A DNA stretch of 64,000 nt from Yersinia frederiksenii ATCC 33641 (GTDB taxonomy: Bacteria > Pseudomonadota > Gammaproteobacteria > Enterobacterales > Enterobacteriaceae): assembly GCF_000754805.1 (NCBI RefSeq), contig NZ_KN150731.1:3521886-3585885 (forward strand), written 5' to 3'. Both the position numbers and the translations under genes were made by a program. The notes under the pieces were generated by a model, which did no database searches, was not told the origin of the DNA, and saw only the letters and a list, made by a program, of their open reading frames with translations. This document shows, in pieces, positions 1 to 64,000 of the stretch (the stretch's first letter is position 1; each line of letters starts with the position of its first letter).

Positions 1-1304
1 TGCTCTATGATCGCAGCGGCAAGCCAATCTGGGCCTGCGCCAATGTGGATGCGCGTGCTAGTCGTGAAGTGAGTGAGCTGAAAGAGCTGCATAATGATGG
101 ATTTGAACTGGAAGTCTATCAATGCTCTGGCCAGACACTGGCGCTGAGTGCGATGCCACGGCTGCTGTGGTTGGCACATTACCGGCCCGATATTTATCGT
201 CAGGCGGGGACGTTAACCATGATAAGCGACTGGTTGGCGAATATGCTCAGTGGCGAATTGGCGGTTGACCCTTCTAATGCAGGCACCACCGGAATGTTGG
301 ATTTAGTCACCCGTAACTGGCAGCCAAACTTGCTGGAAATGGCCGGATTACGTGCCGATATTTTATCGCCGGTCAAAGAGACGGGCACCTTACTTGGCCA
401 TGTCACGGTACAAGCAGCAGAAGAGTGTGGCTTGCTGGCAGGAACGCCAGTCGTGATGGGCGGTGGCGATGTACAACTTGGCTGCTTGGGGCTTGGAGTG
501 GTACAACCGGGACAAACGGCGATATTGGGCGGTACCTTCTGGCAACAGGTGGTCAACTTGCCTCAACCAATCACCGACCCCAAAATGAATACACGCATCA
601 ATCCCCATGTTATTCCCGGTATGGTGCAAGCAGAGTCCATCAGCTTCTTTACCGGCCTGACGATGCGCTGGTTCCGTGATGCATTTTGTGCCGAAGAGAA
701 ATTGTTGGCACAGCGGCTGGGTATAGATACTTACAGTTTGTTAGAAGATATGGCGGCACGCGTCCCCGCAGGCGCTTACGGGGTAATGCCTATATTCTCC
801 GATGTGATGCGTTTTAAATCTTGGTATCACGCTGCACCTTCATTTATCAACCTTTCACTCGACCCTGAAAAATGCAACAAAGCCACCTTATTCCGCGCGT
901 TGGAAGAGAACGCCGCTATAGTTTCGGCCTGTAATCTGGCTCAAATTGCCGAATTTTCTGGCGTCAAAGCTTCTTCCGTCGTCTTTGCGGGCGGAGGATC
1001 AAAAGGCAAATTGTGGAGCCAAATCTTGGCGGATGTCATCGGAATTCCCGTGCGCGTGCCGGTTGTTAAGGAAGCCACCGCGTTAGGTTGCGCCATTGCG
1101 GCAGGCGTCGGTGTTGGGCTCTATGAGGCGCTGGATAAAACCGGTGAGCGCTTGGTTCGTTGGGAGCGAGAATATACGCCAAATACCGAGCATAAAGCAC
1201 TCTATCAAGCAGCCAAAACAAACTGGCAAGCGGTGTATACCGACCAGTTGACGCTGGTGGATAGTGGGTTGACGACGTCTTTATGGAAGGCACCCGGCCT
1301 CTAA
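1..1304 (+). CDS. lsrK: Autoinducer-2 kinase LsrK, 3' part (5' end outside window)
   Basis: Phosphorylates the quorum-sensing signal AI-2 (DPD) in the cytoplasm after import by the Lsr transporter; phospho-AI-2 relieves LsrR repression. The frame is open from base 3, so the gene is cut by the window edge, not broken. About 433 codons are present; E. coli LsrK has 530 residues, so roughly the first 97 are missing. The visible part matches E. coli LsrK nearly collinearly: [34 protein letters not shown], a FGGY-kinase C-terminal domain with [17 protein letters not shown], and the identical end [10 protein letters not shown]. No other lsr gene follows; the next gene is waaQ, so any lsr operon must lie to the left. 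Confidence 0.95.
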
Positions 1305-1427
1305 AATTGACTATCTTGTTTGCCAGCTTGAGCTTCGGGGCAGTGCTCATCACCGTCACATACTGATGTATGCTCCGGTTCTTGCGCGCTGTCCTCCCTC
1401 AATTTGCCTGTACCGATAACGTCAATT
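1305..1427 (+). repeat. Dispersed intergenic palindromic repeat, copy A
   Basis: Starts at the base after the lsrK stop. The ends are inverted: AATTGAC at 1305-1311 and GTCAATT at 1421-1427. The core (about 1340-1376) reads GGGCAGTGCTC, a short spacer, then TCACATACTGATGTATG and CTCCGG. The same core, in the same orientation and also directly behind a stop codon, occurs at 58177-58310 and 61031-61152. I do not know an established name for it with certainty; it is a miniature palindromic element of the kind known from yersiniae. Confidence 0.7.
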
Positions 1428-1623
1428 GGTTTCGTGGAGTAAATCGACAACAAAAATATAAAACAAAACGATAGGCGGAAGAGTCAAGCGTCCGCGTCAG
1501 GAATGGCGCGGCTCGAGCCTCCGGGATGGATTTACGGCGTCTTTACGATCTACCTGTTCTCTCTGCGCAACACCAAAAACCATTGCTATGTTGCAAGTGC
1601 TTGGATAGCATTGTTGCCCCCTT
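1428..1623 (+). promoter_or_regulatory. Non-coding leader upstream of waaQ
   Basis: No credible ORF. It should contain the waaQ promoter and 5' leader. GGCGGAAGAGT at 1474-1484 resembles, imperfectly, the ops element GGCGGTAGCGT that recruits RfaH to LPS operons. The match is too loose to call. No clear Shine-Dalgarno precedes the waaQ start cluster. Confidence 0.3.
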
Positions 1624-1632
1624 TTGTTGCCG

Positions 1633-2793
1633 ATGATGCCACATCCGATGATGAATACATCAAATAAGACAGAATCACCTGCTGGGCAACTTAACCTGCC
1701 AAACATATTGCGGGAGAAAGAGAACGTTCAGCGCATTTTAGTTATTAAATTGCGCCATTTCGGCGATGTTCTCCTCACGACCCCTTTACTGAATACACTA
1801 AAAGCGAACTATCCGCAGGCCAAAATTGACGTTCTATTATATGGCGGCACGCAAGACATGCTGCGAGAGAACAACACCGTCAATCACGCGTTTATTGTGG
1901 ATCGTGGCCTCAAACATGCAGGTTTGAAAGCCCAGATCAGTGGTGAAAAAGCACTGTTTAATGCATTAAAAGAGCACCATTATGATCTGATTCTTAATCT
2001 ATCTGATCAATGGCGTGCGGCGGCCTATTGCCGCTTATTAAAGCCCGGCTTTAGTATTGGTTTCCACTACCCCAAACGCGACACTTGGCTATGGCGCTAC
2101 TGCCATTCTACTTTGGTGGATATTCCCAATGCGGGTGAACGGCACACCGTGCTGAATAACCTGGATATCCTCGAGCCATTACAGCTGACTGATATCAACA
2201 CCGACGTCACTATGTCTTATAGTGCGCAGGATGTTGAGCGGGTAAAACTGCTATGCCAGCAATACGGTATGGGCGATGACCCTATTCATAACTATATCGT
2301 GATCCAGCCTTCTGCCCGTTGGAAGTTTAAAACTTGGGCCAGTGAATCATTCAGCCAACTCATAAACCATCTAACTGAACAGAGTGAAACTGTGCTGCTG
2401 ACCGGGGGCAAAGATCAAGCTGAACTAGACTATATTGCTGAAATCATTGCCGGTTGTACGCAGACAGAAAAAGTTATTAATTTATCTGGTCAGTTGGCAC
2501 TGCCGGAACTGGCAGTATTGATCGATAACGCTAAGCTATTTGTTGGTGTAGATTCAGTTGCAATGCATATGGCTGCGGCACTACAAACCCCATCAGTCGT
2601 GCTGTTTGGCCCCAGCAATCTTAATCAATGGCATCCATGGCAGGCTCCACACACTCTGTTATGGGCGGGTCACTACCGAACGTTGCCACATCCTAATGAG
2701 ATAGACACTGACACCACCGATCGCTATTTGAATGCTATTCCGGTGAGTGATGTTATAGCGGCTGTTGATACTTGGCGCGCTCAAAGCCAGTGA
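1633..2793 (+). CDS. waaQ: LPS core heptosyltransferase III (WaaQ/RfaQ)
   Basis: GT9-family enzyme that transfers heptose III to the inner core of lipopolysaccharide at the cytoplasmic face of the inner membrane. The signature stretch RILVIKLRHFGDVLLTTPLL lies near residue 35, followed by YPQAKIDVLLY, QPSARWKFKTW and VGVDSVAMHMAAALQTPSVVLFGPS, the GT-B nucleotide-sugar side, as in E. coli WaaQ. The N-terminus is uncertain: ATGs at 1633, 1636, 1648 and 1651 and a TTG at 1624 are in frame, none with a good ribosome site. E. coli WaaQ begins shortly before RKILVIKLRH, so the Yersinia form has an extension of about 25-30 residues. waaL follows in the same direction after 84 bases. Confidence 0.88.
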   Translation: MMPHPMMNTSNKTESPAGQLNLPNILREKENVQRILVIKLRHFGDVLLTTPLLNTLKANYPQAKIDVLLYGGTQDMLRENNTVNHAFIVDRGLKHAGLKAQISGEKALFNALKEHHYDLILNLSDQWRAAAYCRLLKPGFSIGFHYPKRDTWLWRYCHSTLVDIPNAGERHTVLNNLDILEPLQLTDINTDVTMSYSAQDVERVKLLCQQYGMGDDPIHNYIVIQPSARWKFKTWASESFSQLINHLTEQSETVLLTGGKDQAELDYIAEIIAGCTQTEKVINLSGQLALPELAVLIDNAKLFVGVDSVAMHMAAALQTPSVVLFGPSNLNQWHPWQAPHTLLWAGHYRTLPHPNEIDTDTTDRYLNAIPVSDVIAAVDTWRAQSQ

Positions 2794-2877
2794 TGTGCAA
2801 TAGCAGTTAAGATTGCGTAAAAACGCTTATATATCAGTAACATTATTATCTTCTAACCCGCTCAAGCTGAGAGAATT

Positions 2878-4122
2878 ATGATAACCCCATCGACTTCTTC
2901 GCCGGTCACTGCACCGGCTAACCGTCGTAGCGAAATGCTGAGCGGTATGACAGCATTGCTGCTAGGTATTTCTTTACCGTCATCCAGTTCCCTTATTAAT
3001 ATATCGCTGGTTTTAGTCTTAATTTGTCTAATTATTAATCGTAAATCATTACAATTCAAACCCTTACTGACAAATCCGTTAATCTACCTACCTGCTGCGA
3101 TGTTTGCGTTATTGGCATTGTCATTGCTGTTCCATCACAATAGTTATGGCCCGGATATGGTGGGTAAGGATAAGAAATTTCTCTATGTTCTGCCGTTGGC
3201 CCTTTTCTTTATTAACCAACCTCGCCTGATAAAGCTATTTTGTATTGGATTCTTAACGGCCAACGCTGTGGCATTGGCCGGTACATTGGCCGTTGGGGTG
3301 TTGCACATCCCTATTGGTAATGTGGACCCAACCAATCCCACTATCTTTAAACTGCAAATTACCCAAAACTTCTTTATGGCTTTGGCGGCGACGTTGTGGT
3401 TGGCATTGGCGGTGAAAAATCAGGGCTGGAAGCGCTGGGGCTATGGCTTGCTTGTAGTGCTGGCAAGCTACAGTGTTCTGTTCTTGATCTTGGGACGAAC
3501 AGGTTATGTCGCATTAGTGGTTGGGTTCGGTGTGTGGCTGTTCTTCTCACTGGGTAATCATCAACGCGGGCTATTGGTGGTGTTGGGTGTAATTGCATTC
3601 ACTGCATTGCTGTTTATTCCTAATAAAGCAACACAGCGTATCACTCAGGGTGTTGATGAGATAAAAGTCTGTATGGCTGCGTCATCAGATAATGTAAACG
3701 ATGCCTGCCGAACTTCCATGGGGCAACGTTCGGCATTTGCTATAGAGGCAGTGCGATTAATTAAAGAGTCACCGATTCTTGGTCATGGTGCTGGTGGCTT
3801 CTATTACGAGAATCCAGAAATAAATTACAAAATAAATAACCCACATAACCAATATCTGCTGGAAACCATTCAATCCGGTGTGGTTGGGTTGATTATCTTC
3901 CTCGCATGGATGGTCTGCTGTTATCGAGTTATCTGGCAACAACCACCGGCTCTGCGCAATATCTTGCTGGCAGTACTAACCAGTTATATGGCCTGTAACT
4001 TCTTTAACTCATTCTTATTGGATTCCTCTGAAGGTCATCTATTTATGACATTCGTGGCTATTTTGGCGGGTTACTCGGTGACGGGTTCTCAGCCAGCCTT
4101 GGATAAGCGGTATAGAGAATAA
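2878..4122 (+). CDS. waaL: O-antigen ligase family protein (WaaL-like)
   Basis: Polytopic inner-membrane protein of the Wzy_C/O-antigen ligase family, 414 residues. It would transfer undecaprenyl-diphosphate-linked O-polysaccharide or O-unit onto lipid A-core on the periplasmic side. Hydrophobic segments run through almost the whole length. A large periplasmic loop after about residue 240 ends in GHGAGGFYYENPEI...NNPHNQYL, the usual HN/H-containing Wzy_C motif. LGRTGY around residue 200 is the conserved Arg region of the family. Sitting directly behind waaQ supports an LPS role. Sequence cannot separate ligase from polymerase completely; the core-gene neighbour favours ligase. Confidence 0.85.
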   Translation: MITPSTSSPVTAPANRRSEMLSGMTALLLGISLPSSSSLINISLVLVLICLIINRKSLQFKPLLTNPLIYLPAAMFALLALSLLFHHNSYGPDMVGKDKKFLYVLPLALFFINQPRLIKLFCIGFLTANAVALAGTLAVGVLHIPIGNVDPTNPTIFKLQITQNFFMALAATLWLALAVKNQGWKRWGYGLLVVLASYSVLFLILGRTGYVALVVGFGVWLFFSLGNHQRGLLVVLGVIAFTALLFIPNKATQRITQGVDEIKVCMAASSDNVNDACRTSMGQRSAFAIEAVRLIKESPILGHGAGGFYYENPEINYKINNPHNQYLLETIQSGVVGLIIFLAWMVCCYRVIWQQPPALRNILLAVLTSYMACNFFNSFLLDSSEGHLFMTFVAILAGYSVTGSQPALDKRYRE

Positions 4123-4153
4123 CAGCCTATTCATACAAGATGGCAGGCAATGT

Positions 4154-4179
4154 AACGGCCCACTATGGGGGCCGTTTTT
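4154..4179 (+). terminator. Rho-independent terminator after waaL
   Basis: Stem AACGGCC (4154-4160) pairs with GGCCGTT (4170-4176), followed by TTT. It lies about 30 bases behind the waaL stop. Confidence 0.85.
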
Positions 4180-5400
4180 CGTGGTGTTGTTCTATTTGCC
4201 ACCGCGACATTTTTAATCGACTACTATGGGGTTTTATCACTCATTAGATCTTGATAATGAGTAGCCTAAAATTAAGATGACGATCTTAACAAACAGAGCA
4301 ATATGTAGATCTGAATGAAGCATTGTTTAATGTAATGTGAGTTTTTTATACTAAATTTGCCCATTTTATTTACGTCACTTCTTATATAGTAATAATTCCA
4401 AGTTAGTATGAAAGGATAATTCCCACACCATTTCATCACTATAGCCTCATCTCCCATCAGACATTTCAACAGAAAATATCAATCTTTTTAATGTGATAAC
4501 TAGAAGTAATGGATATTTTCTTTATTTCAATTAATTTTCTATTCTGGTGTTTTATGCTGAATTTTGTTGTTTATTTAAGATAATGTACCGATGCATTGTT
4601 TTGCTGTGGGGTTAGTGGGTGAGAGTTTGTCTTAGGGTAAATGTAACGATTGTTTTTTAACTTTAAGCTAACAAATGTAAATGAATTCTAAATGAAAGCT
4701 AAGTAACACGGGTTATATTGCCCATTTTATTGCTTCTTCGTACAAAAATGACTACCTGAATAAAATATAAGAAAAGTATCAGGCTACTTTTTATAAAAAA
4801 TGAAACGCAGCCTAAAACCAAGCCTAAAATCCAGCTAATCACCTGCAATAATGAGGTAGGGGGATGCAATGGTTAAGTTAAAAAAGAGATAATCTTTATA
4901 AGATATGGACTATTTTTTATTTGAGATGACTTTGTTTTTAACTTATTGATTTTAATGGTTATTTTTTATTTTAACTTATGCGTCAAACTTTTAATATTAG
5001 ACCATGAAATTATGGTGTGCAAGTCAGTATATATCTTTACCCATTCCTGTTTTATTGAATGAACTCACATACTGTTATAACCCTAAATGACTCATTTAAG
5101 AAAAACAGATTTCTATGCTAACTGAGTGACTTTTATGCAGTGAATTATACTGGGTAATAGTCCAATGAATATAGTAAATGATGACTTTGATCACTATTAC
5201 AAAATTCTGATGTATGTGATAATTTTTGCAACAATTTACATATTGTAAAATTTGGTCTACTTTCCGGGCATTATGCAATAGTTTTAAAGGAAGCTATCAT
5301 AACTATGTATTTATATTGATAAGTGGGTCCAGGTGAATCTGTTTGTAGGATAAGCAGAATCTACATTCAACTTAATTTATCCAACGTCATTGAGAACATC
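4180..5400. other. Long A+T-rich non-coding region upstream of the arginine antiporter
   Basis: About 1.2 kb with no ORF that looks coding on either strand. It must hold the promoter of the downstream arginine genes. TTGATCACTATTAC at 5187-5200 is a degenerate FNR-like site, and TTTACATATTGTAAA at 5235-5249 is a short perfect palindrome. A GTG at 5323 is in frame with the antiporter but would add 26 non-family residues and has no ribosome site. I see no tRNA, insertion sequence or repeat copy here. Confidence 0.5.
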
Positions 5401-6909
5401 ATGGCCAATTCATCTACGAATAAATTATCTTTACCGGCCCTAACGTCATTAGTGGTCGGTTCAATGATCGGTGCCGGTATATTTTCATTACCAGCAACTT
5501 TCGGGCGGGCAACCGGTGGATTCGGTGCACTTATTGCCTGGTGTATTGCTGGGGGTGGGATGTTAATGCTGGCTTTTGTTTTCCAAACATTAGCTCAGCG
5601 CAAACCTAATCTTGATTCCGGTGTGTTCATTTACGCAAAAGAGGGCTTTGGGGATTATCTTGGATTCGCTTCTGCATTAGGTTTCTGGGCCGGTACTTGC
5701 ATTGGCAACGTCTCTTACTTTGTGCTTATCAAATCAACATTAGGGGCATTCTTCCCCATATTTGGTGACGGTAATACCATTCCCGCTGTATTAGTTGCCT
5801 CCGTTATTTTATGGGGATTCCATATCCTGATATTGCGGGGAGTTAAAGAGGCGGCAGCGATTAATACTATTGCCACCTTTGCTAAAATTATTCCCATTTT
5901 CATTTTCGTCATCGTGCTGATTTTTGCCTTTAAAGGGGATGTATTTGCACTGAACTTCTGGGGTACGCCAGATGTCGTTAAAAGCGTCGATTTATCCCAC
6001 TTGAATGATTATGGCTATGTTGGACATGCGGCGGCAGTTATGGCCCCGGTAGTGGAACCCGAGTCTTTATTCTCTCAAGTACGTAGCACAATGTTGGTTA
6101 CCGTATTTGTGTTCTTAGGGATTGAAGGGGCGAGTGTTTATTCACGTTATGCCAAAGAACGTAGCCATGTTGGTATTGCGACTGTCCTCGGTTTTATTGG
6201 GGTTCTATGTCTGTTAGTGCTGATCACTATGCTGTCTTATGGTGTTCTGCTGCGTCCAGATCTTGCGGCATTACGCCAACCATCAATGGCCGGTGTACTG
6301 GAAGCTATTGTTGGGCGTTGGGGGGCAATCTTTATCAGCATAGGCCTTATTATCTCGGTATTAGGGGCTTATTTATCTTGGTCACTATTGGCCGCGGAAG
6401 TGCTGTTCTCGGCAGCTAAGAGTAAAAGCATGCCGAAAGTATTTGCCACTGAGAACAGTAATGCTGTGCCTTCATCTGCGGTATGGCTGACCAATATCTT
6501 TATTCAAGTGTTCTTAATTCTGACACTGTTTACTGACTATGCTTTCCAATTAGCATTGGAATTAACCAGTTCATTAACCTTGATTCCCTATCTATTAGTT
6601 GGGGCTTACGGATTAAAACTGGCCTGGACCGGTGAGACTTACGAAACAAATGCGCGTGGTCACCGAAAAGATCTTATTTTTGCCCTCATTGCGACCTTCT
6701 ATTCCGCACTGATGATTTACGCAGGTGGTCTGAAATACTTGCTGTTGTCGGCCATTATCTACGGTCCTGGAACTATCTTGTATTTGATTGCCAAACGTGA
6801 ACAGCATCAAAAAGCCTTTAATACCTACGAAAGAATACTGTTTATCGTGCTTATTGTGGCGGCGGTTGTTGCGCTTTACAGCATCTTCACCGGAATTATC
6901 ACCATATAA
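5401..6909 (+). CDS. arcD: Arginine/ornithine (or citrulline) antiporter, APC family, ArcD-like
   Basis: Inner-membrane amino-acid antiporter of the basic amino acid/polyamine antiporter branch of the APC superfamily, 502 residues from ATG 5401. The first helix carries LPALTSLVVGSMIGAGIFSLPATFG, the substrate-binding unwound-helix motif GSMIGAGIF. About a dozen hydrophobic segments follow. It lies 15 bases before the arginine deiminase gene, so the pair is almost certainly co-transcribed. It would import arginine in exchange for a deiminase product. Classical ArcD exports ornithine, but no ornithine carbamoyltransferase gene is present here, so arginine/citrulline exchange is possible. ATG 5401 is chosen because it starts just before the family motif; an in-frame GTG at 5323 is less likely. 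Confidence 0.85.
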   Translation: MANSSTNKLSLPALTSLVVGSMIGAGIFSLPATFGRATGGFGALIAWCIAGGGMLMLAFVFQTLAQRKPNLDSGVFIYAKEGFGDYLGFASALGFWAGTCIGNVSYFVLIKSTLGAFFPIFGDGNTIPAVLVASVILWGFHILILRGVKEAAAINTIATFAKIIPIFIFVIVLIFAFKGDVFALNFWGTPDVVKSVDLSHLNDYGYVGHAAAVMAPVVEPESLFSQVRSTMLVTVFVFLGIEGASVYSRYAKERSHVGIATVLGFIGVLCLLVLITMLSYGVLLRPDLAALRQPSMAGVLEAIVGRWGAIFISIGLIISVLGAYLSWSLLAAEVLFSAAKSKSMPKVFATENSNAVPSSAVWLTNIFIQVFLILTLFTDYAFQLALELTSSLTLIPYLLVGAYGLKLAWTGETYETNARGHRKDLIFALIATFYSALMIYAGGLKYLLLSAIIYGPGTILYLIAKREQHQKAFNTYERILFIVLIVAAVVALYSIFTGIITI

Positions 6910-6924
6910 TTTATTGGAGTTCTT

Positions 6925-8208
6925 ATGTCAGATAAAGCTAAGAAAACTCACGCCAAAACGAAGTTTGGTGTTCACTCTGAAGTCGGGAAGTTGCATAAAG
7001 TGATGGTTTGCGCTCCTGGTCGCGCGCATAACCGTCTGACCCCCAGTAATTGTGATGAATTATTATTTGATGATGTTCTGTGGGTAGAAAGAGCGAAACG
7101 TGACCATTTTGATTTTATGACCAAAATGCGTGAGCGCGGTGTTGATGTGGTTGAAATGCATAATTTGCTGGCGGAAACTCTCGACAATCCTGCAGCGAAA
7201 AAGTGGATTCTGGATCAACAAATAGTGCCCAACGAAGTGTCATTGGGTATTTTGCAGGAAACTCGCAGTTATCTTGAAAGTCTGACATCACGCGTATTGG
7301 CCGAAGTGCTAATTGGTGGGTTGTCTACCACTGAACTGCATAGAGATGGCAAATGCGACAAAGAAGAACTGAAGCTGATCCGCGAAGCGGTTGGCATCAC
7401 GGAATATCTATTGCCACCTTTGCCGAATACACTTTATACCCGTGATACCACCTGCTGGATTTATGGTGGCGTGACACTGAATCCACTGTATTGGCCGGCA
7501 CGTCATGAAGAAACCATCCTGACTACCGCAATCTACAAATTCCACCCAGACTTTGGTGACGCGAATGTGAAAGTTTGGTGGGGAGACCCGACACAGCACC
7601 ACGGTACCGCGACATTGGAAGGCGGCGATGTTATGCCGATTGGCAATAAAACGGTGTTAATTGGTATGAGTGAGCGCACCTCTCATCAGGCCATTACTCA
7701 GTTGGCTCAATCGCTGTTTAAACAAAGTGAAGGGCAAGTCGAGCGCGTCATGATTGCCGCCATGCCAAAACTGCGTGCTGCAATGCACTTGGACACGGTG
7801 TTTACTTTCTGCGACCGCGATGTGGTCACTCTCTATCCGGCGATTGTTAATCAGATCCAAACCTTCTCATTGCGTCCAGATAAAGGCCCAACCGGCATTA
7901 AGTTAAGCCGCGATAAGGGCACTTTTGTGGAAGCCGTCGCTGGGGCATTGAACCTGAAAAAACTGCGTGTAGTTGAGACGGAGGGTAATGATTACGACAC
8001 TGAACGTCAGCAGTGGGATAGCGGTAATAACATGGTTGCTCTGTCACCTGGTGTGGTCATGGCTTATGACCGCAATACAAAAACCAACACCCAGTTGCGT
8101 AAAGAAGGGGTGGAAGTGATTGAAATTGTTGGCAGTGAGTTAGGCCGTGGGCGCGGAGGCGGTCACTGTATGACGTGCCCAATTATTCGGGATGCCGTTG
8201 ACTACTAA
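6925..8208 (+). CDS. arcA: Arginine deiminase
   Basis: Hydrolyses L-arginine to citrulline and ammonia in the cytoplasm, the first step of the ADI pathway, which raises internal pH. 427 residues. Visible family motifs are [16 protein letters not shown] near the N-terminus, [39 protein letters not shown], and the C-terminal GGGHCMTCP with nucleophile Cys415. GGAG precedes the ATG. No arcB (ornithine carbamoyltransferase) or arcC (carbamate kinase) follows; instead there is an ERIC element and unrelated genes. The locus therefore encodes uptake and deimination only, which points to acid resistance or nitrogen release and not to ATP production, unless arcBC lie elsewhere. Confidence 0.95.
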
Positions 8209-8215
8209 TTCCCTT

Positions 8216-8335
8216 TGTACTTGAAGTCGTAGGGGGTTAGCTACGTGCACTTACCCGAATCACTGACTTATGTAAGCTTATCGGGATGCGCTTAGTGGCA
8301 GCCTACTTACAACGCCAATGACTTTGAGTGTAGAT
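8216..8335 (+). repeat. ERIC element
   Basis: Enterobacterial repetitive intergenic consensus copy behind arcA. The characteristic core ATCACTGACTTATGTAAGCT followed by TATCGGGATG is present, with outer arms around TTGAAGTCGTAGGG and CCTACTTACAACG. A more diverged copy lies at 19812-19915. Confidence 0.85.
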
Positions 8336-8353
8336 AGAGCTGCTCTTAAAAAA

Positions 8354-8400
8354 ATAGCCGATAGTGAATAGCAAAGTAGCGCTATTTTACTATCGGCTAT
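8354..8400 (-). terminator. Long two-part hairpin between arcA and the LapA-like gene
   Basis: Outer arms ATAGCCGATAGT (8354-8365) and ACTATCGGCTAT (8389-8400) pair perfectly. Inner arms AATAGC and GCTATT add to the stem. On the plus strand an A-tract precedes it and no T-tract follows. On the minus strand it is followed by seven T residues. It may stop minus-strand transcription and also serve as the end of the arcDA transcript after processing. Confidence 0.55.
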
Positions 8401-8507
8401 CTGAATCTATCCCTTGTTTAATGGGTGCCGTGGGATGGCAGGAAAGGAATGTTAACTTATTTTATTAATACTGAAATGTGTTGTGATGAGCTGAAAAGGA
8501 CTGTCGA

Positions 8508-8741
8508 GTGAAATACGTTTATGTAGTGTGCTTCTTGCTTATTGTGGTTCTGACCACACTGTTTGCCTTCCAAAATAGTGGTGCGGTTAACTTATCTTTA
8601 CTTTTCACGCAAATAACACTACCTATTTCTGTACTAATTGTGCTGATCTATTTTTTAGGGATGTTTACAGGGGGATTATTAGTCACACTGATAAGAGCGC
8701 TGCTGCGCCGTATGTCACAGAAAACAGATAACAAAGTGTGA
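8508..8741 (+). CDS. Small membrane protein, LapA/DUF1049 type
   Basis: 77 residues with two hydrophobic segments (about 3-20 and 38-62) and a basic C-terminal tail (RALLRRMSQK). QNSGAVNLSLLF between the helices matches the lipopolysaccharide-assembly-protein-A (LapA, YciS-like) family pattern. Start is GTG 8508 with AAAAGGA upstream. In E. coli LapA works with LapB in LPS biogenesis, but it sits there in a different neighbourhood, so this is probably a paralogue of unknown role. The RND adaptor gene follows after 51 bases in the same direction. Confidence 0.7.
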   Translation: MKYVYVVCFLLIVVLTTLFAFQNSGAVNLSLLFTQITLPISVLIVLIYFLGMFTGGLLVTLIRALLRRMSQKTDNKV

Positions 8742-8792
8742 ATAACTAATCTGCAATAATTTTTTGAAAATCTGACTCAACGAGATCTTATA

Positions 8793-9875
8793 GTGAAGAT
8801 AAAAACAGTCGTCACCTTGCTATTAACGTTTCTTCTCGCTGCTTGCGACAGAACTCCCCCAGAAGTCGTGGAAAGTGTGCGTCCGGTAAAAATATTTACC
8901 GTCGAAGACAGTGGGCAAAATGGAACTCGTTATTTTCCGGCTCGATTGCAAGCTGGCGATGAAACTCAGCTTTCTTTTAAACGCAGCGGACAATTACAGC
9001 AGTTGCTAGTTCGCGAAGGTGAGCAGGTCAAAAAAGGCCAGAGAATTGCCATGCTTAATGATACTGATCTGAATTTGCGGGTCAGGGATCGTCAGTCGAC
9101 CTTTAACTTGGCGCGAGATCAGTTTAACCGTTTTAATACATTACAAGGGCAAAGAGCGGTTTCACGTGCCGAGCTGGACGTGCGTCGCGCTGAGATGGAA
9201 TCTGCCCGTGCCGCGTTAGAAATTGCACAAAAAGAACTCAGTGATGCCACTATTACCGCGCCTTTTGACGGCATTATTGCCAATGTTAATGTGCGTAATC
9301 ATCAGGTTATGGCCCCAGGTCAACCGGTGGCAACATTGAGTGCATTAGATACGCTGGATGTGGTCTTCAGTGTGCCTGAACGTCTGTTTACCACCCTGGA
9401 TATCAGCAATCGTAGCTACAGGCCTACGGTATTACTTAACCATCTGCCGGGGCGTGAATTTATTGCTGAATATAAAGAGCATACCACCTCAACAACCTCT
9501 GCTTCCCAGACCTTCCAGGTGACGCTGACCATGAAGCGTCCACCGGATATGCCATTGCTTTCAGGTATCAGTGGCCGGGTAAGAATTAACTCCGGCAATC
9601 TGTCTGGTACCGCCCAACCGACTATCGTGGTGCCGGTAGAAGCGGTATTTAATCCTGACAGTACCCAGTTGAATGATGCGCGGGTCTGGGTCATCAAGAA
9701 TGATGACGGGCAGATGCACGTAGAAGAACGCAACGTTCAAGTGGGTCAGCTTACCGCGAATGGTATTCAAATCACTTCCGGGTTGGCTGATGGCGAACAA
9801 ATCGTCTCCGCAGGTACCGGTGAGCTTCGCCCAAATCAAATCGTCCGGGCTTGGGTACGTGAGCGGGGTCTCTAA
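8793..9875 (+). CDS. RND efflux periplasmic adaptor lipoprotein
   Basis: HlyD/AcrA-type membrane fusion protein, 360 residues, linking an inner-membrane RND pump to an outer-membrane channel. A lipoprotein signal is clear: basic start, hydrophobic core and lipobox LLAAC with Cys at about residue 18. Then come a barrel-lipoyl region (LLVREGEQVKKGQRIAMLND), an alpha-helical hairpin rich in Ala/Arg/Glu (about 95-150), the second lipoyl half (ATITAPFDGIIANVNV) and a C-terminal membrane-proximal domain ending GTGELRPNQIVRAW. Start is GTG 8793. Its stop overlaps the pump ATG (TAATG), so the two are translationally coupled. No outer-membrane factor gene is adjacent; TolC is the likely partner. Confidence 0.9.
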   Translation: MKIKTVVTLLLTFLLAACDRTPPEVVESVRPVKIFTVEDSGQNGTRYFPARLQAGDETQLSFKRSGQLQQLLVREGEQVKKGQRIAMLNDTDLNLRVRDRQSTFNLARDQFNRFNTLQGQRAVSRAELDVRRAEMESARAALEIAQKELSDATITAPFDGIIANVNVRNHQVMAPGQPVATLSALDTLDVVFSVPERLFTTLDISNRSYRPTVLLNHLPGREFIAEYKEHTTSTTSASQTFQVTLTMKRPPDMPLLSGISGRVRINSGNLSGTAQPTIVVPVEAVFNPDSTQLNDARVWVIKNDDGQMHVEERNVQVGQLTANGIQITSGLADGEQIVSAGTGELRPNQIVRAWVRERGL

Positions 9876-12800
9876 TGAAGCTGACTGATAATTTCATCAA
9901 TAATAATACCCGTATCTGGCTAACGATTCTGTTGCTGGGTATTGGTGGCGTTATTGCCTATCTCAATATAGGCAGGCTGGAAGACCCAGCCTTTACCATC
10001 AAAACGGCAGTGGTTGTGACCCGCTATGATGGCGCTTCGGCACAGCAAGTTGAGGAGGAAGTGACATTACCCCTGGAAAATGCCATTCAGGAGCTCTCTT
10101 CTGTTGATGATGTCACTTCAATTTCCAGCGCCGGTTTATCGCAAATAACCATTAATATCCGTGCGCAATATGGCGCGAATGAGTTACCGCAAATCTGGGA
10201 TGAATTGCGGCGTAAGATAAATGACAACAGTGTGCGCTTGCCTCCTGGAGCCAGTGCTCCGATGGTCAATGACGACTTTGGTGATGTGTACGGCTTCTTC
10301 TTCTCACTGACCGGTGATGGCTACAGTAATCAGGATTTACGTAATTTCGCCGAGCAACTGCGGCGTGAACTGGTACTGGTACCTGGGGTCGGTAAAGTGG
10401 GGATCGTCGGTATTCTGCCCGAAGAAGTTCAGGTAGAAATTTCCCGCGCACAGATGACGGCAGCTGGCATTACGCCACAACAGCTATCCGATTTGTTGAG
10501 CCGCCAGAATGTGGTGTCCGATGCCGGTCAGCTACAGGTGGGCAGTGAGTCGATTCGTTTGCACCCCACCGGTGAATTCCAAAGTGTACAAGAGTTGGGG
10601 AACTTACTGGTTAGCCAGCCCGGTAGCCCGAAGAGCGTTTATCTACGTGATATCGCGACGGTAACACAGGGCTTTGGTCATTCGCCCACCAATATTTATC
10701 GCGTTAATGGTAAACCTGCACTGGCATTGGGGATCTCATTCGCCCCGAACGTCAACGTTGTTAACGTGGGTAATGCCATAAAAGCTCGACTGGCACAGCT
10801 TGAAGGTGAGCGCCCGTCTGGCATGTACATCAACGTGTTCTATGATCAGTCGCATGAAGTTGAAGGGGCGGTAAACGGCTTTATCCTGAACTTCTTGCTG
10901 GCACTGTTAATTGTTGTTGTCACCCTACTGATTTTTATGGGGGTACGCAGCGGTGTGGTCATTGCCATCTCGCTGGCGCTTAATGTCCTCGGCACCTTGC
11001 TGATTATGTGGCTATTTAATATTGAGTTACAGCGAGTGTCGTTAGGGGCGTTAATTATTGCGCTCAGTATGCTGGTGGATAACGCCATTGTGGTGGTGGA
11101 GGGTGTCGTCGTGGGCCGCCAGCGCGGCGAGAGCATCTTTACGGCTATCAGTAATGTGGTTAAGCGCTCAATGATGCCACTATTGGGTGCCACTATTATA
11201 GCTATTTTGGCCTTTGCACCTATCGGCTTGTCCAATGATGCAACCGGTGAATACTGTAAATCGTTATTCCAGGTGTTATTGATCTCGCTGATGCTGAGTT
11301 GGTTCACTGCACTGACACTGACGCCAGTCTTTGCCAAGTGGGCATTCCAGAACCAGAAACCCGCGCAGGAAGAGGCTGATAAGCCCGCCAAGCAACCTTA
11401 TGATGGTTGGTTGTTCCGCTATTATCGCGTGATTCTGAACAAGTTGCTGCAACACCGTACCGTCACTTTGGTGCTGTTGGCCGCATTATTGGTGGCATCG
11501 GTGGTTGGGTTTGGCAATGTGCGCCAAAGCTTCTTCCCTCCCTCCAACACGCCAGTCTTCTTTGTTGATATCTGGCTACCCTATGGGACGGATATCAGTT
11601 ATACCGAAGAGGTGGCGAACAAGGTTGAGCGGTATATCAAGCAGCAAAAAGGGGTGGCTGACACCATGGCGACAATTGGTCAGGGCGCGATGCGCTTTAT
11701 GCTGACCTACAATGCCCAGCGTCACTATCCTAACTATGCGCAGGTTATGGTTCGTACCGACCAACTTGACCAAATACCGGGTTTGATTGATGAAATCGAA
11801 TCCTACATGCATGACGAATACCCGCAAGTTGATGCACAGATAAAACGCATCATGTTTGGGCCATCAAACAACAGTTCCATTGAAGCCCGCTTTATTGGCC
11901 CGGATCCAGAAGTTCTGCGCTCACTGGCCGCGCAAGCGGAGAAAGCGATCATTGCTGATCCAATGGCTGATGGTGCAAGGCATGATTGGCAGGGACGTAG
12001 TAAAATGATCCGGCCACAATTCTCCGACTATCTGGGCCGTGAGCTGGGGGTGGATAAACGCGAGGTTGATGGCACGTTGCGCATGAGCTTTGGTGGCCTG
12101 CCGGTAGGGTTATATCGTGACGGTACTCGCTTGATGCCGATTGTACTGCGAACGCCGGATGCCGAACGGCTCAATGCCGAACGACTCAATGATGTCATGG
12201 TATGGAGCCAGGCTCGTCAGGCCTTTATCCCAATTGATAACGTCGTTACCAGCTTTGAAACCGAGTGGGAAGATCCATTGATTATGCGCCTGGATCGCAA
12301 ACGCACATTGACGGTACAGACAGATCCGACCCAACAGGGTGGAGAGACGTCGGCGGAACTATTGCGGCGTATCAGACCGGGGGTTGAGGCTGTGCAGTTG
12401 CCACGTGGTTATGAACTGGAATGGGGCGGTGACTATGAAAGTACCAAGGAAGCTCAACGCGGTATCTTCATCAGTTTACCTGTCGCATTCTTGATTATGT
12501 TTGTGGTGACGGTATTGATGTTCAGCTCTGTGCGCAACGCGGTGGCTATCTGGCTGACAGTGCCCTTGGCATTGATTGGCGTGACCGTGGGCTTCTTGCT
12601 TACCGGTATTCCGTTTGGCTTTATGGCCTTGTTGGGGCTGCTAAGTTTAAGTGGGATGCTGATTCGTAACGGTATTGTACTGGTAGAAGAGATAGGCTTG
12701 CAGCGGCAGGAAAAACCGCTGCGCGAGGCGATTATTGATGCCTCTACCGCGCGTCTGCGGCCAATCATGCTAACAGCATTTACCACTGTACTGGGGCTGG

Positions 12801-12961
12801 CACCGCTGCTGAGTGATGCTTTCTTCCAGAGTATGGCGGTGGTTATTATGTTCGGCTTGGGCTTTGCAACCGTGCTGACATTGCTGGTGCTGCCAGTGAT
12901 TTACAGCAGTATGAATCCAGAACCTAAAGAAAAACTCCATGATGAGCCGGTGAGTGAATAG
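9875..12961 (+). CDS. RND family efflux permease (AcrB-like)
   Basis: 1028-residue inner-membrane, proton-driven pump of the HAE1/AcrB type. It has the usual duplicated plan: TM1, a large periplasmic loop (about 30-330), six helices, a second loop (about 550-860) and five more helices. RLEDPAFTIKTAVVVTRYDG near the start and GATIIAILAFAPIGLSNDATGEY are family landmarks. The TM4 proton-relay motif reads LVDNAIVVVEG with Asp402-Asn403, where AcrB has Asp-Asp. In TM10 the sequence GMLIRNGIVLVEE has Arg where AcrB has Lys940. Substrate is unknown. Confidence 0.92.
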   Translation: MKLTDNFINNNTRIWLTILLLGIGGVIAYLNIGRLEDPAFTIKTAVVVTRYDGASAQQVEEEVTLPLENAIQELSSVDDVTSISSAGLSQITINIRAQYGANELPQIWDELRRKINDNSVRLPPGASAPMVNDDFGDVYGFFFSLTGDGYSNQDLRNFAEQLRRELVLVPGVGKVGIVGILPEEVQVEISRAQMTAAGITPQQLSDLLSRQNVVSDAGQLQVGSESIRLHPTGEFQSVQELGNLLVSQPGSPKSVYLRDIATVTQGFGHSPTNIYRVNGKPALALGISFAPNVNVVNVGNAIKARLAQLEGERPSGMYINVFYDQSHEVEGAVNGFILNFLLALLIVVVTLLIFMGVRSGVVIAISLALNVLGTLLIMWLFNIELQRVSLGALIIALSMLVDNAIVVVEGVVVGRQRGESIFTAISNVVKRSMMPLLGATIIAILAFAPIGLSNDATGEYCKSLFQVLLISLMLSWFTALTLTPVFAKWAFQNQKPAQEEADKPAKQPYDGWLFRYYRVILNKLLQHRTVTLVLLAALLVASVVGFGNVRQSFFPPSNTPVFFVDIWLPYGTDISYTEEVANKVERYIKQQKGVADTMATIGQGAMRFMLTYNAQRHYPNYAQVMVRTDQLDQIPGLIDEIESYMHDEYPQVDAQIKRIMFGPSNNSSIEARFIGPDPEVLRSLAAQAEKAIIADPMADGARHDWQGRSKMIRPQFSDYLGRELGVDKREVDGTLRMSFGGLPVGLYRDGTRLMPIVLRTPDAERLNAERLNDVMVWSQARQAFIPIDNVVTSFETEWEDPLIMRLDRKRTLTVQTDPTQQGGETSAELLRRIRPGVEAVQLPRGYELEWGGDYESTKEAQRGIFISLPVAFLIMFVVTVLMFSSVRNAVAIWLTVPLALIGVTVGFLLTGIPFGFMALLGLLSLSGMLIRNGIVLVEEIGLQRQEKPLREAIIDASTARLRPIMLTAFTTVLGLAPLLSDAFFQSMAVVIMFGLGFATVLTLLVLPVIYSSMNPEPKEKLHDEPVSE

Positions 12962-12998
12962 CTCGCTTATCATGTTATTCCGCTTGTCATAACCTCAG

Positions 12999-13026
12999 CA
13001 GCCCCACTATCGGGGCTGTTTTTTTA
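12999..13026 (+). terminator. Rho-independent terminator of the RND operon
   Basis: CAGCCCC (12999-13005) pairs with GGGGCTG (13012-13018), followed by an uninterrupted T-tract. The last codon of the convergent island-1 MFS gene touches its T-tract, so island 1 ends exactly here. Confidence 0.9.
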
Positions 13027-14229
13027 TCTGGTGATCTTTTTTAGATGGGTAAATAATAAATATCCTGTCATTGCAAGGCCAGTACTGCCAGCGATAACGA
13101 ATGTTATTGGGATGCCGATATAATGAGCAAAACCGGAGCCGATAACGGAGCCAGCAACCAGTGTTGCTAATTGCGCGCTGCGGCAACTGGTTGAAATGAT
13201 ACCTAACATACTTGTGGGTGCTTCATTCTGTAAAACAATATTAAATGACATCATAATGCAGGAGTAACAAAAACCATTAATAAACCAAATAGTACAGAAA
13301 ATATAAATATGGAGATTGTCAAAAATCAGACAGAAGGTACCGGCAATAAGTACCGTTATACTAAAGCCAATAAGCCCAAAAATCATCAACCATTGGTTGC
13401 CAAATAATGAATGTGTTCTCTTGAATAAAAACCCAGATAAAATAGCACCAGCAGCGGTGCAACTCACAATAATGCCAAATGTATTGGGACCAAACCCCTG
13501 TTCTCTTAATAAAGCAGAAAGAATGGAATCATATAAACCAAGTGTAAGCGAGGCGGCCATAACGACTAAAAAAGAAGAGTAAAATCCAGGTTTTTTCCGA
13601 ATAATATTATATGCTAGTCTGAATCTAGGCAGGGTTTCTGTTGCTGTTTTTGGTTTTTTAACCCATCCAATAATAAAGCCCATTCTTATGGTAAGTAACA
13701 CTGTGGTTAGTGTCATGATGGCTGTTAAATAAAAAATACTTTGCAAGTTTATTGTTATAGAGATGAAAGATACAAATAAAGGTGAGGCTATTTTTATGCA
13801 TTGATCACTAATATTACTTAATGCGGTAGTTGATAATATTTGCTCTTTATTTAATAATTCCCTGATAAGTATTTGTTCAGCTGGTGAAAACCCTAAATTA
13901 CTGATTCCTTTTAAAAAAATCCCAATAAAAAATAATTCCTGATTAGTTTCAGTTGCAAGCCAGAGTGAAGTTGTCAATCGAGCTAATGAACTTGCTAATA
14001 ATATTACCACCGGCGAGTATCTATCTGCCAATTGACCAATAAATGGCCCTAATAATAGCCCAGGGAAACCATATAATACCGCTGCGATTCCTAGCTGGTA
14101 GGCGGGGGCATTAAAATGGAAACTCATTATAGTGAATATAAGAGTAAAATCAATCCAAACTGAGATAGAGTTAAACACTCGAGATGTAAATAAATAAGGG
14201 AATCCAGCTATAATAAATAATTTTAGCAT
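13024..14229 (-). CDS. MFS transporter (probable exporter) of island 1
   Basis: 401-residue major facilitator protein with about 12 hydrophobic segments. GPFIGQLADRYSP (about residues 57-69) is the loop 2-3 signature of MFS carriers, shaped like the drug/metabolite exporter branch. It is the last gene of a minus-strand unit: its ATG overlaps the TAA of the carbamoyltransferase (TAATG). The coupling suggests that it exports the product of the two upstream enzymes and the short peptide gene. Codons are A+T-rich compared with the RND and dha genes on either side. Substrate cannot be read from sequence. Confidence 0.85.
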   Translation of the reverse strand: MLKLFIIAGFPYLFTSRVFNSISVWIDFTLIFTIMSFHFNAPAYQLGIAAVLYGFPGLLLGPFIGQLADRYSPVVILLASSLARLTTSLWLATETNQELFFIGIFLKGISNLGFSPAEQILIRELLNKEQILSTTALSNISDQCIKIASPLFVSFISITINLQSIFYLTAIMTLTTVLLTIRMGFIIGWVKKPKTATETLPRFRLAYNIIRKKPGFYSSFLVVMAASLTLGLYDSILSALLREQGFGPNTFGIIVSCTAAGAILSGFLFKRTHSLFGNQWLMIFGLIGFSITVLIAGTFCLIFDNLHIYIFCTIWFINGFCYSCIMMSFNIVLQNEAPTSMLGIISTSCRSAQLATLVAGSVIGSGFAHYIGIPITFVIAGSTGLAMTGYLLFTHLKKITR

Positions 14230-15812
14230 TAAAAATATTTCTTATTTATTTCATGTGAATGTTTTTTTGTATAAAACCGATTGTTGATAACAAAACCATC
14301 AAGATCTCTTTGCTGCATATACTCTGCTAATTCACTTGTTTTATTAATGAAACCTTTTCCATTAAAATTCAGAGAGGTATTACATAGTACTCCATAGCCG
14401 GTTAGCTTTTTAAAAGATAAGAGAAGTTGGTAAATATGATTATTCTGATTTTCATTAACTGTTTGTGGTCTCGCTGAACCATCAATATGAGTAATTGCTT
14501 GAAGTTTTTTATCTAAAACATAGGTAAAAAATAACATGTGAGGACTGGTTTTTTTTATACCAAAAATATCAATTGCATCACTTTGTATACAAATGGGAGC
14601 TATTGGCCTAAAAGATTCTCTGTTTTTTATTGTATTTAAACGTGCTAGTGTAGATTTATTAAAAGGTGCTGCTAATATTGACCTATTTCCTAATGCTCTT
14701 GGGCCGATCTCAGCATTACCACCCACCCAACCGATTATATTTCCCTCGGCTAATGCCGCAGCAATATTGTCATAGTCTAAATTTTTATATTCAAGACCAA
14801 CTATATCTATTATATCATCATTAAATTTTTGGCCGCAGTAAACGCTCCAATCAATTTTTGCATGACCTGTAAAATAAAGTTGTGCATCAATGGCTGTTCC
14901 AATAGCAGAACCTGAATCATTTGTGCATGGAGGAATAAATACATCATCAAATAATCCACAATTTAGCCATTTCCTATTCCAGTCACAATTTAAACCGCAA
15001 CCACCGCTTATTAATAGTGGTAACTTTTTGTTAACAAGTTTTTTGACTTTATTATAGAATTTTCTGAAAATAGCATCAGAAAAATGCCCTGCAAATTGCT
15101 TAAAAACATCACTTTCGACGCCTATATTATATAAGTGTGACTTTACAAATTGAGTTTTACATAGTCGTTCATGACACAATGGTATTGATAATAAATAGGA
15201 TATTAATTCATCATCCTGAATTGTTCTCTTTTCCCTATTACAGTAAGCTGCCAAAGCCATTATTTTACCAGCATCACCTAACCTTACTTGGCCTTGAGTA
15301 AATGGAAAGGTTTTATCAGCAATTCCATATGAGAAAGCATAACGAATGCCTATATCAGGAATAATATCAGCCAGTTTTTTAATTTTAACATATTGGTCTA
15401 TATAATAGAATGAACCAATACGTCCTTCCCAAAGAAGTGCATAGCAAGGTTTTCCTTGGTGAAAAGGCGACATACCGTAGGCACACAATAAATGTGATCT
15501 TTCATGAGAAGAGGTAAAATAAAGAGCGTCATACTTGAGGAAATTTATTTTTGTTGGCTTGGTTAACTCTAATCCGAAGTAACCAGCCCCAATATTAGAA
15601 CTATGCAAACTATTTCCTGATGACCAACCACTAAGAGAAATAATATCTGGTGAGTCATTAATAGTTGATAATGCTTCTATAATGCACTCTGAAGTAATAC
15701 CACAATAACGAAATCCAGAACATTTTTCTGCTTCATGAGAGAAAATTAACTGGTTATCTTTAATATAAGAAATGCTGCCATCATGCCCTGGTTTAAACGA
15801 TAAAATTTTCAT
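14229..15812 (-). CDS. Carbamoyltransferase, NodU/CmcH/TobZ family (island 1)
   Basis: 527 residues. The family transfers a carbamoyl group from carbamoyl phosphate, through carbamoyl-adenylate, to a hydroxyl of a natural product (NodU, CmcH, NovN, TobZ). Visible are a start FKPGHDGSISYI, the metal-site region SHERSHLLCAYGMSPF, GGCGLNCDWNRKW, TNDSGSAIGTA, and the C-terminal GPRALGNRSILAAPF, FRPIAPI, HIDGSARPQTV and LLCNTSLN-like VLCNTSLNFNGKG. The His-x3-His pair is kept, but the following DG of relatives appears as WEG (LLWEGRIG). It overlaps the sagB-like stop by four bases (ATGA). The acceptor may be the short peptide upstream or a small molecule. Confidence 0.9.
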   Translation of the reverse strand: MKILSFKPGHDGSISYIKDNQLIFSHEAEKCSGFRYCGITSECIIEALSTINDSPDIISLSGWSSGNSLHSSNIGAGYFGLELTKPTKINFLKYDALYFTSSHERSHLLCAYGMSPFHQGKPCYALLWEGRIGSFYYIDQYVKIKKLADIIPDIGIRYAFSYGIADKTFPFTQGQVRLGDAGKIMALAAYCNREKRTIQDDELISYLLSIPLCHERLCKTQFVKSHLYNIGVESDVFKQFAGHFSDAIFRKFYNKVKKLVNKKLPLLISGGCGLNCDWNRKWLNCGLFDDVFIPPCTNDSGSAIGTAIDAQLYFTGHAKIDWSVYCGQKFNDDIIDIVGLEYKNLDYDNIAAALAEGNIIGWVGGNAEIGPRALGNRSILAAPFNKSTLARLNTIKNRESFRPIAPICIQSDAIDIFGIKKTSPHMLFFTYVLDKKLQAITHIDGSARPQTVNENQNNHIYQLLLSFKKLTGYGVLCNTSLNFNGKGFINKTSELAEYMQQRDLDGFVINNRFYTKKHSHEINKKYF

Positions 15813-16900
15813 TGGTTACTTTTCCCATGGCTAGCTTGACGCTTTATAGTTTCAAGTAATTTAGGGGCAAAGGGGGAACCAGAACTAGGCCCAGCTCCTA
15901 AGAAGAACATTACAGATTCTTCGACTTCATTTACGCTAAGTAACTTATTTATTTCCCTATCTAAAAAATAACCTGTTGGCCAAGAGCCTAACTGCATGGC
16001 AGTAGTAATTAGTTGAAATGTTTGAACTAAACAGCCTATATCAAACAATGCGACTCGATAGGCTCTGGAGTGAGGATATTTCCACCACATTTTTTTAAAG
16101 CATGATGTGATAAATATACCAAAAGCCAAGTCTTTAGCGAACATTTGGGCACAAAGCAGACTACCTAATTTTTCACCACTAATATCGGTACTGATTAGTG
16201 TCAATTCATGTCTATGAGAGTGATAGTGATATATTCCTGGTACTAGTCCGATAATATTTAAAGCAACCAAGTAAGCTTCACTCGTTTGTAGGGAACCTCC
16301 TGATGGGGAGGTGCGGCGATAACCAATAGGTTTTAGTCCTACGGCTGTCATTTCGGTACGGTTTGGACCATGGGGTATACCAAACGTCCAGAATAATACC
16401 TCGGCAACTTTTTGCAGTGAAATCGCTTCTATCTTGAATTCTCTACTGGTTTTTCGTGCCAATAGAGTATCCATCAGTTTTTTATCAGATAAGAAGTTTT
16501 TGTTCGGTTTTGGTAATGGGATTTTCTTACCTGAGCGTTGATAGTCTAACTTGGGAATATTCTCTGTTATTGATGCGCAGTAATTTACATATCCTTCATA
16601 ATTATCATCAGTTGGTAAGTCCATTCCTTTGTTTAAGATAACTTGAGTTCCAATGTGAAATATTTTTGATAGACAATCCCAACCCCAGTAAGACATATCT
16701 CTTTCATCATTATCTAATATTTTACTATCCAGAATGTTTTTATCTATTAATGAGTTAGTAAACGAATCTCCATTGACAAGTTCTCTTATTCTTTTTATAT
16801 AATCATTGTTTATCTCATATTGATTATGATATCTATAATCCCATAAAATAAATTCACCATTAATTATCGCTATAAAAATAAAAGGGTCAGCTTTTTTCAT
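15809..16900 (-). CDS. SagB-type dehydrogenase (nitroreductase fold)
   Basis: About 363 residues; FMN-dependent oxidoreductase of the SagB/ThcOx family. In thiazole/oxazole-modified peptides these enzymes oxidise azolines to azoles; in other pathways they dehydrogenate peptides or small molecules. The N-terminal half is a poorly conserved domain. From about residue 150 come ARKTSREF (FMN phosphate contact region), YRRTSPSGGSLQTSEAYLV, VPGIYHYHSHRHEL, SRAYRVALFDIGCLVQTFQLIATA-like and FFLGAG. No YcaO cyclodehydratase is nearby, so azole formation is not supported. Two starts are possible, ATG 16900 and GTG 16906. The short peptide ORF ends 63 bases upstream of the GTG. Confidence 0.88.
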   Translation of the reverse strand: MKKADPFIFIAIINGEFILWDYRYHNQYEINNDYIKRIRELVNGDSFTNSLIDKNILDSKILDNDERDMSYWGWDCLSKIFHIGTQVILNKGMDLPTDDNYEGYVNYCASITENIPKLDYQRSGKKIPLPKPNKNFLSDKKLMDTLLARKTSREFKIEAISLQKVAEVLFWTFGIPHGPNRTEMTAVGLKPIGYRRTSPSGGSLQTSEAYLVALNIIGLVPGIYHYHSHRHELTLISTDISGEKLGSLLCAQMFAKDLAFGIFITSCFKKMWWKYPHSRAYRVALFDIGCLVQTFQLITTAMQLGSWPTGYFLDREINKLLSVNEVEESVMFFLGAGPSSGSPFAPKLLETIKRQASHGKSNQ

Positions 16901-16925
16901 TTTCACTCTACTTATCTATAAGCAT

Positions 16926-16948
16926 GGCAGTCAGGTGGACTGACCGCC
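16926..16948 (-). promoter_or_regulatory. Hairpin between the short peptide ORF and the sagB-like gene
   Basis: GGCAGTCAG (16926-16934) pairs with CTGACCGCC (16940-16948) with one mismatch and a five-base loop. No T-tract follows on the minus strand. It could protect the peptide mRNA 3' end or act as a partial stop, so that peptide exceeds enzymes, as in many RiPP operons. Confidence 0.55.
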
Positions 16949-16969
16949 GATTGATATTAAAAACTATGG

Positions 16970-17047
16970 TTACACGGGATTAACGGGGCCTGTATAAGCA
17001 TCATTGGATTGATATGAAAGGCTTGGCTCTATAGATATTTTGTTCAT
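16970..17047 (-). CDS. Candidate 25-residue RiPP precursor peptide
   Basis: A 78-base ORF reading ATG at 17047-17045 to TAA at 16972-16970. The product begins MNKISIEPSL, continues with SYQSNDAY and ends TGPVNPV. TAAGG (complement of 17056-17060) is a ribosome site eight bases before the ATG. It is the first ORF of the island-1 unit and is separated from the sagB-like gene by a hairpin. It has seven hydroxyl residues (five Ser/Thr and two Tyr) that a carbamoyltransferase could use, and no Cys. I recognise no homologue. It could also be a regulatory leader peptide. Reasons to believe: position, spacing, ribosome site and enzyme context. Confidence 0.5.
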   Translation of the reverse strand: MNKISIEPSLSYQSNDAYTGPVNPV

Positions 17048-17549
17048 TATAAATACCTTATGAATTTATTAGGTTGGACTTTATTAATTGGTTGTTTTAG
17101 TCACTTAAAATAAATGACTAGAATAGGCTAAGTGATACTCTCAATTTATACAATCTTAAGTTTATTTTTTAAGAGTTTCTTTTTATATTCTTCTGAGGTT
17201 TTTCTATGTATAAAATAAGTAATTTAGTCGAATTTTATTAGTTAATATTAGGAGGGTAATTTATGACAATTAAATGAAATTAGTGGACCGCAGATGATCC
17301 TCTCGACTGGGCATAGGCGATATTAACTCATACACAAAACCAAATTGTGCGCTACTTCTCTTCCTGCCCCTGAGTCTTCGTCGTGTTGTTCCAATATGAA
17401 ACATCATTCCTCCATTATTGTTCCATTATGGAACGTTTTCGATATCCATTTTCAGCTTATTTTTTGCGCTTATAGTGGTTCCAGTTTCATCAAATTGACC
17501 CTAAAAATTATTCATTAGCACGTTATCTCTTACGCTACAGGAGCAAGGT
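17048..17549. promoter_or_regulatory. Divergent control region between island 1 and gldA
   Basis: 502 bases without a convincing gene. The island-1 promoter should lie in the A+T-rich half (17060-17250); TAGTCA/TGACTA arms at 17098-17103 and 17115-17120 form an operator-like inverted repeat. A strong AGGAGGG (17250-17256) precedes an ATG at 17263 that runs only four codons (MTIK) and overlaps, by ATGA, a seven-codon frame: a stub, perhaps of a lost gene. Base composition changes near 17280 to the ordinary, less A+T-rich type. Two operator-like palindromes for gldA follow. Confidence 0.55.
17388..17434 (+). promoter_or_regulatory. Paired GTTCCA-type operators upstream of gldA
   Basis: GTTCCATTATGGAAC at 17420-17434 is a perfect 15-base inverted repeat. 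GTTCCAATATGAAAC at 17388-17402 is the same site with two changes. Centres are 32 bases apart, about three helical turns, so one dimeric regulator could bind both on one face. A third half site, GTTCCAG, starts at 17478. The spacing and symmetry suggest a dimeric repressor, for example of the IclR type, but no regulator gene is adjacent. Confidence 0.5.
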
Positions 17550-18644
17550 ATGCTGAAAGTCATTCAATCTCCGTCTAAATATATTCAAGGTGCCAATGCA
17601 CTACAGTCCATTGGTGAATTCTCTAAGTTACTGGCTAATAACTATTTTATCATCGCTGATGATTTTGTGATGAAGTTGACGGCCGATACCGTAGGCTCAA
17701 GTTTGCAAAATAGTGGGCTGGAAAATCATTTCAGCCGCTTCAACGGCGAATGTTCTCGTCAGGAGATCGAGCGTCTGACCGTGGAGCTGAAAAAATATAA
17801 TTGTAATGGGGTGATTGGTATCGGTGGTGGGAAAACCCTCGATACAGCCAAAGCGATTGCTCACTACCAACATATCCCAGTGGTGGTGGTGCCTACGATT
17901 GCCTCGACTGATGCGCCAACCAGCGCACTGTCAGTGATTTATACCGAACAGGGGGAGTTTGCCGAATATCTGATTTATCCGAAAAACCCAGATATCGTGC
18001 TAATGGATACAGCCATTATTGCCAAAGCACCGGTGCGTTTATTGATTGCCGGTATGGGTGATGCGCTCTCGACTTATTTTGAAGCACAGGCCTGTTTTGA
18101 TGCTAAAGCCATCAGCATGGCGGGCGGTGCATCAACGTTGGCGGCGGTCACATTGGCCCGTTTATGCTATGAAACATTGCTGGCAGAGGGTTACAAAGCC
18201 AAGCTGGCGGTAGAAGCCGGTGTTGTCACCGAAGCGGTTGAACGCATCATTGAAGCCAATACTTATCTAAGTGGTATTGGTTTTGAAAGTAGTGGTTTGG
18301 CGGCGGCTCATGCCATCCACAACGGCTTTACGGTTTTGGAAGAGTGCCATCACTTGTACCATGGTGAGAAGGTGGCTTTCGGCACCCTGACACAATTAGT
18401 TTTACAAAACAGCAGCATGGAAGAGATTGAAACAGTGCTCTCATTCTGCCAGCAATTAGGTCTACCAATCACATTGGCAGAAATGGGTGTTGAGCAGGAT
18501 ATCGAACGCAAAATTCGCGCGGTAGCCGAGGCCAGCTGCGCGGAAGGTGAAACCATCCACAATATGCCGTTCACCGTCACACCAGACAACGTTTATGCTG
18601 CAATTATTGTAGCGGACAGTTTAGGGCAGGCTTTCCTTAACTAA
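17550..18644 (+). CDS. gldA: Glycerol dehydrogenase
   Basis: NAD-dependent, Zn-containing type III alcohol dehydrogenase that interconverts glycerol and dihydroxyacetone in the cytoplasm. 364 residues. GIGGGKTLDTAKA is the nucleotide-binding glycine motif. Zn ligands are the Asp in GMGDALSTYFEA and the His residues in AAHAIHNGFT and HHLYHGEKV. PTIASTDAPTSALSVIY is typical of GldA. CAGGAGCAAGGT upstream of the ATG is a good ribosome site. It lies 94 bases before dhaK, and the two form a glycerol-to-DHAP route. Confidence 0.95.
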   Translation: MLKVIQSPSKYIQGANALQSIGEFSKLLANNYFIIADDFVMKLTADTVGSSLQNSGLENHFSRFNGECSRQEIERLTVELKKYNCNGVIGIGGGKTLDTAKAIAHYQHIPVVVVPTIASTDAPTSALSVIYTEQGEFAEYLIYPKNPDIVLMDTAIIAKAPVRLLIAGMGDALSTYFEAQACFDAKAISMAGGASTLAAVTLARLCYETLLAEGYKAKLAVEAGVVTEAVERIIEANTYLSGIGFESSGLAAAHAIHNGFTVLEECHHLYHGEKVAFGTLTQLVLQNSSMEEIETVLSFCQQLGLPITLAEMGVEQDIERKIRAVAEASCAEGETIHNMPFTVTPDNVYAAIIVADSLGQAFLN

Positions 18645-18738
18645 GCTGAGTGACAGATAAGCTAACTGACTGAGCTTGCCGGTGCCCCTCATCATCGGCA
18701 GCTCTATTTTCCCGGCATTCCCGTTCGCGGAGCATAAA

Positions 18739-19809
18739 ATGAAAAAATTAATTAATAGCGTTGAGAGTGTATTACAGGAACAAATTCAGGGGCTGGTTGA
18801 GGCTCATCCTGAGCTGGTATTGCATCAGGAACCGCTTTTTATCACTCGGATAGATGCTCCGGTAAAAGGTAAAGTGGCATTGATGTCTGGTGGTGGCAGT
18901 GGCCACGAGCCAATGCACTGTGGCTTTATCGGAGCAGGAATGCTGGACGGTGCTTGTCCCGGCGAGATTTTTACCTCACCAACCCCAGATCAAATGTATG
19001 AATGCGGCCAAGCCATTGATGGCGGGCAGGGGGTGCTGATGCTGATTAAGAATTACACCGGCGACATTCTTAATTTTGAAACGGCCGCAGAACTGCTGCA
19101 TGCCGAGGGTACGGCGGTTGCCACCTTAGTGATTGACGATGATGTCGCCGTCAAAGATAGCCTGTATACCGCAGGGCGGCGTGGGGTGGCTAATACTGTC
19201 ATTATCGAAAAATTGCTGGGTGCTGCTGCGGTTCGGGGTGATTCATTGGATGAATGCGTCGCACTGGGCCAGAAAATTAATAATCAGGGGCATTCTATCG
19301 GTATCGCACTTGGCGCTTGTACTGTGCCCGCAGCTGGCAAACCGTCCTTTATTCTGGCGGAAAATGAGATGGAGTTTGGCGTGGGAATTCATGGTGAACC
19401 GGGTATCGAACGCCGTCCATTTACTTCGTTGAATGAGACTGTCGATGCCATGTTCCAGACCCTGATTGAGCACGGTAGCTATCAGCGCACTTTACGCCAT
19501 TGGGACCGACAAGCTGGAGATTGGAGCGAAACACGCCAAGCTAAGCAGCCACTGGCAAAAGGCGATCGGGTGGTTGTGCTGGTGAATAATTTGGGAGCGA
19601 CTCCACTGTCAGAGCTTTATGGTGTTTGGCACCGTCTGGCGGTCTGTTGTGCCGAGTTTGGTTTGACCATTGAGCGCAAGTTGATAGGTTCTTACTGCAC
19701 CTCGCTGGATATGCAAGGTATGTCTATTACGATGCTAAAAGTGGATGATGAGCTGCTGTCATTGTGGGATGCGCCGGTCAACACCCCGGCACTACGTTGG
19801 GGCTGCTAA
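18739..19809 (+). CDS. dhaK: PTS-dependent dihydroxyacetone kinase, DhaK subunit
   Basis: Binds dihydroxyacetone covalently through a His (in GVGIHGEPGIERRPF, equivalent to E. coli His218) and presents it to DhaL for phosphorylation. 356 residues, the same as E. coli DhaK, when started at ATG 18739 behind GCGGAGC. LMSGGGSGHEPMHCGFIG and IKNYTGDILNFETA are nearly identical to E. coli. An upstream extension to 18676 is in frame but lacks a ribosome site. Unlike E. coli, where dhaK and dhaL are close, 187 bases with an ERIC remnant and a tandem repeat separate it from dhaL. Confidence 0.95.
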   Translation: MKKLINSVESVLQEQIQGLVEAHPELVLHQEPLFITRIDAPVKGKVALMSGGGSGHEPMHCGFIGAGMLDGACPGEIFTSPTPDQMYECGQAIDGGQGVLMLIKNYTGDILNFETAAELLHAEGTAVATLVIDDDVAVKDSLYTAGRRGVANTVIIEKLLGAAAVRGDSLDECVALGQKINNQGHSIGIALGACTVPAAGKPSFILAENEMEFGVGIHGEPGIERRPFTSLNETVDAMFQTLIEHGSYQRTLRHWDRQAGDWSETRQAKQPLAKGDRVVVLVNNLGATPLSELYGVWHRLAVCCAEFGLTIERKLIGSYCTSLDMQGMSITMLKVDDELLSLWDAPVNTPALRWGC

Positions 19810-19811
19810 TA

Positions 19812-19915
19812 CTCTGAATTTTTCACATTGTAGGTATGTTGGCGGCAGTTGCTGACCTGAGTCACTGATTTATGTCAGCTTATTTACCGCCTTCCTGCAG
19901 TTTGAAATCTATTGG
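19812..19915 (+). repeat. Diverged ERIC element in the dhaK-dhaL spacer
   Basis: The core GAGTCACTGATTTATGTCAG followed by CTTA matches the ERIC core at 8262-8281, and the flanks GGCGGCAG and CTGCAGTTTGAA are ERIC-like. It would be transcribed inside the dha operon and could fold as a hairpin. Confidence 0.7.
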
Positions 19916-19938
19916 GTGATAATAAATTTAATGTAAAA

Positions 19939-19975
19939 CAATATATTACCTATAAATCAATATATTACCTATAAA
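19939..19975 (+). repeat. Tandem 18-base repeat upstream of dhaL
   Basis: CAATATATTACCTATAAA occurs at 19939-19956 and again at 19958-19975, one base apart, ending 21 bases before the dhaL ATG. It looks like a simple duplication, or a pair of binding sites. Confidence 0.85.
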
Positions 19976-19996
19976 ATAATGTGCCTGGAGAAAACC

Positions 19997-20629
19997 ATGG
20001 GACTTACCAAACAACAAATTGTCAGTTGGTTACAGCTCTGCGCTGAGGTTTTTAGCGAACAACGCGATTTTCTGACGCAGTTAGATACCGAAATCGGCGA
20101 TGGCGACCATGGCCTGAATATGAATCGCGGTTTTAATAAAGTGGTCGAGAAATTACCTTCATTTGCTGATAAAGACATCGGTTTCATCTTGAAAAATACC
20201 GGCATGACCCTGCTTTCAAGTGTTGGTGGAGCCAGTGGCCCTTTATTTGGGACATTCTTTATTCGCGCAGCCCAGAGCACCAATGCTAAGCAGAGCCTGG
20301 ATTTGCCAGCAGTTTGTCAGATGTTTAAAGATGGAGTTGAAGGCGTGGTGATGCGCGGCAAAGCGGAGCCGGGCGATAAAACCATGTGTGATGTTTGGTG
20401 GGCAGTTGTCGCGCAACTTGAACAAGCCAATCAACAGAGTGTTCCGCTAGTAGAGGCTTTACAGCAAACCGTCGAACGCGCCCAGCAGGCACTGGCTGGG
20501 ACTATCACCATGCAAGCTCGCAAAGGTCGTGCTAGCTATCTTGGTGAACGTAGCATTGGCCATCAAGACCCTGGAGCGACATCCGCGATGTTGATGATGC
20601 AAGCTCTATGGCAGGTTGCCAGCCGCTAA
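19997..20629 (+). CDS. dhaL: Dihydroxyacetone kinase ADP-binding subunit DhaL
   Basis: Carries tightly bound ADP/ATP and phosphorylates DHA bound on DhaK; it is rephosphorylated by DhaM, not by free ATP. 210 residues from ATG 19997 (ribosome site TGGAGA), the same as E. coli DhaL. DTEIGDGDHGLNMNRGF gives the Mg-ADP Asp ligands. LLSSVGGASGPLFGTFF and GRASYLGERSIGHQDPGATS are family motifs. dhaM begins 34 bases after its stop. Confidence 0.95.
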   Translation: MGLTKQQIVSWLQLCAEVFSEQRDFLTQLDTEIGDGDHGLNMNRGFNKVVEKLPSFADKDIGFILKNTGMTLLSSVGGASGPLFGTFFIRAAQSTNAKQSLDLPAVCQMFKDGVEGVVMRGKAEPGDKTMCDVWWAVVAQLEQANQQSVPLVEALQQTVERAQQALAGTITMQARKGRASYLGERSIGHQDPGATSAMLMMQALWQVASR

Positions 20630-20663
20630 TGTGGCTGAACCGACAAGATTATCAGGAGGAAAG

Positions 20664-22100
20664 ATGGTCAATCTGGTTGTAGTTTCTCATAGCGCGCTGC
20701 TGGCTCAGGGAGTGGCCGAACTGGCACAGCAGATGGCTCAAGGGGGCTGTCAGTTAGCCGTAGCCGCCGGCGTCGACGACCTGGATCATCCTATCGGCAC
20801 GGATGCTATTAAAGTGATGGAAGCCATTGAATCGGTTTATTCCCCATCTGGCGTACTGGTGTTGATGGATTTAGGCAGTGCCTTGCTCAGCGCCGAAACC
20901 GCGCTGGAGTTATTGGACCCAGAGATGGCGCAAAACGTACAACTCTGTGCAGCGCCGCTGGTCGAGGGGACTCTGGCCGCGGTGGTGGCGGCATCATCCG
21001 GGGCGTCGCTGGCTGAGGTCAGTGCTGAAGCAATGGGGGCCATGGCGGCTAAGGCAACTCAGTTAGGCGTCAATACCTCAACACCGGCTATTCATGAGAC
21101 CGAGGCTGCTAAAGCCGCACCTGATGCACAAAGTGTCAGCTGGGTCGTGCGTAATCCTAATGGGCTGCATGTCCGGCCTGCGGCCAAATTGGTTGAAGTT
21201 TTGGCACCTTTTGCCGCGGATCTAATGCTGGAAAAGAATGGTCAGTGCGTCAATCCGCGCAGCTTGAATCAGTTAGCGATTCTGCAAGTACGCAAGGGCG
21301 ATACTATTCGCCTGCTAGCCAGTGGTGCACAAGCCGGAGAGGCACTGGATGCCTTTATGCAACTGGCTCATCAGCATTTTGGCGAGTCAGTCACCACCAC
21401 CAGTGACAGTGGATTTACTGGCGTAATGGTTCCACGCGGAGCTATTAGGGCCCCTGTATTGCAGTGGCTGCCTGAGCCCCCGGTTTTTTTACCGCAAACC
21501 ATTCATGCCGGGCAAATTGCGAGTCAGCAACAGCGGCTACATCAGGCTCTGGTGCAAACCACGACCGATTTACAGCAATTGGCACAGCAGGCAGAACAGC
21601 AAATTAGTACTGAGGCGGCGGCTATTTTCAATGCACACGCAATGCTAATAGATGATGAAGAGTTACATTTGGCGATGGATAACCGGATAGCGCAGCAGTT
21701 GGTGGGTGCCGAATCCGCACTACAAGATGAGTTGATGTCCATGGTGGCGGATTATCAGGCACTGGATGATGACTATTTACGCGTCCGGGAACTGGATATT
21801 CGCGATATTCTTAATCGTACATTAGGCCATTTGACGGGGTTGCCTCCTGTTCCGCTCTCAGTTAGCAGTGAGGTTTTATTGTTAGCTGAAGAGCTATTCC
21901 CTTCACAGATGGTTGGACTGAGCCATCAGCAAGTCAAAGGCATCTGTTCAAGCAAAGGGCATATTATGTCTCACAGTGCTATTTTGGCTAAAGAGTTAGA
22001 TATTCCGATGCTAGTGGGAGCGATTGGATGTCTTGAGGCCAGCCGCAATGGACAACAAGCGTTATTAGATACGGCAATCGGTGTTCTTAAACTTCAGTAA
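20664..22100 (+). CDS. dhaM: Dihydroxyacetone kinase phosphotransferase DhaM (EIIA-HPr-EI)
   Basis: Passes phosphate from the PTS to DhaL-ADP. 478 residues in three parts: a mannose-type EIIA domain with His9 (VVVSHSALLAQG) and VLVLMDLGSALLSAE; an HPr-like domain with His169 in NPNGLHVRPAAKL; and an N-terminal enzyme I-like fragment with His437 in GHIMSHSAILAKEL. His9 and His169 are at the same positions as in E. coli DhaM. Start ATG 20664 has a strong AGGAGGA. An upstream frame from 20616 overlaps the dhaL end and is not needed. The gene ends at the island-2 boundary. Confidence 0.95.
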   Translation: MVNLVVVSHSALLAQGVAELAQQMAQGGCQLAVAAGVDDLDHPIGTDAIKVMEAIESVYSPSGVLVLMDLGSALLSAETALELLDPEMAQNVQLCAAPLVEGTLAAVVAASSGASLAEVSAEAMGAMAAKATQLGVNTSTPAIHETEAAKAAPDAQSVSWVVRNPNGLHVRPAAKLVEVLAPFAADLMLEKNGQCVNPRSLNQLAILQVRKGDTIRLLASGAQAGEALDAFMQLAHQHFGESVTTTSDSGFTGVMVPRGAIRAPVLQWLPEPPVFLPQTIHAGQIASQQQRLHQALVQTTTDLQQLAQQAEQQISTEAAAIFNAHAMLIDDEELHLAMDNRIAQQLVGAESALQDELMSMVADYQALDDDYLRVRELDIRDILNRTLGHLTGLPPVPLSVSSEVLLLAEELFPSQMVGLSHQQVKGICSSKGHIMSHSAILAKELDIPMLVGAIGCLEASRNGQQALLDTAIGVLKLQ

Positions 22101-22109
22101 AACTCATGG

Positions 22110-22139
22110 AAATAGCAGCCTAACGTAGGGCTGCTATTT
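22110..22139 (+). terminator. Terminator hairpin of the dha operon, inside the end of the island-2 glycosyltransferase
   Basis: AAATAGCAGCC (22110-22120) pairs with GGCTGCTATTT (22129-22139). The right arm and loop also encode the last six codons and stop of the convergent glycosyltransferase (ending IAALR). Confidence 0.75.
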
Positions 22140-23475
22140 GCGGTACTAAATAACCTAGTGGCGTCAAAATTTGTTTTTTCCAGTTGTATTGTTCTTTTAT
22201 TAATGTGGCGCTGGCTTGCCTGATCTTATCTATTTCAAATTGGGTTAACTGGCAAATCTGACGAATCACTTGCGCTAAATTAGCCGCATCCCCCGGATTA
22301 TGTCGAAATCCATTAATACCATGTTCAACTTGCTCACTGAAACCTCCTGAGTCGGCAACGACTAATAGTGCTCCCTGCTTTCTGGCTAACCAGCGTGACT
22401 CCATAGGAATCAATCCATTCGGCTCATTCTCAGCAGAAAGAACACATACCCGCGTATTACGCCATTGAATAAGACATGCCATCAGTTCGCGATCAAACGA
22501 ATGTACGATTGAAGATTGTATGTTGAGTAAGCCAGCTAATGCCGATAGTTCCGGTAAAATAGGTTCGCTCATAATGACAGGATGAATTTCACCATTCAGA
22601 TAACTGATTGCCTTAAGTAATAAATCATGGCGTTTGTAGCGTACACCTCTTCCGAGTGTAACGGCGAGAGGTTGTTCCAGGGGTATTCCATGAGATGACA
22701 ATATGTTACTGATTTCGCGATCACTACGGATTCGGAACCAAGGGTCATTAATATCTATTCCGGCGGGAACCGGTAGCAATGTTTGTGGAGCTGCGCCGTA
22801 TTGTGTCACTAAATGATTAGCGAGAAAGTGGCTGATATGACCAACTTTAATTGTCGAGTCGATCTTAGCCCAATGGATAGGTAATGATTCAGCCATAAGA
22901 CGTTCTGGATTAGGTAATGGCATTTCATGATTAAATGCGGTGCCATGAGAAATATAGATAATCTTTAAATTAACCCCCTCAAGAGCGGCGTGTAAGCTAG
23001 CAATTAAAGGGGTAAATGCGAATGACGGCTCATGACAGAATACCAACGTAATATCATAGTTATCACTGATATCAATGACCTTTGCCGCCGCTGCCGCCGA
23101 GGATATTTTCCAATTTTGTAAATCCCCAAGAAAAGTATCCCCATATGGCCATAAACATCCAGTTCCTTTACCGGATGTCATGTTAGGTACAGTGGAAAAG
23201 GTCCCGCGCATATGATGAATTTTATCTACATAACGAGCGCGGTTAATTTTATCGAAGAACTCACTGTATTTACTGCATGCAATTTCAATAAAGTGTGGTT
23301 CTAAGTGAATGTTGTTATGAGATAAAAATTTAATTACTTCGGGTAAAACCTGAATCTGGCCTCTTATATAAGAGCCGACGCCACCAACAAAAATTTGAAT
23401 ACCCTCAGTGGCTAAATGAATAATGCCAATTTTTAGGCTATTTCTACGATTGTACTTAACTTTATGTCTTGGCAT
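22120..23475 (-). CDS. GT4-family glycosyltransferase (island 2)
   Basis: 451-residue GT-B enzyme. N-terminal acceptor half: IGIIHLATEGIQIFVGGVGSYIRG, like the GGVG loop of GT4 and glycogen-synthase-type enzymes. C-terminal donor half: VTLGRGVRYKRHDLLLKAI and SAENEPNGLIPMESRWLA, which holds the E-x7-E retaining motif, then VADSGGFSEQVEHGINGF. It is the last gene of the minus-strand island-2 unit, 56 bases behind the carbamoyltransferase, with GAGG before the ATG. Donor and acceptor are unknown. LPS synthesis is possible, but the neighbours suggest a secondary metabolite. Confidence 0.85.
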   Translation of the reverse strand: MPRHKVKYNRRNSLKIGIIHLATEGIQIFVGGVGSYIRGQIQVLPEVIKFLSHNNIHLEPHFIEIACSKYSEFFDKINRARYVDKIHHMRGTFSTVPNMTSGKGTGCLWPYGDTFLGDLQNWKISSAAAAAKVIDISDNYDITLVFCHEPSFAFTPLIASLHAALEGVNLKIIYISHGTAFNHEMPLPNPERLMAESLPIHWAKIDSTIKVGHISHFLANHLVTQYGAAPQTLLPVPAGIDINDPWFRIRSDREISNILSSHGIPLEQPLAVTLGRGVRYKRHDLLLKAISYLNGEIHPVIMSEPILPELSALAGLLNIQSSIVHSFDRELMACLIQWRNTRVCVLSAENEPNGLIPMESRWLARKQGALLVVADSGGFSEQVEHGINGFRHNPGDAANLAQVIRQICQLTQFEIDKIRQASATLIKEQYNWKKQILTPLGYLVPQIAALR

Positions 23476-23531
23476 AAAAACCTCGATTTTAACCAGAAAG
23501 TAAAATGTTTATTGACTCACATTATCACCTG

Positions 23532-25229
23532 TCATTTTTTAGATATCTTATAGTTATTGATGAATAAATAGTCTAAACCACAATTTAAAAATAAATGGAT
23601 TGCATCGGCGGGCGTTTCAACTATTGGCATCCCTTTAGTGTTCAATGATGTATTCAGTAGTATAGGAATTCCGGTCTTATCAAAAAAAGCCGTAATTAAT
23701 TTATGGAATTTTTTATTAAGATGTTGTTTAACAGTTTGCACTCGAGCACTGCCATCGATATGAACAATTGAGGGGAGATCAGCTCGATATTGTTCTTTTA
23801 CATAAGCAATAAAGAGCATGTAATCACTGTCATGAGTTAGATTGAAATAGTCATGTACTTTTTCATGTAAAACTGCGGGCGCAAATGGTCTAAAATCCTC
23901 CCGGAACTTAACATTGGCATTAATATGATCTTTCATCTGCGGGTTGCGAGGATCAGCAAGAATACTTCTATTCCCTAAGGCTCGTGGCCCAAATTCAGAC
24001 TCTCCCTGGAACCAAGCAATAACGTGGCCTGCCGCAATAGATTCTGCCGCCCTGGTTTCAATCTCATCATCATAGGTATACTCAATTCTCTCCTTATACT
24101 TTTCCAGCTCCGTTAGTACGCTAATATCATTATAATTTTTACCGAAGAATGTTGAGCCACAGTGCCGGGTCCGTCCTTTTTTAAGGACCTCCAGCCAACC
24201 ATAATAGCAACAACCGATCGAAAGCCCATTGTCACCTGCCGCAGGCTGAATATAGAGATGCTCGAACTCGCAATCATTAATAAGTTTCTCATTAGCCGTT
24301 GCATTTAATGCCACGCCGCCAGCGTAAGCAAAATTCGCCATAGGATAAAGCTGGTAGTAATAGTTGAACAGATAGAATAGAGCCTCCTCAAGCTTGGTTT
24401 GTGCCCACCAAGCCAGATCTGCATAGTATTGGAAGTTATCATGGAAATGCGTTGGGTGACTGTTTAACTGTGGGTCAATATTTATCCACCAGTCATTACG
24501 CAATATGACTTTGCCTGAATTGAAAAAGAAAGGTTGCCAGTCAATAATATCAGGTCTGCCATAGGGTGCTAACCCCATCAATTTACCCGCACAATCAAGT
24601 TCCCCAAAAATATACAGTGCAATCCCTTCATAGAATTCACCAATAGAATTTTCTATTTCCCATGTCGCTGCGGGATATTCTTTTCTATCTTTGCGATTAA
24701 CCCAGCGGGAAAAATCTTTAAATATAGGTGTTATTTTCCCATTTTGGTAAACATAATAACTGCACGTTTCCCAGTAGCGATAGCGATTGTTGATGTGGAT
24801 ATTATTCGTGCCATAGACACCTTCACTCAGATCATTGCAGTTATCCAAGCTGCCACCATGTCCATCAATAACTACAATCCCCATATCATCAAAGGGCGAT
24901 GTTCCTATTGCACTATAGGCATGAGCCAAATGATGAGAGAGTGTGACTACAGGAACCATAGACGGTAATACTCTATTCTTTCGGTACTCTAATTTTTCGC
25001 TGAATAGTGGGTTATGAGAGTTTTGCTCAACTATCAGAGTGAGGTCACTGTATTCAATGCCGGCCGCATCTAAACAGTATTGAATAGTCATGTTATCATT
25101 GAATCCATCATGCTTTATTCTTGATATTCTTTCTTTTTCTACAGCGAATATAATTTTTCCATCTTTCATTAAACAAGTTGAACCATCATGAGAGAGAGCT
25201 GTGCCAAGAATATAAATAGGTTTTTGCAT
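23532..25229 (-). CDS. Carbamoyltransferase, NodU/CmcH/TobZ family (island 2)
   Basis: 565 residues, a complete family member. Start YILGTALSHDGSTCLMKDG. The HHLAHA metal motif is intact (VVTLSHHLAHAYSAIG), followed by VVIDGHGGS. Then come YAGGVALNATANEKL, GDNGLSIGCCYYGW, GPRALGNRSILADPR, FREDFRPFAPAVL, HIDGSARVQTV and LLNTSLNTKGMPIVETP. It would O-carbamoylate a hydroxyl using carbamoyl phosphate and ATP. Ribosome site AAGGAT. It is 31 bases behind the GMC-type oxidoreductase. It differs strongly from the island-1 enzyme, so the two are not a recent duplication. Confidence 0.92.
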   Translation of the reverse strand: MQKPIYILGTALSHDGSTCLMKDGKIIFAVEKERISRIKHDGFNDNMTIQYCLDAAGIEYSDLTLIVEQNSHNPLFSEKLEYRKNRVLPSMVPVVTLSHHLAHAYSAIGTSPFDDMGIVVIDGHGGSLDNCNDLSEGVYGTNNIHINNRYRYWETCSYYVYQNGKITPIFKDFSRWVNRKDRKEYPAATWEIENSIGEFYEGIALYIFGELDCAGKLMGLAPYGRPDIIDWQPFFFNSGKVILRNDWWINIDPQLNSHPTHFHDNFQYYADLAWWAQTKLEEALFYLFNYYYQLYPMANFAYAGGVALNATANEKLINDCEFEHLYIQPAAGDNGLSIGCCYYGWLEVLKKGRTRHCGSTFFGKNYNDISVLTELEKYKERIEYTYDDEIETRAAESIAAGHVIAWFQGESEFGPRALGNRSILADPRNPQMKDHINANVKFREDFRPFAPAVLHEKVHDYFNLTHDSDYMLFIAYVKEQYRADLPSIVHIDGSARVQTVKQHLNKKFHKLITAFFDKTGIPILLNTSLNTKGMPIVETPADAIHLFLNCGLDYLFINNYKISKK

Positions 25230-25259
25230 AATTAATATCCTTATTAATTTAGAGCAAAC

Positions 25260-26762
25260 TCAGTTAAGTAGATAGGCGAGTCGGCGTGATAGTGCCAGCG
25301 TGGTTAGGGATGGGTTAGCGGCTCCAGGGCGTGGGAATGTACTTGGACCAACAGCAAATAAATTACTTATATGATTAAACTCTTGGTTTTCATTCAATAT
25401 ATCACCTAGTGGCAGAGTACTACTTTCGTGATTTTCGGTACCAAGAGGGCTTATCCATGTCACTGGAACATTATAATTGACTATCCTTGATGGGGAGCGA
25501 AAATGATGATGTACATCTCCCATTGTCCGGACATGTACAATAAATTTGGCTTCAAAAGCCAAAGGTTCAAAAGGGATATTTGCATCATGGCAAATTCCAC
25601 ACCAAAATGTATTTAACTCATCCTTTTCTCTTTGTATTAATGTGTCTTCCGCATTACCTAAATCACAGGATATGGATAACGGCATATCTTTATTATCTAT
25701 TTCTGTGGTGATACAACCATGAACAGATGGAATTTGTTCACCCATCGTCCAGGCTTCTAATTCAATACCAAAATCTGATGTACTAATAGTAAAGAATAAA
25801 TTAAACCTCTCACCATACAGGCTGGGGCTAAAAAAGATAGCATCGGGCCTGTTATCCATTAATTCTCTCAACTTGCTAGGGACGTTGTTTCGCTCAAATG
25901 TTACATTAAATCCCTGAACAATATGATCAACCAGGCCAGTCATTTTTTTTGCTATAGAATGCCCTGTATCATAGAGCACTTGAGTGGCTAAACGTGAGTT
26001 TTCAATAGTACCTAAGGCAAGAACACATTTATCAGCCCAAACATGATGTATCTCATTCGTGCCCATATTCTTGAGTTTGGCTCCCACACATTTTCCATTT
26101 CTAATAATAAGTGCGACGGCTTCATATCCAGAAATGATGGGAGGAGGTATCCTTAATTGATTATTTTTTTTCCAGTAGGATAAAGGGGAATAGGCTTCCC
26201 AACGATCCGATGAATCAATCATTCTGGTTACTTGAGGTGTAATCTTAAATTCAAAATTAGCAAGTTTAAAAGAATAGTCATTATCATCACTCTTTTCTGC
26301 CCATGCCAACAGTTCAGACTGAACTTGTGTATAAAGTGCCGGGCCACCCAACCAACTTTCGGTGAGATCACTGACAACGTTGGTGGGCCAGTATTTAAGA
26401 GTATTTGCTTCTATTGGTAGGATTACACCATGCCAATATAGTGAGCGGCCACCTACCCTTCGCCGTAAGCAGGTACCTTTCGAAAAATGAGGTTCACTCA
26501 ATGAACGCCATGAACGATAGGCATATTTATCGGTACTTTCATTTTTCCAAAATTCATCGGCACGCAGGTAATCCTCTCCAGCATTAATATGATTGAAATC
26601 GTCAGCAGGCCCCGCGTCAATAACAACGATATCTTCAATCTCTCTTTCATTTAAATGCTTAGCTAACTCCAAACCTGACATTCCGGCCCCTAATATAAGA
26701 ATGTGAATTTTTGAGGGGATATCTGGTGCCGTTTTGTGTGTGCTAGAATACCTGATATTCAT
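25260..26762 (-). CDS. GMC-type FAD oxidoreductase (island 2)
   Basis: 500 residues. An N-terminal FAD-binding motif HILILGAGMSGLELAKHL lies around residues 20-36. RRRVGGRSLYWHG is the second FAD loop. The C-terminal block ENHESSTLPLGDIL...AVGPSTFPRPGAANPSLTTLALSRR has the active-site His of glucose-methanol-choline oxidases and dehydrogenases; the usual final His/Asn pair is represented by the Asn in AANPSL. It would oxidise an alcohol, such as a sugar or hydroxy-amino-acid carbinol, to carbonyl. Ribosome site GAGG precedes the ATG. Substrate unknown. Confidence 0.82.
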   Translation of the reverse strand: MNIRYSSTHKTAPDIPSKIHILILGAGMSGLELAKHLNEREIEDIVVIDAGPADDFNHINAGEDYLRADEFWKNESTDKYAYRSWRSLSEPHFSKGTCLRRRVGGRSLYWHGVILPIEANTLKYWPTNVVSDLTESWLGGPALYTQVQSELLAWAEKSDDNDYSFKLANFEFKITPQVTRMIDSSDRWEAYSPLSYWKKNNQLRIPPPIISGYEAVALIIRNGKCVGAKLKNMGTNEIHHVWADKCVLALGTIENSRLATQVLYDTGHSIAKKMTGLVDHIVQGFNVTFERNNVPSKLRELMDNRPDAIFFSPSLYGERFNLFFTISTSDFGIELEAWTMGEQIPSVHGCITTEIDNKDMPLSISCDLGNAEDTLIQREKDELNTFWCGICHDANIPFEPLAFEAKFIVHVRTMGDVHHHFRSPSRIVNYNVPVTWISPLGTENHESSTLPLGDILNENQEFNHISNLFAVGPSTFPRPGAANPSLTTLALSRRLAYLLN

Positions 26763-26822
26763 TGTATATCCTCTAATGTAAAATGTTTTTTTAAAAGTTA
26801 ATAGTATTAAAACTAAATAATT

Positions 26823-28229
26823 TCATCTATGCTGCAATCGATATGTAAATTCCTCCCAAGGTTCTTTAGGAAATTTAGCTTGTACAAGTTTTTTATTACT
26901 CGCCAATCGAATTCCTATCTCTAATTCCCCTATTGCATGCATTCGTATCCATTCAAATAACTGCTGAGCCGCTTCTGTAGGACGATCTGGCATCACTTTT
27001 ATATGGTGATATTCTGATCCATAAAACTCAGTGAAAGCGGAATACTCTGTTACTGCGCAAGGGAGACCAGCTATTGCTGCTAGAGCAGGCCCTAAGCCGA
27101 CACTCTCCACATTTTCCACATTGGGGGTAAATAAAACCGCACCTGATAATACATGGCAAATAATAAGCAAATCAATTTCATCTAAATACCATTTGTTATC
27201 TCTATTTTTATACGTCTGAAGTGGAACTTCATCCAAAAATATAATGTCCTCATTAAGGTTCAATAAATCAACTTGTTCTGTTAGATAATATGCATATTCG
27301 GGGTCTTCATTCATATTGCCAAATATAAGTAGTTTTGGGGTGTCTAAATTGTTTTCTTTGTAAATATTTAATAGAGAATTAAATATATCGATTGATATCT
27401 CTATACCTTTAACTCGAAATATACGAACTGGAACTATAATAATGGACGAATTTGTAGAGATATTATGCTGTTTTAAAAAGTTAACATGAATGTGACTAAA
27501 GTTTGAGGTATCTATATCGGGTAATATATTCGGGATCACATCTGCTGTCAGTTTTGTTGGATAACTTTTGCATTCATTTGCTAAAGCCTCTGACGCGACG
27601 ATCCATCTAGTGTAAATATTATCCTGTGGGATCGGTGTCAAAATATTTGGCATTTCAGGGTATAATCTTTCTGTCTGTTCATAGATAGCGTAGCTATTAA
27701 AGAGGTCATGATCCCAGAAAATCACTCCACCATAGTCTTTTTCATCCCAGTATTTTCTCGCCGCATTATGGATTGCCAGATTGACCGGCACGGCATCAGA
27801 GAGCGTCATGTTTAAACAGAAAAGCCAATCAATGTCATTATCTTCAAGCCAATGGGTAAAATAATCTTGATAGTATTCAGAAATTGAAATTATCTCTTTT
27901 TCAATAGCGATTATTTCCATCTGACTTAAGGAATCATATTTTGCCACTTTACTCCTTATATTAATAAATTGAGAGCTGAAATCCTCACTGCATGTTGAGT
28001 ATTGGTGAATGGAATTGACTTTCATCCATGTTGGATAATGTGAATCCTGGCTACCGTAAGGGAAGAAATTTACTTTATCTGGCCGCCATGAGAACCCTAA
28101 ATCTGTTGGTATCACATCAAATATGATGTTTTTTCTTATAGCGATTTCAACCACGTTTCTAAATATGGTTAGCAGGCCGCTTGTAGGAAGACCATCTCCT
28201 GATATAAGAGCCCACTTCATTTTCTTCAT
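26823..28229 (-). CDS. Probable GT-B glycosyltransferase (island 2)
   Basis: 468 residues. The C-terminal half looks like a GT4 donor domain: IIIVPVRIFRVKGIEISIDIF, LLIFGNMNEDPEYAYYL and NVESVGLGPALAAIAGLPCAVTEYSAFTEFYG. The last has an E/E pair around VESVGLGPALAA in place of the usual E-x7-E. The N-terminal half contains VIFWDHDLFNSYAIY and is not typical. AGGAG precedes ATG 28229. It is one of two different glycosyltransferases in the unit, so the product probably carries two sugars or is itself a short oligosaccharide. Confidence 0.7.
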   Translation of the reverse strand: MKKMKWALISGDGLPTSGLLTIFRNVVEIAIRKNIIFDVIPTDLGFSWRPDKVNFFPYGSQDSHYPTWMKVNSIHQYSTCSEDFSSQFINIRSKVAKYDSLSQMEIIAIEKEIISISEYYQDYFTHWLEDNDIDWLFCLNMTLSDAVPVNLAIHNAARKYWDEKDYGGVIFWDHDLFNSYAIYEQTERLYPEMPNILTPIPQDNIYTRWIVASEALANECKSYPTKLTADVIPNILPDIDTSNFSHIHVNFLKQHNISTNSSIIIVPVRIFRVKGIEISIDIFNSLLNIYKENNLDTPKLLIFGNMNEDPEYAYYLTEQVDLLNLNEDIIFLDEVPLQTYKNRDNKWYLDEIDLLIICHVLSGAVLFTPNVENVESVGLGPALAAIAGLPCAVTEYSAFTEFYGSEYHHIKVMPDRPTEAAQQLFEWIRMHAIGELEIGIRLASNKKLVQAKFPKEPWEEFTYRLQHR

Positions 28230-28245
28230 TATGTATCTCCTAAGG

Positions 28246-29421
28246 TTAAATATTTAATTTAATCGATTTTGATGATAGTATGCTCGTCAGTGCAAAGGTT
28301 GCTATGCAACTGATAAATACATAAAAAAATGCAATTCTCAAGGATGTTTTATCCGCTAGCATACCGATTAGTGGTGGTGTGATTAACAGACCAACTCGTG
28401 ACATCCAAGTAGCGAAAGTGATCCCACTGGTTGCATTGATATTCGGTAATTGACCAATAAATGATATGGTTAGCGGAAATACAACTGATATACCCAAGCC
28501 AATTAACGAAAATCCCAGTATTGTAGAAATAAATGAATTAATACCTATAATTAGAATTACACCTAGAGCCGATAATGTAATCCCACATTTGAGAATTATT
28601 ATTCTGCCAAATTTATTCGTAAAGTAATCACCAGAAACTCGACCGACAACCATTAATATTTGACATGCAAGATACGGTAAACCTGAAATCACAGATGAAA
28701 CGTCATATGAGTCCTTCATGTATATTGCGCCCCAGATACTTGCTGTTTCTTCTATTGCACATGTAAATACAAGTATAATTAAAGCAAGGGCAAATAGTTG
28801 TTTTTCTGTTTGTCTTACACCTTTTTGCGTATATTTATGTGAAATAAATTTAATGTCTAACTGTTCATTGCAGAAATATACTATATAAATTATAAGCATG
28901 ATTAAATTGACAAATAGTACCGTAATACTAAATTTTTCCATGGAAAAACCAAAACCAATAGCAGATACAGCGATAAGTCCCCCCCATATTGTCCCAATAC
29001 TGCCTGCACCATGAAGACGATTGATAAAGCTTTGCCCATATTGTTTTTGTATATTGATGGCCTGTACGTTGATGCAGGTATCACCCCAGGAATCAAAAAT
29101 ACCGAACAGAAACAGTAATAATACAATGGCATACCATGATGACGAAAACGAAACAATTGATATAGAAATAATTAGGAACAGAAAACTTATAATTGTTGCC
29201 CAATACAATCCGATAAAGTTAATAAATTTTTTAGAAAGTAACCCAAAAATGATTGATCCAGCAGGAATTGCCGACAACATCACTCCAACCATATAGTTGT
29301 TAAGATTGAATTTTTCTTTTATATCTGGAATCCATGGAACTAAACTGGCATATACAACTCCGTGAATAAAAAAGAGTATCGCTAAAGTAATGCTTTTTTT
29401 TCTTTGTATTTCTATAGTCAT
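28246..29421 (-). CDS. MFS transporter (island 2)
   Basis: 391 residues with about 12 hydrophobic segments. Helix 1 is LAILFFIHGVVYASLVPWIPDIKEKF, the helix 1/loop pattern of the YbjJ/sugar-type MFS branch. FGIFDSWGDTCINVQAINIQ and RLHGAGSIGTIWGGL are landmarks of the same group. It lies between the dioxygenase and the first glycosyltransferase, with 16-25 base gaps, so it is part of the unit. It may export the finished product or import a precursor. Confidence 0.85.
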   Translation of the reverse strand: MTIEIQRKKSITLAILFFIHGVVYASLVPWIPDIKEKFNLNNYMVGVMLSAIPAGSIIFGLLSKKFINFIGLYWATIISFLFLIISISIVSFSSSWYAIVLLLFLFGIFDSWGDTCINVQAINIQKQYGQSFINRLHGAGSIGTIWGGLIAVSAIGFGFSMEKFSITVLFVNLIMLIIYIVYFCNEQLDIKFISHKYTQKGVRQTEKQLFALALIILVFTCAIEETASIWGAIYMKDSYDVSSVISGLPYLACQILMVVGRVSGDYFTNKFGRIIILKCGITLSALGVILIIGINSFISTILGFSLIGLGISVVFPLTISFIGQLPNINATSGITFATWMSRVGLLITPPLIGMLADKTSLRIAFFYVFISCIATFALTSILSSKSIKLNI

Positions 29422-29446
29422 TATGGTTTTTTCGTGGGTTTTATAG

Positions 29447-30313
29447 TTAAGATATATAATTGAAATCGAAGCCTAATATATTTCTATAGCCTATTCCTAA
29501 AGATGTTTTTTTTAATTTTATAGGTGTTACTTTATGCCATATAGTTGAGTTTTTATCTATATGGAATAATCCCTCTCCACATTCTAATGTATGTGATTTA
29601 ATGATCCGTTTCTTCTCAATACAATAGAGTTCACTGGTGCCACCTTCAATATTGTATTTATCAATAACTAATGCAGATACAATATAGTTGCTCCCATCTT
29701 GATGTAAACCTTCGGGTGAGTTACAAGCTGAAAGTGTCGAGCTATCAATAAGTAAAGATATTTGATGGCAAGTGACTTCAACTTTTTTTAGTTTTACCTG
29801 AGGTTCGCACTCACATAACATTTCCACACATTTTTTAATAAGAATTTTCAGTAGAATTGAGTGGCTTAATGTCCTGTCCATAGGCGGAAATCTACGTATT
29901 AACTTCCGCAAGTCTAATGGGTGGTCTTCATGTTGAGAAAATTCTGTTAACTCTGGGAGAATAATATGATTTACTTCCCATTTTTTATTAACATATTCAA
30001 CCATAAATCGACTAATACCTCTTTTTCTAAAGGGTTTATAGGCATGAAATTTTCGCTGGTCTTCTATGGATAAACTTGATATTAACTCTTGAATGCTATT
30101 GGGGACTAAATTCCCATCAAGAAAGCATTGTGCTTCTTGCAAAATAGTTTTTTTATCATTGATATATTTAGTTATTAGAAATCTCAATTGAGAAAGTTTT
30201 ATATCATTCTTATCCCATCCTAATGATTCAAATGATAGTTCTTTCTTTACTGCGTCGATATTTACACCAAATTCATTTATATTAAATTGAATTATTTTAT
30301 ATTTAATTCCCAT
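29447..30313 (-). CDS. 2-oxoglutarate/Fe(II) dioxygenase, amino-acid-hydroxylase-like (island 2)
   Basis: 288 residues, first gene of the unit. The iron facial triad is visible as EGLHQDGSNYI (His-x-Asp) and the later His in STIWHKVTPI, with the 2-oxoglutarate Arg in GIGYRNILGFDF. VDKYNIEGGTSELY between them is typical of the 2OG-Fe_Oxy_2 group that includes free L-isoleucine, methionine and leucine hydroxylases. The N-terminal 120 residues are not clearly conserved. A hydroxylated amino acid would supply a hydroxyl for later glycosylation or carbamoylation. AGGA lies rather far (about 12 bases) from the ATG. Confidence 0.72.
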   Translation of the reverse strand: MGIKYKIIQFNINEFGVNIDAVKKELSFESLGWDKNDIKLSQLRFLITKYINDKKTILQEAQCFLDGNLVPNSIQELISSLSIEDQRKFHAYKPFRKRGISRFMVEYVNKKWEVNHIILPELTEFSQHEDHPLDLRKLIRRFPPMDRTLSHSILLKILIKKCVEMLCECEPQVKLKKVEVTCHQISLLIDSSTLSACNSPEGLHQDGSNYIVSALVIDKYNIEGGTSELYCIEKKRIIKSHTLECGEGLFHIDKNSTIWHKVTPIKLKKTSLGIGYRNILGFDFNYIS

Positions 30314-30820
30314 AATTAAACTATCATCCTGTTTTACTGAATGTTATTTAAATTAATATAAATAAATCATATGGATTTAATTATATTTAAAATGAATTTT
30401 CTGAATTGTGTTCGTAAGCTTTTTTTAATTTCTTTATTTTTATATATCAAAGATTGCTCTGCGGCAAGTTTTATAAAAATACATTTTTATGCATACTTTT
30501 CAAATTATATTTATCTTATTTGTTTTTATCTATTGTTTTATATGAGTCTATTTTTCTTATTATTTTTATAAATAATTTATTCGGATAACACTTTTTCGTT
30601 ACTATTTTGTTTTATTAGAAGAAGTGTTTTTTAAACCAATAAATTGAATGACTAAATCTAATATGATCTCCTGAGTAATGTGAAAAATGTGATCCACATA
30701 AATGGAATTGCGTTTCATTTTGTGTATTGTGTGTTTTCAATACTAAATAATCCTTCAACTAATCAATAATAACGTAATGTGAGTTTAATCTGACGAGTAT
30801 TAGCGACTAAGGATCATGAG
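30314..30820. promoter_or_regulatory. Divergent A+T-rich spacer between island 2 and pectin methylesterase
   Basis: 507 bases. The left part is extremely A+T-rich and must hold the island-2 promoter. A 66-codon plus-strand frame at 30371-30571 is low-complexity and has no ribosome site. The right part holds the pme promoter with a KdgR-like box and a CRP-like half site TGTGATC at 30689-30695. Confidence 0.5.
30700..30721 (+). promoter_or_regulatory. KdgR-like box upstream of pectin methylesterase
   Basis: AAATGGAATTGCGTTTCATTTT (two blocks: AAATGGAATTG and CGTTTCATTTT) closely follows the KdgR operator pattern AATRAAAYNNYRTTTYATT. Control by KdgR would tie the gene to pectin breakdown products. 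Confidence 0.7.
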
Positions 30821-31903
30821 ATGCCAATTAATTTTCTGGGTAAAACACTATTGTTAGGATTAATGTCATTTGCTGTATTTGGTGAGGCAAGTGCACAGTA
30901 TAATGCGGTTGTTTCTACCACTCCTCAGGGTAATGAGTTTTCTTCGATTAATGCTGCGTTGCAATCAGCTCCGCTGGATAATTCTCCTTTTGTTATTTTC
31001 CTTAAAAATGGCGTTTATACTGAAAGGCTTGAGATCACTCGTGGGAATGTTACGTTGAAGGGAGAGAACCGAGATAGTACGGTAATTGGTGCCGATACTG
31101 CCGCAGGGATGCTCAATTCACAAGGTGAGAAGTGGGGGACTTCAGGCAGCAGCACTGTATTAGTCAATGCACCCAACTTTACCGCTGAAGATCTCACCAT
31201 TCGTAATGATTTTGATTTTCCAGCCAATAAAAGAAAAGCTGATACCGATCCGACAAAATTAAAAGATACCCAGGCCGTAGCACTATTATTGGCTGAAAAA
31301 AGTGATAAAGCACGTTTCAAGAAAGTGAAACTTGAGGGCTATCAGGATACGCTTTATAGCAAAACAGGTAGCCGAAGCTATTTCACTGATTGTGAAATCA
31401 GTGGTCATGTTGATTTTATTTTTGGCTCCGGTGTCACTGTATTTGATAATTGCGATATTGTGGCCCGCGATCGCAGTGATATTGAGCCACCTTATGGCTA
31501 TATTACCGCCCCCAGCACATTAAAAACGTCACCCTATGGTTTGATATTTATGAATAGTCGTTTGACGAAAGAACCCGGCGTTCCCGCCAAAAGTTTTGCT
31601 TTGGGCCGTCCATGGCATCCAACAACAGCCTTTGATGATGGCCGTTATGCAGATCCGGCGGCGATTGGTCAGGCAGTATTTATCAATACGACGATGGATG
31701 ACCATATTTATGGCTGGGATAAAATGTCCGGTAAAGACAAGCAAGGTGAGAAAATTTGGTTTTATCCGCAAGATTCCCGTTTCTTTGAGGCAAATAGTCA
31801 GGGACCGGGGGCTGAAATCAATGTAGGGCGTCGCCAGTTATCTGCTGAACAGCTTAAAGCATTCACTTTGCCCATGATCTTTCCTGACTGGATTGTTTAT
31901 TGA
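30821..31903 (+). CDS. Secreted pectin methylesterase
   Basis: Removes methyl ester groups from pectin, giving pectate and methanol, in the periplasm or outside. 360 residues. Signal peptide about 1-25 (FLGKTLLLGLMSFAVFGEASA, cut after ASA). The right-handed beta-helix family motifs are all present: GNVTLKGEN, GYQDTLYSKTG (first catalytic Asp), SGHVDFIFGSG (second Asp) and SFALGRPWHP (Arg/Trp). It is of the enterobacterial PemA type. It stands alone between island 2 and dhaR (convergent, 36 bases apart). Confidence 0.93.
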   Translation: MPINFLGKTLLLGLMSFAVFGEASAQYNAVVSTTPQGNEFSSINAALQSAPLDNSPFVIFLKNGVYTERLEITRGNVTLKGENRDSTVIGADTAAGMLNSQGEKWGTSGSSTVLVNAPNFTAEDLTIRNDFDFPANKRKADTDPTKLKDTQAVALLLAEKSDKARFKKVKLEGYQDTLYSKTGSRSYFTDCEISGHVDFIFGSGVTVFDNCDIVARDRSDIEPPYGYITAPSTLKTSPYGLIFMNSRLTKEPGVPAKSFALGRPWHPTTAFDDGRYADPAAIGQAVFINTTMDDHIYGWDKMSGKDKQGEKIWFYPQDSRFFEANSQGPGAEINVGRRQLSAEQLKAFTLPMIFPDWIVY

Positions 31904-31939
31904 GGATAAATGTTTATTAAGGGCCAGCAATTATTGAGT

Positions 31940-33859
31940 CTAGACAGGCAGTGACTCGCCCCCTTTAAATTGATGGATATCCAGCCGGTGAAGTTTCACT
32001 TTTCGCCATAATGTGGTGCGGCCTATGCCTAATAAGGCCGCCATTTCATTTAACTGGCCTTGGCATACCAGTGCCGCACGAATAATAGCCTGCCGTTCTA
32101 ATTCTTGTAGTGATAGCACTGGCTGGGGTTGCGGCATATCGGGTTCCAAAAGTAATTTCTCGCCCAATAAATGTTCCGGTAGATCATTGAGATTAATACG
32201 ATTATTACGGCACGCCATGGCGGCTCGTTCTACCACACTTTTCAGCTCCTGATCATTGCCCGGCCAAGGGTATTGGCATAACTGGCGGATAACACTTTCG
32301 TCCGGCTGATACTGGCAGTGGAAATGTTGCCCCAGGCTTGCCAGTGTATGCTGAACCAGCAGTGGAATATCTTGTTGGCGCTGGCGCAATGGCGGAATAT
32401 GCAGCTCAAAAGATTGTAGGGTATAGAACAGTTGGCGGCGAAAACGCCCCTGTTTTACCAGCAGTGGCAGGTCTGCACCGGTAGCTGTAATTATCCGCAC
32501 GTCCACCGGGATCACCCGATTGGAGTTCACCCGCATTACCATACCGGTTTTGACGATTTGCAGTAGCGCCGACTGCATTTCTGGTGACAGGTATTCGACT
32601 TGCTCCAGATAGAGCGTGCCGCCATTAGCCAATTCAAATTTGCTGGGTTGACCAGATTCCCCCTCGCTGGCATCGCTGCCAAGAAACTCCCGTGCCATTA
32701 GATTTTGTGGTAATGCTTGGCAATTCAATACGATATATGGGCCATCGGCACGGGTGCTGGCATTATGAATAGCTTGCCCTAATTGCTGTTTACCGACCCC
32801 TTCTTCCCCATGTAATAAAATGGGATGCCGGCCTTTAGCCGCCTGTTTGCCATATCGTACCAGGCGGCGCATCTCCAGTGATGCCACGGGCATATCATCA
32901 AAAGTATAACTGGCTCGCCCTAATTGGTTGTGAACCATTTGGCGTAGTAATTCTTGTGGATGCAGTAATGCAATAAAACCGCAGCGATCGCCATCAGGAA
33001 TCGGCTTAAGGGTTAACAGCGCGGGAATAAATTGCTGTTGATTTTCAAAGGTGACTTCCACATGGCTGAGAGGGTTACGCTGCAAAATAGCATGAGTCAG
33101 TAAGGCGGGCAGGGTGAGCAACTCAGTGACTGGTTTGCCAAGGCTACTGGTTTCATCGAGTTGCAAAATAGCCGCGGCACGACGATTAAGGTATAACAGA
33201 CAGCCACGTTGATCCCACGCCATGACGCCATCTTCCACCCCATCAAGCAGGGCATTTAACTCATTGAGATGGCGGTTAGTTTCTGCCAATAAGGTATCTG
33301 CATGGAGGTAATTACCAATTTCACGGGCAATTGCCAGTGTTAGCGGCAAATCACTGGCGGCGTTATCGGCCAGTAAACTGCCCAAGACAATGACTGCGCG
33401 TTGACGGCCGCTATTATCATAGACCGGAGTGGCACAAAACCGCCATGGATGCAGGGCTTGCTTGAAATGCTGTTGCCCGCTGACTTGTACCGGATGCCCT
33501 TCAGCTATCGCTAGAGCCGGGGCGTTAGTCCCCATTAACCCTTCGGTCCAATAACTACCACAATCAATGCCTAATTCTCGTAACTGGCTTATGGTTTGCG
33601 GATGGCCACATTGCCACAAGGTACAGCCACTTTCATCGAGAATGAATAGTACGCAGTGGCGCGATTCCATGTATTCGTAAGCATCTTCCAATGCCGCCTG
33701 GCCTAACACTAATAAGTCATTTTTTCGCTGACAAATTGATTGGAAAGTTGCCCCGGCGGCGCGGTGTGGCGCCCGCCATTGCTGAGTTTGCATCAGCTTT
33801 TGGCAGCGCAGCCATGAGCCAATCAGCGCGGGTGTTGCGACCGGCTCAGTGTGGCTCAT
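31940..33859 (-). CDS. dhaR: DhaR, activator of the dha (dihydroxyacetone kinase) operon
   Basis: 639 residues, the same length as E. coli DhaR and similar throughout. An N-terminal sensor ([21 protein letters not shown], then [13 protein letters not shown]) is the region that in E. coli binds DhaK or DhaL. Next a PAS-like part, an AAA+ domain with Walker [11 protein letters not shown] and Walker B-like [11 protein letters not shown], and a Fis-type [16 protein letters not shown] at the end. The sigma54-contact GAFTGA is missing ([12 protein letters not shown]), as known for DhaR, which works with sigma70. It lies about 9.8 kb from dhaKLM, with island 2 between, and its ATG overlaps the end of scrR. 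Confidence 0.93.
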
Positions 33860-34913
33860 TGAGCGCCTTAGATCCCGGATGACGCCAATGGATCTGGCCT
33901 GGCAGAATCAGCTGATTTTGCGCCAGCGGTGTTTCGGCTATTAATGCGGTGATCATCTCAAAACTATGGCGTGCCAGCCCTTGGCAATCTTGTGCGATGG
34001 TGTCAATTTTTAGCGGCAAGCAATCAAAAAGATAGTGATCATCAAAGCTGCAAAGGTGAATGTCGCTGTCCATTAATTGATGCTGATTGAGGTAGCGCAG
34101 CACCCCTTCGAGCAAGCCACAAGCCGCAGTAAACACCGCTTTGGGCGGACGGCCTAACTGTGCGCATAGCTGAGCAATCATTTCATAGCCAGAGCTGGGT
34201 AGGTAATGGCCATTAAGGATCCATTCCGGCCGACATTCGACCCCCGCTTGCTGCAACCCTTGTTGAAAACCGGCCAAACGATCGCGGGTCGGAGAGATGC
34301 GGGGCTGGCCACCGAGAAAGTAAAATTCATCTGGATGCTGACGGGCCACGTTTTCAACCAATGCACTGGTCGAGGCCACAGAATCGGTAATCACCAGCGG
34401 CAAATCTGACTCGCCAATTAATCTGTCCATCTGCACCACTGGCAGGCGAGCATTAATTTTTTGGTATTCACCATCATTGAGCTGGCTAGAGGCGACAATT
34501 AAGCCATCGACCTGGCGCTGCACCAAGCTGTTGACGGCCATCATTTCCTGACCGGGATTTTCATCAGTGCAGGCGATAAGCAACTGTAGCCCTGCTTCGC
34601 GGCATAACATTTCCAACTCACGAGAAATCAGGGCAAAACCGTGGTTGGTCATCTCCGGCACCACCAGCCCTATGGTATGGCTGCGAGTTGAACGCAGTGA
34701 GCGAGCATGAAAACTGGGTTGATAGTTATGCTCACTGGCCAAGGCTATAATACGATCCCGCGTTTCATCCGAAACACGATACTCCTTGCTGCGTCCATTG
34801 AGCACCAGGCTGGTGGTCGACTTCGACACACCCGCCATCTTGGCAATATCGTTGATGGTAATACGTTTGTTATTTTTCACTGAGTGAATCTGTCGCCTTG
34901 AAAGATAACTCAT
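33846..34913 (-). CDS. scrR: Sucrose operon repressor ScrR (LacI family)
   Basis: About 355 residues. N-terminal [26 protein letters not shown], hinge, then a periplasmic-binding-protein-like effector domain ([18 protein letters not shown]). It binds scr operators and is released by fructose or fructose 1-phosphate. ATG 34913 overlaps the scrB stop as ATGA; a GTG at 34880 starts just before KNNKRIT, where most ScrR proteins begin. Its stop region overlaps the dhaR start by 14 bases, which links dhaR translation to scrR. Confidence 0.93.
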
Positions 34914-36319
34914 TCTATCATGGGCGAAGACAACAACCAGTGTTGCAGGCACAGTTCGGCACTTCCAGTGAAGATTGCCTGTGGGGGTTCTGCCGGGAAG
35001 TAGCTTGAGGTCATGACAGCCTCCCCCTGATTAATAAAGATTTCTATACTACAACGGTCACAAAGCAACTGTAATTGATGCAGTTGACCACGCCAGTAAC
35101 GGAACTCCCGCCCCCCGGTGCGCAGGTTATTGCGACTCAATGTTATGCGCGCGCCATCCCATTCCAACATCAATTTATGACCCAACTCGAGGGTAAAAGG
35201 TGCACTGACGTCGACGATTATTTCAGCGCTGCTGATAGGAAAATGTGGAGCATCGTGAGCCGGTCCTTGCCATTGGCGGTGCTCACGACGCAGTGCGGTT
35301 AACTCGCGCGCGGGTTGCTGAATCAGTCTGTCACCCTGCAAGCTCAGCTCACGCGGGCAGGTCATGGTATGAATCCAGCCATAGGCCACGGTGGGTTGAT
35401 ACAACTCATCCTCATCTGGAATACCCATCCAGCCGAATAGCAAACGGCGGCCATCAGCGGCTTGCGTGGTTTGGGGCGCGTAGAATTCAAAACCGGCATC
35501 CAGTTCATGGAAATCCTGATGGCTGAAGGTCGCGTGGGGATAATCCAATTGACCGAGCAAATAACCCGCTTGGAAAGTATTACGATAACGTTCGGCTTCA
35601 GCAGGGATACCCTGCGGGCAGAAAATCAAAATATCCCGCTCGGCTAACCTAAATAAGTCCGGGCACTCCCACATATAACCAAAAGGCCCAAGACCACCGA
35701 GGTTCGAACCCGCAATCTCACCTAAATTCTGCCATTGGTGTAAATCATCTGAACGTAGCAGCAGAACTTTGCCTTGCCGTTGCAGGTCTTGCGCCCCTAA
35801 CACCATGTACCATTGGCCATTGTGCTGCCAGACTTTTGGGTCACGTACATGACCGGTATAGCCCGCAGGCAGTGGGAGTACTGGCCCCAGTTTATCGAAC
35901 TCCCCCCTGTCATTCTCTTGTGCTAAGCATTGGAATGCGGTGCGTGAACCATCGGGATATTTCACATTACCGGTGTAAATTAGGGTGATAAGGTCATCAG
36001 CAATGACGGCTGAACCGGAGTAACAGCCGTGACTTTCGTAGGCTTCACTGGGTACCAACGCCACCGGCTGATGCTCCCAATGAACCAGGTCAGTGCTGCG
36101 CCAGTGGCCCCAATATTTACTGCCGTGACGGCAATCCAGCGGGTTCCATTGATAAAACAGATGATAATAGCCAGCATGATAAATAAATCCATTGGGATCA
36201 TTCAGCAACCCGACACAGGGGGCCAGATGCCAGCCCGGCCGGTGTGGATCTTGCGATGCGCGGATCTGACCGCGCATCACTGCCAGCGTAAGATGTTTGA
36301 GTAAACTGGCTTCTTGCAT
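34910..36319 (-). CDS. scrB: Sucrose-6-phosphate hydrolase (invertase), GH32
   Basis: Cleaves sucrose 6-phosphate to glucose 6-phosphate and fructose in the cytoplasm. 469 residues. The five-blade GH32 motifs are [20 protein letters not shown] (nucleophile Asp), VRDPKVW (transition-state Asp) and MWECPDLF (acid/base Glu). The C-terminal beta-sandwich ends with [13 protein letters not shown]. The ATG overlaps the scrA stop (TAATG). Confidence 0.95.
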
Positions 36320-37689
36320 TATTCGCTGTCCGTTTTGTATTTAAGGAGTAAAGAAATAACAAAGGCGGCACCAAAAGCAATTACCAAACCAATCAGGTAG
36401 TTAACAATAGAATTGCCTTGCACAATGGCGATACCCGGAATGCCGGTTAAGCCAACGGCGGTCATATTGACATGATTGGCGACTACCCATGCGCCACCTA
36501 ATGCCCCACCGGCCAGAGCCGCTAAAAATGGCTTAATAAAGCGCAGGTTAATCCCGAAGATAGCGGCCTCGGTAATCCCCAACATGGCGGAAAATGCTGA
36601 TGGAATGGCAATCGCCTTAATTTTGGCATCACGGGTTTTAAAGTAGACCGCCAGACAAGCGCCGCCTTGTGCTACGTTCGCCATCGACCAGATAGGCAGC
36701 AGGAAGTTAACACCGATATTTGGATTACCCAGCAAACCTGCTTCGATAGCATGGAAACTGTGGTGGATACCGGTTATCACAATGACCGAATAAAGCCCAC
36801 CGAACAGCAACCCGGCCAGCCAACCGGCATGAGTAATTAACGTGCTGAGTACCAGAGAAATTCCATCACCCAAAACTCGCCCGGCAGGGCCGATAAACAG
36901 CAGTGCGACGAAACCGGTAATAATCACAGTGAGAAATGGCGTGAGGATCAAATCCAGTGCATCCGGGATCACTTTGCGCAGGCGTTTTTCCAGCATACTC
37001 ATAAACCACACGGCAAGCAGTACCGGGAATACCGTCCCCTGATAGCCAATCATCGCCACCTCCATACCAAAGAAATTCATGGTATGGAATCCACCGGCGA
37101 CTCCCCAGGCATTGGTGAGAGCCGGGTGGGTTAGAATGCCGCCTAACGTTGCCCCCAAATAAGGGTTGCCACCAAACTCTTTCGCCGCAGTGAAACCAAT
37201 CAAAATCGGCAGAATGATAAAGGCGGCGGAGCTGAACATATCCAGCATGATAAACAGTGCGCTGTTGGCATCTGCCCAGCCATAGGTTTTCACCATGCCG
37301 AGCAAGCCCATCAGCAAACCAGAGGCAACAATGGCTGGTATGATGGGGACAAAAATATTGGATAGCAGGCGAGCAATACGCTGGAAGGGGTTCAACTTAC
37401 GGGCTGCGGCATCAGCTGCTTCAGACTTACTGGATTCGTTGATGCCCGCGACTTTGATAAATTCGGCATACACTTTATTCACCAGCCCGGTGCCGAAAAT
37501 AATCTGTAACTGCCCAGCATTACTAAAGCAACCTTTAACTCCCTCCAGCTTTTCTACCGCGGATTTCTGTATTAGAGAGTCATCAGCCAACACCAAACGC
37601 AGCCGGGTGGCGCAATGTGCCGCACTCACAATATTTTCTTTGCCGCCAAGCAATGGGAGCAGAGCCTTTGCGGTCTCATTAATATTCAT
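36319..37689 (-). CDS. scrA: PTS sucrose-specific EIIBC
   Basis: Imports and phosphorylates sucrose at the inner membrane. 456 residues. The N-terminal EIIB domain has phospho-Cys26 (SAAHCATRLRLVL). The EIIC domain of about 10 hydrophobic segments starts around residue 105 and includes VITGIHHSFHAIEAGLLG and GITEAAIFGINLRF. No EIIA is encoded, so EIIA-Glc (Crr) is the expected donor. Confidence 0.95.
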   Translation of the reverse strand: MNINETAKALLPLLGGKENIVSAAHCATRLRLVLADDSLIQKSAVEKLEGVKGCFSNAGQLQIIFGTGLVNKVYAEFIKVAGINESSKSEAADAAARKLNPFQRIARLLSNIFVPIIPAIVASGLLMGLLGMVKTYGWADANSALFIMLDMFSSAAFIILPILIGFTAAKEFGGNPYLGATLGGILTHPALTNAWGVAGGFHTMNFFGMEVAMIGYQGTVFPVLLAVWFMSMLEKRLRKVIPDALDLILTPFLTVIITGFVALLFIGPAGRVLGDGISLVLSTLITHAGWLAGLLFGGLYSVIVITGIHHSFHAIEAGLLGNPNIGVNFLLPIWSMANVAQGGACLAVYFKTRDAKIKAIAIPSAFSAMLGITEAAIFGINLRFIKPFLAALAGGALGGAWVVANHVNMTAVGLTGIPGIAIVQGNSIVNYLIGLVIAFGAAFVISLLLKYKTDSE

Positions 37690-37791
37690 TATATCCCTCG
37701 CATATCCATTCCGAGTTTTGTGCCGCTATTGATCAACGCCAGCCGTTCATCGTCATGGATTGTCATAAAATAGGTTCCCGCCGTCACAGCC

Positions 37792-37814
37792 AATCCCCTG
37801 CGCGGCGGGGGATT
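37792..37814 (-). promoter_or_regulatory. Hairpin directly behind scrY
   Basis: AATCCCC (37792-37798) pairs with GGGGATT (37808-37814), two bases from the scrY stop, with no T-tract on the minus strand. It could separate the abundance of porin mRNA from that of scrAB. Confidence 0.6.
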
Positions 37815-37815
37815 A

Positions 37816-39420
<1,605 letters not shown>

Positions 39421-39449
39421 ATGGCTAACATAAGGGTGATCCTTGGGGA

Positions 39450-39469
39450 TTAGCAAAACATTTTGCTAA
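39450..39469. promoter_or_regulatory. 20-base perfect palindrome upstream of scrY
   Basis: TTAGCAAAA (39450-39458) and TTTTGCTAA (39461-39469) around CA. It lies in the scrK-scrY spacer. The sequence shares TTGCTAA with the scrR-type sites but lacks the CCGG centre, so the bound protein is unclear. Confidence 0.5.
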
Positions 39470-39562
39470 CCCGATTCAGCTATTGTGATCTGGACTGCAA
39501 ATCGAGTGATATGGCGTGAGAAATAAGGTGTTGAAAGGGGATAAAACACATAAAAATCGTGA

Positions 39563-39604
39563 ACAGAGTAACCGGATGCTTACGTGGGCATCCGGTTACT
39601 CTGT
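39563..39604 (-). terminator. Terminator after scrK
   Basis: A 17-base perfect stem: ACAGAGTAACCGGATGC (39563-39579) with GCATCCGGTTACTCTGT (39588-39604), eight-base loop, then TTTTT shortly after on the minus strand. It starts ten bases behind the scrK stop. Confidence 0.85.
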
Positions 39605-39613
39605 TGGGGTAGG

Positions 39614-40549
39614 CTAGCGATGTTGTTGTAGAAACCGTGCCAGTTCCTGAGCATTCGGTAAGGCGGTCATAGCGCCTTTGGCGCTGGTGGCTAGAGCACC
39701 ACAAGCTTGCGCTTGGTCGACAGCGGCGGCCAGATCCGTATCGAGGTACCAATCTGGCTTCTGTGCCAGTGCCGCCAGCAACCCAGCCACAAAAGCATCT
39801 CCTGCTCCGGTTGTATCTATTGGCGTGATTTTTCGGCTTGGATATTGTTGCAAACCACGGCGGTTATGCACCCAAACCCCCTCAGCACCTAATGTTACCA
39901 GCAGTAATTTGCAGGAATAGTTAGCCATCAGTTGTTCCATGGCGGCAGTGATTTCCTGCTGTGGGCAGATAAAATTCAGCTCTTCCAATGACAGCTTTAC
40001 CACATCAGCCAGCTGCAATGCTTGTTGTAAGCAGGGCAGTAATTCTTGCGGTTGCCGCCAGATATCGGCCCGAATATTAGGATCAAAACTGACCCAGCCA
40101 CCATCGGCTTTTATACGGCGCATGGCTTCAAATGCGGTACTGCGGCTAGGCTCCTGACTTAGGGCGATAGAACACAGATGCAGCCATTGATTTGGCTTAA
40201 ATTCAGGTAAGTCAGCAGGTTGGAGGAACAAATCAGCACTGGGGGTCACCATGAAAGTAAAGGTGCGCTCACCGTGTTCATCTAAATCTACCACCACCGT
40301 TGAAGTGTGGTGCTCTGGATCGAGCTTCAGTGCGCGGGTATCAACATTTTCCTGCTGCAACACCTGCTGCATAAAGCGCCCAAAGCTGTCTTGCCCAACC
40401 CGACCAATAAAAGCACTTTTGCTACCCAGTCTGGCGATACCAACAGCAACATTGGCCGGTGCTCCACCGGGACATTTAAGGTAACTGTTTGAATTTTCAG
40501 GGACCAGATCAATGACTGCATCGCCTAAAACCCAAATGGTGTTTTCCAT
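39614..40549 (-). CDS. scrK: Fructokinase ScrK (PfkB family)
   Basis: Phosphorylates the fructose released by ScrB. 311 residues, ribokinase fold. KCPGGAPANVAVGIARLG is the N-terminal PfkB signature; DTTGAGDAFVAGLL is the C-terminal one with the catalytic Asp. It has its own promoter and terminator, separate from scrYABR, as in the plasmid pUR400 and Klebsiella scr regulons. Confidence 0.94.
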   Translation of the reverse strand: MENTIWVLGDAVIDLVPENSNSYLKCPGGAPANVAVGIARLGSKSAFIGRVGQDSFGRFMQQVLQQENVDTRALKLDPEHHTSTVVVDLDEHGERTFTFMVTPSADLFLQPADLPEFKPNQWLHLCSIALSQEPSRSTAFEAMRRIKADGGWVSFDPNIRADIWRQPQELLPCLQQALQLADVVKLSLEELNFICPQQEITAAMEQLMANYSCKLLLVTLGAEGVWVHNRRGLQQYPSRKITPIDTTGAGDAFVAGLLAALAQKPDWYLDTDLAAAVDQAQACGALATSAKGAMTALPNAQELARFLQQHR

Positions 40550-40592
40550 GATAAACCCCTATCTTCTTCAATCCTATTTGCTGCTAAAAGTA

Positions 40593-40608
40593 GAAGAATC
40601 GGTTTAGC
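40593..40608 (-). promoter_or_regulatory. ScrR operator-like site before scrK
   Basis: GAAGAATCGGTTTAGC: the right half GGTTTAGC is consensus, the left half is degenerate. It is about 45 bases upstream of the scrK ATG. Confidence 0.55.
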
Positions 40609-40670
40609 AAAGCAACAAAATAATCTGCAATAGAGAAAAACAGCGAATAACGCGATTCAAAAGAATTTAT

Positions 40671-40921
40671 CGCCACACCGCAGACAATGATTTCAGTGGT
40701 GAACGGGCGGTCTCTTTGCAACCCGACCTCATCATTTTTGATACTGGATTGCAGGCAAGACTTAAAGCCAGTGGGTATTGGCGTCGTTGGATAAATCTGC
40801 GATTCCGGTGTTGTGTACTGATTTCTGTCAGCCGCTATTGACCAATATTGTTCCCAGTAGGCAACTGCTCGGTAAAGTGTTTGGTGAGGAAAAGAATGCT
40901 GAGGATTTTGTGCAATTCTGA
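40671..40921 (+). pseudogene. Remnant of a periplasmic siderophore/metal-binding protein
   Basis: Two pieces in different frames. The first (to about 40760) reads GERAVSLQPDLIIFDTG, the usual start of the central helix-strand of FepB/FhuD/BtuF-type proteins. After a frame change near 40761 the second piece reads LASLDKSAIPVLCTDF, then PSRQLLGKVFGEEKNAEDF to a TGA at 40919. That is the following part of the same fold in the right order. The N-terminal and C-terminal parts of the protein are missing, as are the permease and ATPase genes, so this is a leftover of a deleted iron ABC system. Confidence 0.6.
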
Positions 40922-40935
40922 ATTATCCTTTTAAT

Positions 40936-40954
40936 ATAAATGAGAATCATTATT
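40936..40954. promoter_or_regulatory. Orphan Fur box-like site
   Basis: AATCATTAT plus a degenerate left half; 14 of 19 positions match the Fur consensus. No intact gene starts beside it. Between it and the diguanylate cyclase stop (40955-41257) I see only A+T-rich sequence and a seven-codon frame behind GGGAGG at about 41014. Confidence 0.5.
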
Positions 40955-41257
40955 CAAATTTATATAATATGAATAATATTCAAGTTATGAACTGTGTATA
41001 ACACTGCATTATCGGGAGGATGGGGGGATTTAAATGGAAATAATAGAGTGTGTTATCATTTAAGAACTCATTACTTTTTAATCTACGGGCGTAGAATGAC
41101 TAGCTTAAATAGATATTACCTATCCACTGATTAACCAGTGATCTATTTTTTATATGTAATGACGCCGTTTAATAACAGAATAACAGATAAATATAATAGT
41201 ATTAAACTCAACCATTTCCGAGGGGATATTAGTTGAGCATTATGCTGCGTGATTTTA

Positions 41258-42358
41258 TCAAGGTGATGACTCAACACTGGAGAGTTTTTCCTCGGCAAAT
41301 GCAACCTTATTGCGCCCATTTTTCTTAGCCCGATAAAGTGCTTCATCTGCGGCCTTGAGTGAAGACACCAAATCATAGGATTGTAATGGGGAAATCCCTG
41401 CGCTCAAGGTCACAGTTGTGGAGACTTTATGATTGAAAACATGCGGAATATCGAGGCCTAAAACGCGCTGACGCACTCGTTCCGCTAACTGGCTGGCGTA
41501 TTCTTCACTCACATGTGTCAATAACACCAAAAACTCTTCACCACCATAGCGCACTACGATGTCCCGCGAGCGCACGGCATCACGAATCGCCGCCGCAACC
41601 CGGACCAGTGCTTGGTCACCCATCGTATGACCATAGTTGTCGTTGTAAGCCTTAAAATGGTCGATATCGAGTAGCAGCACATAGTGATTACCGGGAGACT
41701 GGGCTAATAGGGTCTCGAGTTTATTCTCCAACCCACGGCGATTATATAAGCCGGTTAAGGGGTCTATCATACTTAAATCACTGAATTTTTCCCGCTCGTT
41801 ATACAGGCGGGCAACCAATTTTCGGGTGAATTCATCACTGCGGCGCAGCATCAAATGATGTAAAGAAAAACCAATCAGAGGCAGCATTAACGTGAATATG
41901 ATGCGAAAGATACTGTGGAAATCATCCAGCCAAATAACCGTGAATGCAGAAGGGGCAGTATGCAAACAAAAGGCAAGAAAGTTATCGGACAGCGCAATGG
42001 TGCCGATGAAGAAAATGGTAAACAAACTGAGTAATAAGTAGTTATTTTCATTAGTACCCAGATATTCATATTTAAGAATGATTTGCCAGGCCCAGAGCAG
42101 CCCCATCATAATTGAAAATAAATTCAATTTATCGACATAATTCTTCGAAATGAAAATCAAATAAGCAGCCGCACTGAGACTGATAATCGTGATCATAACA
42201 ATCGGCAATGTCATCGCTGGCGTTTCAGGTGATGGTAATATCATACTGAAAATAGCTGATGCGGCATTAAGAAAGAGAAAAAGCAGTAAAGAGAGCCGAT
42301 GTTTACTTTTCAGCAGCTGATCGTAGGAATGGCTATTCATATTCAATTCACTCTGCAT
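41258..42358 (-). CDS. Membrane-bound diguanylate cyclase (GGDEF)
   Basis: Makes cyclic di-GMP from two GTP at the inner membrane. 366 residues. About six hydrophobic segments fill residues 20-180; a short coiled linker leads to a GGDEF domain from about 195. DPLTGLYNRRGL opens the domain, active site GGEEF is at 272-276, and a feedback I-site RSRD is at 263-266, exactly five residues before. All catalytic features are present, so it should be active. HmsT of Y. pestis is a membrane cyclase too, but I cannot say this is its orthologue. Confidence 0.88.
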   Translation of the reverse strand: MQSELNMNSHSYDQLLKSKHRLSLLLFLFLNAASAIFSMILPSPETPAMTLPIVMITIISLSAAAYLIFISKNYVDKLNLFSIMMGLLWAWQIILKYEYLGTNENNYLLLSLFTIFFIGTIALSDNFLAFCLHTAPSAFTVIWLDDFHSIFRIIFTLMLPLIGFSLHHLMLRRSDEFTRKLVARLYNEREKFSDLSMIDPLTGLYNRRGLENKLETLLAQSPGNHYVLLLDIDHFKAYNDNYGHTMGDQALVRVAAAIRDAVRSRDIVVRYGGEEFLVLLTHVSEEYASQLAERVRQRVLGLDIPHVFNHKVSTTVTLSAGISPLQSYDLVSSLKAADEALYRAKKNGRNKVAFAEEKLSSVESSP

Positions 42359-42664
42359 AATGGCATGCTGTCAGTAGACAAATAAACAATATCCTCATGA
42401 GGCCATTTTATTCAGGCATCACGATAAATGGTTCTTCTAAGTGATTATTTTGATTTGACGCTTTTTATATTGTTTTAGGAATTTTCTTAATTAAAATTAC
42501 CATTTTTGTTTCAGCCTGTCATCATGATGTCGACCAACTCATCAATTTACTCTGCTAAACCCTATCACCAGACAGTATCAATCAGGCTATTCCTACCAAA
42601 TCAGGCGTTTTCTATCGACAACTTCATTGTGCAAAGTAGTGCAGATTTTTTCGTGGTGTTATAT

Positions 42665-42683
42665 GATATTGGTTATCATTATC
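42665..42683 (+). promoter_or_regulatory. Fur box upstream of yjjZ
   Basis: GATATTGGTTATCATTATC matches 16 of 19 positions of the Fur consensus and ends 19 bases before the yjjZ ATG. In E. coli yjjZ lies next to the iron gene fhuF. Iron repression of this gene is likely. Confidence 0.8.
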
Positions 42684-42702
42684 ACTTGAGTGAGCCGTCA
42701 TT

Positions 42703-42987
42703 ATGATTACAGCGAGACTAGCAGCTTACCGTTTATGGGGGGTCAGTGGTTTATTGAGCAGGACAATGTCTAGTGGATGGGGAATATTATTGCCTTTCGC
42801 TTTGCTACCGGTGTTGGGCTGGGCTGATGTCACGGTCGGGGAGTTGCGCGTGCTGATCATTGTGGCGATGCTGGCAACCGTCAGCATGTTGTATCACGTT
42901 CGATTACGGCATTTTCTGCTATTACCATCTTGCCTGGCACTATTAGGCGGTATGGCGGCGATATTGATGCACAACGGCATACATTGA
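42703..42987 (+). CDS. yjjZ: DUF1435 small membrane protein YjjZ
   Basis: 94 residues with three hydrophobic segments (about 26-42, 48-63, 69-88). Composition, length and position just before the leu tRNA cluster and rsmC match E. coli YjjZ (DUF1435). Function is unknown. A good Fur box upstream suggests production under iron starvation. This gene marks the beginning of the part collinear with E. coli. Confidence 0.7.
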   Translation: MITARLAAYRLWGVSGLLSRTMSSGWGILLPFALLPVLGWADVTVGELRVLIIVAMLATVSMLYHVRLRHFLLLPSCLALLGGMAAILMHNGIH

Positions 42988-43075
42988 TAAGTAGAGTTTT
43001 TAGCCTGAAAAGGCGATGAGATATAAGACTAGAGTGAACAATCATTATAGTTGGCAACAATAACTGAAATCATCG

Positions 43076-43162
43076 TGGTGCGAAGGGAGGGACTTGAACC
43101 CTCACGTCCGTAAGAACACTAACACCTGAAGCTAGCGCGTCTACCAATTCCGCCACCATCGC
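43076..43162 (-). tRNA. tRNA-Leu (anticodon CAG), copy 3 in transcription order
   Basis: 87 bases including encoded CCA (TGG at 43076-43078 on the plus strand). On the minus strand it starts GCGATGGTGGCGGAATTGG, with the class II long variable arm and TTCAAGTCC T-loop. Anticodon loop CTTCAGG. Same sequence as the next two copies; equivalent to E. coli leuV/P/Q. Confidence 0.95.
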
Positions 43163-43223
43163 CCAAATGATTTCTTACTGTCTATCTTGAAGAGAATAAA
43201 ACTTAGGATTTATATCACCAGCT

Positions 43224-43310
43224 TGGTGCGAAGGGAGGGACTTGAACCCTCACGTCCGTAAGAACACTAACACCTGAAGCTAGCGCGTCTACCAATTCCG
43301 CCACCATCGC
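43224..43310 (-). tRNA. tRNA-Leu (anticodon CAG), middle copy
   Basis: 87 bases with encoded CCA, identical to the flanking copies across the tRNA. The 61-base spacer to 43162 is unrelated to the other spacer. Confidence 0.95.
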
Positions 43311-43367
43311 ATGTGCTGTGCAATATAAATCTTTACTGCTGAAGTTGTTCATTAAGAAAGAAATGTT

Positions 43368-43454
43368 TGGTGCGAAGGGAGGGACTTGAACCCTCACGTC
43401 CGTAAGAACACTAACACCTGAAGCTAGCGCGTCTACCAATTCCGCCACCATCGC
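43368..43454 (-). tRNA. tRNA-Leu (anticodon CAG), first copy in transcription order
   Basis: 87 bases with encoded CCA. Promoter expected just right of 43454. The three copies probably form one transcript. Confidence 0.95.
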
Positions 43455-43607
43455 GTACCGGAAACATGACTTTTTTGATGCAACCACGGGGGCGAATTCT
43501 AGAGATTTTCACGTTCAGGTCAATACTTATTTCCCCTAAGCGGGACGTTTGCTGTAAAAAGCATCATATGTTGAGCAATTGATTTGATTACCCAAGTATT
43601 GCCAATT

Positions 43608-44534
43608 TTAGGCCCTGTTCTTTATATCGGGGGATTCGTGTGGATAATGTGCAAATAGCTCGATTAGCCAATCAATTAGGACTCTGACTCTGGGGGCCAA
43701 AAAACGCCCCGGTGGGAACATAATAAACAGTGGCATTGTCGGTGGCGGCATATCGGGTAATACCTCAATCAGTTCGCCTTGTGTTAATTGGCGGTGAATT
43801 CCAGGTGTGGGGGCCTGAATTAGCCCCAAGCCCGCGACACCTGCCGCAATATAGGCATCTGCACCACTGACACTCAAGATACTGGGTAATATGCGGCTTT
43901 CAATCTTCCCTTGAGAAACAAATTCCAATGGATAATCGCGGCTATTTAACTGCGAGAAATAACCCACAGCCTGATGGCCCGTCAAATCGTCGAGTGATGT
44001 CGGGATGCCATATTTCGCGAGATAAGCCGGAGAGGCGCAGGTTATTTGTGGCTGCTGGCCAATATTCCGCGCCGTGAGTTGTTCATCATGGGGCAACCAA
44101 GCCCGCAACACACAATCCACACCTTCACGGAGTAAATCAATGGTGGTGTCGTTTGCCCCCAGAATCAATGTGATATGCGGATAACGCTGATAAAAGTCAC
44201 TCAAGGCCGGGATAACCACATTGCGAGCTAGCGAATGTGGCATATCAATACGCACTTTCCCCTCCGGTTGCAGCCGCTGATGGCTGAACAGTGAGTTAGC
44301 CTCTTCAAAAGCTGACAGTAATTGGAGGCAGCGCTGGTAATAGAGGGAGCCTTCGGCGGTAATATTTACCTGGCGGGTGGTACGAACGAATAGACGGACG
44401 CCTAGTCGGTGTTCAAGTCGTTTTAGCGTATGGCTGACGGTGGCGCGTGGTAATTGCAGTTTTTCTGCGGCACGACTGAAATTGCCCAACTCAACAATAC
44501 GGACAAAAATCCGCATGGCTTGTATCTGGTCCAT
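43608..44534 (-). CDS. LysR-family transcriptional regulator
   Basis: 308 residues. N-terminal winged HTH: MRIFVRIVELGNFSRAAEKLQLPRATVSHTLKRLEHRLGVRLFVRT. C-terminal effector domain from about residue 90 (GKVRIDMPHSLARNVVIPALSDF). It belongs to the CrgA/YafC-like branch. Divergent from the aldo-keto reductase with about 116 bases between, so it probably controls that gene and itself. Effector unknown. Confidence 0.9.
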   Translation of the reverse strand: MDQIQAMRIFVRIVELGNFSRAAEKLQLPRATVSHTLKRLEHRLGVRLFVRTTRQVNITAEGSLYYQRCLQLLSAFEEANSLFSHQRLQPEGKVRIDMPHSLARNVVIPALSDFYQRYPHITLILGANDTTIDLLREGVDCVLRAWLPHDEQLTARNIGQQPQITCASPAYLAKYGIPTSLDDLTGHQAVGYFSQLNSRDYPLEFVSQGKIESRILPSILSVSGADAYIAAGVAGLGLIQAPTPGIHRQLTQGELIEVLPDMPPPTMPLFIMFPPGRFLAPRVRVLIDWLIELFAHYPHESPDIKNRA

Positions 44535-44650
44535 CGGTACACCTGCTTATTGTTGGCGTTTTTTGAACAGTGATGAGCTATCTGCATTATTTATCTTTCT
44601 CTGCTAAACAACCACACTTTATTCCGACATCACTAATGGGGAATATCACA

Positions 44651-45643
44651 ATGCAACAACGTCAATTAGGTTCGAATGGTCCGCTGGTTTCTGCTCTCGG
44701 CCTTGGCTGCATGGGAATGAGTGATTTCTACTCCACCAATCAAGACAGCAATGAGTCCATTGCCACTTTACATCGGGCACTGGAACTGGGGGTAACCTTG
44801 CTGGACACCGCTGATATGTATGGCCCATTTACTAATGAAGAGTTGGTAGGGCGGGCGATTAAGGGAAAACGTGATCAAGTCTTCTTAGCCACCAAGTTTG
44901 GTATTGTGCGTGATCCGGCAGACCCGACAGTTCGTGGTGTGAGCAGTCATCCTGATTATATCCGTAAGTCTATTGATGGCAGCCTGAAGCGGCTGGGGGT
45001 TGATGTTATTGATCTTTATTACCAACACCGTTGTGACCCAAGTGTACCGGTGGAAGAGGTCATTGGTACTTTGGCGGATTTGGTTACCGCCGGAAAAATT
45101 CGTTACATCGGCTTGAGTGAAGTCTCAGCAGCAACATTAGAGAAAGCCCATCAGATACACCCGATTACCGCAGTACAGAGTGAATACTCATTGTGGACGC
45201 GAGATGTAGAGACATCGGTCTTGGCAACGTGTGAACGTTTAGGTGTTGGGTTTGTGGCTTATAGCCCATTGGGGCGCGGTTTCCTCACCGGGGCGATTCG
45301 TAGCCCGGATGATTTAGCTGCTGATGATTTCCGCCGTAATAATCCACGTTTTCAGGGTGACAACTTTGTCTTGAATCTGACGTTAGCCGATACCGTGACG
45401 AAAATGGCACAAGAGAAAGGCATTAAACCGTCGCAATTGGCCTTGGCATGGGTACTGGCACAGAGAAGTTTCATTGTGCCAATTCCTGGAACTAAACGCC
45501 GAACTTATCTGGAAGAGAATTTAGCGGCTGTTGATGTGGTGCTCAGCCCGCAAGAGTTGGCAGCACTTGATGCCGTATTCCCCTTGCAGGCCGCAGCGGG
45601 TGAGCGCTACGGCGCAGAAGGGATGCTTCATCTTAACGCGTAA
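44651..45643 (+). CDS. Aldo-keto reductase
   Basis: NADPH-dependent carbonyl reductase, (beta/alpha)8 barrel, 330 residues. DTADMYG holds catalytic Asp and Tyr; the Lys is in [14 protein letters not shown] contains the active-site His; [16 protein letters not shown] is the cofactor loop. It resembles the AKR13/YajO-like group. ATG 44651 is preferred, with GGGGAAT upstream; the frame is open back to 44570 but that part overlaps the promoter region of the LysR gene. Confidence 0.9.
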
Positions 45644-45645
45644 TA

Positions 45646-46689
45646 TTAACGTTTTTTCTTAGCATCACGTGGCGGGCGCCCGACAGTGGCCTGATACACC
45701 TTAAACCGGCCATTCTGTGCCAATACTTCATGGCTGCCAAATGCGGCATCCAGCAGCGCAGGATAAGGCAAGAAGGAGTTCGCCACGATCCGCAATTTAC
45801 CGCCCACATGCAGGTGTGCGGTCGCACCACGGATCAACATTTCAGCCGCAGTCAGGCTCGTTTGAATCCCATCATGGAAGGGTGGGTTTGAAATAATCAT
45901 CTCGAAGCGGCCTTTAATGTCAGAGTAGACATTACTGGCAATCACTTGTGCTTCAATATTATTCGCTGCCAATGTTGCCCGGCTGGATTCTATGGCTGCC
46001 GCGCTCACATCACTTAGCGTCCATTTGATTTTAGGTAATTGCTGCGCCAGAACCGATGCCAATACCCCGGCACCACACCCGACATCCAGCACACTGCCTT
46101 TAAACGGCTCACTGAATGTTGACAGCAGCAGGTGGCTACCCGAATCCAGTGAATCGCGGCTGAAGACACCAGGCAACGTTTTGACTGTCACATCACCGAC
46201 TTGATAACTCTCCCACCAGGCATCGGCATCAAATTCTGGCTGTTTATCCAGGCGGCCATGATAAAGACCACAACGGCGAGCGCTGTCAATCTTGGTCAGT
46301 TGGGCGAAATCGGACAGCATTTCTTCTGCACTGCGCACGCCACTGCGGTTCTCACCCACCACAAAAATATCACTGCCCACCGGCAATAAAGAGAGCAGGT
46401 TAGCCAGTTGGAACTGGGCTTCTTGTTTGCTTTTTGGCCAGTAATAAACCAGCGTGTCGCAGGTGGCGACGGTTTCAGCTGTCGCCAAAAGACCGAATTG
46501 AACATTCTCTTCCAGCGTATTGCTCAGTAATTGCCAGTGGTGATATTGATTGGTGTGAACCCGTACCCCGGCGGCATCAAATTGCGCTGGCAGCGCATCT
46601 TGTAAATCACCGGCAAACAACACGTGGCGGGCTATAAATTCATCACTATGGCGCAGTATCACTTCACTGGCTGGGGTTAATGCTGACAT
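45646..46689 (-). CDS. rsmC: 16S rRNA m2G1207 methyltransferase
   Basis: Methylates guanosine 1207 of 16S rRNA in the 30S subunit using SAM. 347 residues from ATG 46689 ([18 protein letters not shown], as in E. coli MSAFTPASEVLLRHSD). It has a duplicated methyltransferase fold: a degenerate N-terminal half and an active C-terminal half with SAM motif [12 protein letters not shown] and catalytic NPPFHDG. Convergent with the aldo-keto reductase, two bases apart; divergent from holD. Confidence 0.96.
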
Positions 46690-46801
46690 CAGTCTTTGGC
46701 TCCTCAATAATATGATCGGGGATTATAGAGGTTTGTTGGCGCATGTTCGATGGGTTTGCTAGCATAGCGTCGAAATAGGGGTTGCTTTGACAGGAAAGGG
46801 C

Positions 46802-47239
46802 ATGGCATCAAGACGAGACTTACTGTTACAACAGCTTGGCATCACGCAGTGGACATTGCGCCGCCCAGCCGTCTTGCAGGGTGAAATTGCGATACACTTA
46901 CCCGAAGATACCCGCCTGTTAATTGTGGCAGACCCGCTTCCTGAACGCGATGACCCGCTGTTGTGCGATGTGTTGCGCAGCTTGGGGCTCACTCCAAGTC
47001 AGGCTTATACACTGACGCCGGAGCAGGTGGCGATGTTACCCGAAAAAACACAGTGCAACAGTTGGCGATTGGGCATCAGTGAACCACTTGCCGTTGCGGG
47101 TGCACAATTACACAGCCCGGCACTGGCCGGACTTTATCACGACGCGAGCGCTAAGCGCGCACTTTGGCAGCAGATTTGTCATCATGAAGCAGATTTCTAT
47201 CCTGACGCCAGCCGATCTGGCCACAGCGTATCAAATTGA
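46802..47239 (+). CDS. holD: DNA polymerase III psi subunit
   Basis: Part of the clamp-loader complex; with chi it links the replicase to SSB. 145 residues. Start ATG 46802 behind GGAAAGGG gives MASRRDLLLQQLGITQWTLRRP, matching E. coli HolD MTSRRDWQLQQLGITQW. CNSWRLG and ALWQQIC near the end are conserved. It overlaps rimI by 56 bases. Confidence 0.95.
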   Translation: MASRRDLLLQQLGITQWTLRRPAVLQGEIAIHLPEDTRLLIVADPLPERDDPLLCDVLRSLGLTPSQAYTLTPEQVAMLPEKTQCNSWRLGISEPLAVAGAQLHSPALAGLYHDASAKRALWQQICHHEADFYPDASRSGHSVSN

Positions 47240-47627
47240 GCAAGCCAGCCACGCTTTTCCGTGGACGGAAAAAACCTTAGCCAGTAATCAAGGTGAGCGC
47301 TATCTCAATTTCAAGTTGAGTGTTGACCAGCACATGGTCGGCTTTGCTATTACCCAAATGGTATTGGATGAAGCCACGCTGTTTAATATCGCCATTGACC
47401 CACAGCATCAGCGCCAGGGTTATGGTCGTTTGCTGCTTGAGCATGTGATTGCGCAGTTGGAAACACGTAATATCTTCACACTTTGGCTTGAAGTTCGGGC
47501 CTCAAATGCAGGTGCGATAGCCTTGTATGAAAGCCTCGGGTTTAACGAGGTTTCCGTGCGTCGCAACTATTATCCAAGTGTTAATGGGCGCGAAGATGCC
47601 ATTATGATGGCGTTACCTATGGGGTAG
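47184..47627 (+). CDS. rimI: Ribosomal protein S18 alanine N-acetyltransferase
   Basis: GNAT enzyme that acetylates the N-terminal Ala of S18. 147 residues from ATG 47184. AFPWTEKTLASNQGERYLNFKL and the acetyl-CoA loop HQRQGYGRLLLEHVI are close to E. coli RimI. The start lies inside holD, so the two are translationally linked. The longer frame back to 47079 is just holD read in another phase. The E. coli neighbour yjjG is absent here. Confidence 0.95.
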   Translation: MKQISILTPADLATAYQIEQASHAFPWTEKTLASNQGERYLNFKLSVDQHMVGFAITQMVLDEATLFNIAIDPQHQRQGYGRLLLEHVIAQLETRNIFTLWLEVRASNAGAIALYESLGFNEVSVRRNYYPSVNGREDAIMMALPMG

Positions 47628-47636
47628 CACCGTTTT

Positions 47637-47786
47637 GTGGATAATAAATTGTCTATCCCGGTTAAATCAGGGAAAATACCGCGCTATAACACCGATTCCC
47701 GCTTTCCTGAATCACGCATTGCACCAGATGCCATGCCAGAGCAGGGCGGCCTAAAAGTAGAAAATTCAAACTATGTCTCCAAGTGA
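47637..47786 (+). CDS. Candidate 49-residue protein between rimI and prfC
   Basis: GTG 47637 (ten bases after the rimI stop) to TGA 47784-47786, overlapping the prfC ATG at 47773 by 14 bases. The product starts [12 protein letters not shown], continues [20 protein letters not shown] and ends VENSNYVSK. It is polar with no membrane segment, and I recognise no relative. prfC has no good ribosome site of its own, so reading through this frame could couple prfC to rimI. It could also be non-coding spacer that happens to be open. Confidence 0.35.
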
Positions 47787-49362
47787 ATATGCACAGGAAG
47801 TCGCGAAAAGACGTACTTTCGCGATCATTTCTCACCCCGATGCCGGTAAAACCACCATTACCGAAAAAGTGTTGCTGTTCGGGAACGCCATTCAGACCGC
47901 CGGTACAGTAAAAGGCCGTGGCTCAAGCCATCATGCCAAATCTGACTGGATGGAAATGGAAAAACAACGCGGTATCTCCATCACGACTTCCGTGATGCAG
48001 TTCCCGTATGGCGGTTGTCTGGTTAACTTGCTTGATACCCCAGGGCATGAAGACTTCTCCGAGGATACTTATCGTACTCTGACCGCAGTTGACTGCTGTC
48101 TGATGGTGATTGATGCGGCGAAAGGGGTAGAAGACCGAACCCGCAAGCTGATGGAAGTTACCCGTCTGCGCGATACACCGATTCTGACTTTTATGAACAA
48201 ATTGGACCGCGATATCCGTGATCCGATGGAAGTGTTGGATGAAGTCGAACGTGAACTGAAGATTGCCTGTTCACCGATAACCTGGCCGATTGGCTGTGGT
48301 AAGTTATTTAAAGGGGTTTACCACCTTTATAAAGATGAAACTTACCTGTATCAGACCGGTAAAGGCCACACCATCCAAGAAGTGCGCATTGTTAAAGGGC
48401 TGAATAACCCGGATCTGGATGTCGCTGTGGGTGAAGATTTGGCTAAACAGTTCCGTCAGGAGCTGGAATTAGTTCAGGGCGCATCTCATGAATTTGATCA
48501 TGAGGCTTTCCTGTCCGGTGATTTAACACCGGTCTTCTTTGGTACCGCTCTGGGTAACTTTGGTGTTGACCATATGTTGGATGGTCTGGTTGAGTGGGCT
48601 CCCGCGCCAATGCCACGTAAAACAGATACTCGTGAAGTGGTTGCGGCTGAAGAGAAGTTTACCGGTTTTGTCTTTAAGATTCAGGCAAATATGGACCCTA
48701 AACACCGTGACCGTGTTGCCTTCTTGCGCGTGGTTTCCGGCCGTTTTGAAAAAGGCATGAAGCTGCGTCAGGTCCGCATTAAAAAAGATGTGGTGATTTC
48801 CGATGCGCTGACCTTTATGGCGGGTGACCGTTCGCACCTTGAAGAAGCTTATGCTGGCGATATTATCGGTCTGCATAACCACGGTACCATTCAGATTGGT
48901 GATACCTTCACTCAAGGTGAAGATATGAAGTTCACCGGTATTCCGAACTTTGCACCTGAATTGTTCCGTCGTATTCGCCTGCGTGACCCATTGAAACAGA
49001 AACAATTGCTGAAAGGATTGGTTCAGTTGTCCGAAGAGGGCGCGGTGCAAGTCTTCCGTCCACTGACCAACAACGATCTGATTGTTGGTGCCGTTGGTGT
49101 TCTGCAGTTTGAAGTGGTTTCTTCACGACTGAAAAGCGAATATAACGTGGAAGCGGTATATGAGTCGGTCAACGTTTCAACTGCCCGCTGGGTTGAATGT
49201 GATGATGTGAAGAAGTTCGAGGAGTTTAAACGTAAGAATGAGGTTAACCTGGCATTGGATGGTGGCGATAATTTGAGCTATATTGCCCCAACGATGGTTA
49301 ATCTTAATATTACGCAAGAACGTTATCCGGAAGTCCGTTTCCGTAAAACTCGCGAGCATTAA
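47773..49362 (+). CDS. prfC: Peptide chain release factor 3
   Basis: GTPase that recycles RF1 and RF2 from the ribosome after termination. 529 residues, as in E. coli. P-loop [13 protein letters not shown], switch [19 protein letters not shown] and NKLD. Elongation-factor-like domains II and III follow, ending [15 protein letters not shown]. Confidence 0.97.
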
Positions 49363-49383
49363 TCGAGCTACAAGCCGCATTCT

Positions 49384-49407
49384 ATCGGGGTATTAAGTAC
49401 CCCGATT
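49384..49407 (+). terminator. Terminator after prfC
   Basis: ATCGGGGTA (49384-49392) and TACCCCGAT (49398-49406), five-base loop, followed by a weak T-rich tail. The rest of the spacer to 49673 holds the osmY promoter; no further gene is visible. Confidence 0.75.
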
Positions 49408-49673
49408 CATTAATTTCCTTCACTATTCCACCTCTAAGATAACTCTCACTTAGTGATAAAAATCTGACTTTAGTCCGATTCCGACTGTATTTTTTCCGAG
49501 ATGCTCTATCTTTATAGGTACCAGCAGGACTGACTTGCATCAAATTAAGATCAGTTAACCTGCAGTAATCGTAAAGTATTCATCAAATACCCACCTACAT
49601 AAGGTGGCGTAAGAATTTGCAAATCGGGGCGTTATATCCGATTTGGAATTCAAATCAAAAAAGGAAGAAATCG

Positions 49674-50288
49674 ATGACAAACACAAAATTTGCCCGTTCA
49701 GTGATGGCTGTTGTTTTAGGTACTGCGCTTATGAGTGGGAGTGTGTTCGCCGAAGACACTATGCTCAATAAAGCCTCCAACGCTGTGGACAGTACCGGTG
49801 CTAAACTCGATAGTTCCATGAAGAAAGTTGATAACTACATGGGGGATAGCGCAGCGACAGCCAAAGTAAAAAGTGCGTTGCTGGAAGAAAAGTCCCTTAA
49901 AAGCACTGATATCTCAGTTGAAACTAACCATGGCGTTGTTACTCTCAGTGGTTTCGTGACTTCTCAGGCTGAAGCTGAAACGGCAGTTGAAATTGCCGGT
50001 AATGTTGAAGGGGTAAAATCCGTCAGCGATAAGCTACATGTGAAAGATCAGAAAACACAATCTGTCAGCGAATATGCTGGCGATGCGGCAACAACCAGCT
50101 CAATCAAAGCCAAATTACTGGCAGATGACATCGTACCGTCACGTAAAGTTAAGGTAGAAACGACCGATGGTGTGGTGCAACTGTCCGGTAATGTTGAGAA
50201 TAAAGCTCAGTCCGAGCGCGCAGAAAGTATTGCTAAAGCCGTTGATGGCGTGAAAAGCGTTAAAAACGATCTCAGCATCAAGCCTTAA
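49674..50288 (+). CDS. osmY: Periplasmic stress protein OsmY (two BON domains)
   Basis: 204 residues. Signal peptide about 1-28 ([18 protein letters not shown], cut before EDT). Two BON domains, about 55-125 and 135-204, each with the pattern IKxxLL...VxVxTxxGVVxLSG. In E. coli it is RpoS-controlled and acts as a periplasmic chaperone. Start ATG 49674 has AAGGAAG. Confidence 0.95.
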
Positions 50289-50305
50289 TTATTATTCGGC
50301 TGATG

Positions 50306-50346
50306 GGTATTTCGTGGACAATAATATCATCCACGAAATACCTTTT
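50306..50346 (+). terminator. Terminator after osmY
   Basis: GGTATTTCGTGGA (50306-50318) with TCCACGAAATACC (50330-50342), a perfect 13-base stem, then TTTT. Confidence 0.9.
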
Positions 50347-50498
50347 AATCACTCCGATAGCCCAATAATTCATCCGATAAACCCAACTAATACAACTTCT
50401 GCTATATGCGCTACTGTTAGATAGGCAGAGGTAATTAAATAGTGATTTTCTGAACGAGAGTTTATGAAGTCATTTTTTCAAATGGTAAGGAGAAGCTT

Positions 50499-50660
50499 AT
50501 GTTTCGCTGGGGCATTATATTTCTGGTCATTGCGTTAATCGCTGCGGCATTAGGTTTTGGTGGGCTAGCCGGTACGGCAGCCTGGGCCGCAAAAGTTGTC
50601 TTCGTTGTGGGTATTATCCTATTCCTCATCAGTTTGTTTACAGGACGTAAGCGGCTTTAG
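50499..50660 (+). CDS. ytjA: DUF1328 small membrane protein YtjA
   Basis: 53 residues: [20 protein letters not shown], then [24 protein letters not shown] and a basic end (GRKRL). Two hydrophobic helices. Length, the FRW start and its position between osmY and yjjU are as in E. coli. AAGGAG lies seven bases before the ATG. Function unknown. Confidence 0.92.
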
Positions 50661-50730
50661 TTAGGCGTGATGGTTACAGCAAAGGTAAGAACGGGTATCC
50701 TCAACGCCTGTTGTAACGAATTAAGGATGG

Positions 50731-51984
50731 ATGGTGGGATACAGAATACCTATCACGCTCGGTAATATTGAGCCACTCGCCTATAAGCCATACCAGCCCG
50801 GTAAAATGGCGTTGGTTTGTGAGGGCGGCGGGCAGCGAGGGATTTTTACAGCCGGTGTGCTGGATGAATTCCAGCGCGCCCGCTTTAACCCTTTTGATCT
50901 AATGATTGGTACTTCTGCCGGGGCACAAAACCTCTCTGCTTTTATCTGTGGCCAACCCGGCTACGCTCGCCGTGTCATTACCCGCTACACAACAACTGCT
51001 AACTTCTTCAATCCGCTGCGTTTTGTTCGTGGTGGTCACTTAATTGATCTGGACTGGCTGGTGGATATCACCTCTCAGCAGCTACCTTTGGCAATAGACC
51101 ATGCCGAACAGCATCTCCAAAATGGCCGCGAGTTTCTCATGTGCGCTTGCCGCAGTGATGATTTCGAGCCCACCTATATATCCCCAACCCGAGAAAGCTG
51201 GTTATCCGCCATCAAAGCGTCCAGTGCTATCCCTGGATTATATCGTCAAGGTGTTGATTTAGATGGTATAAGTTATCAGGATGGAGGTATCAGTGATGCC
51301 ATTCCCGTCGAAGAAGCCTATCGGCGTGGGGCGGATACGATTGTGGTTATTCGTACAGTTCCTTCGCAGGCGTATTATACGCCGCAATGGATGAAACGGA
51401 TGGAGCATTGGCTGAGTGAAAGTAGCTTGCAGCAATTGGTGCGAATTATGCAGCAACATGAGCAAAGTTATCATCGCATTCAGCAATTTATCGAGAAGCC
51501 ACCGGGTGATTTACGCATTTTCGAAATTTTCCCCCCTAAACCCCTTGCCAGTAATGCGTTAGGTAGCCGGGTTGCGGCGCTAAATCATGATTACCATTTA
51601 GGCCGCCGTTGTGGGCGCTATTTTCTGGCAACGGTCGGTCACTGGTTGCTGCCAAAGGATCCTTTGACGCCGTTTGATATCAAGGGCGAAAAAAACACGA
51701 TTTCCCTCTCTCGTCGATTGATTCAGCCACAAGATATTAACCAGCCAGATGATATGGCAGAGTTAATTGATGCTGAGGATTCTTCTTTTGATATCAATAA
51801 ATCGCCAGATATTATCACTCCGGTTAATGCAGTACAGGCCGCGGAAAGTCACCTTCCCCCTCAGATGACCGTGGCTGAGAGTGGGCTGAATATTCCGGCA
51901 TCGACGCGGAGTAAAAAGAAACCGTTGCCAGCCGAGATTATTCGGTCTGCGGGGGCGGAAAATACCAAAGGTGATACGGCGTAA
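50731..51984 (+). CDS. yjjU: Patatin-like phospholipase family protein YjjU
   Basis: 417 residues. Catalytic elements of patatins: oxyanion loop CEGGGQRG, nucleophile Ser in GTSAGAQN, and Asp in YQDGGISDAIPV. The first 330 residues follow E. coli YjjU closely. The last 90 residues are polar, species-specific and probably disordered. Its TAA overlaps the yjjV ATG. Confidence 0.93.
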   Translation: MVGYRIPITLGNIEPLAYKPYQPGKMALVCEGGGQRGIFTAGVLDEFQRARFNPFDLMIGTSAGAQNLSAFICGQPGYARRVITRYTTTANFFNPLRFVRGGHLIDLDWLVDITSQQLPLAIDHAEQHLQNGREFLMCACRSDDFEPTYISPTRESWLSAIKASSAIPGLYRQGVDLDGISYQDGGISDAIPVEEAYRRGADTIVVIRTVPSQAYYTPQWMKRMEHWLSESSLQQLVRIMQQHEQSYHRIQQFIEKPPGDLRIFEIFPPKPLASNALGSRVAALNHDYHLGRRCGRYFLATVGHWLLPKDPLTPFDIKGEKNTISLSRRLIQPQDINQPDDMAELIDAEDSSFDINKSPDIITPVNAVQAAESHLPPQMTVAESGLNIPASTRSKKKPLPAEIIRSAGAENTKGDTA

Positions 51985-52820
51985 TGGCACCGACTCGTGG
52001 GCAGATGCCATGTTTTTCCGACACACTCTATTTTGTTGATACGCATTGTCATTTTGATTTTCCGCCATTCAGTGGTGCAGAAAAGACCAGTTTAGAGAGT
52101 GCGGCGCAGGCAAATGTCCGGCAAATTATTGTGCCGGCGGTGAGTGCTGCTTATTTTCAGCGCATTGTTGATTTGGCTGCAAATTATCCACCGCTCTTTG
52201 CTGCACTGGGTCTGCATCCCCTCTATATTGCTCAGCATCAAGAAGTGGATTTAGCCCTACTGGCCTCATCGCTGGCGGATAAAACGGACAAACTGGTCGC
52301 TGTGGGGGAGATTGGTCTGGACCTCTATATGGATGAGCCGCAGTTACCACGACAACTCGCCTTATTGCATGCCCAATTGAAGCTCGCCAGGCAGCATGAC
52401 CTGCCAGTTATACTGCATTCACGCCGCTCACACGATCAGTTGGCTGCTGCGTTACGCAAAATAACCTTGCCACGCACGGGGGTGGTACACGGCTTTGCCG
52501 GGAGTTTGGCGCAAGCGCAGGCATTCATTCGCTTGGGTTATTACATCGGTGTGGGTGGAACCATCACTTATGAGCGGGCGCAGAAAACCCGAAATGTTAT
52601 GGCGGCATTACCGTTATCGGCATTATTACTAGAGACGGATGCCCCAGATATGCCACTTGCAGGTTTTCAGGGCCAACCTAACCGGCCAGAGCGGGCGGAA
52701 CAGGTGTTTGCTGTGTTATGCGAGTTACGGCCAGAAGCACCACAGGAGATTGCCGCCCAGTTATTAGAAAATAGTCAGCGATTATTCCAGTTGCCCTCGC
52801 TCAAGACATTCACCTGGTAG
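51984..52820 (+). CDS. yjjV: TatD-family metal-dependent hydrolase YjjV
   Basis: 278-residue TIM-barrel hydrolase, probable nuclease or deoxyribonuclease. Metal ligands in VDTHCHFDF, the Glu in GEIGLDLYMDE, VILHSRRS (His) and LLETDAPDMPL (Asp). An N-terminal extension of about 15 residues precedes the family start; a later start is possible. Coupled to yjjU through TAATG. Confidence 0.92.
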   Translation: MAPTRGQMPCFSDTLYFVDTHCHFDFPPFSGAEKTSLESAAQANVRQIIVPAVSAAYFQRIVDLAANYPPLFAALGLHPLYIAQHQEVDLALLASSLADKTDKLVAVGEIGLDLYMDEPQLPRQLALLHAQLKLARQHDLPVILHSRRSHDQLAAALRKITLPRTGVVHGFAGSLAQAQAFIRLGYYIGVGGTITYERAQKTRNVMAALPLSALLLETDAPDMPLAGFQGQPNRPERAEQVFAVLCELRPEAPQEIAAQLLENSQRLFQLPSLKTFTW

Positions 52821-52882
52821 ATCCCGAGTCAAAACATACAAAACAGGCTAATAGTTAGCTTGCTTTCACTTCTTCCTTCTTT

Positions 52883-52904
52883 TTAGTGTGATTTGCATCA
52901 CATT
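52883..52904 (+). promoter_or_regulatory. CRP site upstream of the nucleoside transporter
   Basis: TTAGTGTGATTTGCATCACATT contains perfect TGTGA-N6-TCACA. A second half site TTTGTGACAG lies about 45 bases further on. A tandem CRP arrangement with CytR between is usual for nucleoside genes. Confidence 0.8.
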
Positions 52905-53029
52905 AATTATCTTGCAGTTGCTTCCAGTTGTGTTTATTTGTGACAGAGATTGTTTGATAGCGAGACCATGCCAGTATAATCCTCCCCACACACATTATTT
53001 AAATATAAATCATTAACAGGATTATCGAC

Positions 53030-54301
53030 ATGCTTATGAGTTTAGTCGGAATGGCGGTACTGATATTAATAGCCGTACTTCTTTCCAGTAATTTTAGGGC
53101 AATTAATATCCGCACTGTGGTTGGGGCCTTTATTCTCCAAGTGGGCGTTGGCGCACTGGTATTATATGTGCCAATCGGTCGTCGTATCCTTGGTGGCATG
53201 TCTCAAGGAGTGGCGAACGTTATTGCTTATGGTAATGACGGTATTTCATTTATGTTTGGCGGCTTGGTTTCCGACAAAATGTTTGAAGTTTTTGGCGGTG
53301 GTGGCTTTGTATTTGCCCTGCGAGTATTGCCCGTCATCGTATTTTTCTCTTCATTAATTGCTGTTTTATATTACCTCGGCGTGATGCAACTGGTTATTCG
53401 GGTATTAGGCGGCGGGCTGCAAAAGCTGTTAGGGACATCGCGTACCGAATCCCTTTCTGCAACGGCCAATATCTTTGTTGGGCAAACAGAGGCCCCATTG
53501 GTGGTGCGTCCCTATATCGCCACCATGACCCAATCTGAATTGTTCGCTGTAATGTGTGGCGGTTTAGCCTCGGTTGCGGGTTCTGTATTGGCCGGTTATG
53601 CGCAAATGGGCGTACCACTGGAGTATCTGATTGCAGCTTCCTTTATGGCAGCACCCGGTGGGTTATTGTTCGCTAAATTGATGGTGCCAGAAACCGAGAA
53701 AACCCGTGATACTGTTGATGCTGCTACCTTAATTGCTGAAGATGATCGTCCGGCTAACGTTATTGATGCTGCGGCATCGGGTGCGGCTTCCGGTTTGCAA
53801 CTGGCGTTGAATGTCGGGGCGATGCTATTAGCCTTTATTGCATTGATTGCATTGCTCAATGGGATCCTCGGTGGGATTGGCGGTTGGTTCGATTATCCGC
53901 AACTCTCGATGGAACTGATTCTGGGCTGGGTGTTCTCGCCAATTGCTTATCTGATCGGCATTCCGTGGAGTGAGGCGATGGTCGCGGGGTCCTTTATCGG
54001 TCAGAAAATCATCGTGAACGAATTTGTGGCATTTATGAACTTCGGCCAATATCTTCAGGCTGAGGAGCTCGTCAGAGCTGCTGGTTTACAGGTGCTATCT
54101 GAACATTCTAAAGCCATTATCTCCTTCGCACTGTGTGGTTTTGCCAACTTGTCGTCTGTCGCCATTTTATTGGGTGGATTAGGCAGTATGGCCCCTAGCC
54201 GCCGCCATGACATTGCGCGCTTTGGCCTAAAAGCCGTAGCCGCAGGGACATTATCAAACTTGATGAGCGCCACTATTGCCGGTTTCTTCTTAGCACTGTG
54301 A
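53030..54301 (+). CDS. Concentrative nucleoside transporter (NupC/CNT family)
   Basis: 423 residues, inner-membrane H+- or Na+-nucleoside symporter. CNT landmarks: [25 protein letters not shown], then [21 protein letters not shown] and [17 protein letters not shown]. It sits directly before the deo operon (E. coli has yjjW and yjjI here), so uptake and breakdown of nucleosides are neighbours. The exact orthologue (NupC, NupX or PsuT type) is uncertain. AGGA lies upstream of the ATG at 53030. Confidence 0.9.
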
Positions 54302-54324
54302 TCACTGCTGGTTAACCCTATTCC

Positions 54325-54361
54325 TGCCCATAAGCTATTCTTGATGCGAGTGGGCATTTAT
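54325..54361 (+). terminator. Probable terminator after the nucleoside transporter
   Basis: TGCCCA (54325-54330) with TGGGCA (54351-54356), followed by TTTATT. The loop is long (20 bases). Confidence 0.5.
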
Positions 54362-54386
54362 TCTCAATCGGGCTTAAATCAGGTTA

Positions 54387-54460
54387 TTTTGTGATTTTAA
54401 TCACATATAATTTAGTTTCGTTACAAGTTACTATTGATAAGTGTGAATTTGAACACTCTT
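54387..54460 (+). promoter_or_regulatory. deoP2-like control region with two CRP-type sites
   Basis: A perfect CRP site (TGTGA-N6-TCACA within 54387-54408) and a weaker one (TGTGAATTTGAACACT, about 54442-54457). The centres are about 52 bases apart, as in E. coli deoP2, where CytR binds between them. The stretch 54461-54684 up to deoC shows no gene; it should carry the transcript leader. Confidence 0.75.
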
Positions 54461-54684
54461 CGCAGCCTGGTAACGTGTTCAAATAGAGCTATAAGTTAGT
54501 GCGGTGAGATGGATCTCAATTGCTACCCAAGGTGTTATCCGTGGGGCTATCTTCAAGGAACCAAGTCCGCTCGCCAACGTATTGAGCTTAATTATCAGAG
54601 AGACCAATCTGGTCTCTTTGCCCGCTCATAAATAAATGCTCAGTTTTGGCAATGTGCTGAAGCTGAAAAGTGTTGGAGAGTTTT

Positions 54685-55482
54685 ATGACCGATTTAACCG
54701 CCTGCGCGAATCTAAATGATTATGCCAAACGCGCGCTGAGTTTGATGGATTTAACCACCCTGAATGACGATGATACCGACGATAAAGTTATCGCTTTGTG
54801 TCATCAGGCAAAAAGTCCTGCTGGTAATACCGCAGCCGTCTGTATTTATCCTCGCTTTATTCCTATTGCCCGTAAGACATTACGTGAGCAAGGGACGCCT
54901 GAAATTCGTATTGCAACGGTGACCAACTTCCCACATGGCAATGATGATATTGCCATTGCACTGGCCGAAACCCGTGCGGCAATTGCCTATGGCGCGGATG
55001 AAGTGGATGTGGTTTTCCCTTACCGTGCCTTAATGGCTGGTAACGATAAAGTGGGCTTCGAATTAGTGAAAGTGTGTAAAGAAGCCTGTGCTGCCGCGAA
55101 TGTGTTATTGAAAGTGATTATTGAAACGGGCGAATTAAAACAAGAACATTTGATCCGTCAGGCTTCCGAGATTGCTATCAAAGCGGGTGCTGATTTCATT
55201 AAAACCTCAACCGGTAAAGTGCCGGTCAATGCCACGCTGGAAAGTGCCGACATCATGATGCGCACTATTCGTGACTTAGGTGTGGGGCAAACTGTTGGCT
55301 TCAAACCTGCGGGGGGCGTACGCACCGCTGAAGATGCCGCACAGTTCTTGCAACTGGCCGATAAATTGATGGGTGAAGGCTGGGCTGATGCTCGCCACTT
55401 CCGCTTTGGTGCCTCCAGTCTGTTAGGCAGCTTGTTGACAACACTGGGTCATCAAAGCGACAGCAAAACCAGCGGCTACTAA
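54685..55482 (+). CDS. deoC: Deoxyribose-phosphate aldolase
   Basis: Splits 2-deoxyribose 5-phosphate into acetaldehyde and glyceraldehyde 3-phosphate. 265 residues, TIM barrel. The Schiff-base Lys173 is in [28 protein letters not shown] and KVIIETGEL are family blocks. ATG 54685 behind TTGGAGAG. First gene of the deoCABD operon. Confidence 0.97.
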
Positions 55483-55575
55483 CCGTTTTCACCGTTATTG
55501 AACTGAACAGAGGTATTGCGGGCTAGGTTGCCGCAGTGCCGCTTTTTCCATATTGACGTCAAGCAGGGGGATGCC

Positions 55576-56898
55576 TTGTTTCTGGCACAAGAAATTATCC
55601 GTAAAAAACGCGACGGTAAGCCACTGAGCGAAGAAGAAATTCGGTTCTTTATCAATGGTATTCGCGACAATGTGGTTTCCGAAGGGCAGATTGCTGCTTT
55701 GGCGATGACCATCTATTTCCACGATATGACCATGCCTGAACGCGTGGCGCTCACCATGGCAATGCGTGATTCGGGCACAGTATTGAACTGGAAGAGCTTG
55801 AAGCTCAACGGTCCGATTGTGGATAAACACTCCACTGGTGGCGTTGGCGATGTGACTTCTCTGATGCTCGGCCCAATGGTCGCTGCTTGCGGCGGTTATG
55901 TACCGATGATTTCAGGCCGTGGTTTGGGCCATACCGGTGGAACACTGGACAAGCTGGAAGCTATTCCCGGTTTTGATATTTTCCCCGATGACAGTGCATT
56001 TCGCAAAATCATTCAGGATGTCGGCGTTGCCATTATTGGCCAAACCAGCTCACTGGCACCTGCGGATAAGCGTTTTTATGCTACCCGTGATATTACCGCC
56101 ACAGTGGATTCCATCCCACTGATTACCGCCTCGATTCTGGCTAAGAAACTGGCTGAAGGTCTGGATGCATTGGTCATGGATGTTAAAGTCGGCTCTGGTG
56201 CTTTTATGCCGACTTATCAGTTATCTGAAGATTTAGCACAGGCCATTGTGGGTGTGGCAAATGGCGCGGGTTGTAAAACCACCGCGCTGTTGACCGACAT
56301 GAATCAGGTATTGGCTTCCAGTGCTGGTAATGCAGTTGAAGTGCGCGAAGCGGTGCGCTTCCTGACCGGTGAATACCGTAACCCGCGCTTGCTGGAAGTG
56401 ACTATGGCACTGTGTGTCGAGATGCTGCTATCAGGTGGCTTGGCGCAAGATGTTGCTGATGCTAGATCCAAGCTGCAAGCGGTATTGGATAACGGCAAAG
56501 CGGCGGAAGTGTTTGGTCGCATGGTTGCGGCGCAAAAAGGCCCGAGCGATTTTGTTGAACGCTATGACAGCTATTTACCTGCCGCCATGCTGAGCAAGCC
56601 TGTATTCGCTGAGCGACCGGGTATTATCACTGCCATGGATACCCGCGCCTTAGGCATGGCTGTGGTTTCCCTTGGTGGAGGCCGTCGTCGGGCAACCGAT
56701 CCTATTGATTACAGTGTCGGTCTTACCGATATGGCCCGTCTGGGGGCTCGCGTTGACAGTCAGCAGCCATTAACCGTAATTCATGCCAATAACGAAGATG
56801 ACTGGCAGCAGGCGGCAGATGCGGTTCGCGCAGCAATTACATTGGGTGATAAAGCCGTGGAAGAAACTCCGGTGGTTTATCGTCGTATTACTGAATAA
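55576..56898 (+). CDS. deoA: Thymidine phosphorylase
   Basis: Converts thymidine and phosphate to thymine and 2-deoxyribose 1-phosphate. 440 residues, as in E. coli, when started at TTG 55576 ([14 protein letters not shown] against E. coli [14 protein letters not shown]), with AGGGGG just upstream. The frame is open back to 55516, but those 20 residues have no counterpart. [12 protein letters not shown] is the phosphate-binding signature. TTG as start lowers initiation. Confidence 0.95.
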
Positions 56899-56952
56899 AC
56901 GCCATACTTTAAAGGGAGCCGCTAAGCGTGCGACCCTATGCAGGAGAAAATG

Positions 56953-58176
56953 ATGAAACGTACATTTATTATGGTATTAGACTCATTTGGTATTGGCGCC
57001 AGTGCTGATGCTAAGAAATTTGGCGACGAAGGGGCCGATACTTTGGGCCACATCGCTGAGGCCTGCGCTCGTGGTGAAGCGGATATTGGTCGTAGCGGCC
57101 CGTTGAAATTACCTAACTTGAGCCGTTTAGGCTTGGGTAAAGCAGCCGAAGAATCTACCGGTAAATTCCCGGTAGGGCTGGATAAGAATGCAGACATCAT
57201 TGGTGCTTATGGTTATGCCAGCGAGTTATCTTCTGGCAAAGACACCCCATCAGGCCACTGGGAAATTGCCGGTGTACCTGTCTTGTTCGACTGGGGCTAT
57301 TTCAGTGATGTGGAAAACAGTTTCCCACAGGAATTACTGAATAAACTGGTCAAACGTGCCAATTTGCCAGGTTATTTGGGTAACTGCCACTCTTCAGGTA
57401 CCGTGATCTTGGATCAACTGGGTGAAGAGCATATGAAAACCGGGAAACCGATTTTCTATACCTCGGCTGACTCGGTGTTCCAAATTGCCTGCCATGAAGA
57501 GACTTTTGGTCTGGACCGTTTGTATGAATTGTGCGAGATAGCTCGCGAAGAACTGACCGAAGGCGGCTACAATATTGGCCGTGTGATTGCGCGTCCGTTT
57601 ATCGGCGATAAACCGGGTAACTTCCAGCGTACCGGTAACCGCCACGATTTGGCTGTTGAACCGCCAGCGCCAACCGTGTTGAAAAAACTGGTGGAAGAGA
57701 AAGGCGGTGAAGTGGTTTCCATCGGTAAAATTGCCGACATCTATGCCCATGTGGGGATCACTCAAAAAGTGAAGGCCACGGGGTTGGATGCACTGTTTGA
57801 TGCCACAGTAGAAGAGATGAAAAAAGCCGGTGACAACACTATTGTGTTCACTAACTTTGTTGATTTTGACTCTTCTTACGGTCACCGCCGCGATGTTGCA
57901 GGTTATGCTGCAGCATTGGAATTGTTTGACCGTCGCCTGCCAGAATTGATGGCACTAGTGAAAGAAGACGACATCCTGATCCTGACGGCTGACCATGGCT
58001 GTGACCCAACCTGGCCGGGCACCGACCATACCCGTGAGCATATTCCAGTCTTGGTTTACGGCCCGAAAGTTAAGCCGGGTTCACTTGGGCATCGTGAAAC
58101 CTTTGCCGATATTGGCCAGACGGTTGCCAAGTATTTCAATCTGTCACCAATGGATTACGGTAAGAATATGCTTTAA
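56953..58176 (+). CDS. deoB: Phosphopentomutase
   Basis: Interconverts (deoxy)ribose 1- and 5-phosphate. 407 residues, alkaline-phosphatase fold with two Mn ions: [11 protein letters not shown] at the start, [12 protein letters not shown] (phospho-Thr region) and [20 protein letters not shown] at the end. ATG 56953; another ATG is one codon earlier. A palindromic repeat follows the stop directly, before deoD. Confidence 0.97.
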
Positions 58177-58310
58177 GTCATTCGGCTACGCTGAGCGTGT
58201 CATTTTGAACCCGGGCAGTGCTCGCCCTCCTCACGTACTGCGTGTACGCTCCGGGGGCTGAGCACTGGTCGTGTCCAAGCTGCCTGTGCTCATCTACGCT
58301 GGTGATGGCT
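58177..58310 (+). repeat. Dispersed intergenic palindromic repeat, copy B
   Basis: Starts at the base after the deoB stop. Core GGGCAGTGCTC (58214-58224), then CTCACGTACTGCGTGTACG and CTCCGG. CAGTGCTC pairs with GAGCACTG at 58259-58266, so a long hairpin can form inside the deo transcript between deoB and deoD. Confidence 0.7.
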
Positions 58311-58399
58311 GATTTTATCCAAACTGTGCAAAGCAGCTCAAACTCAAAAATGGTTTGGTTATATAAATTTTAATTCTCTGATTTTTAAGGAAAGTGATT

Positions 58400-59119
58400 A
58401 TGGCAACGCCACATATTAATGCTGAAATGGGTGATTTCGCTGACGTTGTACTGATGCCAGGGGATCCGCTACGGGCGAAGTTTATCGCCGAAACCTTCCT
58501 GAAAGATGTGCGCGAAGTGAACAACGTGCGTGGCATGTTGGGCTTCACCGGTACTTATAAAGGGCGTCCAATCTCAGTGATGGGCCACGGTATGGGTATC
58601 CCATCCTGCTCTATCTACACCAAAGAGCTGATCACGGATTTCGGCGTGAAGAAAATTATCCGCGTGGGCTCCTGTGGTGCAGTTCGTGCTGACGTTAAAT
58701 TGCGTGATGTGGTTATCGGTATGGGCGCTTGTACGGACTCCAAAGTCAACCGCTTGCGTTTTAAAGACCACGATTACGCGGCAATTGCTGATTTTGAAAT
58801 GACGCGTAACGCGGTTGATGCTGCTAAAGCAAAAGGGATTGATGTCCGTGTGGGCAATCTTTTCTCGGCTGACCTGTTCTATACGCCAGATCCGCAAATG
58901 TTTGATGTAATGGAAAAATACGGCATTCTGGGTGTAGAAATGGAAGCCGCAGGTATCTATGGCGTTGCCGCAGAATTCGGTGCAAAAGCGCTGACTATCT
59001 GTACCGTGTCTGACCATATCCGTACCGGTGAACAAACCACTGCAGCCGAGCGCCAAACCACTTTCAATGACATGATTGAGATTGCATTGGAATCTGTGCT
59101 GTTGGGTGACAAAGCGTAA
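58400..59119 (+). CDS. deoD: Purine nucleoside phosphorylase
   Basis: Hexameric NP-I family enzyme, cleaves purine (deoxy)nucleosides with phosphate. 239 residues, as in E. coli. [32 protein letters not shown] at the start and [11 protein letters not shown], with [10 protein letters not shown] (Asp204 region). ATG 58400 behind AAGGAAAG. Confidence 0.97.
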
Positions 59120-59140
59120 TTTCCTATCAAGCCTTTCCCC

Positions 59141-59168
59141 TTTAGCGGCAGAGATCTCTGCCGCTAAA
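59141..59168. terminator. Perfect palindrome between deoD and ytjB
   Basis: TTTAGCGGCAGAGA and TCTCTGCCGCTAAA, 28 bases without a loop. It lies in the 86-base gap between two convergent genes and probably ends both transcripts, though no T-tract follows. Confidence 0.65.
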
Positions 59169-59205
59169 TCTATTCATGCCAAATTAGCGCAATGAAGCTA
59201 TCTCA

Positions 59206-59895
59206 CTATTTATCATCCGGTTTTTTGTCGACTTCCGGCGCAGCATCTGATGCGTCATCTTCATTATCATCTTCTTTGACTGGCGTATTGGCGGTTAGCA
59301 GATAAGGTGATTGTTGCCAACGACTACGACGGCCTTGTAGCAGAGTGCGGGCCAAGATAATGCCAACCGCAAGCGCGACCAGTATCATCAGCCGCAACAA
59401 ATTGGTGGTATTATCCACCTGCTTAGATTCAGTGGCTAACACGTGGGTGTCTAGCGTCATGCGCAAAAAACCACTGGGCCCGCTTTTGCCGGGGATCAGT
59501 TCGACAATCTGGTGATTGAAATAACTGCCGGGGCGTTTACCATCTAAGGCTAGCCGGTCACGTACTTTTACGTTCTCTCCGGCGGCGGCAACCAGTGTCC
59601 CGTCACTCTGATATACGCTAGCATCCAATATGCGGCTTGATTGGGTTAATTGCTGGAGGATAGCATCGACTTTCTGGCTATCAATATCATCGTCACCGCT
59701 ATCCATAATGGGGGATAGGCTGAAAGTGACTTGTTTCGCTAATGTTTTCGCCAGTTCTTCAACTTGTTCCGAACGGGCCAGTTGGTGGCTGAGGCTGAAA
59801 TAGGATGCACCTTGCATTAGCAAAACCAATAATGCCAGACAGATCAGCACAATAGCAGTACGGTGCAATCGAAATTTTAATTTGGCCTTGGCCAT
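59206..59895 (-). CDS. ytjB: YtjB/AhpA-type membrane protein
   Basis: 229 residues. N-terminal helix (about 12-30: TAIVLICLALLVLLMQGASYF), periplasmic domain with RILDASVYQSDGTLVAAAGE and KRPGSYFNHQIVELIPG, second helix about 165-182, then cytoplasmic TLLQGRRSRWQQSPYLLTAN and an acidic tail. It matches E. coli YtjB over nearly its whole length; divergent from serB, as in E. coli. Function not well defined. Confidence 0.93.
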   Translation of the reverse strand: MAKAKLKFRLHRTAIVLICLALLVLLMQGASYFSLSHQLARSEQVEELAKTLAKQVTFSLSPIMDSGDDDIDSQKVDAILQQLTQSSRILDASVYQSDGTLVAAAGENVKVRDRLALDGKRPGSYFNHQIVELIPGKSGPSGFLRMTLDTHVLATESKQVDNTTNLLRLMILVALAVGIILARTLLQGRRSRWQQSPYLLTANTPVKEDDNEDDASDAAPEVDKKPDDK

Positions 59896-60052
59896 GCAGG
59901 TTCCTTGCCGTATTTAGTGACTTTATGTTGCCAGAAGTTATGACGATAGGATAGTTTGATGCGTTATTTCTACCCTGCATATTTCATATTGCCGTAACGC
60001 GCAATCTACCGGGTTGCAGGTTGCCGAGTTTTGTTTTCTACAGGAGCAGTTC

Positions 60053-61030
60053 ATGTCTAATAGTCTGACCTATTGCGATCTCCCATCGGAGATCTATCAA
60101 TGGCCGGGTTTGCCACTTTCACTCAGTGGTGATGAAGTCATGCCGCTGGATTATCGTGCCGGTCATACGGGTTGGCTGTTGTATGGCAGAAAACTGGATA
60201 AAAAGCGCATTACCCATTTCCAACGTCACTTGGGTGCGGCGATGGTGATTGTTTCCGCTTGGTGTGTGGAAGATTATCAAGTGATTCGCCTGGCAGGTAG
60301 TTTGACCCCACGTATTAAAACTCTGGCTGACGAGAGCGGGCTAGATGTGGCGCCGCTGGGGGCGATTCCACACTTGCGCACTCCGGGCCTGTTGGTGATG
60401 GATATGGACTCCACCGCCATCCAAATTGAGTGCATCGATGAGATTGCCAAGTTGGCGGGAGTTGGGGAAGAGGTGGCGGCGGTCACTGAACGCGCCATGC
60501 AGGGCGAGCTAGATTTCACCGCCAGCTTGCGCCAACGTGTGGCTACCCTGAAAGGGGCCGATGCCAATATTCTTAAGCAAGTTCGTGACGAATTGCCTTT
60601 GATGCCGGGGCTAACCAGCCTGGTACGTAAACTTCAGGCATTGGATTGGCATGTCGCCATTGCATCCGGTGGTTTTACCTATTATGCCGAATACCTACGC
60701 GATAAATTGCACTTGGTGGAGGTGGCTGCCAATGAGCTTGAAATCAAAGACGGCAAATTGACTGGCAAAGTGCTCGGGCCAATAGTCGATGCGCAATATA
60801 AAGCCGACACGCTGCTCAAATTAGCTGAAAAGCTGAATATTCCCATTGCTCAAACCGTGGCGATAGGCGACGGTGCTAACGACCTGAAAATGATGCAAGC
60901 CGCCGGTCTGGGTCTGGCTTTCCATGCCAAACCGAAAGTTTATGCCAAAGCAAAAGTGGCAATTCGTCATGGCGATTTGCTGAGTGTGTTGTGTATTTTG
61001 ACTGGCAGTCTTAAGCACGAAGAACGCTAA
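60053..61030 (+). CDS. serB: Phosphoserine phosphatase
   Basis: Last step of serine synthesis. 325 residues from ATG 60053 (CAGGAG upstream). HAD motifs: VMDMDSTA with nucleophile Asp117 and Asp119, IASGGFTYYAEYL, and VAIGDGANDLKMM. The N-terminal about 100 residues form the ACT-like regulatory part. Confidence 0.97.
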   Translation: MSNSLTYCDLPSEIYQWPGLPLSLSGDEVMPLDYRAGHTGWLLYGRKLDKKRITHFQRHLGAAMVIVSAWCVEDYQVIRLAGSLTPRIKTLADESGLDVAPLGAIPHLRTPGLLVMDMDSTAIQIECIDEIAKLAGVGEEVAAVTERAMQGELDFTASLRQRVATLKGADANILKQVRDELPLMPGLTSLVRKLQALDWHVAIASGGFTYYAEYLRDKLHLVEVAANELEIKDGKLTGKVLGPIVDAQYKADTLLKLAEKLNIPIAQTVAIGDGANDLKMMQAAGLGLAFHAKPKVYAKAKVAIRHGDLLSVLCILTGSLKHEER

Positions 61031-61152
61031 AATAGGCTATTTTATTTGCCATTTTGAATTTGGGCGGTGCTCTAAATCCTCACGTACTCCATGTACGTTC
61101 CGGTTTTTGCGCGCTGTCCGCATCCAAACTGTCTGCAACAATGACGCCTATT
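61031..61152 (+). repeat. Dispersed intergenic palindromic repeat, copy C
   Basis: Starts at the base after the serB stop. Outer arms AATAGGC (61031-61037) and GCCTATT (61146-61152). Core GGGCGGTGCTC, then CTCACGTACTCCATGTACG and TTCCGG. The arms differ in sequence from those of copy A (AATTGAC/GTCAATT), but each copy is self-complementary. Confidence 0.75.
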
Positions 61153-61242
61153 TGAGTCGATGACCAAGTTATCCCAGTAGACTTTGAACAATAAAATGGT
61201 GGGTCATCAACTCACTGTTAGGCCGTCATATTGAGGTGAACC

Positions 61243-62625
61243 GTGGCTAAAGCACCAAAACGGGCATTTGTCTGTAATGAATGCGGGGCTGATTATCCGC
61301 GCTGGCAAGGGCAGTGCAGTGCCTGCAATGCCTGGAATACGATTACCGAAATTCGGCTGGCGGCGGCGACGTCATCATCGCGTAATGAGCGTTTTGGTGG
61401 CTATGCGGGCGACGCTGGTATTAGCCGAGTACAAAAGTTATCCGATATCAGTCTGGAAGAACTGCCGCGTTTCTCTACCGGCTTTCTTGAGTTTGATCGG
61501 GTATTAGGCGGCGGGGTTGTGCCGGGAAGCGCGATCTTGATCGGCGGCAATCCGGGGGCAGGGAAAAGTACTTTACTGTTGCAAACCCTCTGCAAACTGT
61601 CCGAAAACATGAAAACCCTGTATGTCACCGGGGAAGAGTCGCTGCAACAGGTTGCCATGCGGGCGCATCGCTTGGGGTTGCCCACCGCCGGCCTGAATAT
61701 GTTGTCAGAAACCAGCATTGAACAGATTTGCCTGATAGCTGAACAAGAACAGCCACGCTTGATGGTTATCGACTCTATTCAGGTGATGCATATGGCGGAT
61801 ATTCAATCATCGCCGGGTAGTGTGGCGCAAGTGCGTGAAACCGCAGCTTATCTCACGCGTTTTGCTAAAACCCGTGGTGTCGCCATTGTGATGGTGGGTC
61901 ACGTGACCAAAGATGGTTCGCTGGCCGGGCCAAAAGTCTTGGAGCACTGCATTGACTGCTCAGTGATGCTAGATGGAGACGGTGACTCACGTTTTCGTAC
62001 TCTGCGCAGCCATAAAAACCGTTTTGGTGCTGTCAATGAGCTGGGTGTCTTTGCTATGACCGAACAAGGTCTGCGCGAGGTCAGTAACCCATCAGCAATC
62101 TTCCTCAGCCGGGGTGATGAAGTCACCGCGGGCAGCTCGGTGATGGTGGTGTGGGAAGGGACGCGCCCGCTGCTGGTTGAGATTCAAGCGCTGGTGGATC
62201 ACTCTATGATGTCGAATCCGCGTCGGGTGGCGGTCGGGCTGGAACAAAACCGGCTGGCAATTTTACTGGCAGTTTTGCACCGCCATGGTGGTTTGCAAAT
62301 GTCTGACCAAGACGTATTCGTCAATGTGGTGGGAGGCGTGAAAGTAACAGAAACCAGTGCTGACCTGGCATTGCTGATGTCACTGGTCTCTAGCCTACGA
62401 GACCGCCCGCTACCACAGGATTTAGTGGTATTTGGTGAGGTGGGTTTGGCTGGTGAAATTCGCCCGGTACCCAGTGGTCAGGAACGTATTTCAGAGGCAG
62501 CCAAGCACGGTTTTAAACGCGCTATCGTGCCTTATGCCAATATGCCGAAGAAGCCACTGCCCAATATGCAGGTTTTCGGGGTGAAAAAACTGGCCGATGC
62601 TCTGGCGGTTTTGGAAGATTTGTAA
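61243..62625 (+). CDS. radA: DNA repair/recombination ATPase RadA
   Basis: Branch-migration helicase of homologous recombination. 460 residues. C4 zinc finger CNECGADYPRWQGQCSAC (residues 10-27), RecA-like core with Walker A GGNPGAGKST, KNRFG motif (SHKNRFGAVNELG) and a Lon-like C-terminal domain. GTG start with GAGGTG. Confidence 0.97.
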   Translation: MAKAPKRAFVCNECGADYPRWQGQCSACNAWNTITEIRLAAATSSSRNERFGGYAGDAGISRVQKLSDISLEELPRFSTGFLEFDRVLGGGVVPGSAILIGGNPGAGKSTLLLQTLCKLSENMKTLYVTGEESLQQVAMRAHRLGLPTAGLNMLSETSIEQICLIAEQEQPRLMVIDSIQVMHMADIQSSPGSVAQVRETAAYLTRFAKTRGVAIVMVGHVTKDGSLAGPKVLEHCIDCSVMLDGDGDSRFRTLRSHKNRFGAVNELGVFAMTEQGLREVSNPSAIFLSRGDEVTAGSSVMVVWEGTRPLLVEIQALVDHSMMSNPRRVAVGLEQNRLAILLAVLHRHGGLQMSDQDVFVNVVGGVKVTETSADLALLMSLVSSLRDRPLPQDLVVFGEVGLAGEIRPVPSGQERISEAAKHGFKRAIVPYANMPKKPLPNMQVFGVKKLADALAVLEDL

Positions 62626-62677
62626 CGTCATACCGCACATTTAGTCGTGTTAATCTCGCAGCATACTGTGTTATTTT

Positions 62678-62695
62678 TGTTTAGTGCACTAAACA
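62678..62695 (+). promoter_or_regulatory. NadR box upstream of nadR
   Basis: TGTTTAGTGCACTAAACA is a perfect 18-base palindrome and a full match to TGTTTA-N6-TAAACA. It ends ten bases before the nadR ATG, touching the AAGGAG ribosome site, so NadR should repress its own synthesis. Confidence 0.88.
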
Positions 62696-62705
62696 AGGAG
62701 GCGGT

Positions 62706-63986
62706 ATGCTGCAGTTCGACTATCTCAAAACAGCGATTAAGCAAAAAGGCTGTACTTTACAGCAGGTGGCCGATGCCAGTGGCATGACCAAAGGTTACTT
62801 AAGTCAGTTACTCAATGACAAAATCAAAAGCCCCAGCGCACAAAAGCTAGAAGCCCTGCACCGTTACCTTGAGTTGGAATTTCCGCGTCGTGAGAAAAAA
62901 GTCGGCGTGGTGTTTGGTAAATTTTACCCGCTACATACCGGTCATATCTATCTTATCCAACGCGCTTGTAGCCAGGTTGATGAGCTGCATATCATCCTTT
63001 GCTTCGATGAACCGCGTGACCGCGAGCTATTCGAAAACAGTTCTATGTCGCAACAACCGACGGTCAGTGACCGCTTGCGTTGGTTATTACAAACCTTTAA
63101 GTACCAGAAAAATATCCATATTCATTCATTTGATGAGCACGGTATTGAACCCTATCCCCATGGCTGGGATGTCTGGAGCCATGGAGTCAAAAAATTCATG
63201 GGCGAAAAAGGGATTGTCCCGAACTTTATTTACTCCAGCGAAAGTCAGGATGCGCCGCATTATCATGAACAATTTGGCATTGAAACTATACTGATCGACC
63301 CGCAGCGCTCATTTATGAATATCAGTGGCCGCCAGATCCGTCGAGATCCTTTCCGTTATTGGGACTATATCCCAACCGAAGTGAAGCCCTTCTTTGTGCG
63401 CACTGTAGCGATATTGGGGGGGGAATCCAGTGGGAAATCTACCTTGGTCAACAAGTTAGCCAATATCTTCAATACCACCAGTGCGTGGGAATATGGCCGT
63501 GATTATGTTTTTTCTCATCTGGGTGGCGATGAGATGGCGCTGCAATATTCTGATTATGACAAAATTGCACTGGGCCAAGCACAATATGTTGATTTTGCAG
63601 TAAAATATGCCAACAAAGTGGCCTTTATTGATACCGACTTTGTTACCACACAGGCATTTTGTAAGAAATATGAAGGGCGAGAGCACCCATTTGTGCAGGC
63701 GCTGATTGATGAGTATCGCTTTGATTTGGTTATTTTGCTGGAGAATAACACGCCGTGGGTCGCTGATGGTTTGCGTAGCCTCGGCAGTGATCGTGACCGC
63801 AAATCTTTCCAGAAATTGCTGGAGCAGATGCTGCGCAGCAATAATATTGAGTACGTCCATGTTGAGTCGGCAGACTACGACGAGCGCTTCCTGCGCTGTG
63901 TCGAACTGGTTCAACAGTTACTGGCCGCCGACCTGCAAAGGCTAGCCCGCCCATCAGTACTAAGTGAAATACAGCAAGAAGATTGA
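62706..63986 (+). CDS. nadR: NAD repressor / NMN adenylyltransferase / nicotinamide riboside kinase
   Basis: Three-function protein, 426 residues. N-terminal HTH (about 1-60: TLQQVADASGMTKGYLSQLLND) represses NAD genes. Central NMN adenylyltransferase from about 63 with VVFGKFYPLHTGHIYLI and FMNISGRQIRRDP. C-terminal riboside kinase with Walker A AILGGESSGKSTLV near 238. The full gene is present; 14 bases of spacer remain to the window end. Confidence 0.97.
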   Translation: MLQFDYLKTAIKQKGCTLQQVADASGMTKGYLSQLLNDKIKSPSAQKLEALHRYLELEFPRREKKVGVVFGKFYPLHTGHIYLIQRACSQVDELHIILCFDEPRDRELFENSSMSQQPTVSDRLRWLLQTFKYQKNIHIHSFDEHGIEPYPHGWDVWSHGVKKFMGEKGIVPNFIYSSESQDAPHYHEQFGIETILIDPQRSFMNISGRQIRRDPFRYWDYIPTEVKPFFVRTVAILGGESSGKSTLVNKLANIFNTTSAWEYGRDYVFSHLGGDEMALQYSDYDKIALGQAQYVDFAVKYANKVAFIDTDFVTTQAFCKKYEGREHPFVQALIDEYRFDLVILLENNTPWVADGLRSLGSDRDRKSFQKLLEQMLRSNNIEYVHVESADYDERFLRCVELVQQLLAADLQRLARPSVLSEIQQED

Positions 63987-64000
63987 TGTGAATTTAGTAT

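What the first reader, a model, noticed from the sequence alone, without database searches (positions are those of the whole stretch)
13024..17047. Possible new RiPP operon: short peptide, SagB-type dehydrogenase, carbamoyltransferase, MFS exporter
Seen: four minus-strand ORFs in a row. A 25-codon ORF with its own ribosome site comes first. Then follow a nitroreductase-fold SagB-type enzyme, a NodU-type carbamoyltransferase and an MFS carrier, whose frames overlap by ATGA and TAATG. Known: SagB/ThcOx enzymes occur mainly in peptide natural-product pathways, and NodU/CmcH enzymes carbamoylate hydroxyls of natural products. Inferred: the peptide is the substrate and is oxidised and O-carbamoylated before export. 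There is no YcaO, lanthipeptide synthetase or radical SAM gene, so this would not be a standard RiPP class. I know of no described class with this set.
Basis: partly seen in the sequence, partly recalled or inferred. Interest (0 to 1): 0.85.

Follow-up and report, generated by a model that had tools for sequence, protein, structure and literature searches.

The report
Short-peptide modifying operon, probable new RiPP
A tiny conserved gene for a 25-residue peptide sits in front of genes for an oxidising enzyme, a carbamoyl-adding enzyme and an exporter, and many other bacteria carry the same layout with matching peptides, so this is probably a new family of modified-peptide natural products.

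Summary
Minus-strand order: a 25-aa ORF, a SagB-type nitroreductase, a NodU/TobZ-type carbamoyltransferase (CT), an MFS carrier, with ATGA and TAATG overlaps. The peptide is intact in 5 of 5 Yersinia genomes that carry the locus (of 25 searched), pN/pS about 0.10, although sagB is broken in 3 of the 5. A SagB profile found relatives in 89 of 298 genomes of one large genus, probably Pseudomonas. In 70 of 70 loci examined there (68 of the 89 genomes), a 21-58 aa ORF precedes sagB. With the Yersinia ones, 75 of 75 peptides start M-[KNRQET]-x-[IV]-x-[LIM]-[EQ]. Peptide sequence follows the tailoring gene: 10 of 10 CT loci have SN[DN]AY, 0 of 55 AurF loci do. CT-type SagBs, the window's included, form one clade. 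The peptide is therefore very probably the substrate: leader plus core, modified by SagB and CT, exported by MFS. No YcaO is in the operon, and the best-sampled peptides have no conserved Cys/Ser/Thr, so azole chemistry is unlikely. No modification is shown. Ten full-text searches found no description. Verdict: a new, modular RiPP-like family; chemistry open.

The parts
16970..17047 (-). 25-aa peptide gene MNKISIEPSLSYQSNDAYTGPVNPV, proposed precursor: leader MNKISIE, core motif SNDAY
   Evidence: intact in 5 of 5 Yersinia loci, pN/pS 0.10; related peptides before sagB in 70 of 70 examined loci of another genus
17056..17059 (-). Shine-Dalgarno-like AAGG of the peptide gene
   Evidence: Read from the sequence
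16926..16948 (-). Hairpin GGCGGTCAG-tccac-CTGACTGCC between the peptide stop and sagB, no U-run behind it; probably lets peptide mRNA exceed enzyme mRNA or protects its 3' end (inferred)
   Evidence: all 5 Yersinia spacers form it (z -2.9 to -5.7); over 75 spacers median z -2.6 and 72% below -2
15809..16900 (-). SagB-type dehydrogenase, 363 aa (possible GTG start at 16906), about 115-aa N-terminal extension, W-K-Y motif (273-275); FMN dependence inferred from the family
14229..15812 (-). NodU/TobZ-type carbamoyltransferase, 527 aa
   Evidence: PDB matches to a decarbamoylnovobiocin carbamoyltransferase, GdmN and TobZ within residues 264-517
13024..14229 (-). MFS carrier, 401 aa, probable exporter of the product
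   Evidence: three of the five CT-type loci in the second genus show an MFS 29-30% identical; in the other two the fetched stretch ends before it

Best explanation
The operon makes a small ribosomal peptide natural product. The 25-aa peptide is the precursor. Its first residues (M-N-K-I-S-I-E) are a short leader shared by the whole family; the following segment around S-N-D-A-Y is the core. SagB, presumably with FMN, oxidises the core (-2 Da) without a prior YcaO heterocyclisation, probably at or near the Asn-x-Ala-aromatic segment. The carbamoyltransferase adds a carbamoyl group (+43 Da), most likely to the Ser or Tyr hydroxyl of SN[DN]AY. A protease from elsewhere trims the peptide and the MFS carrier exports it. 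Related clusters keep peptide, hairpin, SagB and MFS, and swap the middle enzyme (CT; AurF-type N-oxygenase; methyltransferase plus CT; none) together with the core. Shown: gene layout, purifying selection on the peptide, common leader, match of core type with tailoring enzyme, one clade for CT-type SagBs. Inferred: substrate status, both reactions, residues, protease, export, product activity.
For: Peptide intact in 5 of 5 Yersinia loci, pN/pS 0.10 over 5 DNA variants. SagB profile found in 89 of 298 genomes of a second genus. Of 70 loci examined there (68 of the 89 genomes), all have an ORF of 21-58 aa whose stop lies 52-106 nt before the modelled sagB start, 67 with a Shine-Dalgarno-like motif and 3 without. 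75 of 75 peptides match M[KNRQET].{1,2}[IV].[LIM][EQ]; 0 of 3750 shuffles gave a Shine-Dalgarno ORF with the slightly narrower M[KNR].[IV].[LIM][EQ]. The 67 had been chosen as Shine-Dalgarno ORFs starting M[KNQRTE] under 130 nt from sagB, and the 3 by eye with the motif in view. As a further control, 16 loci without this layout gave 3 ATG ORFs of 15-70 aa with the leader motif on either strand, none with a Shine-Dalgarno-like motif and none with SN[DN]AY. 48 distinct 23-aa genes: pN/pS 0.38, invariant A12, N13, L14, K21. SN[DN]AY in 5 of 5 CT loci of that genus and 5 of 5 Yersinia loci, 0 of 55 AurF loci; [AS]N[LMW] in 54 of 55 AurF loci. Three CT loci of that genus share I-E-P-[ST]-L-x-x-Q-S-N-D-A-Y with the Yersinia peptide, with SagB-CT-MFS behind it. 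CT-type SagBs form one clade, SH-aLRT 99. One genome, G1142, carries both types (L127, L159). More distant loci repeat the layout: Maritalea, peptide-SagB-MFS; Priestia, the same; Streptomyces, peptide-radical SAM-methyltransferase-SagB-MFS; hairpins there were read by eye, not folded.
Against: No product or reaction is shown. sagB is broken in 3 of 5 Yersinia genomes, CT in 2 and MFS in 1, so the system is decaying there (or the drafts have errors); some sagB frames of the second genus are broken too (dropped from the tree). The same CT subfamily (42-53% identical) occurs in other settings: in 7 of 7 such plasmid loci examined there is no SagB match and no leader-motif or SN[DN]AY ORF directly before the CT, and neighbours include NRPS, PKS and thymidylate-synthase genes. 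The CT could therefore act on a small molecule. No RRE was detected by sequence in the SagB N-terminus, and the fold prediction failed (mean pLDDT 30). No protease is encoded in the operon. Peptide type and tailoring enzyme were inherited together in one clade, so their match counts as few independent events. The Maritalea, Priestia and Streptomyces peptides show no clear similarity to the window's.
Confidence: 0.75

Rival explanations
1. The short ORF is a regulatory leader: its translation, with the hairpin behind it, controls expression of an operon whose enzymes modify a small molecule such as a sugar, a nucleoside or an amino acid.
For: A hairpin follows the ORF in most loci (72% of 75 spacers with z below -2). 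CT relatives sit in clusters without SagB or such a peptide. BmdC, annotated as an NRPS oxidase, is a PDB match of SagB.
Against: The core differs by tailoring enzyme, which a pure regulator would not need. By eye, the peptides have no codon runs typical of amino-acid attenuation, and no U-run follows the Yersinia hairpin. One leader motif in 75 of 75 across divergent enzyme sets would not be expected of a mere regulator.
Confidence: 0.13
2. The peptide is a scaffold or carrier, or a helper that binds SagB, on which a small molecule is built and from which it is released; the peptide itself is not the product.
For: MFS exporters usually carry small molecules (general knowledge). The peptide is very short and its conserved residues are few.
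Against: The Pfam scan of the three large proteins of the operon shows no aminoacyl-tRNA-dependent ligase or other building enzyme. The core varies beyond the motif, as in precursors.
Confidence: 0.08
3. The short ORF is spurious, and the three-gene operon makes an ordinary carbamoylated small molecule.
For: A short ORF with a Shine-Dalgarno-like motif occurs by chance in 2.8% of shuffled regions.
Against: pN/pS of 0.10 in Yersinia and 0.38 in the second genus, and position and leader conserved in 75 of 75 loci.
Confidence: 0.02

Closest known systems
Linear azol(in)e-containing peptides / TOMMs (microcin B17 McbC, streptolysin SagB, cyanobactin oxidase CyaGox)
   Same: SagB-type dehydrogenase; WKY motif invariant in our alignment and aligned with CyaGox; small ribosomal precursor
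   Different: No YcaO cyclodehydratase in the operon (only one YcaO hit in the genome, 2.1 Mb away); no conserved Cys/Ser/Thr in the 23-aa peptides
Pseudomonas sp. Os17 cluster OS3 (Os1348-1351), PMC7726476 (outline with abstract, and passages read)
   Same: Small precursor protein with a SagB-type enzyme and no sagC/sagD homologues; loss of the precursor gene decreased antibiotic activity
   Different: 85-aa nitrile-hydratase-like precursor, 650-aa SagB, acetyltransferase and HEXXH-motif protein; no CT or AurF in the listed genes
Crocagin (cgn), PMC10070186 (passages read)
   Same: RiPP with a carbamoyltransferase (CgnI)
   Different: CgnB, CgnC and CgnE build a tetracyclic pyrroloindoline core; no SagB in the passages seen
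std cluster of Streptomyces thermodiastaticus, PMC13174530 (abstract and passages read)
   Same: NodU-like carbamoyltransferase shown in vitro to carbamoylate a precursor (Lys); MFS permease; Asn in the core
   Different: YcaO-TfuA, MNIO, and a peptidase fused to the CT; no SagB among the genes listed
TobZ / GdmN / NovN / NodU O-carbamoyltransferases
   Same: Same family; GHDG motif near the N-terminus (its catalytic role is recalled)
   Different: Act on aminoglycoside, ansamycin, aminocoumarin or Nod factor (recalled); 527 aa here against 576-702 for the PDB chains
Microcin C (recalled)
   Same: Very short precursor and MFS exporter
   Different: MccB adenylation chemistry; no SagB or CT

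Membership tests
RiPP | Genetically encoded precursor next to modifying enzymes | tested here: met
   (precursor status itself is inferred)
RiPP | Conserved leader and divergent core across relatives | tested here: met
   Leader motif in 75 of 75; cores differ by cluster type
RiPP | Product derived from the precursor, modified after translation | not testable with these tools
   Needs mass spectrometry
RiPP | RiPP recognition element (frequent, not universal) | tested here: inconclusive
   No convincing sequence match for the N-terminal 115 residues; fold model pLDDT 30
LAP / TOMM | YcaO cyclodehydratase in the cluster | tested here: not met
   None among the operon genes; the only YcaO hit in the genome is at C1:1417821
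LAP / TOMM | Cys/Ser/Thr-rich core | tested here: not met
   No conserved Cys/Ser/Thr in 48 distinct 23-aa peptide genes; the CT type has one conserved Ser
SagB-type dehydrogenase | Match to TIGR03605 above cut-off | tested here: met
   115.9 bits, cut-off 78.4
TIGR04511 SagB_rel_DH_2 | Score above cut-off | tested here: not met
   121.6 bits against 240
NodU / TobZ carbamoyltransferases | Both Pfam domains above cut-off | tested here: met
NodU proper | NF041651 above cut-off | tested here: not met
   260 bits against 1000
Crocagin-like | CgnB/E- and CgnC-like proteins in the cluster | tested here: not met
   The operon's three large proteins are Nitroreductase, CT and MFS by Pfam; no CgnB/E/C sequences were searched for as such

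The most novel reading that the evidence does not exclude
A previously undescribed, widespread RiPP class (Yersinia, probably Pseudomonas, and outlying alphaproteobacterial, Bacillota and Streptomyces members) with a very small parts list: a precursor of about 25 residues with a leader of about 7 residues, a SagB that performs a new, YcaO-independent oxidation around a conserved Asn, one interchangeable tailoring enzyme (O-carbamoyltransferase, AurF-type N-oxygenase, TPR-methyltransferase plus CT, or radical SAM plus methyltransferase) that co-evolves with the core, and an MFS exporter.
Probability: 0.5. Interest if true: 0.87.

Novelty: new variant of a known kind. Interest (0 to 1): 0.75.

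Why it matters
SagB enzymes are known mainly as azoline oxidases that work after YcaO (general knowledge). Here is a large natural set in which SagB is the shared enzyme and the best-sampled peptides have no conserved residue for YcaO chemistry to act on, so its reaction would be new. The natural swap of tailoring enzyme together with core sequence gives a ready-made experiment on substrate choice. Carbamoylated and N-oxygenated short peptides would be unusual natural products; a preprint of 2026 (PMC13174530, passages) counts only two carbamoyltransferases associated with RiPP biosynthesis. The precursors are under 60 codons and easily missed by gene callers (in the Maritalea, Priestia and Streptomyces records no gene is listed at their place, though that gene table is incomplete).

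Tried and rejected
Azole (LAP) reading: rejected because no YcaO lies in the operon and the 23-aa peptides have no conserved Cys/Ser/Thr. One joint cluster with the second CT/glycosyltransferase region (22120-30313): rejected, because that CT is in 19 of 25 Yersinia genomes (E <= 1e-100) and not in G014, which has the intact sagB operon. NodU proper: rejected on score. RRE search by sequence and structure prediction: nothing usable, and no fold search was run on a pLDDT 30 model. Distant SagB loci (G208, G331, G360, G560, and G036 of another genus) were set aside: a later check found no similarity to the MFS, CT or AurF examples used there; the one leader-motif ORF, in G036, has no Shine-Dalgarno-like motif. 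The IMG/VR scan found nothing.

Rows dropped: in the tree the duplicates L089-L091, L092 (G833, sagB broken), the broken or truncated L135, L156 and L164, and L153 and L161 for in-frame stops; L160 and L165 enter as the open piece only. L148, L154 and L164 had no Shine-Dalgarno ORF, and their peptides were taken by eye from ATG ORFs without one. For L163 I took the second of two possible starts. Five of the nine MFS-only loci have AurF-type peptides, so an AurF gene may have been missed or broken there. For L162 and L163 the stretch fetched ends inside the CT, so their MFS was not seen. 21 of the 89 genomes are not in the count of 70 loci (one of them, G833, was looked at).
Full report
What is there. 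On the minus strand, window 17047 to 13024 holds a 25-codon ORF (MNKISIEPSLSYQSNDAYTGPVNPV), a SagB-type nitroreductase, a NodU/TobZ-type carbamoyltransferase (CT) and an MFS carrier. The last three overlap by ATGA and TAATG. A hairpin lies between the peptide stop and sagB. The operon is 34.5% G+C against 48% for the window without this operon and the second cluster, which suggests acquisition from elsewhere. The genus is Yersinia: G014, of the same genus as the window's genome, has a contig of the same length (459411) as the Y. vastinensis contig found, and both give a SagB 87% identical to the window's. The species of the window is not known to me.

Is the peptide real? SagB was found at E <= 1e-10 in 6 of 197 related genomes; 5 of these are among the 25 Yersinia genomes, the sixth is a distant SagB of another genus. 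All 5 hold the peptide intact in front of sagB. Over five distinct DNA sequences pN is 0.035 and pS 0.354, ratio 0.10 (uncorrected pairwise counts). This holds although sagB is broken in G010, G018 and G022, CT in G010 and G022, and MFS in G010. The operon is thus intact in 2 of 5, and the rest may be decay or draft errors.

Wider family. Named plasmid records gave the first leads. In Maritalea myrionectae a 25-aa ORF with a good Shine-Dalgarno site, a hairpin (by eye), a SagB (32% identical over 94%) and an MFS follow each other, with no CT. Priestia J2 has a 26-aa ORF, a hairpin (by eye), SagB and MFS. Streptomyces NBC_01281 has a 33-aa ORF, then radical SAM, methyltransferase, SagB and MFS; its radical SAM protein matches RiPP maturase models below their cut-offs. 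A search of 398 phylum genomes then led to a gammaproteobacterial genus.

In that genus, 89 of 298 genomes have the SagB at E <= 1e-50 (the profile A6 itself included three of that genus's SagBs). I examined 70 loci from 68 of the 89 genomes. Sixty-seven had an ORF with a Shine-Dalgarno-like motif in the right place, and the other three had the same kind of ORF without one. In these 70 loci the spacer from peptide stop to the modelled sagB start is 52-106 nt. Over all 75 spacers, Yersinia included, the folding z-score has median -2.6, with 72% below -2.

Leader and core. With the five Yersinia peptides, 75 of 75 match M[KNRQET].{1,2}[IV].[LIM][EQ]; 0 of 3750 shuffled regions gave a Shine-Dalgarno ORF with the slightly narrower form M[KNR].[IV].[LIM][EQ]. 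I had picked 67 of the ORFs beforehand as Shine-Dalgarno ORFs starting M[KNQRTE] less than 130 nt from sagB, and three by eye, so for the 67 only the [IV]-x-[LIM]-[EQ] part is an independent test. As a second control, 16 loci without the layout (7 with only the CT, 9 with other SagBs) held 3 ORFs with the leader motif over both strands, none with a Shine-Dalgarno-like motif. Among 48 distinct 23-aa peptide genes the ratio pN/pS is 0.38. Positions 12-14 (A-N-L) and Lys21 are invariant, and no Cys, Ser or Thr is conserved. These 23-mers are mostly from AurF loci, so this says less about the CT type, whose motif holds one Ser.

Tailoring enzyme and core go together. Behind SagB, 55 loci have an AurF-type N-oxygenase (by similarity to one example that matches Pfam PF11583) and 5 have a CT 45-54% identical to the window's. 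The CT loci carry SN[DN]AY in 5 of 5, as do all 5 Yersinia loci; AurF loci carry it in 0 of 55 and [AS]N[LMW] in 54 of 55; 9 loci showed only an MFS and one nothing. Three of the CT peptides read I-E-P-T-L-N-N-Q-S-N-D-A-Y against I-E-P-[ST]-L-S-Y-Q-S-N-D-A-Y in Yersinia. Two others have a TPR-methyltransferase gene between SagB and CT. In the SagB tree of 71 rows the seven CT-type proteins, the window's included, form one group with SH-aLRT 99 (quick method). One genome, G1142, carries both types. The match therefore rests on few independent events, but on clear ones.

How it most likely works. The peptide is a precursor with a short leader. SagB oxidises the core. Its W-K-Y motif (catalytic role recalled) is invariant in the alignment and is shared with CyaGox in the PDB match. 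It cannot be finishing azolines here as a general rule, since no YcaO lies in the operon (the genome's one YcaO hit is 2.1 Mb away) and the 23-aa cores lack conserved Cys/Ser/Thr. The common element of CT- and AurF-type cores is Asn-x-Ala followed mostly by an aromatic residue, so I place the SagB reaction there (inference). The CT, related to TobZ and GdmN, would carbamoylate the Ser or Tyr hydroxyl of SN[DN]AY (inference). The MFS carrier would export a small trimmed product (inference). No protease is encoded in the operon.

Evidence against and limits. The CT subfamily also serves other settings: NRPS genes in Streptomyces tendae, a PKS neighbourhood in Mesorhizobium, thymidylate synthase on a Salmonella plasmid. 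In 7 of 7 such plasmid loci no SagB match and no leader-motif or SN[DN]AY ORF lies directly before the CT (one leader-motif ORF without Shine-Dalgarno lies on the opposite strand of the Salmonella locus). No RRE was found in the SagB N-terminus by sequence and the structure prediction from two sequences failed. No chemistry is shown. A regulatory leader peptide is the main rival.

What is known. The papers seen are: crocagin (PMC10070186, passages); the std cluster, a preprint that counts crocagin and itself as the two RiPP pathways with a carbamoyltransferase (PMC13174530, abstract and passages); RRE-Finder with RRE-carbamoyltransferase fusions (PMC12710340, abstract, passages and part of the reference list); Os17 (PMC7726476, outline with abstract, and passages); and a dehydroamino-acid review (PMC10880069, one passage). 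Ten full-text searches listed no paper that I recognised as describing a SagB-CT or SagB-AurF short-peptide family; the library is open-access only, and most listed papers were seen as listings. No NCBIfam or Pfam model matched the short peptides tried: nine against NCBIfam and three against Pfam, the window's included.

Verdict. The reading as a RiPP-like operon is strongly supported by comparative evidence and widened from one operon to a modular family; its chemistry is untested.

Noticed in passing
window 22120-30313 (-): A second, separate carbamoyltransferase cluster (two glycosyltransferases, CT, a protein with weak GMC/FAD oxidoreductase matches, MFS, 2OG-Fe dioxygenase) on the other side of the dha genes; its CT is in 19 of 25 Yersinia genomes, so it looks like a genus-level small-molecule or glycan pathway.
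   Followed up: partly
L059 2358-2459 and L051 5798-5875: The Streptomyces and Maritalea short peptides end alike, LDLNGNC and LDVNGVC, although their SagBs are far apart; a C-terminal Cys motif worth following.
   Followed up: no
L094, L095, L097 (genomes G600, G663, G619, same phylum, not named): A 31-aa peptide MAKKVNNAPKLTVAAGTQTVFFSQGMHYNKR (a near copy in L095; only its start seen in L097) precedes another SagB; no similarity to the MFS examples was found in these loci.
   Followed up: partly
L061 4932-8363 (Rhizobium rhododendri Ti plasmid): SagB, a protein with a weak amidase match and an MFS in a row; no convincing short ORF seen before sagB.
   Followed up: partly
L052 (Salmonella enterica plasmid NZ_CP030205.1, locus 5995-11532): Carbamoyltransferase about 52% identical to the window's, annotated in two pieces, with thymidylate synthase, inosine/xanthosine triphosphatase, amidohydrolase and MFS genes: looks like a modified-nucleoside pathway.
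   Followed up: no
L093 (G669:C12): By eye, a small protein and a 650-aa SagB-bearing ORF resembling the Os17 OS3 cluster occur in the same genome as an AurF-type short-peptide cluster.
   Followed up: no
L003, L004, L005, L007-L009 and L012-L014: sagB frames are broken in three Yersinia genomes, at about the same place (residue 271-272) in G010 and G022, beside a run of A; decay, draft error or slippage not decided.
   Followed up: partly
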